A stretch of DNA of 64,000 bases from Mariannaea sp. PMI_226 (lineage: Eukaryota; Ascomycota; Sordariomycetes; Hypocreales; Nectriaceae), in NCBI GenBank assembly GCA_024336345.1, contig JANFOG010000008.1, positions 2,170,001 to 2,234,000 on the forward strand, written 5' to 3'. This document shows, piece by piece, positions 1-64,000 of the stretch. How positions within the stretch are numbered: the stretch's first letter is position 1; the number at the start of each line of letters is the position of its first letter. Below the pieces are notes generated by a model. That model was not told the origin of the DNA. It was given only the letters and a program-made list of their open reading frames with translations, and ran no database searches. The translations under genes were made by a program, and so were the position numbers.

Positions 1-528
1 AGATGCCCCAGTTGGCTTTTGGAAGGACATTTGGCTGATGGTACGGGGCTGGGGCCCCAAGAAGCACAAGACGGCTGAAGTTTAAAGAGCCGACATTTGA
101 GCGCAGGGAGCCTGCTCACTGACATTTATTTTCATATCCGATACAATCATATACATTAGAGACAACTTTGTATGAGGTTGAATAGAGAGTAGATCTTCTC
201 ATCTGAAATTCATGTAGAAAGTGAAAATGATACTTGTCGCCCATGTTGAAGATGTTGTACGTGTTGGATGCTAGCATCATGACCTAGCATAGTGGCTTGT
301 TAGCTTGTTTGTTACATGGGAGCTAGTACAGCCTCAGGCATGGCAAACCAGAGGCCGTTGTCAATGGCCCATATAAGGGATAGTTTAGGTAGGTCATTCA
401 GTTGTTGCGGGTATCCATCAACCTCGCCAATTATGACCTATACAGGCAAACACAGCCGACGGTGGGGACACAGTACTGGGATCTGCTCGTCTGAAGATGT
501 TTTTCAGGGGAACCTCGATCTACATAGG

Positions 529-777
529 TGTCACGGAACGTAGGGTCAAGAATGTAGGTGTAACGATGAGTGACTTCCCCAGACTACCTAATCCTATGAG
601 GGGTTTATATAAGGGATTTTCCCCTGAAGACGCCCCCCTGAATAGGGGAAGAGGGGCCGGGGGCCCCCCACAGGGGCCGCCGAGACCGGCTACTAAGATC
701 ACCCTATGGGTATATTACAGTGGGAGGCTTGAGGTATCTATAGGATCCATCTACATAGAGCTGGGCTCTCCGTGACA
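529..777. mobile_element. Solo LTR (249 bp) with 5-bp target duplication
   Basis: The element begins TGTCACGGA and ends TCCGTGACA, so its ends are perfect 9-bp inverted repeats of the TG...CA type. It is flanked on both sides by the same five bases, ATAGG (524-528 and 778-782). No internal retroelement sequence remains, so it is the product of LTR-LTR recombination. It contains a TATA-like stretch (TTATATAAGG near 605) and a C/G-rich tract near 640-680. Whether it is Ty1/copia or Ty3/gypsy cannot be told from the LTR alone. Confidence 0.85.
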
Positions 778-2266
778 ATAGGACATGGTAACTTATACGG
801 AACCTAATAAAGAAGTTTTTATACAACATATAATTCCCTTAGGTAGAGATCGACATGTTCTATGCCGCTATGATTTTTTTGTCATCTACTCTTACTTGAC
901 ATGAGGACGGACCATGAACACTCTGTAATTGGCTTGATACCATCAAGCGCTAAAACAATGTGTTGAACTCGCGTGACCTAAGAATTGCGGCTGATTAGTC
1001 ACATATAAGGGAGCATTTTCGTTACCTGGGTAGTCCGACGTCAGGCGAATCAGAAGACAATGAATTGAAACCCCCGTGTGTTCAAATGTTAGATTGTTCA
1101 TCATGTTCAACACCAATTGCATATGTTGATTTGGGCTATTTAGAGACCAGTATTTTCTGTCATACCCTTGATTGGATAATTCTGATTACGGTGATATATT
1201 CGTATTTGTGGCATGTATCTTTGTCTTATTTCTCTGAATTTTCCTACTGCGAAGGCTTCATTTTTGTCCTTTTGTGTGGTTTCCTTTGGTTATTTTCAGT
1301 ACCCCTCACCCAAACAAAGAATATCAATACGTACATAGCTTTGATGCAAGGATGTCCTAGAATACGGCGACCGCAACCTTCATTCATGTCTACTGTGCTG
1401 TTCCGTAACTGACCAAGCAGATGAATATCATTGACTAAGCGTGGCTGAATTGGCACTGCATATAAAACAACGGACAGCTGGGTCAGTCCATTCCGACAAT
1501 TAATTAACACTATTCATTCATATTGGTTGCTCAATTCACCTAAGAGCAGGACAATTGTCATTGCCACCCGGACCATGCTTTTTAATAACCGGAGCATTAC
1601 AAAATTTTGGACGATAAAACGACTGTTGAAGCTATCTCTATCGCCTACAATAGGCCTAGAGAACACTGGTACGATATCAAGTGACAGGGGCCAAGTTCAC
1701 CGTCAATTCGACCCCGCAACCCACCCTCAGGTCGGCCCAACGGGCATGAATAACTATTACTCATGGTAGCATTTGGCTCCTGGCCACGGGTAGCTGAATT
1801 GGGGAATGGGAGTTCCTTTACCCTTTGGGCTAAACAGCTTGCAGGTCATGAAGAAGCTCACCGTTTGAATTTCTCATCAGCCATAAGACAGTCATTGTCT
1901 CAAGGATCATTGTCTCCATATCTTCTGCCAAGCCTGACCTGCAGCTTATGAAGTGTGTATTAAGCTTATAAAGAGTATTTTAACCTTATAATAAAGAGTA
2001 GCTGGCCTTTCCGTATTTTGCAATATGTAATTATAAATGACGCACGATATTAGAAAAGAATTACATCAGATTTTGAATACGAATCATTTCCTGTTTACCA
2101 AGCAGTCTGGGAGCCATGCGGCCAAGGTGAAATAAGGAGCACCGTAATTAGTACCCGCGACAACTAGCTCGGGAGGAAGAGGGTTCCAATTCTTACTGGC
2201 ACACGACAGCAATTATCAAGGACGGAGGAGGAGGCTTAATATTCCTTTTGGGCACGCGGTAATCGC

Positions 2267-2275
2267 TATATAAAG
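2267..2275 (+). promoter_or_regulatory. TATA box of the small secreted protein gene
   Basis: TATATAAAG lies 94 bp upstream of the ATG at 2361, a normal fungal distance, and is followed by a pyrimidine-rich stretch. Confidence 0.6.
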
Positions 2276-2360
2276 TGGAGGGTTCACAGCTCATACTTTT
2301 CTCCGGTAAATCTTTCAAGCACCTCTGTTTTCAAAATTGAGCATCAAGAATACAACTAAG

Positions 2361-2776
2361 ATGCGTTTCACACCAATTATCGTCGCGTTAGCTTCTCTCC
2401 ATGGGTAAGGATCCCACAACGCTAAAAGAATAGAGGGTGTTACATTGGTTCTAATCTGCCAAAACTTCTTCAGCGTCCTAGCCGGCCATAACTGCAAGTG
2501 TCAGAGTCCAGATGGAACCGGCCCACAATGGAATGAAGCCACCATGAATTGTTGCAATAAGGCCCTGAATCAAGACTGTGCCTATGGTGTCAAGTTCCCG
2601 GGCCCAAACAATCAGGTATGATGTCACGTTAATCCATTAACATCTGCCTCTGTCAATGACCTAATACATCTTAGTGCTTGCCTGCTGCTGCGTCTCCAAA
2701 GAACTGCCTCAATAGTGGAGGGTTTGTAATTTGCTGCCAGAGATATGGTGCGCCTGGCGCATACTGCTGGAACTAA
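2361..2776 (+). CDS. Small secreted cysteine-rich protein (95 aa, 10 Cys)
   Basis: Three exons (2361-2404, 2474-2615, 2675-2776) join in frame through introns with GTAAGG...CAG and GTATGA...TAG ends. The product starts with a typical signal peptide (MRFTPIIVALASLHGVLA, cleavage probably just after the Ala). The mature part is about 77 residues with ten cysteines, two of them as CC pairs, enough for five disulphides. This is the form of a fungal effector, hydrophobin-like or antimicrobial protein. The spacing does not match the eight-Cys hydrophobin pattern, so I do not assign a family. A TATA box stands 94 bp upstream. The gene is missed by simple open-frame searches because its exons are short. 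Confidence 0.82.
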
Positions 2777-3191
2777 TGTAACGATAAAGAGTGTAGGAAG
2801 CTCTCATCCATAGTGTTTCAGCAGAACTGTTTTCTTGATATAGACCACTTATCCAAGCTGTACACACGCGTGACTCTACATCCCGTGATATGTCTCACTT
2901 AGCCATAGCAGATATCCTCAGTACCTTTCTATGAAACTGCCAAATGCTTGAAAGTCGCACTTATGAATACCCAAGACAGAGTTCCACGAAAAGAGGAGAA
3001 TAGAGATCCGTGGTATAAGCCTATTTACTCTATTGATGTCTCAATGTCATTGAAATCATGAAGCATTTGCGTCTTGAGAACTAGTCAAAATAGAATACAA
3101 GTCGTCCATATTGCATTTGCACCATCAGCACGTCTAAAAACCCTTCTTTCCTAGTCTCAAAAGGAGACCAATCTTTGCCCCTCTCCAGTGA
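2777..3191. other. Intergenic, convergent gene ends
   Basis: Shared 3' flank of the two secreted-protein genes. I see no gene, RNA or repeat in it. Confidence 0.5.
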
Positions 3192-4646
3192 CTAAGCGAC
3201 ATGACAGGGGAAGTTATTGTAGCTCGGACTGTAGAACTGGAGGTTGTGCTTGAGAGTAGGTATATCGCAAACATTCATTGTAGTGAAGCCGGGGGTGCGC
3301 ACACCAGCCTCAAAGATCAAATCGCCAACGCTGCCGTTACCATCTACAGACTGGGAGTTATCAGGCATTTGGTAACCGTTCTTATTCCCGTTCAGCTTGT
3401 ACGCATCCCAGGAGCTAATAACGAAGTCATCGAGCACTACGCCACCCCAGTTTCCACCATGGAGGTTGTCAAATGTTCCACCAGGCAGACCGTTAAGCTT
3501 CCACTTCCCAAGAACACCTCGATTGTTAGTATATTCCGGAGTGACAACATAGAATATCTTGTTGTCGTAGCACACGTGGGTCTGGGCTGCTGTGTTGTCA
3601 TCCATGTGATCCTTGAGATCGCCCTCAGCTAGGGAGTTGCACTCATTATCTGTCGCGAGGATGAAAGGGTGGTAGTTTCCCGGTGCCTGGCTCCATGCCG
3701 CAGGAATCATTTTGGTATAGATAATGTGTTGTGACTCAACCGTGAGCGAAGCGAGATCCGTATCAGTTTGGATGGCGCCCTGCACGCCATCCCGGAGGAG
3801 ACCGTGCAGAGTGCTGAGAGTATCGAAACTACCTTGGAACATTTGGTTCACGTAGTCGGCTTCAGCTGCCATCCATTTGCCGACAAATGTTCCCATTGCC
3901 GAGTTCAGATCGTTTTGTATGTCAGACTCGGTGGGCAGGTGGTCACGAGCGGTGGAAACGGCGAATGTGATGGCACTGTTAAATGCGTCCTTTGAGACAC
4001 CGCGCCAGTCATCGTTGCTGAAGATCTTGGCCGTCTTAATGATTGTGTTCCAGCTGTAGGCAGATCCGAGGCCAACAATAAAAGCAAATGACGTCAGAAT
4101 TTCTCGTAAAACTTGGCTACCGTCGTTAATCTGGGGGGCGAAAGTGTTGGTGAATTCTCCCAACTGGCTTTGCATCAGGTTCAATGCAGTGTTCAGGCTA
4201 TTGTATCGATTTTGGTGAATTTGGTGGATTGAGACGAAGGAGTTTATGATCAAATATCCGGCAGGATGGTTCGTATCGCTGCACTGAATCATGGTATTGC
4301 AAGTACCGTCACCAATATCCTGGCAGTTGAGATGCTCCGGGCCGTGGAAGAAGTTGCTGACCATCATGGGGAACGGAAGAAATACTTGGCCCGCGTCAGG
4401 CGCATCGTTGTTCCAGGAATTGGTCACGGCTTGCCATGCATGCTCACTATCAACAGCTGCCCAGCGAACATCAGGGCTGTAGGAGGCATCGGCGATTTCC
4501 TTGACTGTGCATTGGACTGTCCCCCAATCGCTTTGCGGTGAATTGGCAAGCAGCGAATTGCTGGTCGTCAGAGCTACAGGCCTTGGAGCAGCTGTGACGG
4601 AAAGGAGGAGCACAGCGAGTGCAAGAAGAGTATATGAGGCCGCCAT
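3192..4646 (-). CDS. Secreted protein of unknown function (484 aa)
   Basis: A single uninterrupted frame. I start it at the ATG at 4646 because this places a clean signal peptide (MAASYTLLALAVLLLSVTAA) at the N-terminus; an upstream ATG at 4688 would add 14 polar residues in front. The mature protein is rich in Asn, Asp, Ser and aromatic residues, has scattered cysteines and no transmembrane segment. The middle (about 150-280) is helical and Ala-rich; the C-terminal 130 residues are Gly/Asn/Asp-rich and probably beta-rich. I do not recognise the family. It is convergent with the small secreted protein, so two extracellular proteins are neighbours. Confidence 0.72.
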   Translation of the reverse strand: MAASYTLLALAVLLLSVTAAPRPVALTTSNSLLANSPQSDWGTVQCTVKEIADASYSPDVRWAAVDSEHAWQAVTNSWNNDAPDAGQVFLPFPMMVSNFFHGPEHLNCQDIGDGTCNTMIQCSDTNHPAGYLIINSFVSIHQIHQNRYNSLNTALNLMQSQLGEFTNTFAPQINDGSQVLREILTSFAFIVGLGSAYSWNTIIKTAKIFSNDDWRGVSKDAFNSAITFAVSTARDHLPTESDIQNDLNSAMGTFVGKWMAAEADYVNQMFQGSFDTLSTLHGLLRDGVQGAIQTDTDLASLTVESQHIIYTKMIPAAWSQAPGNYHPFILATDNECNSLAEGDLKDHMDDNTAAQTHVCYDNKIFYVVTPEYTNNRGVLGKWKLNGLPGGTFDNLHGGNWGGVVLDDFVISSWDAYKLNGNKNGYQMPDNSQSVDGNGSVGDLIFEAGVRTPGFTTMNVCDIPTLKHNLQFYSPSYNNFPCHVA

Positions 4647-5504
4647 GATAGTTTCTGATTTTGGGTTGTGCAATCTGGCATTCATCATTATCTTCTACTT
4701 CTTACATGGCCCTCTGAGCCCATTTATGTAATTCTTCAGGAGCCTGACCCTCATGCCTCCTGCTACTACAAAACGAAAACTAGCTTATTCTATCAAAGAA
4801 GTTGTCTATCATGGAAAATCGACCAGGAGTATCGAATAACCCCGGTGAGTGTCATCGGGGACCAAGAGAAAATTATCCATGTGGTGGTGAGGTGCCGTGT
4901 TCTAGTTTTCCTTCAAAGCTCTAGCATGCTATCAGTACTGTGGTATCATTTTCTTAGTCCAATTCTGAAGGTGTGTTTCAACTATTCATTAACGTTACCA
5001 CATTTTTCGTTACTAATCATCTCTGCTTTGATATCCTGGAACCGACCAACCGTGCGCAAGGAATGGTTCACGTGGGCTGATTCGCCAAGCCACCGTGGTT
5101 ATGAGGAGAGAAGTCAATTGGATGCTGCTTCGTACGAGGGTCATGCCAGCGGAACCCTTCCAATTTCCCTGCTTGCTTGCTTCGGTGTTGAGAAGGGAAA
5201 TAAACGTAATAATTCAGACTCAAGGCCAAACGGGACAATAAATCCCATACTTGAGAGTCATATGCTCGATTGTGGTAGTTGATCCTACCATTCGGTCATT
5301 GATAAGAGAAATCGCGCTTCATTCCAGCCATCGAGGCAATGAGTCGCGTAGTCATACTACCATAATCTAAGGCGATCATGCGGATTCATCTTCTTCTGAT
5401 CCAAGTACTAGAGTAGCTACGTACTTGTGGATATCAAAGCACCTCATACGTTTACATGGCAACATGGAATTAGGCATAGAAGATAGAGTTATTTCAATCG
5501 TATA
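4647..5504. other. Intergenic
   Basis: A 204-codon open frame (4668-5282) overlaps the 5' end of the secreted-protein gene on the other strand but shows no domain or codon bias. I see no other structure up to the inverted-repeat element at 5505. Confidence 0.5.
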
Positions 5505-6120
5505 CTAAGGCCCTGATCGTTAACGCCGGACTGAGTCCGTCAGGAATCTTTCTGGTACATCTGCCTGCCTAATTAGCTATGACTTTGACCAAGTTCCTTC
5601 TCCACATACCCTTATGTAAGTCTAACCCTTTGGAGATAACAGTCTTACCACCTTCGACAACCAGATCCTGGCGGGACTGTGTTTTCTGTGACTTCAATAC
5701 TATACTTATAGCCAGTCCTTGAGAGACTTCCAGACGACGAAAATAGCAGTCAGAATCTGCTTCCCAATTATCAACTAGTAGCCAGACCACCAATAAGTAT
5801 AGTCCTTCAAGAGGTTGGAGTTAAATAGCTCTACAATCTTTTAGAGTCCGACTAGCAAAAATTACCATTAAAGTGGGGTTTTTCTAATAATTAGGTAATA
5901 TTTAGCATTCCGAGAGACCCTTACTAGTTTAAGACATTATCTACAAGGGTTAAAGTCACATCCCAAAGGATTATGAAAGTGGGATGTTCTTTTTTTCTTA
6001 CGGAGTATATAGCAAAATCCACATATAAATTGGGGGAAAGTAGCGTCTTGGCATGAGTTATATAATTATATAGCAGCTGACGGACTCATTCAGTCCGGCG
6101 TCACCGACCAGGGCCTTGAG
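5505..6120. mobile_element. 616-bp non-autonomous TIR element (MITE-like)
   Basis: Left end CTAAGGCCCTGATCG and right end (reverse complement) CTCAAGGCCCTGGTCGG are inverted repeats. They continue inward with GACGCCGGACTGA...GTCCGTCAG, so each terminal repeat is about 40 bp with a few mismatches and a 4-5 bp insertion. The dinucleotide TA flanks both ends (5503-5504, 6121-6122), as expected for Tc1/mariner-type insertion. The interior is AT-rich and has no transposase frame, so it would need a transposase in trans. Confidence 0.75.
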
Positions 6121-6230
6121 TAGTTAATCCTTGGTCTTTTCGGCTTTTCGTCGGAGTGGAGCTGCTCCTCGAACCAGCATGCAGATTGATGAAGCCCGAC
6201 ACATCTGTCAAACAACTGAAAACCCAAGCT

Positions 6231-6310
6231 GAAAAAAAAAAGAAAAAAGAAGAAAGAAAAGAAAAGAAAAGAAACAAAAAGCCAAACAAACGAAAGAAAA
6301 AAAGAGGAAA
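6231..6310 (+). repeat. Purine-rich low-complexity tract
   Basis: About 80 bases of almost pure A/G. On the minus strand it reads as T-rich runs just 3' of the tRNA-Leu gene and can supply the RNA polymerase III terminator. Confidence 0.7.
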
Positions 6311-6312
6311 AT

Positions 6313-6419
6313 TGAACAGAGTGAGATTCGAACTCACGCCTCTTACGAGACTGCGAAAGTCGTTACTAGTTGAAGATCCAACCTGAACACAGCGCCTTAG
6401 ACCGCTCGGCCATCTGTCC
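6313..6419 (-). tRNA. tRNA-Leu (anticodon CAG) with intron
   Basis: On the minus strand the gene reads GGACAGA...TCTGTTC for the acceptor stem, with one G-T pair and discriminator A. The D arm contains TGGCCGAGCGGTCTAAGGC (also the A box). The anticodon stem is CTGTG/CGCAG, the long variable arm is leucine-type, and the T arm is GTGAG-TTCGAAT-CTCAC (B box). The anticodon CAG is at 6383-6385 and an intron of about 25 nt (roughly 6357-6381) interrupts the loop just 3' of it. T-rich sequence follows on the minus strand. Confidence 0.92.
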
Positions 6420-6970
6420 TGACGATGCTGCAGGTTCCGAAATTCAGTCTCAAGAAGGTAAACGCGTGAATTTGATGCCCTTCAGGGTAGTGGCTGTAGA
6501 AATCTGCCTCGTTCTCTGAGTGCTGGAGGTGGGTTCTCACTCACCTCACTTATTTTAGTTGCCTAACTGATCAGCAGCTAGACTAACTTAGATGGTAAAC
6601 ATGAAACAAAGCTGCAAGTCTTGAGTGGATAAACATAATGGTGTACATCCCTTTAGGGGGGGGTGGTAAGGCAACATGGCCGTACCAGGCCCCAGGGTAG
6701 GTTACTACCCTGGTAGGTGATCCATAACATCAGAGGTACGCACAAAACCATATATACAGTACAGATTAAAGGCAAACGTGATATAGCGACTAAATTCAGG
6801 TTCTATTATGTACTGAGGGGGATCATCGGGACTTTGATTGTACGCAAACTTAGCAGGAAATGAAAGTATCGTCCAGCGTCCTGTCTCTAATTTGTGAATA
6901 TCTTTGAGCCGGTACGGAAATGTTGCCTGACCACTCCTAAAGGGATAACGCGTCTTCTACTTGCGTCTGT
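6420..6970. other. Intergenic between tRNA-Leu and the CHAT gene
   Basis: 3' flank of the CHAT gene. It holds a perfect 9-bp hairpin (6692-6713) and a short G run near 6656. I see no coding sequence. Confidence 0.5.
6692..6713. repeat. Perfect hairpin, 9-bp stem, 4-nt loop
   Basis: CCAGGGTAG and CTACCCTGG pair perfectly around the loop GTTA. It lies about 260 bp past the stop codon of the CHAT-protein gene, so it could sit in that mRNA's 3' end. No function is proven. Confidence 0.5.
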
Positions 6971-9900
6971 CTAGCCCCCAAAGTGAACAAATGGCGCCCA
7001 CTCCGGCCATTCAGCGTCCCTCCTCTCGCCATGAACAAGCCTCGCACGTCTCAGATTCTCCGACCCTCCCCCCGATTGATCTCGAGCAAGCCATTTGTCT
7101 CGCAGCTCTCTAATAGCGTGATGAAGCGCAGAACTGATATCAATATCTTCTAATCTGTCGCCAAATGCACGAGAATATACCATCGTCGCCACCTCTACGC
7201 AGGCCTGGTCGTGAACGTGCCAAATAGCTCCCACAACGTGTGCGAAGCCAACAAGTTGAAAGGCCCTTGGCATGTGAATGGCCTCATCAGTGTGAACCCA
7301 GTCTTGGAGACTCCCAGTCCCACAAGTGGACAGAAACGCGAAAAGGCGTGAACTGTTTCGCCCGATGGCCTCTTGGATGCTCTGCAGCGTCAGGGGATCC
7401 TTTTCCCAGTCTCTCAGCAAAAGACTGCTCCTTAGCGGGTTGTTGGTGTCGATGTGCCCGTGACCAGCGAAATGAAATATGTCACATCTTTGCAACTCAG
7501 AGATGACTGCCTCCTTCAAATCTACCGACCGAGTACAATTGACTCCAGCTGCTCCAAAGGCGTTTTCTACTGCCCTCATCTCATGGTCCACATAGGGCAA
7601 GGCAGAGTACTTTGGTGCCTCAATCACGCCAACCAAAAGCGCCTCCAGGGGTTCATTCGTGATATATGTATTATTCCTGTAGAGGATAGTGCTGACAGAT
7701 GAACTATAAGAGGAAATCACACGATCTAGGCTGGATTCTCGTGGCATATTTGAGTGGTATCCTGCCGCGTGTAATGGGAAGCCCACGAGTAGACCGGTCG
7801 GAATCCACCAGACTTCAGGCCAGGAATCGTCGGATGAAGGTAGCTCAACAAATCCTAATTCGCCGAGGATTGGCGAGACAACGGCGTCCCAGAGCCAGTT
7901 CAGGGTAGACATGGAGCCAACACTCTTTCCAGATCGATCAATCAGTTCCGAGTGGGAGAGCTTTGCCAAATTCAGTGCGGTTACTTTATCCTCTGTGATG
8001 ATCAATGCATCGCAGCCATGCACACTAACGTTGATTGCAACCAGGGAACCATTTCCGGCTGCGGACTTCATCTCTTGTTCAGAAACCAGGGTTGGAAACT
8101 GTTCAAAAGAAGGCTCAGAACGGATCGTCTGCATAATCTGCGCCATCAACCCATTGGCCACCTGACGTTGGAGAGCTCGCCGCTGTGGAGCGACGGAATA
8201 GCTGCTAGCATTGATGTGCAGGGAATCCCCATGAATTGAGTGCAGCTTCTCACAACTATCCGCGAACCGCGCCGCTAGATCCGGATAGAGACGACTTAGT
8301 CGCCGAAAGTAGGGACTTGAGCCTTGGAATGAATCCTCGAGTACAACACGACCAATCTCGAGCTTCTGGAGTGCAATCCACGGAGCTTTACCGGCGCGAA
8401 GGGCAATTGCTGCTGCATCCGAAGCCAGTCCAGCAGAGTCCTGGATCAAACGCTGCCTATCTGAGGTTCTCAAGACTGATGGAGTCAAATAGCTGATGAG
8501 GCCGATTGCTGTCTCGGCATGCTCCATTGCTAGGTCCGGATCTTCCAAGATATTCGGAGAGGATAGAAGCCTGCGACCAGCAGCGACTCTTTCAGTAATA
8601 GGAGATGTTGTGTCATGTAGGGCAGAAAGGTAGTACGCTCTCATCTGCTCAACCGTTATGGCATCGCCGGAGATTTCGTATTTCAATTCCAGCAGGTTGC
8701 CTTGGAGTAACAATAGCTCTGCTGCACCTGGGTTCGGCTTTGAGGTTAAGGCAACTGCATGGGCACCCACTGAAATCGCCTCATCAAGAACCTCGAGTGA
8801 TCTTGTATGCATGAACCTAACCTTCAGAATGGTCATCAGTGTATGGAGACGAGCAACTTCAACCAAATCGCCCGATCGTTCAATTCCGCTTGTCGCCTCA
8901 CGACCAAGAGCTTCGGCCTTATTAAGGTCATCAATCTTCTCTTCCTTTAAGAATCTGTCTAGAAGCCTGATGGCGAGGCTATTCAGCGTCATCGGGTGCC
9001 TTTCGAAGTCCATTTCGATAGAAGTCTGTAGTAACTCGATTGATTCATCCAAATTCTTCATGGCAAGTCTGGAGTGCATCTCTCCTAGCAAATTCCCCAG
9101 GTCTCTCGCCAGTTTCGACCAGTCGCAACTTTGACGAGACGTCATATCAAGGGCATGACGTAAAACTCTGGTTGCCTCTGTTAGATCGGGGAGCTTACCC
9201 GTTACCCAATATCTTCGAGTGAGCTGAGTGGCGAGGATCCTCTCTGTAATGAGGTAGTCACTCTGATCCTGAGATAGAAGTGAGAGAGCATCCATACTCA
9301 AATTGATGCTCTCGTTCAGATCCGAAATATGTCCACTGGTCACGTACGATTGTTCCAGTTGAACGGCCAAGTTTCGAGCAATGATAGGATAGCCTGGATC
9401 GGGACGTCGCTTCAAATTGAGAGCTTGTCGTAAATAAGAAATACCCTCCGTGCGGTCTTCGCTCGATGTATATTTCGAAAGGTCACCAAGAAGTCTCCCC
9501 AAGTCGTTCAACATGATTGCATTTGGGGAGCCAGTCCCTATCCCCATCCATTCGCGAGCCCCCTTCGTTGACCGAATCGCCGTATTTAGGTCCGATTCAC
9601 TGTTGGAATGGAGGAAGCTTTCGTATGAAACATATGCCAGATTAACAAGATTTTCGCATAGGGCAGGGTGATCTACCTCCATGGGGGTGGAGGCTTCCCG
9701 TGACAGATCGAAAGCTTCTTGGAGACGAGGAAGATAAGGTCCTGGGAGTTCGGAACTTTCACAAAGATAAACCGCAAGACAGCGGAGAAGGATACACCGA
9801 TAAGTAGAGCCTTCTTGAATATCTTTGAGAGCATCCCTGCCTAGTTCGATTGCCCGGTTCAGGTCCTTCAGTCTACCCGCTATCATAAATCTTTTCCAGC

Positions 9901-12900
9901 TGTGCCACACACGTTGATGTACAAACACATCACCTCTGGCGGTTTTGATACGTTCTTCTGATGGATTCAACAAATCTAACGCACGGGTTTGTCAGTATCA
10001 ACAATGTTAACACCATTCAATATCATTTCGCACCTGACAATTGCCTCTCAGTCTCTTCCTCATCGATCCGCGGCAGTAGGCGGGTGGCTGTCGAGTACTG
10101 GAGTGTTGAGATCCATTCAGTGAGAACTTTTAGAATTTGCGTGAATCCATAGTCCTCTGGAGAGGAAAATTTGACCATATTCTTATGATCAGCGGGAATA
10201 ACATGACAAGCGCCCTCAAAACTGGCGGCATCTTGGGACACAATCATCTCGCCTCCGTGAAGACGAAGCCCTTCACAAAAAGATGCTATCTTGACACCGC
10301 AGCCCTCATGACGCCGTTTTTTAACAAATCTCAGAAATTGGTCTTGGTTAAATACAAGTTCCTCACTGGGTACTTGTAGCATTTGTAGCAGTGACATACT
10401 AGTCCCTGTTACAAGACCAAGTACTGCTGCTGGTAATTTGGCCCAGTCAGCTACCCAGAATCCCCTATGAGGTGTGCCCAGGAACATAATGCCCTTGATA
10501 TATTCAAAAATACGACCACTATCGTTGAGGCGAAGAGCTTGCTTGATGAGAAGCCCACCTGCGCCGTGGGCAACAAATATAAGCGGTCGGTATGTTGCGT
10601 CGCATGCTGATCTATCGTCTGCGAGGCTAACCAAAAGATTCATGCTATGGTATTGGAAAGACGGGCCATGAGTTTCTGTCAAAGTTATTCTGTAACCGTA
10701 CGATAGTATTCGAGCATCTTCGACCTTCGAGGGCAGAAGAGTTTGCGGCCAAGGCATGGACTGTCCCTCAGCAGTCCAGTCGCTCTCCCTATCTCCAGTC
10801 AGGCCATGGATAAAGCAAATATCAACCGTAGCATCGGGGCAGTCGTGTAGAACTTTGAGTCCTATTTTCGACGGGTCATGGATTTCAGGAACAGAGGTAT
10901 TTTGGCCCTCCTGAGCGACGCTCTCTTCTTTTGCAGCTTGTTCAACGAGTATAGTCAATTGGTACAAACCAAGTCGGAATTCTGAATACAACTCATCAAC
11001 CATCTCGGAGGGAAAACGAGACGACCCATAAATTATTATCTCTGATGTCTTTATTTGGTAGAGCGTGCAGCATATCCTAACAAGTTCGGGGACAACACGC
11101 TCTGCTTTGCGAAGGCCTGACACCATCCCAATGATGGTTTGGTCAAATTGCCGAAGATCTTGAGGAAAATTGAGGGGCATAATGCCAGGAATAATGGCGA
11201 TGACTTGAGGTAGCAGCTCATGACTAAGTCCAGGGCCAGAGAAGTACTCCAGTTTATCGTGTAGAGATGGTTCAAACTCTTCTGCGTTGTTTGCTGAGCT
11301 TGATGAATCGGACGAGCACTTTTCTAGATTGACACCAGTACCAGTTGCCTGAGACTGCACCCCGTCGCCGGCGATACCCCACGGGAGAGCTCTGAGGGCG
11401 AATGAATGCATATGTTGCGTTATGTGCTCGTCAAGTTCCTGCTGCACTAGGGAAACAGAGAAGTTGCACAGTGGGCATTGCATCGGCTCAATCATTTTTC
11501 TCATGCTCATGTCAGACATTTCCTTCAGTTGAGATACTGGAATTGTCTTGAAATGAACTTCCTTGATATGCGAGGTCCAGTCCTCAGCTGTGTCAAAGAT
11601 CATGGTTTGATTTTCTTTCAATTGATCAGCGCAATAGTTGCAAACCCAACAAGAGACACCATGGTTGTGCCGGATATGTTTGTTCAGTTCCTCTGTGGTT
11701 ACGAACATGGAGTCTGGCGTCTGGCAATCTCGGACAGGACAGACATATGGGGTCAGGTCTCCTGCAAGGTGACCCCTAAACACACATCAGATTCTGATTG
11801 TTCGCCATATTGACGTAGACCCAAACTTACCTCCATCGAAGATCGTCCCGGACGTACTTGGCAGACAAAGGCTCTGCGCAGTAGGGGCATGGAGTGTCGC
11901 CTCGGGTTCCATCATCTTTCGGCCAGCGAGGATAGTCTTGTTGCCGGCCAGTGTGGGTTGCCTTAGTAATGATTGAAGCAGACTTCCTTGAGGCTGTAGC
12001 ATTTATTTTGAAATGAGATTGGAGGTCAGTGGCCGTTCGAGGTGCACTCGACTCGTTGTTGCTGACAGTATCTTCTTGAACAGGGTCTGACGGTTTGCTG
12101 ACATCTAATTCCCCTTGAATGATATTCTCCTGGCTCTTTGGGATGTCGCTGCTTTCTACTTTAGTATCCCCTGCGGTAGGTTGTTCGGTATATTGTTGTT
12201 CCTCTGCCATTCTTTGTCTTTCGGCTTCCTCGCGCTGCTGCTGCTCCGCAGCTTGCTTTTGACCTTTCCTCAGCTCTTCAGTTGCCTGTTCAATACGATG
12301 TCGGCGCACAAGGTTAGCGTGTATCAGACGATATTGGATAGGGCCAAGCTCAGTGAGGGCTTGAATGTTAGAGTTATGATCCCCAACTTCAAGTAAGATA
12401 GCATTCTCCATGTCCTCTTTCCAGGTTGTGAAGGCCTCTCGCTCCAGAGCTTCCCGGAGACAAGCATCTGCTCGTTGATGCCGCAATTTGCTGCCGGCCC
12501 TCCGAATGGCGGTATGTATGCGAGAAAGCTGTTTCAGAACACTCTTAATATCAAACTCGAGGTAGTCGATGGACTCAGATACTGTCAATGTGCTCGCAGT
12601 TGCCTCCTCGGTATTTGTACATTCGAGAGCCGAAACTGAGATAGAGAACAGGTTTAGTTATTTCCCTCAAGCCATCCAGGCATTTCTCTCACCTCCTTCT
12701 AACCCATCCTCTAGACACTCAGCTAACCCATCAAGGAGGTCGCAAATAATACTTGAAACGTCTTCTCGTTGTCGCACACGGTGGTCCAGCGATGTTTTGT
12801 CGGAGGCGGTTGCTTTCAAGCCGTAAACCCACAGGTTGAAATCAGCCTGACTTCTCTCGACCCAATTTCTGTTCCCAAGGATTGTACTAGATACGCAGTC

Positions 12901-12957
12901 ACGGAACAAGTTGACGCACTTGCGTGAGCGGTCTCTGATATCCGTCTTGGACGCCAT
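6971..12957 (-). CDS. C2H2-like / SesB-like hydrolase / TPR / CHAT-protease fusion (1938 aa)
   Basis: Four exons on the minus strand (12957-12693, 12635-11831, 11775-10034, 9975-6971) join in frame. The introns are 57, 55 and 58 nt; the last has the branch sequence TACTGAC. The exon-4 frame has no ATG near its start, which supports joining it to the SesB part. Order of regions: helical N-terminus (1-90); coiled-coil, Gln/Glu-rich part (about 200-260); Cys/His pairs of a fungal C2H2-type region (about 332-480); alpha/beta-hydrolase domain of the SesB type (about 665-915); TPR-like helical repeats (about 950-1550); C-terminal CHAT protease with His1776 (FAGHGH) and Cys1822 (STCGTG). The hydrolase nucleophile motif reads AHGAGG, so the usual Ser (about residue 761) is Gly. 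No NACHT or NB-ARC P-loop is seen. CHAT is a caspase-like family, and CHAT proteins are known neighbours and likely activators of fungal gasdermins. The gene is divergent from the gasdermin gene. Confidence 0.85.
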
Positions 12958-13405
12958 CACTTTTGCTGGCCTATCGTATTAGCGGTTACAATTTCAAACG
13001 GATGCGCTGGGGAAGCAGCACTCACAATCCAGTTTACATGGCTTTTGCTGCCCCTTGCAAAACCACAAACCGGCCAGATCCGGCCCTTCACAGCCTAAAA
13101 TTGAGTGATTGGATAAGAAAATTCGATATGTAGGATTCGTGATATGGGACCGATTCGGCTAGCTGCAGCAAGCTGAACTGCTGTGATCCAGGGTTCTGAG
13201 GTGTGATTCGAGAATAACTTCCAAGCCACTCAGCAACCCCTCATGCCAAGTCAGCTGAGCCTATATCGGATTATTAAATACCGCAAATTCAGTTTGAAGA
13301 ATAAGACATCCTAAAAGGGCATATTTTAGTTACTAGTCGCCAGGAGTGCTCTCAGTTGGACTATTTTGAACCATCTCATTCAATCTTATCGACCTAGAAT
13401 CCGTC
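12958..13405. promoter_or_regulatory. Shared divergent promoter region of CHAT and gasdermin genes
   Basis: 448 bp separate the two start codons, which point away from each other. No other gene is visible, so both promoters must lie here and may be co-regulated. I cannot point to a convincing TATA box or operator. Confidence 0.6.
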
Positions 13406-14414
13406 ATGGAGAATTGCTGGTTTGTTCTGAAGCAAAGCCAATTTCCACCGCCAAGATTACCTGTCAACGGTATAGGCATTGCAAATGGGGCAATCTGTCC
13501 TGGCCAAATCGTGGCGACTGTGGATGACCTGGAGGGAGTTATCAACAGATCCGTTGAAGGATTCGAATTCACACCGGCTGTACCGATACACCCCACTAAA
13601 GCCTGGGACTTGAAATGGGAAACAGGCAAATCGAATCAGGCTGGATTATCGTTAGATGGAGATATCCCTATAGCACAACTCGTTGGACTCTCCGCTCACG
13701 CAAAAGCCGCCTTGGCATTCCAGCACACTGTCCAAAGATACCGTTGCTTTGACAGGTTGGACCGATACATCATTCTGCCTACTAGGAGCTACATTGCAGA
13801 TGTACTTGACGATCCCCAGGTTCAGGACCACATCCATAACCGTTCCAAAAATCGCAAGACGTTAGGGGACTTTTTGGGTGCCTGGAAGATATACATGGTC
13901 ACAGGAGTCACGATTGCTCGCGGCTCTCGTGGCGGTTCTTCGGAGTCACAGAATATATCTGCAAACACAGGTTTAGGAGCGTAAGTCTACCTCAGGGGGT
14001 CACTTCAGTGAGACCATCCCCTCCGTCACCAACCAATGTAGCATGGCCGGGATACTGTCCATCAGCTACGATCCTCACTAATATCTATTTAGAAAGATGG
14101 ATGGCGTCGCCTCGGCAAACCTGAATGCTACTTCGTCCTCGGCAGAAACAATGTCTATGTCGGCTGGTTTGGAGTCCGATTTTGTATGGGCTGTCCGACT
14201 CACCAAGATTTGGAAAGATGTGACCGACAGAACTTGGTCCTTTAAAACCCAATCAAAGGGTTCCACATTCTCTTTGGACCAAGAACAGCAGCAACAAGAG
14301 GAAATAGCTCAGGCTTTGGCAGATGAAGGGAAAAGCGAAGCAGAGAAACTTTGGATTGGAGACGAAGAATGCTTTATTGTATTTGATCGACCGGAGAAAC
14401 AATTGGATGGTTGA
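13406..14414 (+). CDS. Fungal gasdermin-like pore-forming protein (HET-Q1/RCD-1 type, 298 aa)
   Basis: Two exons (13406-13980 and 14093-14414) join in frame across a 112-nt GTAAGT...TAG intron. The length fits fungal gasdermins (about 250-300 aa). The features I recognise are the strand motif WKIYMVTGVTIARGS (160-174), a Ser/Gly/Ala-rich loop with NTGLGA (188-192), a strongly amphipathic Ser/Ala segment (195-218), and SDFVWAVRLTKIW (220-232) followed by KGSTFSLD. The last 45 residues hold a Gln/Glu-rich linker (255-275) and a short hydrophobic end (FIVFD), the right place for a small autoinhibitory tail released by proteolysis. In the known family the cleaved N-terminal part oligomerises in membranes and kills the cell. 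Both neighbours encode proteases, which strongly supports the assignment. The sequence identity itself was judged by eye. Confidence 0.72.
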
Positions 14415-14911
14415 ACCTATGGCTCTATTACTTGAGCCCTTTTCTCCTTTTGAGCACTGTAATTCTATTGTTCGTAGTTGATGCTAGATTCAACTCCCAC
14501 TACAATCCGTTTAAAACATTAGCAAAGCAGGGAGGTCGCGGCCAGTATTACTGAGAGGTTGCACAATATAGAAGTGATACGGCTAGATCAGTGTAAGAGG
14601 ATCGAATTCGACAGAATACTCTGCCTCACTTAAGTCTGCCGATCGCTGCGTGGTCAACAAAATCAGTGACATATTGTTCGCTGAGAATGAAGGGTGTAAA
14701 GGACTGGATTTCTTATCACTCAGCCAGCTTGATGCTAATAACCCCTAGTTCGGAGATAATGGATGGGTATGCAATTATACGCTGGTACCTCCAATGCATT
14801 CGCCTCCCGGCCATCTCAAGCTCCCAGTTCAGCGAGTCCATGGAACCCTACCGCTCAAGTCGGGTTAAAACATTCTCATTTGCTTCATTCGAGCTCCTTG
14901 CATTGTGAAGA
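14415..14911. other. Intergenic between gasdermin and S8 protease genes
   Basis: Contains an 80-codon frame (14666-14908) without recognisable features. It could hide an extra upstream exon of the protease gene, but no good splice junction links it. It presumably carries the protease promoter. Confidence 0.45.
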
Positions 14912-17900
14912 ATGCTGGGCATATTTAATCAAATATTTAACTCCCCTTTGCCATGGACGACACAAACGACAGAGCTGCCGACGAATGCTGACTCCTTGTC
15001 GAGCTTCTCCGGAGATGTTGCTAAGAAGCTCACGGCGGACATGAGCAACCTACCACCAGGACCAGGTGTAAAAATCTTTCGAGGTCTATTTACCGTCTAT
15101 CTTGAATCTATTGTAGAGTTGCCCGAGTTTTCGCTTGATGCTACTCATACATCAAAAGATAAAAGTCGAATTCTCATTGTCTTGGACAATTTAGAATCGC
15201 TTTGCCAGGTCAGGACTGTCTAAAATTGTATCATAATAGGGACACTTAAAGACGGAATGGATGCTATTGCTTAATACATTGCGACGTGATTACGATGAAG
15301 CTAATACTTTTGTGGCAAACAGTGGCCGCTGAACTGCGAGCAGACGTATGAGCGGAGCAATGTTTTCGTTCTGGAACAATATCCGACACTCAGGTCACTT
15401 CTCCTCCCACAAGGCTCAGCCAGTTATGCAATCAGCGCATTTTTAGACGCACGAAGGCGTAGGGATCGAGCGGCTCTGGCCCTCTGGACACGACTGAGAA
15501 CCTCGTTTGAAGATCTATCGGCGGAACCTGATGACGAAGATGCAGGCCCAGGTCTTTCAGATCTGAAAAAGTCAGTGTCTCCCAACGAAGATTATGAGGA
15601 CAATCAAGCCTTTATCTTGAGTTTATATCAGGTCTTGTCTGAGCATTTCAAGTCTGCCTGTCCGTGCCCAAGCTCAATTATCCTCAATCTTCGTTTGAAC
15701 TGGTTGGGCAAGGAGGTTATCAACGAGATGGACGCTCTCTGCTTCAGCTTATATTTGAAGGACCACATCACTGCACCAATAGAGATGGAAGCAGGCTGTC
15801 GGTGGCAAGACATCCTGATTTCTATCCGCAAAACCTCCAGTGTGAACATTCTGGAACCACCAAAAAATGCGGAAGCAGATGTTATCCGAATAAGTGAGGA
15901 AACGAAAACACTCACCATCGGTGAACCCCGAGAGGATGATGGATCATCATCCTCATCCGAGTCAGACGAAATCGACGAATTCTGCGAGCTTCTCTGGGCC
16001 GCTGAGGAATCGCAACTAAAGTTCACTTACTCATCACGCTTCGAGTACCAAGGACCATGCCAATCTAAGAGGCCATTCTTGAGAACTTCTCCTAGCATCC
16101 CTTTGTCTAGACTAGTTGGCTCAGGAAAACTAAGTGACAGAATGAAACTTCTCCTTTCTTTTCTTCTGGTGCGCACACTCTGGCAATACTACGAATCTGA
16201 CTGGATGAATGATGACTGGGGAAAAGAGTCCGTTCATTTCATGTTCGACATAGAGGATGGCTCACACAAGGTCATATCAATACATGAGCCCTTTCTTCAG
16301 ACCCTGTTCAACAAGAGCAGTCCAGATGAACAAGCGAAAGACTCATCAACCAAGGGTACCAATACGTCACACAGACAGAGACGTCAGAAAAGAAATTCTG
16401 AGCGCAAAACAAAATTGCGCACACACCCGTATCCCAAGTTTCTTGCGCTGGGAATCATGTTGCTTGAGATCGAATTGGATAAGAAGCTAGAGGACTTTGG
16501 TACCCTTGAATGCAGGGATTCGGATACCACCAATGTGCGGCACACCATTGCGGGCAGATTTCTCCAAAATCAAGACCGATGGCCGCCGAAGGATATTTGG
16601 CGCCCCGTGAGACAAGCCATAGAGATTTGCATAAAGCCCGATACAGAGGTCCTTGGCACCAACGAGAGGTGGCTGCGACGAAAATATTTTGAGGAGGTAG
16701 TCAGACCGTTTCAGCAGTTTGTGGCCGAAGCCTGGCCAGACCCAGGCCAAGAAATGATTCCAGTGAGAATCGATAATTGGATGTTGCCTTCTTCGATACT
16801 GCCTGCTTCAGCTATCCACGAGCTGATCACAGATGAGGCAACTGACCGATGTGTGGAAGTCGCTCAGTGCCAGACGCAACTAGATGGCGTGAACATGACG
16901 TAGGTTTCATTTCATACTCACCATCTCATCGAAGTTTATGGGTTCTTCTAACAGATACGGCAGCCATGGAGATATTTCCTCAAGACCTGGCATCGGGTCT
17001 ACAATGAGCAGTGAAATGTAAGCCGAAACCGTCTATTTTGAACTAGCAGAAAGCCGAATACTAAAACTACTACAGGTCATTTACGGCTGATGGGTGGTTT
17101 CGGGACCTAGGCGACTTAAGCGATGTTCTCAGGATTACGAAACGCAGGAGAGACCAGGAAGCAGCACCTGTGAAAGTGGCCATCCTAGATACAGGGATCA
17201 AGGAATCTTACTATCAGCTTGTGAAAGGTAACATCAAAGTCTATAAGGACTTTGTAACAAAAGACGACAGCATCAGGCAGGATGGGACTGGGCATGGAAC
17301 GCTATGCCTTCAACTACTGCAAAAGGTGTATGAAGAGGCAGAGATATATGTTGGCCGCGTCTTTCGTGAGGGCCATGCGACAAATGAGACGAAACTACTC
17401 ATGATAGAAGTATGTTGGATTCCCATCCTGTGTGGAGAGATTGATGGATGATGCTCATGACGCGAATAGGCAATCCGAGAAGCAATCACCGAGTGGAAAG
17501 TAGAAGTAATATGTCTCCCATCTGGTTTTAAGGAGGAATGTTTATCCCTCAAGGAGGTTATTGGTGATGCCGTTCATGCCAAAACACTTATTTTCGCAGC
17601 AGCCTCGAATTACGGCAATGTCGAAGGCATATACTACCCGGCACGGTATTCCCGAACATTTCAAGTATTCTGCATGTTCTCAACAAATGCGGATTCAAAG
17701 CCATATTGCAACTTCAATCCTGGGGCCAATGCGGAGGCCAGGTACAATTTCGCCATCTTGGGAGAAGGAATCAGACTCCTGTCACTCACCGAGGGGGTCA
17801 TCCCGGAGCCAGTTCGAGGAACGTCCTTCTCTACAATTATCGCAGCTGGCATTGCTGCCCAGATCATTGATTTTTCCAGGCATCCTGATGTACGTGGCAA

Positions 17901-18114
17901 GATTTATGACCATCAAAGCCTGCGGAAAGTCGATGGGATGTCGGCTGTCTTTGCGAGAATGGTTTCATCAGTGGATAATCGGTATCATTGCCTTTCACCG
18001 TGGTTGCTGCTAGATGGCAAATCGGTAATCACCGAAGATAAACAAGTCATCAGGGAGGAGATTTGGACAAAAATCTCAAATGCGTTAAAGGAGGTAAACA
18101 ATATCCGACCATAA
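14912..18114 (+). CDS. DUF7580-like / subtilisin (S8) protease, HET-Q2-like (971 aa)
   Basis: Five exons (14912-15208, 15323-16899, 16955-17017, 17076-17409, 17470-18114) give one frame. The first about 600 residues form a helical region with an acidic Ser/Asp/Glu patch (about 300) and features of the fungal DUF7580 region (for example residues near RTLWQYYESDW). The C-terminal S8 domain is complete: Asp684 (AILDTG), His719 (GTGHGT), oxyanion Asn804 (AAASNYG) and Ser876 (GTSFST). There is no signal peptide, so it acts inside the cell. In Podospora the S8 protease HET-Q2 cleaves the gasdermin HET-Q1; gene order and domain content suggest the same pairing here. Weak points are the start codon and the first intron: its donor is GTCAGG, and its 114 nt contain a 30-codon open frame, so the N-terminal 100 residues are less certain. 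Confidence 0.78.
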
Positions 18115-18863
18115 ACCCAAGAGCTCCTCATGCACTACAAGTTGTTGAACACAGATGCACGATTGAGCCCTTTTATATTGCAACGGTCGATAGCCGAACG
18201 ACCAAAAAATGCGAGTCAAAAGTGTTAGGGGGTTAGCTATGGTCAATATCGCATCAGGAATCTAAATATAGCTTACGGGAGAATAATGGGACCATGTGCG
18301 TGGCACTCTTCAGTAGCGTTGGCTTGTCGAAAGTGGTCATCTTCAGATTATGACGTCGCGAGTTGAATGGTAACTTTGGTTGATTGCTTACTGCTTACAT
18401 AGCTCTGACTGATCGTGCCGCAATACCGACTGATGGATGGTTTTCAACGAGAATAGGTATTCACGCCAGAGGAACGCAGAGAAGGAGATATCAGGATAAA
18501 TGCTGGTGCGACGGTAACGATGTATGTGTCTATTAACCAGTACCAGTTGACATGCAGCTTCCAACGCTTCTCCCCGGATACTTGAAATATCCACATCAAA
18601 GCATCGACAAAATGGATGCCCTATCCACAAATTCAAGGTGGGCAGATCATCCTAGTTCTGAGTAAGCCTTGGCTAAACTGGATTAGGGATCACAGGATTA
18701 GGGATTGCATCTTAAACGAGCATGATTAGAACGACAGAATGGAGAGCATTCCAAATGATATCAGTGCAGGAAAACATTTATACGTGAGATTCTCTCTTTT
18801 TAAAAGCTTTCCTATCTGGCATTGTCATTCCCCATCTCCCTACCACTCTAACCAATCATTACT
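18115..18863. other. Intergenic
   Basis: No gene, RNA or repeat that I can support. The right end must carry the methyltransferase promoter. Confidence 0.5.
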
Positions 18864-19880
18864 ATGGCTGATCCAATCTATACTCTCAACAATGGCGACA
18901 AGGGTGTCGAGGAAGGTCGTCTCTCTTACCAACATCCCCTCTTCCTCAAGATGACCAAGACACTGCTACCGTACAAAATTAAGCAGGATCTCATTTCTCG
19001 CGGTCGGACACCGGCTGTCGCGGATGTGGGAACTGGCACGGGCATCTGGCTGCGCGACCTGGCAACAGAACTTGCGGGGGACGCACGATTGGATGGCTAT
19101 GACATCGACTCATCCAAGTTCTTGGCCGCCGACGAGTTACCACCAAATGTTTCCCTTTCTATCGGAAATGCACTCACTCCATTCCCTGAGGCATTGAGAG
19201 GGCAGTACGACCTCGTTCATGTTCGGCTTCTAATGTACGCGTTGAAGAGCGATCAATGGATCTCCGCGGCGACAAATTTGCGGACTCTACTGAAGCCAGG
19301 GGGCTACATCCTCTGGGATGAGACAGGATTCACGTCTTGGAATTGTTTGCCCATGACTGAGCACTTCCAAAAGTGGATTGCGACTGATGTGCGATACGGA
19401 CTATCTGTTGGTCGTGACATAACGTAAGCTTTCGATTATTTCTATTGTTGTCTTGTTTTCTTTTTCCCTTTGCATTTGCCACATGTTGGTGTCCGCCAAA
19501 CACCTCATTTGAAACTGTCACATCAGTGCTGCTCTGATATCGCACACCCGAGAGCAGAATCCTTATGCTAACACATATGAAGGAGCCCGATGACACTCCA
19601 CAAGCATCTTGAAGAGGCCGGATACATAGAGTGTACCCACGAAGACTTCAACAGCTACAGCGAGCCTGCCTCGTTACAGAAAATAGCGGGGAATGGACTT
19701 GTTAACGTTGGAAGGCAATCTCTACATGGCATTGTCGACAAGGGAGGTTTTGAATGGGTAGAGTCACATGAGGAGGTAGATACACATTTTGATAAAATGC
19801 AGGCGGATATTGATGATGACATTTGCAAGATGGGCTTTGCAATAACTTGGGCAGTTGGGCGTAACCCAAAGGATGCTTAA
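18864..19880 (+). CDS. LaeA-like SAM-dependent methyltransferase (285 aa)
   Basis: Two exons (18864-19423 and 19583-19880) join in frame; the intron starts GTAAGC and has a GCTAAC branch about 10 nt before its acceptor. Two acceptors 3 nt apart (exon at 19583 or 19586) both keep the frame, changing one residue. The SAM-binding motif I is VADVGTGTGIWLRDLA (about 52-67), followed by an acidic residue after motif II (GYDIDSS) and the motif around DLVHVRLLMYAL. The C-terminal GFAITWAVGRNP resembles the end of many fungal LaeA/TAM-like methyltransferases that act on small molecules or in secondary-metabolism regulation. The substrate is unknown. No polyketide or peptide synthetase is nearby. Confidence 0.85.
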
Positions 19881-22360
19881 GCGGAACTTCACATAGTGCA
19901 CCGCAAATCCAAAGGCATAGTATTCATTTTTGGCTAAAGTTCTACAATAGGTACTTGGACTTCTTATGCATACTTCATTCAACCAACTTATGTACGGAAT
20001 TGAACTCTCTACTCCATATGGTCTAAACCGTGTTCATTTGATTTTGGTCGTCAGTATTTGACAATATTGGGGAGGCTCCCTGTGGTCTTGGCTATGTATT
20101 CCTCATACACATTTCTGTTAGTACACGGGGACGATTTGTCCCTGGTCTCCTCAGTCGATAGCGGCTTTGGGCGCTTGTTTGAAAGGATTGAGCCTATTGT
20201 GATGCCAAGCAATCACACTGCTAGCTCAACATTCTGCTGCTGTATGAAGCAATTTTCTGCCAGACTCCACGTGAACACTCATACTCACGGGTTCGTCAAT
20301 GAGAAGGTGGATATAGTGCTTGAGCAGCCTAAGCACCTGAGGAGCACGCAGATGAGTCGGCGCTGCGATGATGGCGCCCGTGTGGCTTGGATTTGGGAAA
20401 AGAGTTCACAAGGTCCTCGGATCAAATCATGCAAATATTGGCGTAAGGCAGACTGTATAGTAGTATGTATATGTTCAGTCTCTACGGTAAGCTATGATCC
20501 AGATTTTTGGCCTGATGCTTAATTCTTGTTGACGCCGGCAAGCAAAAATGCAAAAGGAGTAGCCCATGTTGAAAATATTACATCTCCTAGTTGCTGAGAC
20601 GAATTTTGTTTTGTTCTTTAACAATATAAAGTCTTTCATTGTCGACCAAGGCGTAATGCTGCGCTATTTTAACATCACCCTTCCCAGCGTTGTTATCTCA
20701 CTACAATTTTGGTGGCAGAGTACATGTACAGGATGAAAAAAAAAGGAAAATAAAAAAGTTGAGTGTAAAAGCTGCTTGAATAAAAGAAAAGGATAACCAA
20801 GAATCAAGATATAAGGATTCAGATTGGACATGAGGTATAAAATCGTAAAATCGCCCTGTGAGAACGCAGAGAGGGCACCCAAGTGTGGTCCAGAAACGAT
20901 GCAAGCCAAGAAATCACAGTTCTAAAATTCAACAAGCCGAGTGCACACCATTTCCACACTCTCCAGACACTGGCCAAGCTGCATAATACGAAAGGGAGAG
21001 AAGAAAAGACCGCTGCTGGGGCGCCGAGCGCGTGGCGGCACGGCTCGTAAACAGTCCAGCCAACCTGAGTCTGGGCTAACTGGATTGAGCCGATCTGGTG
21101 ATACTCAAGAATGAATGGGGCGTGCTCGGCAATAGTCGTGGCTAGCTGAACGACTCTGTAGGAAGTGCCAACATGAACCTATGGATATTTCATATTTTGA
21201 TCCAACTAATCTGTACCTTGGTATTGGTTACAACTATTAGTCTACCATGTTGATCCGACTACGAGGTGGCAGCAGTGCAACAAGACGACCGTAAGAAGTC
21301 GAACCCGTTTGTGAGGAGCGCATGCAGCGGGGACATGCTACCTGCTTTCGCATTATTTTTCGGTACTAAACTGTTTACACAGTAGTAGAATACAATATTC
21401 CTTACTGAGTGGCAAGCGTAATGGTAAAAGCTGACCTCACATAGGCATGATCTCCATATTTCCCTGTCGAAGACCTTCTCCGCCGAAATAGAACATTTTC
21501 AGCTTATACCGTGGTACCGTTAGATAGTCTGACACTACAGCGCTGTAGTGAGTGAGACTATTGGCAACACAGCTGGGTCTCGACTTTTTGGCTACCTTCG
21601 CCATGGCCTCAGCTCCGTCTGGTCATCCAGATCGCTGGTCAAGAAAAAAAGATCGTATAATTATGAAGAGTCATGCCACGGCTCAGCCGAAAGACGGGCT
21701 CTCGTAGTGGGCGATGATAAAGACAAGAAAACCACAGACACTGTCACCGTCGCTCCTTAACTATGCCTTCGTATTTATCCCATCTCTTGTTCATAAAGCT
21801 TTATCAGTTCCCGATTTCTTCAGTTCCGTTGCCCTAGCCCCTCGTTCTAGCGCTATCCCGTACTGAGCTTTGCCGAATGTAGTGGATATCCCTGCTAGTT
21901 TTTGCCAATATTGGGACATCCATTGAGACCTCGCCCATTCTCGATCACGGATTTGGTCATGTCGTGGCTGGAAACGGAAACGGGCGACAAACAGAAGCAC
22001 TCAGTTCGCCGTCAGCCTCAGCTGAAAGATGTCCTATGCGGCCAATCGTAGACACAAATCTCCATCAGGATCAAGCATGCCAAAAATATGTGTTACTACA
22101 AATTACCAGTACCACCGTGAAGTTGGAAACACATGTGCTGTCCCTCCGTCCATACTGCACTGCACTCCTGGTACTAAAGAGAAGAGGGAGGAGAACTATT
22201 GTGCAGGAAGTTTTCAAAGACATTGATCATATTCGGTCACCAGCCGCATGGGCCTTTTCCAAGACGAGTGATTATAGAGTTACCCTGAAGTAGGACGGGG
22301 ATTTCATATGACAAACACTTGCACCAGCGTTGACAATTGAACGGCTGGCGCTCTCACACC
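19881..22360. other. Large intergenic region before the Tc-like gene
   Basis: 2.5 kb without a supported gene. A 154-codon frame at 20058-20522 and short frames at 21548-21760 and 21964-22293 have no family signature. There is an A-rich tract near 20736-20795. The right part should contain the promoter of the Tc-like gene. I see no terminal repeats or transposase remnant that would explain how that gene arrived. Confidence 0.5.
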
Positions 22361-25300
22361 ATGGCACCCACTTTCGAATCTACCAAGATACCCCCCCAGC
22401 CGGTCCAACAACGCGACAGGAGTGCGGCCCAAGCTGGACAAAGCGGCGAGAAGTCATCCTCAGGAACAGCATCTGCAGGCACAAGCAAGCCTAACGAAGC
22501 TGATCCTAAGGCATCATCATCATCTTCTTCTTCTGTTCAAGTCCCTACAATCGATGTGGCCAATTTCGCAACAGGAAAGGGAGGCGGCGCGCTACGGTCC
22601 ATTGACCAGAAGTTCAGCGTTAATCCATCTAGCGGAAGCCTCTCCCTCAGTATCCCTCTACCCATTACTGGCGGACGTCAAGGCTTCCATCCAGAGCTAG
22701 ATCTTGACTATGATTCTGGCAGTGGAAACGGTCCATTTGGAATAGGCTGGTATGCGACAGCACCGAATATCACACGAAAGACATCGCATCGCATTCCCAA
22801 GTACGGACCAGGCACTGATATATTTGTTTTCGCTGGAGCCGAAGACCTTGTCCCGTCTCTGCAGGGGAGCGAGCGGGCTGTAGATGGCTACACTGTCCGC
22901 AAGTTCGAGATACGTGTGGAGGGTGCCTCTCAGGCACGAGTGGAACAATTGACAAGCTTGCAAGACCCAAACGATGTCTATTGGAGGACTGTTTCCAGCG
23001 ACAACACTACCAACATATACGGGCGCGACGACTCTTCGCGACTCCTGGAAACTATTGGAACCCAAAAACGAATCTTCTCCTGGCTGCTTTGCGAGTCGTA
23101 TGATGCATTTGGAAACGCTATCAGCTACACTTATAAAGCTGAAAACTCTGATGGCGTATTTGGTGATGCCCTAAATCCGCTGGCGTCAGAAAGCGAACGA
23201 GATCCTCAGGTGCGAAACCGTGGTCGATACCTCAAATCGATCAAATACGGCAACTCAATGCCTTGCCGCAATCTCAAGACTTGGGCCATCGACTCCAGAC
23301 TGCAGGCAGTTAAATGGTGTTTCGAACTGGTCTTTGACTTTGGCGAGCATTCAGATGACTGTCCTGACACGACCGAGGTTAGGCCATGGACTGTTCGGCA
23401 AGATCCCTTCTCATCTTGCCGAAGTGGATTTGAGATCAGGGAGTATCGACTATGTCGAAGGGTGCTGATGTTTCATCACTTCCCACACGAGCTTGGCCGA
23501 GAGGATTATTTGGTATCTTCCATGTCCTTTAAGTATGATGAATCTCCTACCGGATCTTTCCTCAGTTCAGTCGTACGAAGCAGTCATGTCTTTGATGCCA
23601 CGCTAGGCAAATATGTGACGGAAAGTCTCGAGCCTTTCACTTTGGAATACACGAAAATGTCGAGCCTTGAGAACATTCAAGTGCACAGTATCAAGCCCAC
23701 TTGTCTTCAGACTTTGCCCGTGGCCAACTCTGAAACGGTTACGCGCTGGATCGATCTCGATGGCGATGGTACACAGGGTCTCTTGGTGCAGACCCGTGGA
23801 GCTTGGTACTATCAAAGAAACGAAAAGGCAATAAATTCCGGAAAGTCTGATACCGAGTCAGGTTCTGAATCCGAGTCAGAATCGGAGCTCGAGTCCGACG
23901 TTGAGATTATTGATGACTTTGGACCGGTGACGCAGCTACCCTCCATGCCGATGCTGGGGAATCTTGCCAATGCCACCTTTGAGGACTTGGATGGCAATGG
24001 CAGACAGGATGTGGTCATCACGGACCAGAACGGCCGTAGCCATGGGTATTATGAGCGGCTCAATGGTGAGCTTGGCGACGAATGGACGCCACTGCAACCA
24101 TTTGAGGCCGTAATAAACTCACACATTGAGGAGGGCGAGATGAAGAGTCTTGACCTGACGGGAACCGGCACGAATGACATTCTCGCAAACGATAATGCCG
24201 GTACCATGTATTGGTACGAATCATTAGGAAAGAAAGGATGGAGTTCACAACGCGCGTGTAACACCGCTGAGCAAAAGGCTTATCCTCTCTTTCTCGTTGG
24301 AGACAATCATAGAGCAACCTACCTTTGCGACATGACAGGTGACGGCCTGGAGGATGTCGTACAGCTAGTCAACGGGCGCGTTTCTTACTGGCCTAATTTA
24401 GGTTATGGCCGTTTTGGTCGAGCTGTTGTGATGGACAACTCGCCCAAGATGGCACCCGACGATCTTTTTACGCTGGAGAGACTCCATTTACTCGACATTG
24501 ACGGCAGCGGCACGAAGGACATAATTTACCTCCCGCCCGAGGGAGGCATAATGGTCTACTACAATCAATGCGGTAACAGTTGGAGTGATGGAATCTTCGT
24601 TGAGCAGTTTCCTCGTGTTGATAGACTAACAAGCGTCTTCACACTCGATGTGCTTGGTAATGGAACAACATGTCTTTGCTGGGCTGGGCCCGACGGCAGC
24701 ACCACTGACGACTTGGTGATATACTATCTCAATCTCGCCTCAGACGGTAAGCCGCATCTCCTCAAAGCCTTCAACAATGGCCGAGGATTTGAAACCAAGG
24801 TGTCGTATCGACCATCAACCAAATTTTACCTACGGGATGAGCGGGATGGCCACTCATGGAGAACTAAACTACCCTTTCCTGTCCATGTCATCTCTAAAGT
24901 GATTGAACGCGACCTATTCACCTTGGCGAGGAGTATCACCAAGTACGCATACCACGATGGCTTCTTTGACGGCCAAGAACAAGAGTTCCGTGGGTTTGGG
25001 ATGGTGGAAGTATGGGAACGCAATGAAGTGAAACTCACTCCTGGTGATGCTAAGCCGTATCGGAGGCCTATCAGCTACACGAAGTTGTGGTTTCATACCG
25101 GCTCAGCTGAGCTGCCTCTCGTACCAGAGCGCGTATTCGGAAAAGTGAGTGTGCAGACCGTAATTCCGAACGGACTGAACCACTTTGCACGGTCTCAGTT
25201 TTGCCGTGCCCTTCATGGACGAGAGATGCGTGCGGAGACGTACGGGCTCGACGGAACGGCGAAGGCGAGCACTCCTTACTCAATCGAAGACACCACATAC

Positions 25301-28300
25301 GACATTGAGCTACGGCAGAAGGTCCAGGGTGAGTTATCACCTGGAGTCTTTCGTGTTTCTCAGCGAGAATCACTCTCCACAACGTATGAGCGCGACATGA
25401 CACAACCTCCCCGCGTCGAACATGAACTCTGTTTGGAGAGAAACAAATATGGAGATGTCACGAAGGAAGCAACCATCTCTTACGGCAACAAGAAGAGCAG
25501 CTTGGAAGACAAATACTGCCGAGCTGTGCAAAGCAGGAACGAGGTAACCTACACAGAGACGTCATACACAGATGCAGTCGATTCAGACTCAGACGTCAAC
25601 TTCTATGCGCCTTTTGTTGCGTCTACCAACACTCTTCATATTAGTGGCTTAGCATTTACAGATCAGGTTGATATCGTGACTGCGAAGATTGACCCTCAGC
25701 GGTTCTTTGGCATCAAGCCTCCTCAAGAGCCAGATCAACCTAGTTTGGCGAGCCCAGTGGTCGTACAAGGATATAAATCACGTATTTACTATCGCAGCGC
25801 GGACCTAACCCATCGCTTGGCCTTTGGGCGTGTGGAATCAGGACCAATCCTGGTGGATCAAGAGTTCACTCTGGCCCTCAGCAAGCAAGACTGCTATGCA
25901 GCTTACATGGCCGACAAGGACCGGCTTGCGGGACACACTCTGCCAAAGATCATGGCAGAGGGCGGTTATGTTGACCTTGATGGTGACGGTAGCTGGTGGA
26001 GCCCCTCCTCTCGCGCATTCTTTGGTCCCTCTGACCATGATGCCTCGGACAAGGGTCACTCTACTATCCCAGAGCTGTTATGGGCACGGGAGAGTTTTTT
26101 CACGCCTACAGTCAGCGTGGATCCGTTTCATGCTCGTTCGACCACAAGTATGGATCGACATTGGCTCTTACCAGAGACTGTTACAGATGCATTGGGCAAT
26201 GTGTCCAAAGCCGTTAATGACTACAGGACTCTCCGACCTTGTACCACTGTTGATCCAAATGGGAATCGCAAAACGGCAGCCTACAACACATTTGGAGACA
26301 TGACGGCAACAGCGACGCTAGGAAAGGCCGACGAACAAGTTGGAGACTATGTCGATCCCAATGTGACACTGTCCGTGCCATCCTCGACTCTCGCTGAGTT
26401 TATGAAGCACCCAATCAAGCAGGCTGCAAAGGATTTTCTCGGCGGCTGGGGTGAGCGAATACTGTACTCTCATGGTGTACTCGATATCGACGGATGCAAA
26501 TCGCCTCCTTTTGCGATTAAGCTCACAAGAACTGAGCATGTCCACAATGGAAAGAATGAAGAATCTCCGGGGGATCTTCTGATGAGCATATCATATTTCG
26601 ACAACGATGGAACTGTAACACAGAAAGCTACGGTCGAGTCGTGGGAGGCTGAACCATTGCAATGGTGTATCAGCGAGCGGCATGTCAATGATATTGACGG
26701 CAGCATGGTCAAGGCCTTCCAGCCATTTTTCGCTAAGAATCACCTTTACAACCAATTCCCATCACAAGAGGTTCCGGCAACCTACGAATTCGTAGACGCC
26801 GTTGGTCGACAAGTTGGTGTGCTGTACGCAGACCACACGTGGACTAAGACCAACTTCAGCGCTTGGTCTGAAATCACCTATCGAACTATTGACACTATTA
26901 ACATTGAAAATCCGAAAGATGACGCCGATATTGGCTTTTACTTTAATAGCTTGGCTCCAGCAACATATTCCCCCTCATGGATGCATATGCACAGTTCCGG
27001 TAACGCGCAGGCTCAACTCGCTGCACAAAGATCTGCCGAAGTGTCTATTAAAGGCTCAGTCGTTTCTCACTTGGATTCTGATGGTAGAGAAATTATGAAG
27101 ATCGTCAAGTCTGGAGAGAAGACCCGAACAACTCGGTTCGAATTGGACAGTGATGGGAATAGGTTGAAAGAGTTTGATTCTCTCGGAAGGCTCGTTCAAG
27201 AGTGTTTGTATGATCAACAGGGTCAACGTACAGCTGTCGCGAGTATGGATGCTGGGCGTCAAACGATGGTATACGATATCGGAGGAAAGCCACTACTGCA
27301 GTGTGACATGCAGGGAGTATCCAAAAGAAGCGTCTTCGACTTGCTGCGCCGGGTGGTTGAGACTAGAGTCAAGGACAGTCCAGATGCGAGCGAATACGTG
27401 TGGTCAAAAACTGTGTACGGAGAGGGGGAGGTGGACGCAGCCCAGAAGAACCTTCGAGGAAAGGTCGTCCGGACATACGACCAATCGGGTGTACATGGTG
27501 CTCCAAGCTATGATTTCAAGGGCAATGTGCTTTCGGAAACGGTACAGGTTGCGACAGAGTACAAAAGCGCCATCGATTGGTCGGGAGAGGTGGCGCTTGA
27601 GCCAGCAGTCTACGTGACTGAGCACATACGTGATGCCCTCAATCGAGTATCTTGGTCTGTGGATGCATTGGGTCGACTGACAAAGCACACATTTGACCTT
27701 TCCGGGCGACTTACAGCTCTGAATACTAAGCTTCCAGCCGACAAAGAATGGACTGCTCTCATCTGCGATTCCAGCCACGCTGCAGATGGATTGCCCCTCA
27801 CTATTAAGTACGGCAACGGGGCAACCTCTCACTACACATACGACAGCCAGACAAGGCAAATCTTGACCAAGACCACCCGGCGAAAAGATGGTTCCATCAT
27901 AGAGGATTTGTCGTACACGTACGACTGCCTCAACCGAATTGTCCACACCGTAGATGCAGCTCAAAAAACTGCCTACTATAGGAACATTCAGGTCAAGCCC
28001 GTGAACGAGCACTGGTACGACGTATGGGGTCGGCTGGTCAAATCTACAGGTCGAGAAATGGTCTCTGGTAGCAGCACAGCTTCTCTCAGCAGCAAGTCCA
28101 ACCAGACCAACCCGCTAGCAAATACGGGACTAGCAATGCCGAACGGGAAGGAAATGGCCACCTACACAGAGACGTATACATACGATGACGCTGATAATAT
28201 TCTCAGCATGACTCACCAAGTCTCGGGCGCTGCCACTGCTGGATGGACTCGGTCATACAGCTACAATGAACCTAGTCTCCTGGAGCCAGGCCGAGTTGGA

Positions 28301-29833
28301 AACCGTCTCAGCTCCAGCCAGCTTTCATCGCGGGCCGAAAATTACAGCTATGACGCGAGCGGTTGCATAGCCTCAATGCCAGGTTTCTCGAAGGTGCAGT
28401 GGGATTGTACTATCCGTAAGCTGAAGGCCTCTTCTCGACAACGGTTCAATAAAGACAAAGTCAGCATGCCGGAGACAACGTGGTATGTCTACGATAGCGG
28501 GGGAGCGCGAGTTCGCAAGGTGACGGAGCGAGCCTCGTCGTCCACCGCTGGCAAGATGATTGTTAAGAGAAAAGAGACCATAATGCTTGACGGCGTGGAC
28601 ATCTTGATCAAATACGGAGGCGATGGTGCCATAGCGTCCAAGACAACGACATCAATGATTGGAAGCGGCGCTAAAGATGACAGTCCCCTTGTGCTGATGG
28701 AAAACCTCAACAATTCGCGTACGTTGCTACGCTACAACCTGAGTCCAAGTCTCGAGGTCGACGACAAAGCTCGTGTTGTCTCATACGAAGAATACTCCCC
28801 CTTTGGCGTAACTACGGTCATCGCACGCGGATCCGGCATCCAGGCCCCAAGGATATACCGGTTTGCCTCGTATCGTCGAGACAAGGAAACAGGCTTCTAC
28901 TACTGCGGCGCCCGATACTATCTCCCGCACCTAGGAAGGTGGCTTTCACCCGATCCCATTGGCACGGCCGACGGACCTAACATCTACTGCTACTGCGCCA
29001 ACGATCCTATCAACTGGGTTGATCCAGCCGGCACCATGAAAGAAACAAAAAAGAAGGCCACGACCAACACTGCTGATAGTAACTTGGACGCGGTCTCGCT
29101 AAACATCCAGGGACCCCAATCGCGGGCCGCATCGCAGCCCGCATCGCAGCCTACAGCGCAGCCCAAGAAGAACTCTTATTGCCAAGAGTTCCGTAAGGGA
29201 ATAACAAAGGAGAGTGTGGGAAAGTCTATAGTCGCCGGGTTTGTGGCGGGCGCGATCGCTGGAGGTGCTAACGCGTATTCTACATGGAAAACCGCCGGGA
29301 CGACCGGTGTTGATGTTGCTATAGCTGGGGCCTACGGCTTTGGCGTTGGCTTTGCAGCCAGCACTGCACCTACTGCCATCACATATCTCATCTGGACCTG
29401 TTTCTCGCGATCGGACAACACAGCGGCGGTGGCGCCGGCGCCGACGACGGGCACTACCGCCAACGCCAACAACCTCCCAGAAGCACCGCTCGATGAAGAT
29501 ACGGGACACGAGCCGGGGGCCAAAAAGCGGTCAAAGTCGACGCCAATTAATAAAATTGTCACAAAAAAAGTAAAAGTGAATGAGAAGTCCAAGGACCCCA
29601 AGGACGGTGACAAGAAGAAGGGCCAGGAGCAGAACAGGGGCAGGACCAAGAACGTGAACGAGGGCGGGAACAGGAGCAGGAGCAGGAGCAGGAAGGCGGG
29701 CGAAAGCAACAGCCCTAACCAACGAAACAACACCAGCATGCTTAATAACAGCATTCTTAATAACAGCACAGCAGCACTGAACAATCCTAAGAAGACGAAG
29801 TCTCCCCATAAGAACAAACGCGGGGGGAGATGA
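22361..29833 (+). CDS. TcB/TcC-like (SpvB-RHS) insecticidal toxin complex protein (2490 aa)
   Basis: One uninterrupted 7.5-kb frame, started at the first ATG (22361). After a low-complexity N-terminus (1-60) come an SpvB-type domain (motifs PSSGSLSLSIPLP and YDSGSGNGPFGIGW), FG-GAP/VCBS-like repeats (DLDGDGTQGL, DLDGNGRQDV, DMTGDGLEDV, DIDGSGTKDI), the TcdB middle region, then RHS/YD repeats. The RHS core ends with the conserved Asp/Gly-rich closing motif (GRWLSPDPIGTADG... to VDPAGT, about 2193-2223). In bacterial Tc toxins B and C form a hollow shell that autoproteolytically releases the variable C-terminus; here B and C are one polypeptide. The C-terminus (2224-2490) has two hydrophobic stretches and a Lys/Arg/Ser/Asn-rich tail and matches no effector I know. 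Lack of introns and the family's bacterial distribution suggest horizontal transfer. No TcA subunit gene is in the window. Confidence 0.88.
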   Translation: MAPTFESTKIPPQPVQQRDRSAAQAGQSGEKSSSGTASAGTSKPNEADPKASSSSSSSVQVPTIDVANFATGKGGGALRSIDQKFSVNPSSGSLSLSIPLPITGGRQGFHPELDLDYDSGSGNGPFGIGWYATAPNITRKTSHRIPKYGPGTDIFVFAGAEDLVPSLQGSERAVDGYTVRKFEIRVEGASQARVEQLTSLQDPNDVYWRTVSSDNTTNIYGRDDSSRLLETIGTQKRIFSWLLCESYDAFGNAISYTYKAENSDGVFGDALNPLASESERDPQVRNRGRYLKSIKYGNSMPCRNLKTWAIDSRLQAVKWCFELVFDFGEHSDDCPDTTEVRPWTVRQDPFSSCRSGFEIREYRLCRRVLMFHHFPHELGREDYLVSSMSFKYDESPTGSFLSSVVRSSHVFDATLGKYVTESLEPFTLEYTKMSSLENIQVHSIKPTCLQTLPVANSETVTRWIDLDGDGTQGLLVQTRGAWYYQRNEKAINSGKSDTESGSESESESELESDVEIIDDFGPVTQLPSMPMLGNLANATFEDLDGNGRQDVVITDQNGRSHGYYERLNGELGDEWTPLQPFEAVINSHIEEGEMKSLDLTGTGTNDILANDNAGTMYWYESLGKKGWSSQRACNTAEQKAYPLFLVGDNHRATYLCDMTGDGLEDVVQLVNGRVSYWPNLGYGRFGRAVVMDNSPKMAPDDLFTLERLHLLDIDGSGTKDIIYLPPEGGIMVYYNQCGNSWSDGIFVEQFPRVDRLTSVFTLDVLGNGTTCLCWAGPDGSTTDDLVIYYLNLASDGKPHLLKAFNNGRGFETKVSYRPSTKFYLRDERDGHSWRTKLPFPVHVISKVIERDLFTLARSITKYAYHDGFFDGQEQEFRGFGMVEVWERNEVKLTPGDAKPYRRPISYTKLWFHTGSAELPLVPERVFGKVSVQTVIPNGLNHFARSQFCRALHGREMRAETYGLDGTAKASTPYSIEDTTYDIELRQKVQGELSPGVFRVSQRESLSTTYERDMTQPPRVEHELCLERNKYGDVTKEATISYGNKKSSLEDKYCRAVQSRNEVTYTETSYTDAVDSDSDVNFYAPFVASTNTLHISGLAFTDQVDIVTAKIDPQRFFGIKPPQEPDQPSLASPVVVQGYKSRIYYRSADLTHRLAFGRVESGPILVDQEFTLALSKQDCYAAYMADKDRLAGHTLPKIMAEGGYVDLDGDGSWWSPSSRAFFGPSDHDASDKGHSTIPELLWARESFFTPTVSVDPFHARSTTSMDRHWLLPETVTDALGNVSKAVNDYRTLRPCTTVDPNGNRKTAAYNTFGDMTATATLGKADEQVGDYVDPNVTLSVPSSTLAEFMKHPIKQAAKDFLGGWGERILYSHGVLDIDGCKSPPFAIKLTRTEHVHNGKNEESPGDLLMSISYFDNDGTVTQKATVESWEAEPLQWCISERHVNDIDGSMVKAFQPFFAKNHLYNQFPSQEVPATYEFVDAVGRQVGVLYADHTWTKTNFSAWSEITYRTIDTINIENPKDDADIGFYFNSLAPATYSPSWMHMHSSGNAQAQLAAQRSAEVSIKGSVVSHLDSDGREIMKIVKSGEKTRTTRFELDSDGNRLKEFDSLGRLVQECLYDQQGQRTAVASMDAGRQTMVYDIGGKPLLQCDMQGVSKRSVFDLLRRVVETRVKDSPDASEYVWSKTVYGEGEVDAAQKNLRGKVVRTYDQSGVHGAPSYDFKGNVLSETVQVATEYKSAIDWSGEVALEPAVYVTEHIRDALNRVSWSVDALGRLTKHTFDLSGRLTALNTKLPADKEWTALICDSSHAADGLPLTIKYGNGATSHYTYDSQTRQILTKTTRRKDGSIIEDLSYTYDCLNRIVHTVDAAQKTAYYRNIQVKPVNEHWYDVWGRLVKSTGREMVSGSSTASLSSKSNQTNPLANTGLAMPNGKEMATYTETYTYDDADNILSMTHQVSGAATAGWTRSYSYNEPSLLEPGRVGNRLSSSQLSSRAENYSYDASGCIASMPGFSKVQWDCTIRKLKASSRQRFNKDKVSMPETTWYVYDSGGARVRKVTERASSSTAGKMIVKRKETIMLDGVDILIKYGGDGAIASKTTTSMIGSGAKDDSPLVLMENLNNSRTLLRYNLSPSLEVDDKARVVSYEEYSPFGVTTVIARGSGIQAPRIYRFASYRRDKETGFYYCGARYYLPHLGRWLSPDPIGTADGPNIYCYCANDPINWVDPAGTMKETKKKATTNTADSNLDAVSLNIQGPQSRAASQPASQPTAQPKKNSYCQEFRKGITKESVGKSIVAGFVAGAIAGGANAYSTWKTAGTTGVDVAIAGAYGFGVGFAASTAPTAITYLIWTCFSRSDNTAAVAPAPTTGTTANANNLPEAPLDEDTGHEPGAKKRSKSTPINKIVTKKVKVNEKSKDPKDGDKKKGQEQNRGRTKNVNEGGNRSRSRSRKAGESNSPNQRNNTSMLNNSILNNSTAALNNPKKTKSPHKNKRGGR

Positions 29834-30048
29834 GAAGAATGAACGCAGTAGATACTCTATAGTACTGCATTATATATAGGACTAGTACCAATAAACATAA
29901 TGTTGCAGACATCCCCTGAGCGAATTGAAACACGCACATCTCTCCTATTCAGTCACCCACTCGGCGTCGTTTATGACTTGATACATTGTTCCCACACTCT
30001 GTCTTCGAAACACCCACAATAACGTTACACCCATCGATGGCAGTGCCT

Positions 30049-32834
30049 TTATACCAGTCTCGCGGTTCCAAAATATCCAACGAATGGAGCGGATCCCCTA
30101 GAGCTATTGAGTGGCATTAGGTCACCGGGTTCTTGAATCATGTCAACTTGTAGCTTACTTGTATACATGGTTCCAAACATACTCGGCGAGCAGGAAGGTG
30201 TGCCATCTCGTTCGAGGGAGAAAGTCTTGGACAAGTCCATAGCATCATCACCTCCCTCACTAAGATCAGTACCTGTCTCATTCAACACACTTGCTGTAAC
30301 ATCCCGCTTTGTGCGATGTCCGTGAGCCGCTCTCAGCTGAGGGCTAGATCGAGTCAAGTAACGCTCACTTAATGAGGGAGGCGTTTCCATCACACTATTT
30401 GGCTCATCCAACAGATTCTCTATCGGTGATTCCGGCCTTGGGGGTGGGGATATTTGAACCGCTCTGCAATGGTTCGACTTGAGGATAATCGAGTCGGGGT
30501 TAGAGGACTGGAACATGAGAGCGAAATAGTTTCTTCCTAGCTTTAGCCTATCGAATTGACATGATCCGGTTCTGTGTTTGCAAAGTATTTCAAGACACTG
30601 CTCATCATCGCATTCGTTGAGTAAATAACTCGCGGCAGCGTGTGGACTTGGGTCTTTCGAGATGCAAGGCGCACCAGATGGACCAACTATGGTTATGTTA
30701 GCCGAAGAGGGTAAAAAGATCAGTTGCAATGATAACTTACGCTCTCCGGCGATTAAATGGTTTTCTGGTATCATTGAACAATTCTCATCATGCAGTTGAA
30801 TGGTGAGCTCAGTATCCTCACTCAAAGAATTGTTAGAGTTCCACTTCAGTCGGACTGAAGCGTCAGAGTGACTGGCAATAACGCACTGCTCTAGAGCCAA
30901 ACTTTTCTTTATTTGAAGGTAGTCCAGGAGTCTCTGCTCACTGCGGATTAGCTGTTGTCTCTTACGCCAGATATTTGAACGGTCATCGTTTTCGTTAAAT
31001 GTATCGATTGGAATTTCATCGAGAATCTCAGCGAAAAGCATCTTAACACTATGAAAGAGTATGCCGATTTCAGTAAGATTTGAAGGCAGCCCAAGTGCTT
31101 GAGTTGCCTCTTCGCAGTTCAGCCACTTATTGTGTATCTTGAATAGTCGCTTTTCAGTGTGATAGAATACGTCGAGAGAAAGTTCGCCCGCTCTGACGAA
31201 TTGTGTAGACATGTCGGCCGTCTGAGGGCAACTTCGCATACAAGCCTGAATGAGACGGTGAAACTCGTGACCGAATAGAGTCGTAGGAGTTCTATCTGGG
31301 TCCGAGTTCAGGAAACGCTTTCGTTGCTCTTGTTCAGCAGTTCGAAGTAAATCGTATTTGGCAAATATGCACCAGTACGATTCTGGCAGTTCGATGCCCT
31401 TTCGCCCAAGGCCTTGAATTATCTTCTCAAGCAAGCGGTTCTGTTGAACAAAATTATAAGTCTGGATACCTGAGATGCAGATAGCAGTCATAAATGGATA
31501 GCTTACTTACCTCACTTTTCTCTTTAGCCGAGTAGTACCATGCTTCTGAGTCCGATAAGAGGTAGTTCTTCAAGCGAAAGGCCACTTGCAGCTTTATATA
31601 GTCCTTTGCAGCCCAGACATCGGCATACCCAGGTTCAGAAGAGAGGAGCATATCGTTCAATTTGCTCACATAATGTGATTTCTTTGCGAGCACCTGTTCC
31701 CATATGCCCAAGATGGAACTGCATTTTTCAGAGGGTTTCGTGAGCTGTTGCCTCTCCCTATTTGTCTTTCCTTCTTGGAAGTTATAACCGAACTTGAGTT
31801 TTTTTTCTGTGATACTGGCTGATTTAGACCCAGTTGACTTTTTGAGCAACAACCCTTTGAGATAGATGTTTCCACAAAGGCGTGGATCGATAATCAAATC
31901 ACCGCGATGGGTCCGGATAATGCCTTCACCTTCACCGGCATCAACATTTTGCAGAAAGAGGGCTGACTCGCACCAGTCCTTGAAAGATTTCAGCCGGACA
32001 GGAACTCGCTTTCCTTTATTACCGTTTTCATCTCGACCCGCACAGCGTAGGCCAATGAGAAACCGTACATCGTCTTTGGGAGAGGCTGCAAAGGGAACTA
32101 GTCCTTTTTCCACTTCCTTTCGGGCCTCTGCCTCCCTGTCTGCGATTTGCTTCGGACTTAGTCGGCGTACGTGAGCCACTAGAATTCCGGCCTTGGTGAA
32201 GTTGAAGCTGAAGGAATGTGACCCGGAGACACACTTCACCGAGTGGTTTTGACCACCACGTTGGAAGACCAAGAGCGCGATTTTCAGGCCTTCTCCATGT
32301 GCACCTGCTTGATTCCGGATGCCAGTTTTGTCTGTGCCACCAATGTAGAGGTGAGATCTCTCTAGAGTAGAACACCTGTTGACAACATCAACCCAGCCTC
32401 CTTCATCCTTGCCATAGAAGCGAATATATCCCAATTCTCTAGTAGGTGTCGATTTTGTGAGAGTTGCTTTGTAAAGGATGTTAACGTCCTTTTTATAAGA
32501 CCGCTCTTCCCGTGTTACAACGAACTCTTCTTCAGTAAGATGAAACGATCGAATGATGGCGTCCCGCCTAGCACAGAGAATACGTTAGTGGCGGCACCAA
32601 CAAGGGCTCAAGGCCTTACCAGTTCTGCACGATCTCTCGGAATGCTTCCACTGGACCCCAATTTGTGTACGTCGCTCGAATCCCCAAGTTTATTTTCCGT
32701 TGCTCCGGTCCAGTGGTCAGTGTGAGCTCGTTCATGTCATCTTCATCGTCCCCAGAAACGCTGTTTGCGTCACTATCACTCTCCCTAAGTGGCCTATAGA
32801 ACCGGTCTGCTCCATTGTTAGTAGCGGACGACAT
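30049..32834 (-). CDS. GHKL (HSP90-like) ATPase-domain protein (876 aa)
   Basis: Four exons (32834-32620, 32567-31511, 31461-30741, 30686-30049). The last intron (54 nt, GTAAGT, GCTAAC branch, ATAG) is in frame, so it could also be retained. The N-terminal domain has the GHKL motifs: the N box REIVQNWRDAI (about 66-76), the glycine-rich motif QAGAHGEGLKIALLVFQRGG and the following Ser-rich strand. This is the ATP-binding fold of HSP90, MORC and MutL proteins. The first 50 residues are acidic and Ser/Asp-rich. The C-terminal half is helical and then disordered (Pro/Ser-rich, about 700-876), with no domain I recognise. It is probably nuclear or cytosolic, as there is no signal peptide. It is convergent with the Tc-like gene (215 bp between stops). 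Confidence 0.8.
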
Positions 32835-34345
32835 GATCGCCTTCAAATGAAGTCTAGCGAGACGAGTGAGAATTTTGGAAAGAAAAGGGGTCAAGCCAGA
32901 AGAAAACTGGGATCATTTATATTTTTCTAGGCAACAGGGAGACTGGGGTTGATGAACCAACGTAGAAGAGTAGGGCGGCTAATTGTTTCATCTTCCCAAC
33001 CAACACCCAACAGACAAGAGTTGCTGTCAGCAGCTCCATTCCCTTTCTGCTCTCTTACCACTTGAGGCCATTTGGATAATAATATGCGTCCGATGAATAA
33101 ATTTTCTTGGAATAGTGTTGCGGAAATAAGGCCGACGCAGTTGTTGCAACATGATTGGTAACGACATGAGCACTGAAGTTAAGTAAGGCCTTGAACGCCG
33201 AAGACAGTACCAGTCAACCAGCAGTATCGGCTCCTGAAAGCGAAACAGCATTTACACCACCAACAAAGCACACATTTGCATTTGCGCAATCGGGAGTAAG
33301 TCACTGCCTACAACAGAGCAGTGGGTACTCAATGTGATGCCAGGGAGAGGGCTCGACACTGCACGTATCGACAGGCCTAATACTAGAGGACCGCAAATCT
33401 ACCCTCACTTCCTTAGAAAGCAGAACTCAAACGAAGCATCGATGATGATATATCAGGGCAATTACGAGCGGCGTTCGCTCGCGATGGTGGAGAGTTGCAC
33501 ATTTATTTATAGATCCGTGAAGTATATCCAGGCTTTTTAGAACCGGTAATCATCATAGGAAAGTAGCTCTAGGAATCGGTGCGTTTCCCATCTCTTTGCT
33601 GGATTGCATTATATGACAGTTGTTTGGGTCGGATGAGCTCAGGGTCTCTAACCGACTGCGTTAGGATAAAATGGTAAGATTTTACAACCGTTGCCGAGAC
33701 GCTATCTCTGGAGTCGTCAGTGGACTATTGTCCACCCACGTTGTGTTGGACATATCTTAATGCTGTAAAAGAGTGTGCCTGATTCACAAAAAAAAAGTTT
33801 CTTTTCACGGCATATCAGGTAGCCTACCCTTGCTCCCACAATTACAAGAAAGATGACATTATCTACCAACTTCACTTTTTTTTCATGTTCCACCTTCGGC
33901 CGGGCGGGGGGCGCAGTGGCAGAGCTGCATGATGAGCAGGGATTCTCAATGGACTGTGCAAAATGTACCCAATGAGAATTTGCAGAGAAGTGCTGCGAAA
34001 ATGAGGACAGAGCCAACAGATGGATGCAGAGCCCAAGCCACTGCCCCTCCCTACAGACCCATTCCAGCGGCCTTTACTTGAAGAGGGCGGCCACATGTCC
34101 GAAAGCGCGCTTACAATATGCCTGACGTACAGCGTGTGTCTTGCTGATGGGAGGGCGATGGGGCCTCTAGGTATTGGGCATGGAATCACCTGATAATAAT
34201 TGACTCTCATGCTGAGTGGTGGTGAGTGGATCTCGAGATCATTTCCCTAGTAAACTCGTGTTTTCCAATAGTCAACAATTTTCTAAGGCAGCAAGCAGCA
34301 CGGCGCCTTGACACCTGAACCAGAGAACGAGCCGCCAACCCTACA
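32835..34345. other. Intergenic, divergent promoters of GHKL and HeLo genes
   Basis: 1.5 kb without a supported gene. Short frames on both strands (33334-33540, 33872-34210) show no family features. It contains a T/A homopolymer run near 33788 and a G/C-rich patch near 33900-33915. Confidence 0.5.
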
Positions 34346-35086
34346 ATGGCGGAGATATTCGGCAAGGTCACTGCGACAGCTGATGTCGGTCAGCTCTTCA
34401 CCAGCTGCGTCCAGTGCCTCGAGTACATCCAGGTCGGCCGCCATTTTAGTAAGACATATCAGTCAGACCTCGTCACACTAAGGCTTCTGGGGATGCGCCT
34501 TTCACGATGGGGTACGGCCGTGAAAATATACGACAATCCCCCTCTAACTCCTCTCCGCCTTCTTGGGGCGTCCGATGTCGAGCTGATAGCCACCAGAGAA
34601 TCGCTCCTCCAGATGCTCGCGCTTTTTGAGGATTCGGCAAAGGAATCTCTCAAATTCAAACTGGAAAGACAGCCCGGAGAGGATCTGAGACCATACACTG
34701 TAGAGGACCTGGGTGAAACAGGGCACATGATCGCCAAGTTCATGGGGGAGCTCGCTTCACGCAGGCGCAAGGGCGCAAGCAATCTCAAGCTCGTTAGCTG
34801 GACTGTCTATGAAAAGAACCATCTATTGAGCCTTATTAATGAGATTTCTGGAGCAATAGATAACCTGGAACAAGTCTTCCCCGCACCTCAACTGGATATC
34901 GTCCTTGCGTCGTACTGTTCGCAGGAAGTTGAGGAGCTCCGAGCCAAGGCCAAGGAAAACTCGGAAGCAGTCCTCCAGCTTCTAGCTCAACTGGCTACAG
35001 ATGTGGACAAGGCTCTGGAGGTATGCTTGAAGGCTGCCTCGGCAGTTGATGTTTCAGGGATCCCAATGGAACAAGCAGATCTCTAG
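34346..35086 (+). CDS. HeLo-domain protein, HET-S type (246 aa as read)
   Basis: The frame starts at ATG 34346 and ends at TAG 35084-35086. Almost the whole product is a HeLo domain: the Cys/aromatic N-terminal signature (QLFTSCVQCLEYIQVGRHF, 16-34), LRLLGMRLSRWG, the buried ELASRRRKGAS loop and the YEKNHLLSLINEISGAIDNL helix. HeLo domains are membrane-targeting, cell-death-inducing domains that are usually followed by an amyloid trigger motif. Here the reading frame continues past the stop with 14 more conserved-looking codons, a TGA (35129-35131), and a further tail. A 66-nt GTATGC...TAG intron (35021-35086) could remove the first stop but not the second. The gene is therefore either a truncated HeLo-only protein or a pseudogene. 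Confidence 0.85.
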   Translation: MAEIFGKVTATADVGQLFTSCVQCLEYIQVGRHFSKTYQSDLVTLRLLGMRLSRWGTAVKIYDNPPLTPLRLLGASDVELIATRESLLQMLALFEDSAKESLKFKLERQPGEDLRPYTVEDLGETGHMIAKFMGELASRRRKGASNLKLVSWTVYEKNHLLSLINEISGAIDNLEQVFPAPQLDIVLASYCSQEVEELRAKAKENSEAVLQLLAQLATDVDKALEVCLKAASAVDVSGIPMEQADL

Positions 35087-35302
35087 GAAAACGCAAGGAT
35101 ACAGAGGGAGCACTTCGTCGGCTTGACCTGAGAGGAGGTAGATAGTCTGCCCAAGGATGAGGCAAGCCTCAAGGTGGAGTCATTCAAAGTCAAGAGTAGC
35201 TCTCGAGCGACGAATAAGCAGGCCTACGGGATGGTAATGATAAGCATTGTTTCAAGACACTTTTTCACTGGGTTGTGTGCACCACATCTCACATCTTTAT
35301 GA
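35087..35302 (+). pseudogene. In-frame, stop-interrupted C-terminal tail of the HeLo gene
   Basis: In the same frame as the HeLo gene the sequence stays protein-like after the stop and after a second stop (TGA, 35129-35131), until about 35235. It includes VESFKVKSSSRATNKQAYG, whose Arg/Asn/Gln/Gly spacing recalls HET-s-related amyloid motifs. Both stops could come from single C-to-T changes (from CAG and CGA). This is inference from one sequence. Confidence 0.5.
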
Positions 35303-35607
35303 GCTTGGTACTTTTCTGGAATTTTTACGCTTCAATAGCCGAGCCTAGCGAAATGCATGTGTCACTCCGTTCCATATATTGTCTGGGTTTCCTGTCACGA
35401 AAGGAAGACATCTCACGAGTGAAGAGGGTCATTGAACCGATGGTCTTGGACAATTTGCCTCGATCATTTCAGTTTTACTTCACAAGATTATATTCAATAC
35501 CCCCCTCTAGTTTCCCCCAATGTGAATGAATAAATGAAATTGTGCACACCGCCTTGTTGATTAGTGGATATTTTACTCATTCTTAAGCAATTCAAGTCAG
35601 CCATAAA
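35303..35607. other. Intergenic 3' flank
   Basis: Convergent 3' ends of the HeLo and lactate dehydrogenase genes. No gene seen. Confidence 0.5.
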
Positions 35608-36665
35608 TCAACTCTCCTGCACTGACGTAATCACATCCTTGATGCACAATGCCGATTTACGCAATAGTTCCGTCTCCTTTTCGTCCAGCAAGAGAGGCAC
35701 CTCCTGGTGTGCACCATGGCGATCAATCCTGCATGGCATGCTGAGAGCCACATCATCGACCCCTGCGTACGATCCGATCTGGGACACAGTCATGATGGCG
35801 TCCCCATCAGTGACAATAGGTGCGATGATGCTCACGAGTATGCTCGCAATGCCGTAGTTGGTCTTTCCCTTGCGCTCAATGATGTGGTAGGCGGCGTGAC
35901 GAGTGCGGGCAGCGCAGGCCTCCATGGCTTCCTCATCATGAGGGCGGCCGGCCTGGCGGCAGTAGTCAGGTAAACGCATACCGCATATGTTGGCGAGCGA
36001 CCACACAGGCAGCTGCGAGTCGCCGTGCTCGCCAACGACGAAGGCGTGGACACTACGTGGGCTGAGACCAAAGTGACGGCCCAGCTCACGGCGAAATCGC
36101 GTAGTGTCGAGTGACGTGCCAGTGCCGATTACGCGGTGCGCTGGGAAACCGGATAGCCTGGCAGCGGCGTGGGTGAGCACATCAACGGGGTTGGTGGCGA
36201 TAACGAGAATGGTGTCGGGGCTGGCCTGGGCAATGCGCGGCACCACGTCCTCGAAGAGCGAGTGGTTGGTACGCACGAGGTCAAGGCGCGTCTGACCTGG
36301 TTTTTGGTTCACGCCGGCCGTGATAATGACGGCGGTTGCCCCGGCGCAGTCTGGGTAGTCGCCAGCGCGGACCTTGGCCTGAGCGAAGTGTGCCGCATGG
36401 CTCAGATCGGCGACTTCGCCCTCGGCGCGGTGTGTGTCGATATCGATGAGAACAATGTCGGTTGCCAAATCTGAGAGCAGCAGGCTGTAGGCTGTAGTGG
36501 CGCCCACCGACCCAGCGCCCACAATGACGATCTTGGTCGACTGGGAGTTGTCAGAGCTGAGATGAGAACTTGAGGAGTGACAGAGCAGAGAGAGGGGTAA
36601 ATAGATACCTTCAGGTGGGATGTGGGAGTGGGAGCGGGGACGGCGACGGCGATGGGCAGCGACAT
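35608..36665 (-). CDS. L-lactate dehydrogenase (329 aa)
   Basis: Two exons (36665-36609 and 36540-35608) with a 68-nt GTATCT...CCAG intron; a second possible acceptor 9 nt downstream also keeps the frame. The product has the NAD-binding motif VGAGSVGATTAYSL, the acidic end of the second strand (IVLIDID), GVNQKPGQTR with Gln at the specificity position (lactate rather than malate), NPVDVLTHAA, the GTGTSLDTTRFRREL motif and the catalytic His in VVGEHGDS. It converts pyruvate and NADH to L-lactate in the cytosol. The length is normal for the family. The N-terminal exon codes a short Pro/Ala-rich leader unlike a mitochondrial targeting peptide. Confidence 0.92.
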
Positions 36666-36990
36666 GTTGATAGGCGTACTGACTTTGACAGTGTCTGTAG
36701 AAGACTGAGAGGCCCAGCCTTTAGGATTTTCAGGAGTTGATCTGCAAGAATGAGCTGATGGCGAGAGAGATGAATGCACAGCTTCCCCTGGCCTTTAGCT
36801 GCTTGGCATTTCCGAGTCCTTCACATGATATCATTCTCGGACTATTTTTTGAGTTTACACGTACGAGAGCGCCAACTACCTACACTTACGCCGCCTCCAA
36901 AGGTACGATGGTTCTTGGATACCGTACGAAGTCTCAACATATAAACATGCATCCATTAGTCAAATGCGTCCAATGTGTTGATAACACATA

Positions 36991-37020
36991 GGGGGTTTTT
37001 TGGGGGGGGTTTTTGTTTTG
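36991..37020 (+). repeat. G-run / T-run tract
   Basis: Runs of five and eight G separated by T runs. The tract may form unusual DNA structure, but it does not contain four separate G runs in the classic quadruplex spacing. Confidence 0.6.
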
Positions 37021-37383
37021 ATTACCGGCCATAAGCGTCTGCTTGTCGTGTCGCAGGTTGTCTCGGAAAGCAAGCTACATCTTCACCTTCAATGTATTCA
37101 TGGATCCGTGCCTCGGTGGTGTGCCCAGCTGTCGGCGACGGGGGGCTTCCGGGACAGGCCCATATAAGCGACATCATAATACCTTATACCATGAAGGCGC
37201 TGTAAGAACCAAATATACTTCAGAATATCTCATAAATACCTTATATCCAGATGTTTTTTGTTTTTTTTTTCGATGATAAATGATGTGGCGGTCCCCCCTT
37301 CCCGAACTGTATGAGCAACACGGGGGTTCTCAATTACAATGGAGGTATTCAGCCAACAGTCTTCCTACGCCTTGGTTCATATA

Positions 37384-37440
37384 AATAAAAAATAAAAATA
37401 AATAGTAAATAAATAAACAAGAAGAAAAAGAAGAAGAAGA
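37384..37440 (+). repeat. Low-complexity (AAAT)n / (GAA)n tract
   Basis: Imperfect AAATA units pass into AAGAAG units over about 57 bp. Confidence 0.7.
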
Positions 37441-37688
37441 ACCATTTATCACCGTCTCGCGTCAGATCAGTGTACGCTTTCGGCGATGAATGGCTGTTCG
37501 ATGAACCAAATGAGAGGATATTTTGATCTTCTATTCATTACCCCCCGCCTTGGCGACGGTATTATCCATCGTCAACGCCGGCATCAGGTCGCAAGCCTTT
37601 ACATATATATATTTATCTATACAAGTCTGTTGATGAATCACATTAAAACAGTACCCACGATTCCGTCAACCGGCTTCTGCCTCATTGT

Positions 37689-38312
37689 TCAAAAGTACTT
37701 TTGAGTCTTGGCAAAGTGCATGCCGGCCGCAAAGTGAAACAGCTTCGCCGCGACAACCATGCGTTCCTGCTTCGAGTACTCGACGAGGCGGTGGTAGAGG
37801 TCTTCCAACGGAACCATGACTCGCTGGATGTGTTCGCCATCCTCTAAACGCTGCTCAGGCTCTACATCTCCTTCGTTGAGTTGGACCTCGACCATGGCCA
37901 TCTGCATGTTCGCGTTGGACATGCCGGGATCTGCTGCCTGCGGCGGGCTGACCTCTACCAAGCGACAGTCATAGCCCGTCTCTTCTTTGAATTCGCGGAT
38001 AGCTGCCTCCTCGACTGTCTCCTCAGCATCGATCAGGCCCGCGGGCCACTCGACGGTAAAAGCGTCAAGTGGTGGACGATACTGAATGACAAGCAAAGTG
38101 GAAGCGGGCTTTGACGGATGCAGAAACACGTTCCCCATGGCGACAGCGTCGACACCGGATTTGCCTCTGGTCTTGCGGGTTGCGACTTCCCATGTGCGCG
38201 CGACACCAACTTGATCAATGTAGTCTATTTTGCTGAGCGTCAACCACCTTGCATCCTCGATCGGCAAGTCAGAGACTTTGGTGATGACGGGTTGCTGCGT
38301 TGGGCCTGTCAT
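37689..38312 (-). CDS. Nudix hydrolase, ADP-ribose/ADP-sugar pyrophosphatase type (207 aa)
   Basis: Single exon from ATG 38312. The Nudix box is complete: GLIDAEETVEEAAIREFKEE then TGYD, with the metal-binding REFKEETG core. Upstream the strand VIQYRPPLDAFTVEWPAG and downstream the Ala-Asp-Pro-Gly-Met stretch (QAADPGMSNANM) are as in the YSA1/NUDT5 group, which hydrolyses ADP-ribose to AMP and ribose-5-phosphate. The C-terminal helices end in FAKTQKYF. The length of about 210 aa is typical. Cytosolic; no targeting signal seen. Confidence 0.92.
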   Translation of the reverse strand: MTGPTQQPVITKVSDLPIEDARWLTLSKIDYIDQVGVARTWEVATRKTRGKSGVDAVAMGNVFLHPSKPASTLLVIQYRPPLDAFTVEWPAGLIDAEETVEEAAIREFKEETGYDCRLVEVSPPQAADPGMSNANMQMAMVEVQLNEGDVEPEQRLEDGEHIQRVMVPLEDLYHRLVEYSKQERMVVAAKLFHFAAGMHFAKTQKYF

Positions 38313-38763
38313 GGTTGAGAAATGGTGGGGGTGTTTCTAATGAAAGAGAAAAAGAGAATAGGGTAGAGACAAACTAGGCCAAAGATATCTAATAATGCGC
38401 AAAGTTTCCTTCTCGCGGTCTGTCTTACGCATAAGTACTGGGATGGCGATTCGGCGAATGAGGTGTTGAGTCGCTGAGATTCACCCTTGCGTGTTGCCGA
38501 TTGCGCTGCGGAGTACGCAGCTGCAACGCAACAGGGTCAAATATAGCGTGCCGGAGTTGGCTTATTCCGTCCCCGAGATTCGGTGCCTGGTCCCACCGTC
38601 TTGCTTCAAAGCAGACTTGCAAACGGCTTTTCTATTTAGACTCCTCTCCTCCTTGTGAATACCGTGTGTCAAGAACACATAGAATACAGACAATACATGC
38701 ATCGGGTTACCATCGTTCGCAAAAAAAAAAAAAAAAAAAAAAAGGGCTCCGATTTCCTACACT
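38313..38763. other. Intergenic with poly(A) run
   Basis: Nudix promoter and MFS 3' flank. It holds a run of 23 A at 38721-38743 and no gene. Confidence 0.6.
38721..38743 (+). repeat. Poly(A) run of 23
   Basis: Uninterrupted A homopolymer about 20 bp past the MFS stop codon (T run on the coding strand). Its length may vary. Confidence 0.9.
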
Positions 38764-41044
38764 TTACTTCTGAAGTTTGTGTTCTCGCAAAAATACTCCC
38801 AGAATAAATGCTAAAAGAACAAAACAAAACGAGAGGCCATTTGCATACACTAGCCCTGTCACGTAGGACTTGACAACAGCTTTTGCAATGTCTTCTTTCG
38901 CTTCCAATGCATAGTCAACATTTGAAACCGCTTTGGAAATGATCTATAAAGTAGTCAGTATATTTGCTATTTGTAGTAAACTGAAGCGATTGTAGGTGCT
39001 TCTTACCTCCAATCTTGTGGCACTATCAAGCTCAAGGTTGCACAGTCTCATCTCCAACGACTTCTGCAGCATGTACTTCGTAACAGCACTAACAGATGCT
39101 ACCCCAAGAATGGTACCTATCTCCCTGGAGAGAAAGAGAGTAGATACTGCAGCTGATATGTGATTGGGTTGAACGGAAGCTTGGGTGGCAACAAAGAGAA
39201 CGCTGTATGCCATTCCCATTCCGAATCCACTGCCAGAAAATGTTAGACTAATTTTGGTAAAACAGAAAGTAGCGTAAACAATTGAGATGCAAGGCTATTG
39301 ATTGAATGACTCGATCACAAGTCCCTTTCTTACCCAGGAAAGATGTAAAATGCCTCTAGCCAATTTGTTTCACCGTGCCACCTCAGCAACAGTAGGATAT
39401 AGCAGAGGCTTGATGAGAGAGTTCCCACATATACCAAAAACTTATACCTCCCGGTCCTATATGTATTCCTCATTAGTTCTACTGTGGGCTTTTCACTGAA
39501 CTGATAACTTGCCTGTTGATAAAATATCCACCCACTATCCCGCCAAGAGCGTTGCCTGCGACGGACGGAAACAGATGCGCACCGGCTTCAGAATTGGATG
39601 CCCTCTGTGTTACTTGAAAGTATAGAGGTACGGAGAACATCATCTGTGCTTGCAATTTCAGTAATTCTGCGGGTGTATGCAGCGAAATATTGATCGGCGA
39701 TAACGCCAATGGTAAAACTTACGCCCAGTTGAGCCGCAGCTTGGAATCCCATTACGAGGAAAGATAGAACCGTGTCTCGTTGAGCAAATAGGCCCAGTTC
39801 CAGAACTGGTTCTTTGGCCCAGCGTTTCTCCACCAGCACAAGTAGAACGAGAAAGACAGCGGCGGCGGCAAAAAGACTAGGAATGAGTGGATGTGACCAC
39901 GCCACCTCGTTACCCCCCAGTTCCAAGGGAAGCAGTAATAGAAGAACAAATGCGCCCAACACGGAGGCTCCAAAAAAGTCCACCCTCGTAAGTTTTGCAG
40001 ATATACTAGATTCTCCATCGTCTGCGATTTGAGAATTCCGCCCGGATAGATTGCTGGGCAAGTTTATCCAACAGAGAAACATCGCAATTACGAACATGGG
40101 AGCTTGAATGCCAAATGACCTATGGTATATAAATATCAGCCAAGGTAGGCGGTTTTGGCAGAAGGGAGAATGGGGGGATAAACCATCTCCATCCAACGGC
40201 GTCAGCTAGCCATCCGCCTAGTGGTCCTCCGAGGCTTCGTCCCGTAGTTGCTGCAACGTTAACATAGGCTCTCCAACTTCCTGATTCTTGGATAGGCACG
40301 AGATCTGTGATCAATATCGTTACTAGCACTGTCATGCTGGTGCCGACACTACCTGAGATCACTCGACCGATAATTACAGTGAGAAAAGTCTGAGAGATTG
40401 ACCTTCCTGGTAGTTAGCAGCGAACCGCGGTGACAAATTTGAAAATCCAGGATACCACCCACACAATAATACTGAAATAGTGTTAGCCATCGTAATAGTT
40501 TAACGTAGAGGTGGTCTTAGCGAAAACTTTACCAGCCAATAGCGAATCCAGCATATGACAGCAAGATAATCGGTTTGCGTCCATAAATGTCGCTCAATTT
40601 TCCAAATATTGACTGTGTTGCAGCTCCAGCAAGGCCAAAACTAGTGAAGAGCCAGCTCGACCACTCCAGAGCATTAAAGTCGGAAGCAATAGTTGGATGA
40701 GTAGCCAGAACCAAAGAGTGGTCGGCGTTGAAAACAAAAACCGCTATCCGATATCAGTATAGCACTTGTACCATATCTGTCAATCGCAGTTGATATTGGG
40801 GGATCTCACCAATGAGTAAGACAAGGACAATCCTGAGCACAGTAGCATGGTCAAGATATTTTTGTCCTCCTTCTGGGTCGGGAGCGTCTGGAAACGGACT
40901 CTCTTCGTCATGTACAGACGAGGGTCTGGGGGATGTAGCCTGCACTGTCCTTGCAAGACCACGATCTTCTTCACCTAATAGTGGTGATGTTTCTGTCGGT
41001 TCTTGTGAGGCCGAGGGCTCTCCAAGGTAGTTTGGTCCCCCCAT
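38764..41044 (-). CDS. MFS transporter, DHA/vacuolar amino-acid-exporter type (573 aa)
   Basis: Nine exons (41044-40810, 40743-40533, 40471-40456, 40389-40184, 40119-39723, 39643-39513, 39456-39334, 39229-39007, 38943-38764) give one frame of 573 residues. Exon 3 has only 16 nt. The intron after exon 6 has a GC donor (GCAAGT) that is needed to join FINR to TGRYK. The cytosolic N-terminus carries the acidic dileucine motif TETSPLLGEE, found in Fnx1/Vba-type vacuolar transporters. The DHA motif A is GKLSDIYGRKP; GRVISGSVGT, GGPLGGWLADAVGWRW and the PLYFQVTQRAS...EAGAHLFP region are typical of this group. Fourteen membrane segments are likely. Probable role: proton-coupled export or vacuolar uptake of basic amino acids or drugs; the substrate is not determined. 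The exon 3/4 junction is the least certain. Confidence 0.85.
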
Positions 41045-42882
41045 TTTGAAGTCGTGAAAAGTATCGTTGTAGGACAAAATGATCGGTAACAAGTATGTAT
41101 ACCCTAGTGTTGAAGCAACATATAGGTAACACTGATGAGTATGCAAGAAGGTGAAAAAAAAAAGGGTAACAGCCAACGAAGCAACTAAATATTGGCTTAG
41201 CTTTATTACAAGCCGCTCCCTTGGATTTCTCTTGGGTTGCTTTCCGTGACAACTTGGATGATCCCTTGAGATTCGGCTTCGGTCAGAGGCATTTTTTTTG
41301 TGACGGCTGGGAGACTGAGACATGCAGCTGCTAATGCAACCGATGGCTCTAGATGTTGAGATCGGATTGGCCGTACTCAACTGAGTCATCAGCCACAATC
41401 AATACCCGCAGTTATGTCACAAGTGTATTCAGTCCATTGGTCAAGAGTAGCTGACTGATTCTCCTCGTTCCTTGCATTCTGAAAGGTTATTAGACAGCGC
41501 AAAGACCCTCAGTCTAGAACTTGCCTGGAGCACCTTTGGGGTTGATCGTGTCTCAAAGACCGGCAAATTCTCAATGTTAAACATCATACTGTGTACAATA
41601 TACGACGGTCATAGCTTCCCCCATGGCATCTGAGATGATTAGCAAGTGGTCTAGATGCAACTGGGAGCTGTAAAAAAAGAGCTCGTGGCTAACTCTCCTC
41701 CATAGCTCAGGGGGGCTCAGAGGTTTTGTTTTTGTGGTTTTAAGGGTAGTTTGAGTACTGCCGGTTCAAGGACGACGCTCACTTTTTCGAGGCGGTACGT
41801 CCTCTTAGGAGATTCAAACAACTCAGAGCTACAGTCGAGGGTCCTATCATCCTGGCGTCCGAGATTGCATAGTCCCCAAGTCTGTCCTTAAAAAGAACTT
41901 TCCTTGGATCGATGTATATCTGCGAGATCATTGAATCTCGGTCCTTTTCGGGGAGTACATCTGTGAATCAATGTTATCACAAACATGCTGAGCATTTATT
42001 TAACTTAAGACCGATGCGGGTAGGTTACCTTGGCCAATCAAAAGAGAAGCAAGGGTAATCATGTAGTGTTTTCATGGTGATCACGACACTAAGAAGTACT
42101 CTCATCATGTCAAATTTTGTTATATTTACATTCCTTTGCCGTCATGTGCCGGCAGAGGATCTCACACGTGGTTGGTTTACCTAAGTATATCGTGCAGCTC
42201 TCTCTCCCGTTGTCTGACTTCCTCCCGTTGTTTTGCTTCTTCCCGTTGTCTTGTACTCAGCCCGGGATATGTCTCAACCTTCTGGTGGCCATGACTGCAA
42301 TAATGTAGAGGCTTTCCTGTCTGACTTGATTACTGTGTAAGCGTTTGTAAAATGGTCTCGGTCGATTATCATTTAAACATTCTTGTTTTCCTTTTGTTAC
42401 CAGCTCTGAGTCAATGACGTGCTAAAAATCCTTCTTTCAGCATCCTTATCGTAAACTAATGTTTCTCTTGTCACTTCATTCCTAGTAGAGAACTACTCAA
42501 ACATTCGGCTGATTGTCACTTCCAAGATGGCGTCATTACCCTCACTGTCTCAATTCCCATTCAAAGATTCATTCCGCCGTCGATCAAATAGAATTATCGA
42601 CTTGTGGTTGGTGACTGCGACGGGCCTCATGGTTTATGTTACTTGCGTTTGAAACTAAAGTCATCCAAACAACCGTCTTCCTCTTGGAACGTGCTGCGAA
42701 GATCACTAGCTGTATATGTCACCTCAAAATAACTTGAGAGACCTGCCGCCACAAGGCTCACTGCCATAAGTCTAGATATAAGATCCAAACTCTCCTGCTT
42801 CTTGTTACTAGTTTCGGACAGCAGTTCTCCCCCAGTATTCTCCATTCTCTGCTTTTTCTTGGTCACAACACCATATCTTAAC
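41045..42882. other. Intergenic, divergent promoters
   Basis: 1.8 kb between the MFS and FAD-protein start codons. Small frames only. I see a T/C-rich stretch with repeated CCCGTTGTYTT units near 42205-42252 (three imperfect copies) but no gene or RNA. Confidence 0.5.
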
Positions 42883-44721
42883 ATGTCTACTTGTACATCA
42901 ACCACTACCATGTCTGGAATCTCCCCTCGATTCGCCATAGTAGGGGGAGGCCTTTCCGGCGTGGCATGTCTCAACGGCTTGATTAGGTCAATCACTGCCG
43001 CAGAAATGGAAGGCGTTAGCATCACCATTTTTGAGCCTTCAGATATCATAGGACCTGGAGTGCCGTATCGAATTGACCAACCATATTGTTGGCTGTTGAA
43101 CCACGAGGCAGATCATCTGGGTACCCTCAATGGCGGTGACGATGGCTTCCTGAACTGGATCCTTGAAAACAGGGAGACCATTTCTCAGGAATATTCAGAA
43201 GCCATGAGACGCGGATGGGTTCCCACCGACTCGAGCGATGGTCTGATTTCTGTCGATGCTAAAGCATTCTATCCGCGCAGCCTCTTCGGGAGATTCTTAC
43301 ACTTCTGTTTCTATGATCTCAAGAAAAATGCTGAAGCCCACGGTATTCAAATGGAGGTGGTGGCACAGGCCGTTGAAGCCATAAATGAACAGGATGATGG
43401 ATATCTTGCAATTCGAGACGCTCTGGGGACCCAGTATCTCTTCGACCAAGCAGTCCTGACTTCGGGACATACATACGGCCCGCCCAGTACAACGTTCTCT
43501 TCACAGAACACTTATGTCAGCAACATCTACATTGATGAAAAACGAAACTCTATGATCCTCCCTGCATCTTCAAGCGCTGTGGGAGACTCCCAACGCAGGC
43601 ATTTAGGCACGGTCGTAGTCAAAGGGACTGGGTTGAGTGCCAACGACGCGGTGATGTGGCTCCTAGAACAGCGGGAGCTAGGAAATTTGACTTTTGATCA
43701 AATTGTCATGGCTAGTCGTCGTGGTCAGTTGCGCAAGACCCGTGTGAAGACGTCAAAATACAAATTGCAGTATCTTACCCCGGACATTTTAAAGTCTCGC
43801 GTAAGAACTCACGGTTGTCTCTCTCTTGATTGGCTGATCCCCCTCGTTCGCAACGAGATTGAGGCCTCGTATGGTGGAAGTTTGATGAACTGGCATGATA
43901 TTTGGAATCCCCGAACTTCAGATGTCCAAAGAAACTTAGCTCAAAGCATCAAAGAGGCAGCATCCGAGAAGGCCATACCTTGGCGATCGGTGATACTCGC
44001 ACTTGCCGACGTGCGCCAGTACATATTTGAGCATTTGACAGATGAAGATAAGCGACGCTATTTTGGCGAGCTTTGCACTCTGTACCACTCATACCAAGCA
44101 CCCATGCCAACCATCTCTGCGAAACGTCTCTGGGAGGCCATGGAAAATGGTCTGCTAAAGGTTGAGGCAGGGTTGAGCAATATCTCACTCGACAAAACGA
44201 CTGGAAAGTACTCTCTCACATTCTTGACTGGAGAGGATGGCCGACCTGTCCTCGTTCATGGACGTGATGAAAATGACCTACCCTCGAATGCCATGAAGCA
44301 CCAGCTGGAAGCCGATTTCTTGATCGAGGCTACAGGACAGACGCGTGATGTTCACCATTTTCAGAAACCCTACCCTCAACTGTTCGACAAGAAATTGCTG
44401 CGGCCTCACAACTGGGGTGGTATCCATGTTGATCCTGATAGCCGCCAACCAATCAAGGCAAACGGAAGGCGATGGAACAAGGTATGGCAGCTTGGGATAA
44501 ACAACCAAGGAGATGTCTTAATCTCCAACAATGCACCAAACAACATTGCTGATGGCCTGCGCATTGGGCTTTGTATGGTCAATCGATGGAACGAAGAGCA
44601 GAAGTCCCACCTCATCTCGCCTGATATCACACCTGATATTACCATGCCGCGCAAGCCATCCAACCTGAGAGACGTATACGTTCAAAAGGTAATCCGTGCA
44701 GTTGTCCACATTTTCGGCTAG
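42883..44721 (+). CDS. FAD/NAD(P)-binding protein (612 aa)
   Basis: Single exon; I use the ATG at 42883, the first Met of the frame. A Rossmann dinucleotide-binding motif follows at once (FAIVGGGLSGVACLNGLI, 17-34), then IFEPSDIIGPGVPYR and NHEADHLGTLNGGDDGF. A second glycine motif VVKGTGLSANDAVMWLL (about 247-263) and a late FLIEATGQTRDV motif complete the pattern of the FAD/NAD(P)-binding family of the PF13454 type. Such proteins are poorly characterised flavoproteins, often next to transport or detoxification genes. No signal peptide or membrane segment is seen. The reaction is unknown. Confidence 0.82.
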   Translation: MSTCTSTTTMSGISPRFAIVGGGLSGVACLNGLIRSITAAEMEGVSITIFEPSDIIGPGVPYRIDQPYCWLLNHEADHLGTLNGGDDGFLNWILENRETISQEYSEAMRRGWVPTDSSDGLISVDAKAFYPRSLFGRFLHFCFYDLKKNAEAHGIQMEVVAQAVEAINEQDDGYLAIRDALGTQYLFDQAVLTSGHTYGPPSTTFSSQNTYVSNIYIDEKRNSMILPASSSAVGDSQRRHLGTVVVKGTGLSANDAVMWLLEQRELGNLTFDQIVMASRRGQLRKTRVKTSKYKLQYLTPDILKSRVRTHGCLSLDWLIPLVRNEIEASYGGSLMNWHDIWNPRTSDVQRNLAQSIKEAASEKAIPWRSVILALADVRQYIFEHLTDEDKRRYFGELCTLYHSYQAPMPTISAKRLWEAMENGLLKVEAGLSNISLDKTTGKYSLTFLTGEDGRPVLVHGRDENDLPSNAMKHQLEADFLIEATGQTRDVHHFQKPYPQLFDKKLLRPHNWGGIHVDPDSRQPIKANGRRWNKVWQLGINNQGDVLISNNAPNNIADGLRIGLCMVNRWNEEQKSHLISPDITPDITMPRKPSNLRDVYVQKVIRAVVHIFG

Positions 44722-45551
44722 GTTGAAAGGATTCTATCATGCCAGACTGAGGAAGTTTCTCTATTTGTGAATTCAGTACCAGAGTCGTGCTTCCTCCAAG
44801 TGTGGTGCGTGTTACAAGGGATAACCCTGTTTTTTATTGATTTGTTTACATTATTCGTTCAGAAAGTAAGGCCGTCTAATAATCATTCAATTTGATGTAT
44901 TGCTTCTCTGTGTGCCTTCAATGAAGAAAACGGATACTGCACTTAGGCCCAAGTGCCAACTCCAGTTTCAACATTGACAAGAGTCCGAAAATTGAACACT
45001 CCGTAGATTGAGAAACGTATCACATGTTACCAATTCAAAACGGTCCATCCTTAGCCTCATCCTCAACTGTTTGCTGTCTCGAAATTCCTCGAAATGTCGC
45101 AAGAGTGAGAGATGAATATTATGCAGGGATATGACCACAGAAGGTCAGCAGAAGAAATAGCTTTCAAGAGAACCAAGTTGGTCATCTGCATTTTCAATAA
45201 CCATACTATATTGTCTACCATGCGTTGTAACCGAATATACGAGGCTAACAGCAGTTGTAACCCAATATTCAAATGAGGCTGTCCGCTCAAAAACTTGCTG
45301 TGTTTAATAATATAGAATGGGCAATAGGAATTCATGTCTCCTGGTTCGTTTCAGTATTCATTAACATAGTATACACCAGGCACGTACCCCTCCAGCTGTC
45401 TCGCGCCGATGCAGTCACTCATTTTATCTATGGCAAAGTGATATAATGGAAGATAATCGTAGCAATAAATAACCTCATTGTGACCATCTAGAGACAGATC
45501 CGAGCCTAACATTGGCGAGAACCATAAGTGCTTCATAGGTTGAGGTCAAGT
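44722..45551. other. Intergenic
   Basis: AT-rich 3' flank of the FAD protein. No supported gene. Confidence 0.5.
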
Positions 45552-45705
45552 TTACATGTACCACTTGGCCTGTGTATAGGCGTCGAGGGTGTACCGACTT
45601 CGCTCTCGGCCAATACCAGAGAACTTGCATCCTCCAAAGGGAATCAGTTTGGGGCGCCTCTACGACGTTCATGGCCCACGTCCACATTGGAATGGCTCAC
45701 CGTCA
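45552..45705 (-). pseudogene. Aldehyde dehydrogenase C-terminal relic
   Basis: On the minus strand the frame PFGGCKFSGIGRERSRYT... to AYTQAKWYM and stop (TAA at 45552-45554) is the typical C-terminus of an NAD-dependent aldehyde dehydrogenase. Immediately before it the conserved stretch NVVEAP is present but in another frame, so at least one small indel separates them (near 45645). Further upstream homology is lost within about 50 bp. No catalytic region exists. It is a short, broken remnant of a deleted or degraded gene. Confidence 0.72.
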
Positions 45706-45749
45706 CACATGGTTTAATATTTTCCAGCCACCTTTGAGATAAATAAGAC

Positions 45750-45925
45750 TGACACGGGCTAGGCACCGAGGGAACCCGAGCTACGTCGGGTCGCAACGGA
45801 TACGATAAGGAGCATCGCCGGACCCGCTACCGAAAGTTCCCGGTTGTGACTCCGTACGGACCTATGCCTTCCTGACCGAAGGCTACCCGACAGAGGGTTC
45901 ATGAACAGGTTTGGCAATATCCAAT
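45750..45925. repeat. GC-rich block with inverted repeats, possible retroelement remnant
   Basis: This block is clearly more GC-rich than both flanks and contains short inverted repeats such as CGGGTC...GGACCCG. Read on the minus strand it lies directly after a possible LTR (45926-46201), where a retroelement's internal region would begin. No protein remnant is seen. Confidence 0.35.
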
Positions 45926-46201
45926 TGTGAGATTGTTACGAATTTGCCTTTGGCTATCTGATTGGACTAGTAGATAGATTGTGATTGATATGCTAGGTGA
46001 AAATGGTAGTGCTCGCTTCTTGTGTTGTGATGTGCTCACATTGCTCAGAGCCTGACTATAGGGTAGGCTTGTGAGCGGGCCGCTCACTGGTTCTCGAGCG
46101 GAGCCTGCTTGCTGTTGGCATGAGGAAAAGTGGGGCAGCACGTGAGAACGCTGCAGGTCGTGGCTTGGGTCGTGGCAGCACTGCAGCTTCAAGGTACGAC
46201 A
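45926..46201 (-). mobile_element. Possible LTR fragment
   Basis: On the minus strand the block starts TGTCGTACC and ends AATCTCACA, a TG...CA form, and is followed by ATTGGATATTGCC, vaguely like a primer-binding site. No matching second LTR or target duplication is present, so this is tentative. Confidence 0.35.
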
Positions 46202-46544
46202 AAAGTATAAGGTGATAAGTACAGATTACACATCCCCATATTAAAAATTCCTCTCTCCCGTAACCAATTGATAAATATATGTGCCTATCCGAAATTAGTT
46301 ATCGGCGCTAGCTAATAAAAAGAAATGCACACCCCCATAAACAAATTAAATTTGGACGGTGGTCGCGACTGCAACTACCCCTCCAACCCCGCTAAATCGC
46401 GCGGCTGTTCTGACGCATTTCGAAAGCGGCCGAGCTTTAAAAACTTCGTCACTTTGTCTGGATCCCGTCCTCTTTCTTCTCTGCAATCACAACGATAGGC
46501 ACTGACGACGGCACTTGCGACAGCCAAACTTGATCCTGCACAGT
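46202..46544. promoter_or_regulatory. Upstream region of the adenylosuccinate synthetase gene
   Basis: 343 bp containing a TTTAAAAA motif near 46436 and a C/T-rich stretch (TCCTCTTTCTTCTC, about 46468-46481), as is common just before fungal housekeeping start sites. Confidence 0.45.
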
Positions 46545-49500
46545 ATGACTATCACTGTGATTCTTGGAGCCCAATGGGGTATGTTTCGCTCCCTTACCTG
46601 AAATATGCCCTTCCTCCACACCCCAGCCGATATCGGGTCGTTCTCATTATACTGACCAGGACTTGCACAGGCGACGAAGGCGTGAGTGCTCAGAGAGGAC
46701 CCAACACAACCGACGACAACCGGGCGCTAACGATACTGCGAACTTAGAAAGGCAAATTGGTTGATGGACAGTGCCAGGAGGCGCAACTCTGTGCACGAGC
46801 CGCGGTAAGCACAACGCAGGGCAGATCCGGTCGACTGACGGCTTCCACCGATCTCCAAAACATCCCCAAACGACCAATTTTTGTTTGCAAACTTGCTAAT
46901 AACCGTGAAGGGTGGATCCAACGCTGGGCATCTCGTGCGGTTAGTCGAACGCTCTATCGATCGATATCTATACATATATATTCTGTTGCTAATATGTGCC
47001 AAGTGTAAACGGAGTTTCGTATAGGTGAGAACCAGCACGCATGGAGGGGGTGAGTAGTTGCTAACATAGAGGCAGCTTTCATCTCTTGCCCTCTGGGCTA
47101 ATCAACCCAAAATGGTTTGTCAAGGATAATGATCGTTCGAGCTGTTAATGGCGGGCTGACCCAGTGCCATAGCATGAACTTCATTGGTTCGGGTGTAGTT
47201 TTCCACGTGTTAGTCTTCATATCATCCTCCACCCCCAAATCGGCCATCACATCGGCATCTTGTTGATGTCTAGCCTGGCTCGCGCTCCTCAACCGAACAA
47301 AGGATTCTGACTCTGTCCTCTAGCCCGACCTTCTTCAGCGAGCTTCAAGAGCTCGAGGAAAAGGGCCTGACCGCGGTTCATGACCGGATCCTTGTTTCCG
47401 ACAGGGTCAATGTCCTCTTGGACATGCACATGGCAGTGGACGGTCTCGAGGAGAGGGAGCTTGGAGGTTTGTCCCATAGTTTCCGACATTGCTATGAGAA
47501 AACAGCAGCTAACGTCTACCCTAGACGCAGCTATCGGAACTACAAGACGCGGTACGCTATCCCCCAGGACTACATGCCGAACCATCTTTTTATGCTTTTG
47601 TCACCTCATTGCAAGCATTCCCAAGTCTCAATACCGGGGAGAATCTCGGTCATCGTGCTGGCGACACCATTTAAGCAATGAGATCTAACGTCCGCCATAG
47701 GTATTGGCCCATGCTATCAGACAAGCAGAGCGGTAAGAGATAGTCATGATAAGAGAGCGGACTGTGCGCTAAATTAATTTTCTAGCGAACTGGCATCAAA
47801 TTGACCGACGTCTTCTACCCTGACCTTTTCGAGCAGAAGGTGAGGCGCTTAGCTGATGGATATCGAAAGCGCTTTGGAGAACTGTTTGAATACGACGTTG
47901 AGGGCGAGCTTGCTCGTTTCAACGAGTACAGAGAGACACTGCAGAAGTACGTCGTTGATGGCGTGTCCTTCATGAGATCCGCACAGGAGAGCAACACAAA
48001 AATTGTGATTGAAGGCGCAAACGTAAGGTTCTCATCCTATGACTAAATGAATAGTACTGACTCGTTGGTGGAATGAGCACCGTGCCCGTGGTCTCACAGT
48101 CCTCTTTCCTAGTCCCGTAAGGATTCTTCGCTCGAGGCAGAACATAGTACTCGTCTGAGCAGTCGCTTTCCTGGTAGAACCCCAACAAAGGGTCTGCGCT
48201 GTAACAAGCTGTGTATTATGTTCACGCTTCGGCAGGATTCGGGAGCTATACGGAGACCTGGCTTCTACCTATCTACTTGTTGACTATCGAGCGTGGTCAG
48301 TGGAGTGAATGACAGTCTCATGTGAGGATTGTGCCCCGGAATCAGCTCGGAGCAGATCCAGTTATGACGTCTCGAGGTTTAAGCAAAACTATGCTCAGAA
48401 AGCCTATTATGAGATGATCCCGGGGCGTCATTTTCATATCAAACTTCTGCGCCACGTGCGATGCTGGTAGATGGGCATCAGTCAGGTCTCCTGTGAAGGA
48501 AAGGGGTTCTGGGACCTGGCGCTTGTGCTTGTTCCTAATTGAACAGGCACTGATGCTAGATGTTGATTATGGCTCTTACCCAGTATGTTTCCGTCAACTT
48601 GGCCTTTTCGTTTGTACTGGTACTCATGATTATGACTACAGTTCGTCACTTCCTCAAGTACTACGCTTGCTGGTATTATTGGTGGACTCGCACTGAACCC
48701 AAAGAACATCACAGAGACCGTTGGAGTGGTCAAGGCTTGTATGTCGATTGTTCCAAGGCCGTGATTCACTGCTAACTAACAAAAGATACTACTCGTGTCG
48801 GTGCGGGGGCCTTTAAGACCGAAGATACTGAAGAGTGCGTGTTAATTACTATCTTTAATCTACTCTGAAGCTTATTAACAAACCCAGGATTGGCACTAAG
48901 CTCCAGGAGATTGGACGCGAATGGGTGAGCCCACAAACGGCCCTGGAGGTTTCGAGCTCCTCCCGCTGACAAGACTCAGGGAACGTCGACTGGTCGCAGA
49001 CGCCGATGTGGATGGTGAGTTTTTATTATAGCTCTTAGCTGCCAACAACCTTACTAACCATTCTTAGGCTCGGTAGGCTCAACCTCAAAACATTTTGGAG
49101 AGGGAACACAACTGACTAGCACACACAGACCTTGTTGTTGTCAAATATAGTAACTCGATCAACTACTACGACAGCCTCAATCTCACGAAGGTAGACAGTG
49201 CCCATGGCATGCTTGTGACACGAGTGAAAACGGTCTAACACTCTATAGCTCGACGTTTTGGATACTTTCGAAACGATCAAGATTGCCATCGCTTACAAGG
49301 TTGACGGCGTGGTCAGTGATGCCAACGAGATCATGATAGATGGTACAGACGCTAACCGTTCGGACAGGAACTGGACTCTTACCCTGCGGATCTTGATATC
49401 CTGAACCGAGCTGAGGTGGTGTACCACGAGATGCCAGGTTGGCAAAAGCCGACCACTAACGCGAGAACCTACTACGATCTCCCCAAGGCGGCCCGCGATT

Positions 49501-49694
49501 ACGTTGAGGTGAGCATATTCATCTCGTCTAGCATTAACAAACAGTGATGCTGACCGCCAGCAGTACATTGAGAAGTTCGTCGGAGTCAAGGTAAGTGGGC
49601 ATGCATACTAACCTGCAACGCAATTGCTAAATTTGAGCAGGTCAAGTACATTGGTACTGGTCCGGACCGTGAGGCCATGGTTCAGCGCGCCTGA
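46545..49694 (+). CDS. ADE12: Adenylosuccinate synthetase, 22 exons (423 aa)
   Basis: No long frame exists, yet family-conserved pieces follow in order. Splicing at GT-AG sites gives one 1272-nt frame. Exons: 46545-46578, 46671-46681, 46748-46804, 46911-46939, 47004-47024, 47076-47114, 47173-47208, 47324-47466, 47525-47551, 47701-47732, 47786-48022, 48547-48582, 48642-48738, 48786-48834, 48888-48924, 48980-49014, 49068-49072, 49129-49190, 49249-49311, 49368-49508, 49564-49590, 49641-49694. The product has GAQWGDEGKGKLVD (nucleotide loop), FHLLPSGLINPKC, IGSGVVFHVPTFF, TGIKLTDVF, VIEGAN-ALMLDVDYGSYP, TRVGAGPFKTE, GRRRRCGWLDLV and KFVGVKVKYIGTGP. It forms adenylosuccinate from IMP, Asp and GTP in AMP synthesis. 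The full length (family about 425-430) and clean phases argue against a pseudogene. Odd points are exons of 5 and 11 nt, one 524-nt intron, and substitutions in usually fixed motifs (NAGHL, SSSTTLAG). It is probably a diverged paralogue. Confidence 0.82.
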
Positions 49695-51168
49695 TTGCGC
49701 GAGATAGAGGAAGCACCCGAGGCTTGACTTGGATCGTGCGCAAGGAATGTTGGCTGCCGAACCTTTTCGGTGACCGGAAGAAGTGTGTGCGCATTTGGAC
49801 AATAGACTTTGATTTCTCACAGGTAGGCCATAGCTTAGACTAAAACTGATAGCTACATGGATACTTGCTTCTTTCTGTGCACGTGCCGTGAGCTGTGATG
49901 CATCTTGTGTGCTGGTATCATCGTTTCATCGCGGGCTAGAATCGATTTATGCTCTCTGGGCCTGCTCTGCCGCTGCGATCGGGCGCACATGATCGATGTG
50001 AGGGGCTGTCAGGACTACAGTGGGAGAATAACAACGGGAGAGATGGTAAGAAAGGGGATGTCAATCTCGCATAGCTAGTTGAGTTCTAGTATCGTGTAGA
50101 CTGATGTCGTTCACTTGATGCTCCTCGCTTTGATGAAGGTCCCTCAGGAGAGGAAGATAATTAGACCAATGCTGATACCTTGGCTGAAATAAATATTTGT
50201 TACCGTGGGGCTAATACACCAGCACTGTTGATTACATTCCGTGACTAAGGAAATGTATCTTTATAAACTGATGACCTTTGCATTAGATTCCGTAACATTG
50301 TGACTTGCCTGGCTGCCTTTCCCTTCTTTGCACGGTTCTTGTCTCACCACCGCTCAAGGATCGAGTCCTGGTCCTTCAACGAGCAGTTGTCCCTTTTATC
50401 CTTGACTGCGTTTCCGACTTCAGGCGGAGTTTCATTTCGCTGGTTCGTATAATCACACCATGTTGCACGGCGATGCCTTGCTGGATGCTTACGCCTTCAA
50501 TGCCACCGCCATGACATTCTGAAAGCATTCAAGATGGCGATAGTCTCGGATGTTTTGCCTTTGCGTAATTGAGCAATAACAGCGGATCCCCCAGCTTTGC
50601 TCCCCTGGCAATCTAGTCTCTCATGTTTGCGGGGGTGGAGGCCGATGGATGCGGTAGAGCAGCTAAGCGGATGGCTTAGGTAGCTGCATCATGAGAAGGA
50701 TGGGCTTCGGCAGGTCGGAGCACAGTATGTACAGTATTTTCGACGAACAGCCACCATCGCTTAGACTAACCAGATATATATGTAAGAATCCACTCATCAA
50801 ATCTTTGGAACGGCAAGTAATTGGCCAACTTCGCCTCACTTCTCGGCCACGGGGAGACAAGCCCAGCAGGGCATCGCGAAAAATCGCCAATTTAGGCTTC
50901 TCGTGCCGATGAGCGTCAGCGCGTCATGAGTATCCTGCAGGGCATCCCGAGACCAGGAACAGCCTCATTCACTCACAGGGAGGCCAGTTTCAAGGTTTCG
51001 ATCATATAAAATCGGATTCTCTACTTTACGCATCTTCCTTCATAAAAAGAGGGGCGTGTCGTCGGAGACGTTATCTGGACAGGCAACTCACAACCTTTAT
51101 TATAAGAGGAATACCAACTAGCTACCCAAGCTCTTCCTGAATTTGCGCAACTGAAAATCCATCTCAGC
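49695..51168. other. Intergenic
   Basis: 1.5 kb with only short frames (for example 50305-50514) that show no family. It includes the promoter of the downstream oxidoreductase; ATATAAAA near 51005 may be its TATA element. Confidence 0.5.
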
Positions 51169-52692
51169 ATGGCTTCCAACACTAGCGGTCGCTTGCCGGT
51201 CGCTGATCCTGTTACTTCCTTTTGGAACGCAGATCCCAAGAAGCTAGATGACTATCGTAGCACCGCCCAGCTACCCTCAACAGCCGATATTGTCATCATC
51301 GGTTCAGGACTCTCGGGTGTTGCTACAGCTTACTATTTACTCAAAGACAATCCAAATCCCCCATCGATTGTCTTGCTTGAGGCCAGGAAAATATGTTCTG
51401 GCGCGACTGGCCGCAACGGCGGGCATGTCAAGCCAGATACCTACTCGGATATACCCAAATTCGCCAAGCTCTTCGGTATAAAGGCAGCCGCTCACTTGGC
51501 TGACTTTGAGGCATCTCACGTATTCGCCGTCAAGGACCTCGTGGAAAAGGAGGGTTTGGAGTGCGACTTCCATATTACTAGAGCTCTTGATGTGTATTTG
51601 GATCCAGCACATGCGAAAAAGGTCGAGACGACCTATAAAGAAATTGCGAAATCAGGCACGGTGAACTTGGCGGATGTAGCATTTACTCCCAAGCAGCACG
51701 CCGAGAGGGCAAGTGATCCTCTATTTTACCCAGTTAGAAACAATTCTAAATCATCCTTAACTACTTAGATCTCCGGAGTCAAGAATGCGCAAGCTTGTAT
51801 ATCCTACACAGCAGCTCACCTATGGCCTTCGAAGTTGGTTCATCAATTGTTACAGAAGCTAGTTGACCAAGGCTTGAACGTCCAAGCTCATACCCCAGTG
51901 ACCTCAGTTTCGCCCGCAAGTGGTGGAGATGGTTCATGGACGATTACTACTCCACGCGGGAACATCGAGACCAAAAAGGTCATACACGCAACAAATGCAT
52001 ACGCCTCTCACATTTTGCCCGAGTATAGCCATGCTATCACACCGGTACGTGGCGTCTGCAGTCATCTCGAGAGCACTAAGAGAGAAAAGACTCCGCATCT
52101 TGTCAATACTTATGGCATCCGTTTTGATGAGGTCAACAACGACTACCTGATCCCCCGGGCGGACGGCAGCGTCATTGTCGGAGGTGCCAGACAGGCCTTT
52201 TGGCACAACAAGGAACGGTATTTCGGCACCGTTCGAGATGATGAATTGGTCAGCGAGGCCACACCTTACTTTGACAATTATATGCAACGCCACTTCAGAG
52301 GATGGGAAAAAAGCGATATGAAGACAAAGAAGGTTTGGACGGGAAGTAAGTAATCACTTCACTTAGTCATGCCCAGGAAGCCTTCTATATTCCAAATAGC
52401 TGACATTTGCGACATTCTCTCAGTTTTGGGTTACAGCCTTGACTTTATGCCTCATATCGGCGAGGTGCCCGGAAAGCGTGGTCAATTTATCATCGCAGGT
52501 TTCACAGGTTATGGTATGCCCAAAATCTTACTGTCTAGCAAGGGACTTGCCGCAATGGTGCGCGATGGTGTTTCTTTTGAGGAAACCGGGCTACCTATGC
52601 CCTTTAAAACAACGGAACAGAGAAACGAGTCCAGTTCGAGTCCGTTGGAAGACTCGATCCGGGCTCTATGGACAGGAAAGGCAAAGTTGTAA
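51169..52692 (+). CDS. FAD-dependent oxidoreductase, DAO family (461 aa)
   Basis: Three exons (51169-51708, 51769-52345, 52424-52692). The first intron has a GC donor (GCAAGT...CTTAG); this gives the continuous sequence HAERISGVKNAQACISYTAA, and an ordinary GT donor does not. The N-terminal dinucleotide motif is IVIIGSGLSGVATAYYL (about 42-58), followed by the SGATGRNGGHVKPD loop. The C-terminal FAD motif GYSLDFMPHIGEVPGKRG and FTGYGMPKILLSSKGLA are typical of fungal DAO-fold amine or amino-acid oxidases (PF01266). It is probably cytosolic or peroxisomal; it ends in AKL, close to but not in the classic SKL set (AKL is an accepted PTS1 variant). The substrate is unknown. Confidence 0.87.
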
Positions 52693-53663
52693 CAAATGGA
52701 ATTTTGTGATGCATCACCCACCACTCTTCATATAAGACTTAATTTGAAACCCTTGCTGAAAGAATTCATGATTCCTCAATATTTCCTGCATGTGGCACTT
52801 AACATCTTTGAAAATGGCTCGGGTTTATGGGTGGGCTTCGCTGATATCAATCCGGTGTTCCATCTTCCACTCAGAACATCTCAGAGAAATCAACAGGACC
52901 AGTGATTCACTTCTAGGGATTTCTTTGACGCTCAGGAAAGGTTGACATTGAAAAAAAAGGGCTTGCATCCTTGCAAAACATCTACCTAAATTTATGTTTT
53001 CGAGCGATCATGGCCCTAATCTAGTCTGTTACTTCCGAGAGTACACAAGACCTCGATGCCATGGGCCAGACATACAGAACAAGAGGCGAGTATTACAGTT
53101 TAACTAATTACTATGAGCCTGTTAATCAAAAGAAAATGGACAATTTATAAATCATACCCGAGTGGATTTCTGTCTGACGAACCTGTATTAAATACAATAG
53201 GAACTCAATAGTTCCTAAGAATGTCAACTATTCTTCTCCCTGATCGAGAGAACTGAAGACTTAAATTCTGTCGCTTCTCGTTTCGTTGTGGTTGTTGCTG
53301 TTGCTGTTGCTCTTGTCCATTTGATTCTCAGCATCAGCAAGGTATTGCGCGGCCCAGAACTGGGCTCTCCTTGTTTCTCCACTAGAGCTGACAAATTGGC
53401 AAAAGGACTCTCAGAGCTAATATTAATAGAGAAGGCGAACAGGGGCTCATACGAGCTTGGGCAGTGGTCTAACTAACCAATTGAGGGGCTGACGCCTTTA
53501 TTCCAACTCAGACATACCATATCATCAAGAGGGCTAATTTGCGCTCTATCCTGGATAATATTCGCTCTATATAGTGCGATCGCTTTGCACAACTGAGCTG
53601 ACTCTCACTTGATTCTGAAAACCTCAAACTGTTGAGGAGCCCGCAACCCAGACAAAACTCTCC
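52693..53663. other. Intergenic
   Basis: No gene supported. Includes a (TTGCTG)n-like stretch near 53293-53310. Confidence 0.5.
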
Positions 53664-54650
53664 ATGTCAATTCCGTTCCTTGCCTTGCCTCGTCCTGGCG
53701 CCCCCGCGCCCGATGGGGGGTCGCGAGCCCTCTCAGCCCCATCTGAAGCCGCCTTCGTCGCCCATTTTGGCACATTGATGCCCCAAGTATCGTATCTGGA
53801 CACCCCGAACGGCAGAGCTGCGTATTATGAGCTGACGCACCCATCTCAACCACCCCCTGAAACCACGGCACCAATCTCCAGGGTGCTCTTCGTACATGGC
53901 GTCCAAACTTGTGCAGTCGGCTTGCTACCGCTAGCTCAAGAGCTTTCTTCGCGATTTCTAAGTGCACAGTGCGTCCTTGTGGATCTTTGGGGCCACGGGC
54001 TCACAGACACTCCAGTTGTGGCCCATGACGCAGCGCTATTTCACATGTTGTTGGAGACCCTGATGGCACAGCTTGGGTGGCGAGATGCACACCTTGTTGG
54101 TTATTCGTTTGGTGCATCGACGGCTGCGAGCTTTGTGGCTGCGCATCCCGAACGGGTTCTCTCCCTGACACTGGTTGCCCCTGCGGGCCTCATTCGAGAG
54201 AATCAATTCGGCGACTTGGGGAAGAGCTACTTGCGTGGTGGCGAGGGCTTGGAAGAGTCAGCACACAACTGGGTTATTGACCTTTTAGGAGGGGGCCCGT
54301 TGGTGGTGCCCCCAGATTGGAAGGAGAGATTTGCAAGAGGCGAAGTAGTTGCTGAAGCTGTTCGAGACTGGCAGATGAAGCATCACCCAGGACACAGAGC
54401 CAGCGTGGTAGCTATTTTCAGAGACGGAGGCGCGCTTGAGAAACATGGTGAGTTCGCCAAGGCGGCGAGGACGGGCATCAAGTGTCGGTGCATCCTGGGA
54501 GAGCTTGACGATGTGGCCAGCGTGCAGGACTTGAACGAGGTTGGGATGCAGAATGTTGCTGTCGTTCCGAACGTTGGACACTCAGTTGTAAGAGACAAGG
54601 TACCTGAGGTGGCTCAGCTGATTGAGGACTTCTGGCACGGGCTGTCATAG
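53664..54650 (+). CDS. Alpha/beta-hydrolase fold protein (328 aa)
   Basis: Single exon. The oxyanion motif VLFVHGVQ (about 74-81), the acid-bearing VDLWGHGLTDTP, the nucleophile elbow GYSFGAS and the late VPNVGHSVV (catalytic His) are in the order of a serine alpha/beta hydrolase. The region around ILGELDDVASV carries the usual acidic residue. There is no signal peptide. It resembles fungal hydrolases of unknown substrate (esterase or C-C-bond hydrolase group). It lies between an FAD oxidoreductase and a Zn2Cys6 regulator on the same strand. Confidence 0.87.
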   Translation: MSIPFLALPRPGAPAPDGGSRALSAPSEAAFVAHFGTLMPQVSYLDTPNGRAAYYELTHPSQPPPETTAPISRVLFVHGVQTCAVGLLPLAQELSSRFLSAQCVLVDLWGHGLTDTPVVAHDAALFHMLLETLMAQLGWRDAHLVGYSFGASTAASFVAAHPERVLSLTLVAPAGLIRENQFGDLGKSYLRGGEGLEESAHNWVIDLLGGGPLVVPPDWKERFARGEVVAEAVRDWQMKHHPGHRASVVAIFRDGGALEKHGEFAKAARTGIKCRCILGELDDVASVQDLNEVGMQNVAVVPNVGHSVVRDKVPEVAQLIEDFWHGLS

Positions 54651-55177
54651 TTGATGGAGTGTTTCTGACCGGCCGGAGAGTTGGGGAGACAGACAGTAGA
54701 AATTATACCTAGGTAGCTGTTTATTTTATTATTTTATTTCGAGATTACGCCAAACAAGACATTGTTTGCCCAAGCTATCACCGTCAACCACCATTGGAAC
54801 CTCGTATTATTGCTACCATTATAACTAAACTTATTTCTGTTCGAACGTCTTTAGCTAGCTCCCCTTTTATTTTTCTTCTTTTTTTTCACATTTGCTTCTG
54901 GTTGATTTGATTCCAGCTCGTTTGAGAGCTATTGGCCCTTTGTCTGCTCTCTTGCCAGTTGAAAGCAAGTTCGCCGCACTTGTATTATGCCCTGTTTACT
55001 CCACTCATTCCGCACGGCCCCGCAACATTCTACCTTGAGAGTGACTTCGTCTTTCGTCCGCCGAGCTCGGTTGAAGCTTCAACCTTCGGTGCAACAACCA
55101 CCAAACTGCCATGGCTCCCCCAGCGCTCCTCAAGCCCCTCTTCAGCACATATCGTTTATTACCTGCCTAAGTTGTGA
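54651..55177. other. Intergenic upstream of Zn2Cys6 regulator
   Basis: Contains T-rich tracts (54866-54895) and a long C/T-rich leader before the ATG at 55178. No gene seen. Confidence 0.5.
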
Positions 55178-57580
55178 ATGACCGCACCGATAGGCCAGAA
55201 TACCCCCGAGCCCAAGCGGAGGAAGATCCGCAAGGGCACCCAGAGTTGCTGGGAATGCAAGCGACGCAAGGTTCGATGCCGCTTCGTTGCCGGCTCCGAC
55301 GACACTGCGTGCGCCAACTGTATCCGGCGTGGGACAGCATGTGTGAGCCAGGAACATGAAGAGCAGCCACTGGCCTTGACCACGACGGGCGATAGCAGTA
55401 ACAACAAGCAGATTGAGGCGCGTCTAGGGCGGGTCGAACAGCTCATTGAATCGATTGTTGATACACGTGCAACCACGTTGACTCTCACAGAAGGCGCAGG
55501 GCGCCAATCTCGTCTGACTGAGTCGCCATTCTCCTCTCGTGATCCTATTTGCCATACAGCACCAGATTTTACTGGAGACGAGGATACTACTTCACTCAAT
55601 AACAGGGACAGTCCTATAGCGGTGCGTCCTTGTACCCAATCGATCCCGCTGTCTCGACAGTCCTTTTCTAACACAGGATCGAACGAAAAGCGCCCAGAAA
55701 CTCCTCATTCCCCTATACATCAACTCTACGATACATTCACTTCTCTAATCCATAGCAAACAAACTGTGGACAAGTATGAACAGCTGTCCTGCGCTCTCGT
55801 TGCCGCATGGCCCGGCCAAAAGGAGATCGACCTCATTTGTAAACTCCCTGTTAGCATTCCAGCTCATATCCGAGGCAGCATATGCGTACCCTACTCGAGC
55901 TCCATTAGTGCTGAATCCCCTTCGACTCGAAATGTGCTGCAACTCCCGCCTCTTAGTTCGCATCCAGTATTGATCGCGCGAAAGCTCCTGCAGCTTGGCA
56001 TCTTCCTGCAGAGCGCCCCCCCTGAATCGTTAAGAGACCTAGACATCTCATACTGCCACATCATGACCCGAGTGGTCGATACGGCCACAAAACTTGTGAC
56101 TACTAATGATGACCTTATCGGCTCCATCGAAGGAATTGAGTGCATCATCATGGAGGCCATGTACCACAATTACGCCGGATATCTTCACCGTGCTTGGATG
56201 GCAGTTCGCCGGGCCACAGCGGTAGCGCAGATGATGGCGCTTCACAACGGACTCAACTCGCGGTCTGTGAAGATTCTTGAGCCGGAGACGCGAGCCATCT
56301 TCGACGCTGACCAGGTTTGCTTCCGCCTAGTCTCTATTGATCGCTACTTGTCGCTCATGCTTGGCCTACCGCGTACGTCGCTGGAAAGCTTCTTCGCCTC
56401 ACCCAAGGCCTTGGAGGGATGCCAGCCTATCGACCGCATGCAACGCATCTACTGCATCGTCGCTGATCGTATCCTACAGCGCGAAGAGAACGACTTGGTT
56501 GAAATGTACGAAATTGACACGCTGATGCAGCGAGCTGCCGCCGAGATGCCTCCTCAGTGGTGGCTGATGCCGAATATCCTGGGCGGCACCAACATCAGTA
56601 AGACAGACCCGATCCACGAGACGAGCCGCTTGATGGACCATTTCACCCACTACCACCTACTATTACGCCTCCATCTACCCTATTTGCTGCATGCCCCGTC
56701 TGATCAGAGGTACCATCACAGCAAGATGACTGCTATCAACGCTGGTCGCGAGGCGCTCGCTCGATACGTGGCTTTCCGCAGCAACAACCCGGATCATTTT
56801 TACTGTCGCGGCGTAGATTTTATTGCTTTTATTGCCACTACGGTGCTGTGCCTTGCCTACATCGACTTTCGCGGCCAAAATCAATGTCTCAGCCGATCTG
56901 TGGGCAGTAGTAACTTCGACTTCCTCGCCCACAGCCGTCTCGGCGATCGCGGTCTAATGGAGCGCACCGTTGACATCATTGAATGCATGGCTCGTGCTGG
57001 TTCCGATGCTATTGCTTCCAAAATCGCCCGTATTCTTGGCCATCTGCTTGCCGTTGAGGCCAACGCCGCCTCCGGGACCAGTTATAGCACTAACTCCTCC
57101 TGTGGTGACGGAAAGCAGGAGCTTGAGTGTCATGGGCAGTTGACTAATGGCGGAAAGATGTTGCAAGTCCACATCCCTTGCTTTGGCACTATCAACTTTG
57201 AGCGCCGCACCATCTCAAAGGCAAGTTTTGGTGGGCAGACAACTGAGCAACGCTTGCTTCCTGACCCGCCAGACCAACAGGGCCAAACACACCTATATAG
57301 ACCTGGCCCATCGTCGATGTGTGAAGGCGATGCCCAAGTAACCGTGCAAGCGGACCCTGGGCAAGCAGTCCCAGTGCAGTCTGACTTGCCAGGTGATGGT
57401 CTCTCTAGTTTCAGGCACGGTGGCATCCCTGAGGACTCGCTTCCCAATATTCAGGCTATCGGTGAACTTGGAGAAGACTGGGACTTGCAGGGTGTAGACA
57501 TAACGCTCTTCGATACCCTGTTTCGCGGCACGACCGGAGATCCTATCGAGGAGGGAACCTGGGGTTGGTGGATGAACTAA
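55178..57580 (+). CDS. Zn2Cys6 transcription factor (800 aa)
   Basis: Single exon. The binuclear zinc cluster is at Cys24, Cys27, Cys34, Cys45, Cys48 and Cys55 (CWECKRRKVRC...CANC...C), preceded by a basic stretch KRRKIRKG. The spacer between the third and fourth Cys is longer than in Gal4. A short coiled coil (IEARLGRVEQLIESIV) follows the zinc cluster. The middle (about 250-560) is the helical fungal transcription-factor homology region, with RLVSIDRYLSLMLGLPR as its recognisable core. The C-terminus is Gln/Gly/Pro-rich and acidic, as in activation domains. Targets are unknown; the nearest genes on the same strand are the alpha/beta hydrolase and DAO oxidoreductase. Confidence 0.9.
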   Translation: MTAPIGQNTPEPKRRKIRKGTQSCWECKRRKVRCRFVAGSDDTACANCIRRGTACVSQEHEEQPLALTTTGDSSNNKQIEARLGRVEQLIESIVDTRATTLTLTEGAGRQSRLTESPFSSRDPICHTAPDFTGDEDTTSLNNRDSPIAVRPCTQSIPLSRQSFSNTGSNEKRPETPHSPIHQLYDTFTSLIHSKQTVDKYEQLSCALVAAWPGQKEIDLICKLPVSIPAHIRGSICVPYSSSISAESPSTRNVLQLPPLSSHPVLIARKLLQLGIFLQSAPPESLRDLDISYCHIMTRVVDTATKLVTTNDDLIGSIEGIECIIMEAMYHNYAGYLHRAWMAVRRATAVAQMMALHNGLNSRSVKILEPETRAIFDADQVCFRLVSIDRYLSLMLGLPRTSLESFFASPKALEGCQPIDRMQRIYCIVADRILQREENDLVEMYEIDTLMQRAAAEMPPQWWLMPNILGGTNISKTDPIHETSRLMDHFTHYHLLLRLHLPYLLHAPSDQRYHHSKMTAINAGREALARYVAFRSNNPDHFYCRGVDFIAFIATTVLCLAYIDFRGQNQCLSRSVGSSNFDFLAHSRLGDRGLMERTVDIIECMARAGSDAIASKIARILGHLLAVEANAASGTSYSTNSSCGDGKQELECHGQLTNGGKMLQVHIPCFGTINFERRTISKASFGGQTTEQRLLPDPPDQQGQTHLYRPGPSSMCEGDAQVTVQADPGQAVPVQSDLPGDGLSSFRHGGIPEDSLPNIQAIGELGEDWDLQGVDITLFDTLFRGTTGDPIEEGTWGWWMN

Positions 57581-58560
57581 GATAATGGCATCTGACGGTC
57601 TCGAGTAACGTACGTACTGTAGATGTCAATGGTAAAATAAGGCTACGTAAGAGTCTTCAAACAACGAGGAATACTAAGCGATATATAAATAATCTATGAA
57701 ACCTCGGCGCGTTTGGGCGTTTGCAAGATACTAATGTCAATATATATATATATATAGCTTTCAGCTTATCTCAGGACCAACACAACCAAACTTTCGATAG
57801 CCTATTCAATAAAGATCTCATCGGTAATCCTAAGTCGATTCGACTATTATCATAACACACGTCTCTCAGTGTACCCATGCCAAATATCACAAAGTATCCT
57901 TTTATCAGCCATAGCAACTTGATGCACAGATATTACATGGACGAGGCTTTGCCCCCTTTTCTATTTCTCGTCACCCTTCACCACGTGCAATCAAAGAGCG
58001 CAACAGCCCTGTCTGCTCTCCGGCGAAGAGAGAAGAATAAAATAGCTACACCGCGACCTTGTTTAAGTTAGTCTTCATATATTCTTACTTGACTGCCTAC
58101 TGCGAGAAATACCAGATAGATGCGCAAGAAAGGTTGTTTTCAGTCCACGCATCCGTCATATAACAGTCGCAAACGGAAAGGAAGAAGAGAATGCTGCCGA
58201 CTGCTACACTCAGCTGGGGGCGGGAAGTTGTCTTGAGCGAGTTCAAAAAAGTGAAGCTCCTTCTTTCTTATTTGTGCACAAAGGCTGAGCCTCTATAACA
58301 TCATGGTTCCATAATGCCCGAATAGCCATCAGACCATTTCTTGCCAGGATGCGTGAGCCCAGCGTCTCAGTCCGATGCTATTGTCTGAAATAGGAGGCTT
58401 CCCATTAGTGAACCCGATCCTTAATTACTCTATCTACATATATGTATGCGCAACTGTGTATATACAGGATGGCCTTCAACCACTGACTCTCCGTAGGCGA
58501 AATTATGCCTCATGTATCCCCTTCCTTCCACTCAAAACTAGCGACTGTAGGATCAAGTGC
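57581..58560. other. Intergenic, convergent gene ends
   Basis: 980 bp without a supported gene; includes a TA microsatellite at about 57740-57756. Confidence 0.55.
57740..57756. repeat. (TA)n microsatellite
   Basis: Eight uninterrupted TA units. Confidence 0.85.
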
Positions 58561-58980
58561 TTAAACGGGATAGGTGGTAGATTCCGGGCAGAAGTTATAG
58601 CAGCTCATGTCATAGACCCATGGATTGAAGAGCGGGACTAACTCAGTGATGAGCGTATCGGCAGGGCCCCAGTAGTCACAGGTACTACCAGGCGCCCAAA
58701 ACATAATAACGGCGCATCCAGGGTACTCGCTGCAGCCCTTGAAGCATTCATCGACAGTCTGGACGGTGGAGCTACTGGCAGAGAGATATTGGTTGTCGGA
58801 GAGGATTTCGCCTCGCAAGGCACACTTGTCAGCTGGAAGAGGGTCTTTGAGGCCTTGCACACAAGCAGTCGTGGTGGCGGCAGGGGGCGCCGTTGAAGTG
58901 GTGGATGGCTTGCACGGGCCGGCATGGGCGACGCCAACAGCGGCGGCGGCGGCCAGAATGAGAGTCTTGAGAAGAGCCAT
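58561..58980 (-). CDS. Small secreted cysteine-rich protein (139 aa)
   Basis: Single exon from ATG 58980. The signal peptide is MALLKTLILAAAAAVGVAHA. A Thr/Ser/Ala/Pro-rich linker (about 25-40, likely O-glycosylated) leads into a compact domain with most of the nine cysteines. The part DECFKGCSEYPGCAVIMFW and the following Cys-Asp-Tyr-Trp recall PAN/apple-type carbohydrate- or protein-binding modules, but I do not insist on the family. A TATATAAGG stretch near 59135 lies about 150 bp upstream; on the coding strand it reads CCTTATATA. It is a candidate cell-wall or effector protein. Confidence 0.75.
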   Translation of the reverse strand: MALLKTLILAAAAAVGVAHAGPCKPSTTSTAPPAATTTACVQGLKDPLPADKCALRGEILSDNQYLSASSSTVQTVDECFKGCSEYPGCAVIMFWAPGSTCDYWGPADTLITELVPLFNPWVYDMSCYNFCPESTTYPV

Positions 58981-59260
58981 TCTAGAATATTAAGGAATTA
59001 TTTGTTATGAAAGAAAACGAGTGTCGATGACGGCGCAAGGAAGAAGGGGCCCTGAGCTAGGTAGGCAGAATAAAAGAACGAGTGGAATTGCGCTATGCCA
59101 ACAATCCAAGTTGCAAAGTGGACGAGGGACTGGCTATATAAGGCCTCGAAAACACCAATCCAAATCAAGAGCTACGGAAATACTGCAAGCTTTTCTTAAA
59201 TTCAGAATTTAAAGATTTGAATAAGGGGAAAACAACATGATCAGTTCTCCTCCGTACAGG

Positions 59261-59303
59261 GCTGCATCACCATTTGGTTTCCACTTGGCCGCGGTGATGC
59301 AGC
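59261..59303. repeat. Perfect 11-bp inverted repeat
   Basis: GCTGCATCACC (59261-59271) and GGTGATGCAGC (59293-59303) are perfect reverse complements with a 21-nt spacer. Confidence 0.7.
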
Positions 59304-59312
59304 GCACTACTG

Positions 59313-59362
59313 CCAATAGTGTCGCACAGATTGCTCTCCAATAGTGTCGCACAAACTGCCCT
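59313..59362 (+). repeat. Tandem duplication, 25-bp unit, two copies
   Basis: Two adjacent units begin with the identical CCAATAGTGTCGCACA and differ at a few later positions. Confidence 0.8.
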
Positions 59363-61177
59363 CGAATCGGCAAAGTGGGCTCGGTTTGACCCGTCAGAGG
59401 TGTCAATAGACTCGGAGAATGCTTGGGAGGTGAGCCAGGTTTACTACATAGTAATAGATTGGAGATTGGACTGCTAGGAACCCAATTACTGGATGGGTCA
59501 TATGATCTATTCTTTCACTTTTTTTTTCATTTTTTTTTTTTCACTTCCTATATTCCTTTGTTCTTCCCCCACTCTGTGCTCGCCTCATTCAGACTGGTAA
59601 CTATGCACAGAAGCTGGTTTTCTTCGTTCTTCTAAAACGTTAACTCTTGGCTAGTTCGGAAGGCTTCCGTATTTTAACCAATATTCTGTCAGTTGTGGGG
59701 ACTTGGGTGGCGCTGTCTACCGGAAATAGTTACTGGGGAGGATTTCGTGCAGCTGATGAAGAACTTGTTACGGCTAGTGTGACCACTGTCGTAATTTACA
59801 AACCTGTCAGTTGTCCCTGTTAGCTCGGTCTTTTGCAAGGGCCAGTTGCTCAACGGGAGTTGTTTAGTAATATCTGACATCCAAATTCTACACAAAGAAG
59901 ATAGGAAGAAAAGAAGTCGAAAGAGTTCTCTTCTCCTCGCACAACTTCGAACTGACGCTCTGTCAAGCTCTGAGCAGGGATGGTGTCTGACCTGGTCGCT
60001 GGCTTACAAATACAACATCTACCTCACACCCAATAATCTTCAGCCTAGTTCTCGACTGTAAGCCTGGCAGATTTGGTCGACGATGGAGCTGACCGTCTAC
60101 AGCAATAACAACACTGGGCGATGGATGAACTGTGAGATTGCTTTGGGAAAAAAAAAGTCACGGGTTTTATTACATGCAGTAAGCAGTATGCGAGTTTGTC
60201 AATCAGATAGATATCAGTAACTGCGCAAAGTCTGAATCGATATGTGCTACCGTGTGTAACAGGCGAAGCATGTTACTGTTCTATCGGCAATCAGACACTA
60301 TTCCTGATTAGTTGAGCTATTCAATGTGAGGTTGTAGACGGTACAGCTGACCCTGGCTGATCCATGTTGCCGAGTGTCAAATATGATTAAACATCCACAT
60401 GAGGCCTGCGGTTGGTCTTCTCAGGGTCTAGTAGTTTCCAAATAAGGGGTGATGCTATGTAGCTTGTTCATGCCCTTGAAGAGCGCTTACCGCGAGTAAC
60501 TACATAGTAGAATGAAGGACGTGTACAAATCATCACTCTGTAGAGAACTCCGATCTATTTCAGGTGGCCTGAGCCCAGGGCATATAACCCTCTGCGCTTC
60601 CTTGAGTTTGTATTATCTCCTCTTCATATCTATTACGTAAAGAAGCTATTCTTCTACTATTTAACCGTACCCGGTTCCTCTACTCAGCTAAATTTCTTTG
60701 GCCTGCCCTCCGCCGTGTAAGCAACCCGTGACGGTGAGGTATGGTGACTCAGGTGTCCCTGTTAGCATCCAATGTGACAAGTGACCGTCATAGATTCAAC
60801 GCAATGGACGAAGTCTCTCCTGGTGAACACTAACTTCAAGCTACAGTACATAGAAGCAAAACATCGACACTATGCTTTTTTTGAGGTAGCTCATCTCACA
60901 TACAGCAGATTATGCAACTCACTTATTGTAGTATTAACAATTAGAAAGTTGAGAAGTTAGCGTAGGAAAGAGCAGGCAAACTGTGTCCTCATATGATGAT
61001 GCTCACGAAAAGACGTTGATTCTTGTGGAGATTTGAGAATGGGGGCTTGAGTCAGTTGTGGAAAGCGGGAGCGTGAAATTCGCATATCTTATTTTACTAA
61101 GCAGCAGGGTAAGATGATTGATGACCGCGCACGGCACCTCCCCCAGACTACTCCCCTTATCCTGAGGCGCGGACATT

Positions 61178-63631
61178 TCACATATCCATTCCATTAATGA
61201 AATTCTGACTAGGTAAGAAAGCGTCCCAATCAAAATCCAAATTGTACGCATCCAATCCCTGGTTTACGTCCATGTCGGACCCCCCAAGTCCAACATTAGG
61301 AGTTGACACTGATGCCGACATATTCTTAGCCCTTGCCTTCAGTATATCATAACAGTACTCCAAACTATCCCTCGCACTGCGGGCCAGCTCCTTCTCCACC
61401 GGCCGGTCCAACTCGATGGCTTCGGCTTGCGCGAGAATCATGCTTTGGAACATGTGGCTCTTCACATTCGTCTCGCCGTGGCGGATGCGCGTCTCTGAGA
61501 GAGAAATCATGGCACGGAGGGTCTCCTTGAGTAGCTCGCGGTACCGGCTAGCGCGCTGGATTGTGCCGTCAAGGCGCTGTTCCTGGGCATGAACAAGCAG
61601 CTCCAAACACGGGGCAGCCATAGCAACCCGGAGGCCCTCGCGGAACATCCCACCCCCCGAGGCCATCAGCCTCGAGAAAGCCGCATCTTCTTCCGGCGAC
61701 ATTATGGCGGTAGCGGCGTCGAGACTAAGTTTGAGGGAGTAGTGATATAAAGGATTTTCACGTGTTTGATTGCTAAATGGGAAATGCAGCGGGGTTATGA
61801 ACCGGCGAACTAGATAGTCGAGCAGGTTTCGTTGGAAGGGTGTCGATTCCGGAGTGTCCTGCATCAGGCGGCCATTAACACGGAGGGCGTCAGTCAGCTC
61901 AGAACTTAGCGTGAGGACGTGATGATACGGTATATCGGCGCTGATACTATTCAGAAGCTCGACGATCCGAAGCCGCGTTGGGAACGAGTCTAGAAGTGCG
62001 AGCTGGATGGAAGCTGAAGTAAAGTGATCCTTGGCGTGGGGCTGGACCGACACAGTGGATTCATCCATTTCACTGTCGTCAATATTCAAAGGGGGCTCGG
62101 TATCAAACTCATCGAAGGATATCCTGGGTGGCATCCTGGAGTCTAAGGATGCCTGCACAACTAGTTCAAGGATGGTGGCCCATAGTCTCCGGCGAACTTC
62201 GGCCTGCAGCACCGTCACGGAACGACTTGGGAGATGCTTGGGGTCACGATGCAAGCCGACCTGCATCGCTCGATGGATTAGAGATCCCATTGACACCCAT
62301 ACAGTGTCTCCACCCATGGAGAAGATTTGCCGCGCCAAGATAGTCAAGCAGTATACCTGAAGCCCAGGTAAACTGATGCAGTCCTTCTCTAACGGACCGG
62401 CCAACCAAACTTCAGCAGCATAAATCCAGTGGTGCACCAGTTCCGCGTTGCGAAGTGACGCCTCCGGGCTCCCATGGTCAAACAGGCTGGAGCCAATCCC
62501 AATGACCAGTAGCACTGTCAAGCGCAAATCTGGTGTGGCAGATTCTGGGTGATCCCAGTACTTTTGGTAGTCGTCCCAGAAAGATGGAGCGTGAAGGATG
62601 CGATATGTAGATTCAAACGAATCAAAGTAGAGCTTCGCCATAGTGTCGCACACCTCGCGGGTCGGCGGCGTAAGCAAGTCAATTGATGACGAGAGCCCTC
62701 TTGTAGGCCGAACAAGTTTGATGCTCTTTGCTGTGCGCTTGCATTTGTTGAGCAGGTCACCGGCTTGTGCTATAAGAGTAGCTGTTTCGGAGTCTCTGAA
62801 ACCGGGATTCGTGCTTTGCTTGCCCATGATCTCTCCCCAACATACAATAATACCGGCAAACTCTTGGGCTGTGTCGGTCCAACCACCTCTTCCCAGATCC
62901 CTCGGTTTATTTAGGACTGTTTGCCAATCATGCGATCCCAGACCTTGTCGGCGGCGCTTGAGAGGGTTTGAGCCAGCCTCTGACAGGGGTATGCTGGATG
63001 TGGTGTTTCCATGAGCTTGAGACTTTATAAGTTCCTCCAATTTCTGTATTCGCTTCAAGAGCTCATCAACATTGTGATCATGGCTGCCGACTTGGCTGCA
63101 GGAACTTGAAGTCACAGTTGAAGCCCTGGGAACTGTCGAGGCTGTCGCTGACCGGGATGTTGCTGATTGGCTATCCGGTGGTGCGGACTGCTCACGTTGA
63201 GACTGCCCCACGGTTGAAATGGTTGGTCCATTTGGGCTGTCATTGTTATTGCGGACAGGTGGGACCTGTAGATGGCTTTGGTCTTGAGCTTCAGTATGCG
63301 ATAGTGAAGGCGGAATCGTAAAGTCACGGATTAACCGCGTCGGACTGGTTGTTGACGTTCGGGCCAGTGAGTGACGGACAGGGAGGGTTGGCTCAACATG
63401 GTTCTGAAATGGCTGGTAAATGCACTGGGTATCATGGCGAGTGCAGTGTGCACATGGATTCTTCTGGTCGCACTTGATCTTACGACGCCGACATTCACGA
63501 CACGAAAGTGCCGGCCTTCGACGTCGACGTGGATGGGTTTGCTCAGGCGGTGGAAGTTGCTGGGCTGCTTCTTGTCTGAGTGGCTGTACTTGTGGCAGCA
63601 GCTGTGGCTGGTGATGTGTCTGTTCTTCCAT
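61178..63631 (-). CDS. Zn2Cys6 transcription factor with Fungal_trans domain (817 aa)
   Basis: Single exon; I start at ATG 63631, the first in-frame Met with no stop before it. The N-terminus is Gln/Pro-rich, then a basic run (HPRRRRRPALS) precedes the zinc cluster with Cys44, 47, 54, 60, 63 and 70 (CRECRRRKIKCDQKNPCAHC...C), the standard Gal4-type spacing. A short coiled coil (DELLKRIQKLEELI) follows at about 200. The Fungal_trans region spans about 300-560 (FDSFESTYRILHAPSFW, HRAMQVGLHRDPKHLPS, EVRRRLWATI). The acidic C-terminus is a possible activation region. The targets are unknown. Confidence 0.9.
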   Translation of the reverse strand: MEEQTHHQPQLLPQVQPLRQEAAQQLPPPEQTHPRRRRRPALSCRECRRRKIKCDQKNPCAHCTRHDTQCIYQPFQNHVEPTLPVRHSLARTSTTSPTRLIRDFTIPPSLSHTEAQDQSHLQVPPVRNNNDSPNGPTISTVGQSQREQSAPPDSQSATSRSATASTVPRASTVTSSSCSQVGSHDHNVDELLKRIQKLEELIKSQAHGNTTSSIPLSEAGSNPLKRRRQGLGSHDWQTVLNKPRDLGRGGWTDTAQEFAGIIVCWGEIMGKQSTNPGFRDSETATLIAQAGDLLNKCKRTAKSIKLVRPTRGLSSSIDLLTPPTREVCDTMAKLYFDSFESTYRILHAPSFWDDYQKYWDHPESATPDLRLTVLLVIGIGSSLFDHGSPEASLRNAELVHHWIYAAEVWLAGPLEKDCISLPGLQVYCLTILARQIFSMGGDTVWVSMGSLIHRAMQVGLHRDPKHLPSRSVTVLQAEVRRRLWATILELVVQASLDSRMPPRISFDEFDTEPPLNIDDSEMDESTVSVQPHAKDHFTSASIQLALLDSFPTRLRIVELLNSISADIPYHHVLTLSSELTDALRVNGRLMQDTPESTPFQRNLLDYLVRRFITPLHFPFSNQTRENPLYHYSLKLSLDAATAIMSPEEDAAFSRLMASGGGMFREGLRVAMAAPCLELLVHAQEQRLDGTIQRASRYRELLKETLRAMISLSETRIRHGETNVKSHMFQSMILAQAEAIELDRPVEKELARSARDSLEYCYDILKARAKNMSASVSTPNVGLGGSDMDVNQGLDAYNLDFDWDAFLPSQNFINGMDM

Positions 63632-64000
63632 GGCGAACCCAACTTTCTTCTCGGCCGTACCACACACGACCTAAAGTGATGTGTTGGCCCGAGGATTCGG
63701 CTTGGGGACGTATGGGGATGTATGTCCAGGACAGCAGCAATGTTTGTGCGATATCTCAACAATCCAGTTTGATCAAATCTGTTTCTCGGCCGTAACACAG
63801 TTGCTCCATGCCTAATACTGTGTGACGCGGAGATAAGCTCGTGCAGGTCAAGTTCAATTGGACAAGATGAGCATGACGGAGATAAAGCTCGATTACATAA
63901 TGCGATTTTAAGTCCGAACTCGGGGCTCCTGAAGCAATGCTTCAACGCACTGACACTTCATTTTGTTTTTGGTTCATCTGATCAGCCCACAAAGGTAGAT
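63632..64000. other. Upstream region of the last regulator gene
   Basis: The coding frame of the regulator stays open to 63667 but contains no further ATG. No other gene is visible up to the window end. Confidence 0.5.

Follow-up and report, generated by a model that had tools for sequence, protein, structure and literature searches.

A gasdermin gene of Mariannaea sp. PMI_226 between a CHAT and an S8 protease gene: a gasdermin-S8 unit with a possible second protease input

In this study, three neighbouring intact genes were found in the genome of Mariannaea sp. PMI_226, where a gene for a 298-aa gasdermin (plus strand) lies between a C2H2-hydrolase-TPR-CHAT gene (minus strand) and a DUF7580-S8 gene (plus strand). 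We propose, with a probability of about 0.4, that they constitute a cell-death locus with a tail-restrained gasdermin, an S8 protease as its core partner and the CHAT protein as a second sensor-protease acting on the same gasdermin. The genus Mariannaea belongs to the Nectriaceae, Hypocreales (taxonomy look-up), in the class Sordariomycetes; the genome amounts to 42.2 Mb in 25 contigs, and the stretch of 64,000 nucleotides that was analyzed (the window) is located inside contig C24 (2,477,575 bp). An earlier note on this DNA had described an adjacent CHAT fusion (minus), a divergent gasdermin (plus) and an S8 protease (plus), and our gene models gave the same positions with intact frames. Since the gasdermin has proteases of two different families on its two sides, the locus departs from the definition of a cluster of one gasdermin and one protease. 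The features, in window positions, are:

6971..12957, minus strand: CHAT protease gene (spliced model, Pfam CHAT domain, homologues of the separate parts, catalytic columns)
12958..13405: spacer of 448 bp between the divergent start codons of the CHAT and gasdermin genes
13406..14414, plus strand: gasdermin gene, 298 aa (spliced model, RCD-1-1 match)
14256..14411, plus strand: KGSTF linker and 47-residue C-terminal tail, the proposed inhibitory piece (position, mass, linker in relatives)
14912..18114, plus strand: S8 protease gene, 968 aa (deposited protein, Pfam, alignment, predicted fold)

The gasdermin gene comprises two exons (13406-13980 and 14093-14414) separated by an intron of 112 bp (GTAAGT...TAG). 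A single-sequence search against solved structures (PDB) matched the product to RCD-1-1 (E = 5.1e-29) and RCD-1-2 (E = 3.2e-22) and gave no match to HET-Q1, and a profile of eight gasdermin sequences matched RCD-1-1 at E = 8.3e-66 and the HET-Q1 pore (9uv9) weakly at E = 0.0087. Homology to solved fungal gasdermins therefore extends across the pore-forming domain (RCD-1-1, RCD-1-2 and, by profile, the HET-Q1 pore), which bears out the earlier identification of the 298-aa product as a fungal gasdermin. Because the RCD-1 matches are strong and the HET-Q1 pore was reached at only 0.0087 by profile, the middle gene, judged by its sequence, belongs to the RCD-1 branch and is not close to HET-Q1. 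The Pfam search suggested in the earlier note gave nothing: PF04598 matched neither the window gasdermin nor any of the eight aligned members, and gasdermin identity was obtained through the RCD-1-1 and RCD-1-2 matches instead. The PF04598 model matched nothing in 14 control genomes either, so its silence says little, and it was set aside as a defining test, being too narrow for all eight members whose profile matches solved gasdermins. RCD-1-1 and RCD-1-2 of Neurospora crassa (PDB 8jyx, 8jyy, 8jyz) are homologous to the window gasdermin over its residues 1-248, and the alignment displayed a common CWF.L start and DFVWAVRL segment; the RCD-1 proteins have 257 and 244 aa and are triggered by the other allele, whereas the window gasdermin has a tail and two protease neighbours. 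In addition, the predicted structure of the homologue P0004 (15 sequences) had low confidence (mean pLDDT 45), and at E ≤ 0.001 only six RCD-1 chains matched this low-confidence model, with TMq of 0.37 or less; it serves here as side evidence.

The linker KGSTF occupies residues 247-251, and the tail after F251 comprises 47 residues (5.39 kDa). The pattern G(A/S)TF was observed in the window protein and in six of nine homologues checked, as KGATF in five and SGATF in P0042; P0015 and P0016 deviate, and the deposited model of P0010 is without the linker stretch. HET-Q1 loses approximately 5 kDa, or 40 residues, past F238, according to the available part of PMC10989679. The likeness of the two tails is one of size, place and a phenylalanine. 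RCD-1, as described in the available text of PMC11760362, is without an inhibitory C-terminal domain, unlike the window gasdermin with its 47 residues. By analogy with HET-Q1, we propose that the tail may be an inhibitory piece.

The S8 gene begins 497 bp beyond the gasdermin stop and comprises five exons (14912-15208, 15323-16899, 16964-17017, 17076-17409 and 17470-18114), whose spliced product of 968 aa is identical to the deposited BGZ63DRAFT_406123 (P0017). Pfam annotation placed DUF7580 at residues 319-564 and Peptidase_S8 at 675-888 (PF00082, 3.6e-12). Asp681, His716, Asn801 and Ser873 are present, and aligning 30 proteins, part of them fragmentary, showed a conservation of at least 90% for each; the catalytic residues are intact as had been claimed, and the former numbering (Asp684/His719/Asn804/Ser876) differs by +3 through another splice choice. 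A protease of the HET-Q2-like (Q2L) kind, S8 with intact catalytic residues, is hence found less than 10 kb from the gasdermin. The predicted model (mean pLDDT 75) showed a subtilisin fold, with TMt up to 0.78 (Foldseek). A kinase-like reading of DUF7580 was considered and dropped: the 50 Foldseek matches listed for the model were all of subtilisin type and leave the N-terminal half uninformed. Elsewhere in the genome, a frame on contig C23 (C23:1260024-1262360) matched DUF7580 (4.6e-26) and had no S8 match in Pfam, so DUF7580 is not tied to S8; for a nucleoside-phosphorylase-like end that we had read on this frame, Pfam gave no support at E ≤ 0.001. HET-Q1/HET-Q2 of Podospora anserina resembles the window in the gasdermin tail of about 5 kDa and in the S8 protease partner, but HET-Q2, in the portion of the literature available, has 388 aa and is idiomorphic with HET-Q1, whereas the window protein is a 968-aa DUF7580-S8 protease adjoining the gasdermin.

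The pairing of gasdermin and S8 recurs in other fungi. The gasdermin search yielded 16 proteins, half of them on contigs below 10 kb, and the S8 search at least 32 proteins among the 7989 candidates sharing most words; linkage was judged by a same-sized contig in two lists, a stand-in for synteny that works only for assembled genomes. Apart from the contig of the window itself, two such cases were identified: gasdermin P0002 and S8 protein P0018 of Lophiotrema nucula are both on a contig of 1,681,003 bp, and P0004 and P0020 of Phaeosphaeriaceae sp. PMI808 are both on one of 319,357 bp. The chance of such sharing is approximately 4% and 0.7%, respectively, with genomes assumed to be 45 Mb. Among the S8 matches listed, no same-contig partner was seen for the gasdermins of two Trichoderma, Zopfia, Orbilia and Stachybotrys. 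Furthermore, scanning all 104 proteins with the gasdermin profile revealed two among the 32 listed S8 proteins that begin with a gasdermin, namely P0019 of Plenodomus tracheiphilus and P0042 of Colletotrichum karsti. These single annotated proteins look like the result of annotation merging neighbouring genes, in the order and direction of the window, rather than true fusions. Lophiotrema and Plenodomus belong to Pleosporales, in Dothideomycetes, and Colletotrichum, like Mariannaea, to Sordariomycetes (there in Glomerellales), so that two classes are represented among the fungi with this pairing.

Within the Mariannaea genome itself, three gasdermin loci were detected with the window and second gasdermins as queries, a lower bound, as more diverged copies could escape, and all three adjoin an S8-DUF7580 gene. 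The two loci outside the window are:

C23:270484-271326: second intact gasdermin, 281 aa, divergent from its S8-DUF7580 gene (RCD-1-1, E = 1.1e-5)
C23:266276-268884: S8-DUF7580 gene beside the second gasdermin
C23:579196-579585: gasdermin relic with several stops
C23:575453-578270: S8-DUF7580 gene beside the relic

The relic points to genes arising and being lost. Taken as comparative evidence from sequences, these findings make the gasdermin-S8 unit well supported.

The CHAT gene was modelled with four exons (12957-12693, 12635-11831, 11775-10034 and 9975-6971) and 1938 codons with no internal stop. Its protein consists, in order, of a C2H2-type N-terminal module (approximately residues 1-490), an alpha/beta-hydrolase-like part (~660-950), a TPR-like region and the CHAT domain (PF12770, E = 1.4e-27, residues 1628-1937). 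The homologues differ from part to part: a Lindgomyces protein matches residues 1-531 with its front, NACHT- or NB-ARC-type proteins match residues ~660-950 with theirs, and residues ~966-1937 are matched by TPR-CHAT proteins from Xylaria, Truncatella and Colletotrichum. The families of these homologues follow precomputed Pfam accessions. His1776 and Cys1822 fall in His and Cys columns in all 14 aligned homologues (picked from 56), so the catalytic pair is kept, in the numbering of the earlier note, and a CHAT domain with a His-Cys dyad stands 448 bp from the gasdermin. A division into two separate genes, one for the hydrolase and one for TPR-CHAT, was considered. The possible 58-bp intron at 10033-9976, which joins the parts in frame and holds what we read as a CTGAC branch-like site, favours a single gene; its donor GTGCGA is an uncommon form, and the aligned TPR-CHAT homologues match no front part of the protein, both of which argue against it. 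On the sequence features available, one CHAT gene of four exons appears the better model.

CHAT genes are rare in this genome, with five matches (one weak) in 42.2 Mb, counts that are lower bounds. Under uniform placement, the probability that any of the five would fall within 1 kb of any of the three gasdermins is ~7e-4, a rough guide, since immune genes cluster and the true figure is larger. The head-to-head spacing of 448 bp is unlikely to have arisen by chance. At the second gasdermin locus and the relic, an S8 gene is present and no CHAT match was detected nearby, so that one of the three own loci has a CHAT gene. Around the other four CHAT matches, the gasdermin profile, applied to ~8 to 11 kb on each side (partly the CHAT gene itself), found nothing better than E = 5.1. 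None of the 56 proteins that the CHAT search yielded was on a contig of the same size as those of the 16 gasdermins or the 32 listed S8 proteins, and none carried a gasdermin according to the profile; as this search covered candidates of at least ~1066 aa and its matches lacked the CHAT protein of the window itself, this is weak evidence of absence. Of the conserved linkage of all three genes that the earlier note had made a condition, the gasdermin-S8 part held, and the CHAT part was, among the candidates that this search covered, seen linked nowhere else. The CHAT gene looks like an addition to the gasdermin-S8 unit.

On these grounds the locus could work as follows. By analogy with HET-Q1/HET-Q2, the C-terminal tail would hold the 298-aa gasdermin inactive. 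A protease would sense a signal and cut the linker near F251, whereupon the tail would leave, the front part would form pores and the cell would die, as suggested by HET-Q1/HET-Q2 and by the gasdermin/TPR-CHAT pair of P. anserina. The core unit would consist of the gasdermin and the downstream S8-DUF7580 protease, a pairing known from distant fungi. The C2H2-hydrolase-TPR-CHAT protein, possibly a later arrival to judge by position alone, would have joined this unit and, again by its position alone, might release that gasdermin in response to another signal. For the separate parts, the S8 protease is probably an activator of the window gasdermin, and the CHAT protein is only tentatively an additional one. 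Dual control of one gasdermin by both proteases is plausible; against it stand the other own loci without CHAT, the deviation of the linker in three of nine homologues and the nearest characterised relative, RCD-1, which reportedly works through a second allele and is without an inhibitory C-terminal domain (PMC11760362, available text).

The closest competitor, which we regard as a real though somewhat lesser possibility, is that the S8 protease alone controls the gasdermin and that the CHAT protein is an independent immune receptor, a chance neighbour in a changeable region. The distribution of partners is consistent with this explanation: S8 linkage was found in four other fungi and in all three own loci, CHAT in one own locus and, as far as seen, nowhere else. 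An NB-ARC-TPR protein (C23:1254535-1257972) that has no detected gasdermin neighbour also carries the C2H2 module seen in the CHAT protein. The short head-to-head spacing together with the rarity of CHAT genes argues against mere neighbourhood, and reviews, in their available parts, treat CHAT genes near gasdermins as activators.

The C2H2 module (window 11376-12957) matched four loci genome-wide at E ≤ 0.001, and a profile run on selected stretches added two weak ones. At the window locus the rear part is hydrolase-TPR-CHAT. At C23:272326-274045 it consists of ankyrin repeats, and that gene starts at C23:272227, 898 bp past the stop of the second gasdermin. The third locus, C23:592086-593741, lies ~12.5 kb from the gasdermin relic, with a protein-kinase frame following it. 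The fourth, C23:1254535-1257972, forms the front of the NB-ARC-TPR protein, ~1 kb from the DUF7580 frame, beside which the gasdermin searches of the own genome detected no gasdermin. Each of the two intact gasdermin loci is thus accompanied by an S8 gene and has, within 1 kb, a C2H2-module gene, the latter with differing rear domains. These are few cases, and C23 holds three of the four module loci. This contig appears to be rich in genes of this kind. A gasdermin-S8 core with an exchangeable third arm, a C2H2-module receptor that in the window ends in a second protease, is a reading we consider rather unlikely; if true, one pore former would answer two independent triggers in the window. Near the C2H2-NB-ARC gene, a long frame on the minus strand (C23:1266802-1269852) reads, to us, like a retrotransposon polyprotein.

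The other explanations are less probable than the proposed cell-death locus with two proteases acting on one gasdermin. A cascade, in which one protease activates the other and just one of them cuts the gasdermin, is improbable: in its favour, both proteases are multidomain and intact, but none has been described for fungi in the parts of the literature examined. It is still harder to credit that activation is the task of the CHAT protein and that the S8 gene is a leftover of an earlier pairing. The CHAT and gasdermin genes do have a divergent promoter region in common, but the S8 gene has an unbroken frame and intact catalytic residues, both well conserved, and the partner in other fungi is S8. 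Finally, that the gasdermin acts like RCD-1, its nearest solved relative, by meeting another allele, with neither protease mattering, is very improbable given its 47-residue tail and protease neighbours, as against an RCD-1 without an inhibitory C-terminal domain (PMC11760362, available text).

CHAT-controlled and S8-controlled fungal gasdermins have each already been published, as far as the available parts of the sources go. In P. anserina, a two-gene cluster of gasdermin and TPR-CHAT is known in which TPR-CHAT activates the gasdermin (Clave 2022, as cited in the available text of PMC12881547). The window is similar in having a CHAT protease with TPRs adjoining a gasdermin, and differs in the C2H2-hydrolase front of the CHAT protein and the S8 gene across the gasdermin. 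Bacterial operons likewise place gasdermins beside caspase-like or other proteases, but these gasdermins are operonic and cut ~20 residues from the C-terminus, unlike the window (PMC9612521, available part). According to the portions of the literature at hand, 63% of fungal gasdermins are near S8 and 19% near CHAT, ~80% in all, which leaves little room for overlap, and reviews portray them for the most part as pairs of genes, a gasdermin and a single protease. A gasdermin with both S8 and CHAT was not found described in the partial texts examined, which exclude the primary survey (Clave 2022). With its conserved S8 partner and its added CHAT receptor, the locus offers a direct way to ask whether one executioner can integrate two signals and by what route a second input, of caspase-like type, is gained. 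In addition, it has been suggested that RCD-1 allorecognition derived from an earlier gasdermin pathway of which other parts were lost (PMC10197012; PMC12881547; available parts), and the window gasdermin, of the RCD-1 branch and with a tail and a protease neighbour, fits this idea.

Three further frames were observed in the window, all on the plus strand. Directly downstream of the S8 gene lies a methyltransferase-domain frame (18864-19427), and ~16 kb past the S8 gene a HeLo-domain frame (34319-35083; PF14479, 6.8e-31), HeLo being a further fungal cell-death family. Between them, an open frame of 2499 codons (22334-29830) matched the SpvB and TcdB middle-region families of bacterial insecticidal toxin complexes, a possible case of horizontal acquisition by a fungal genome.
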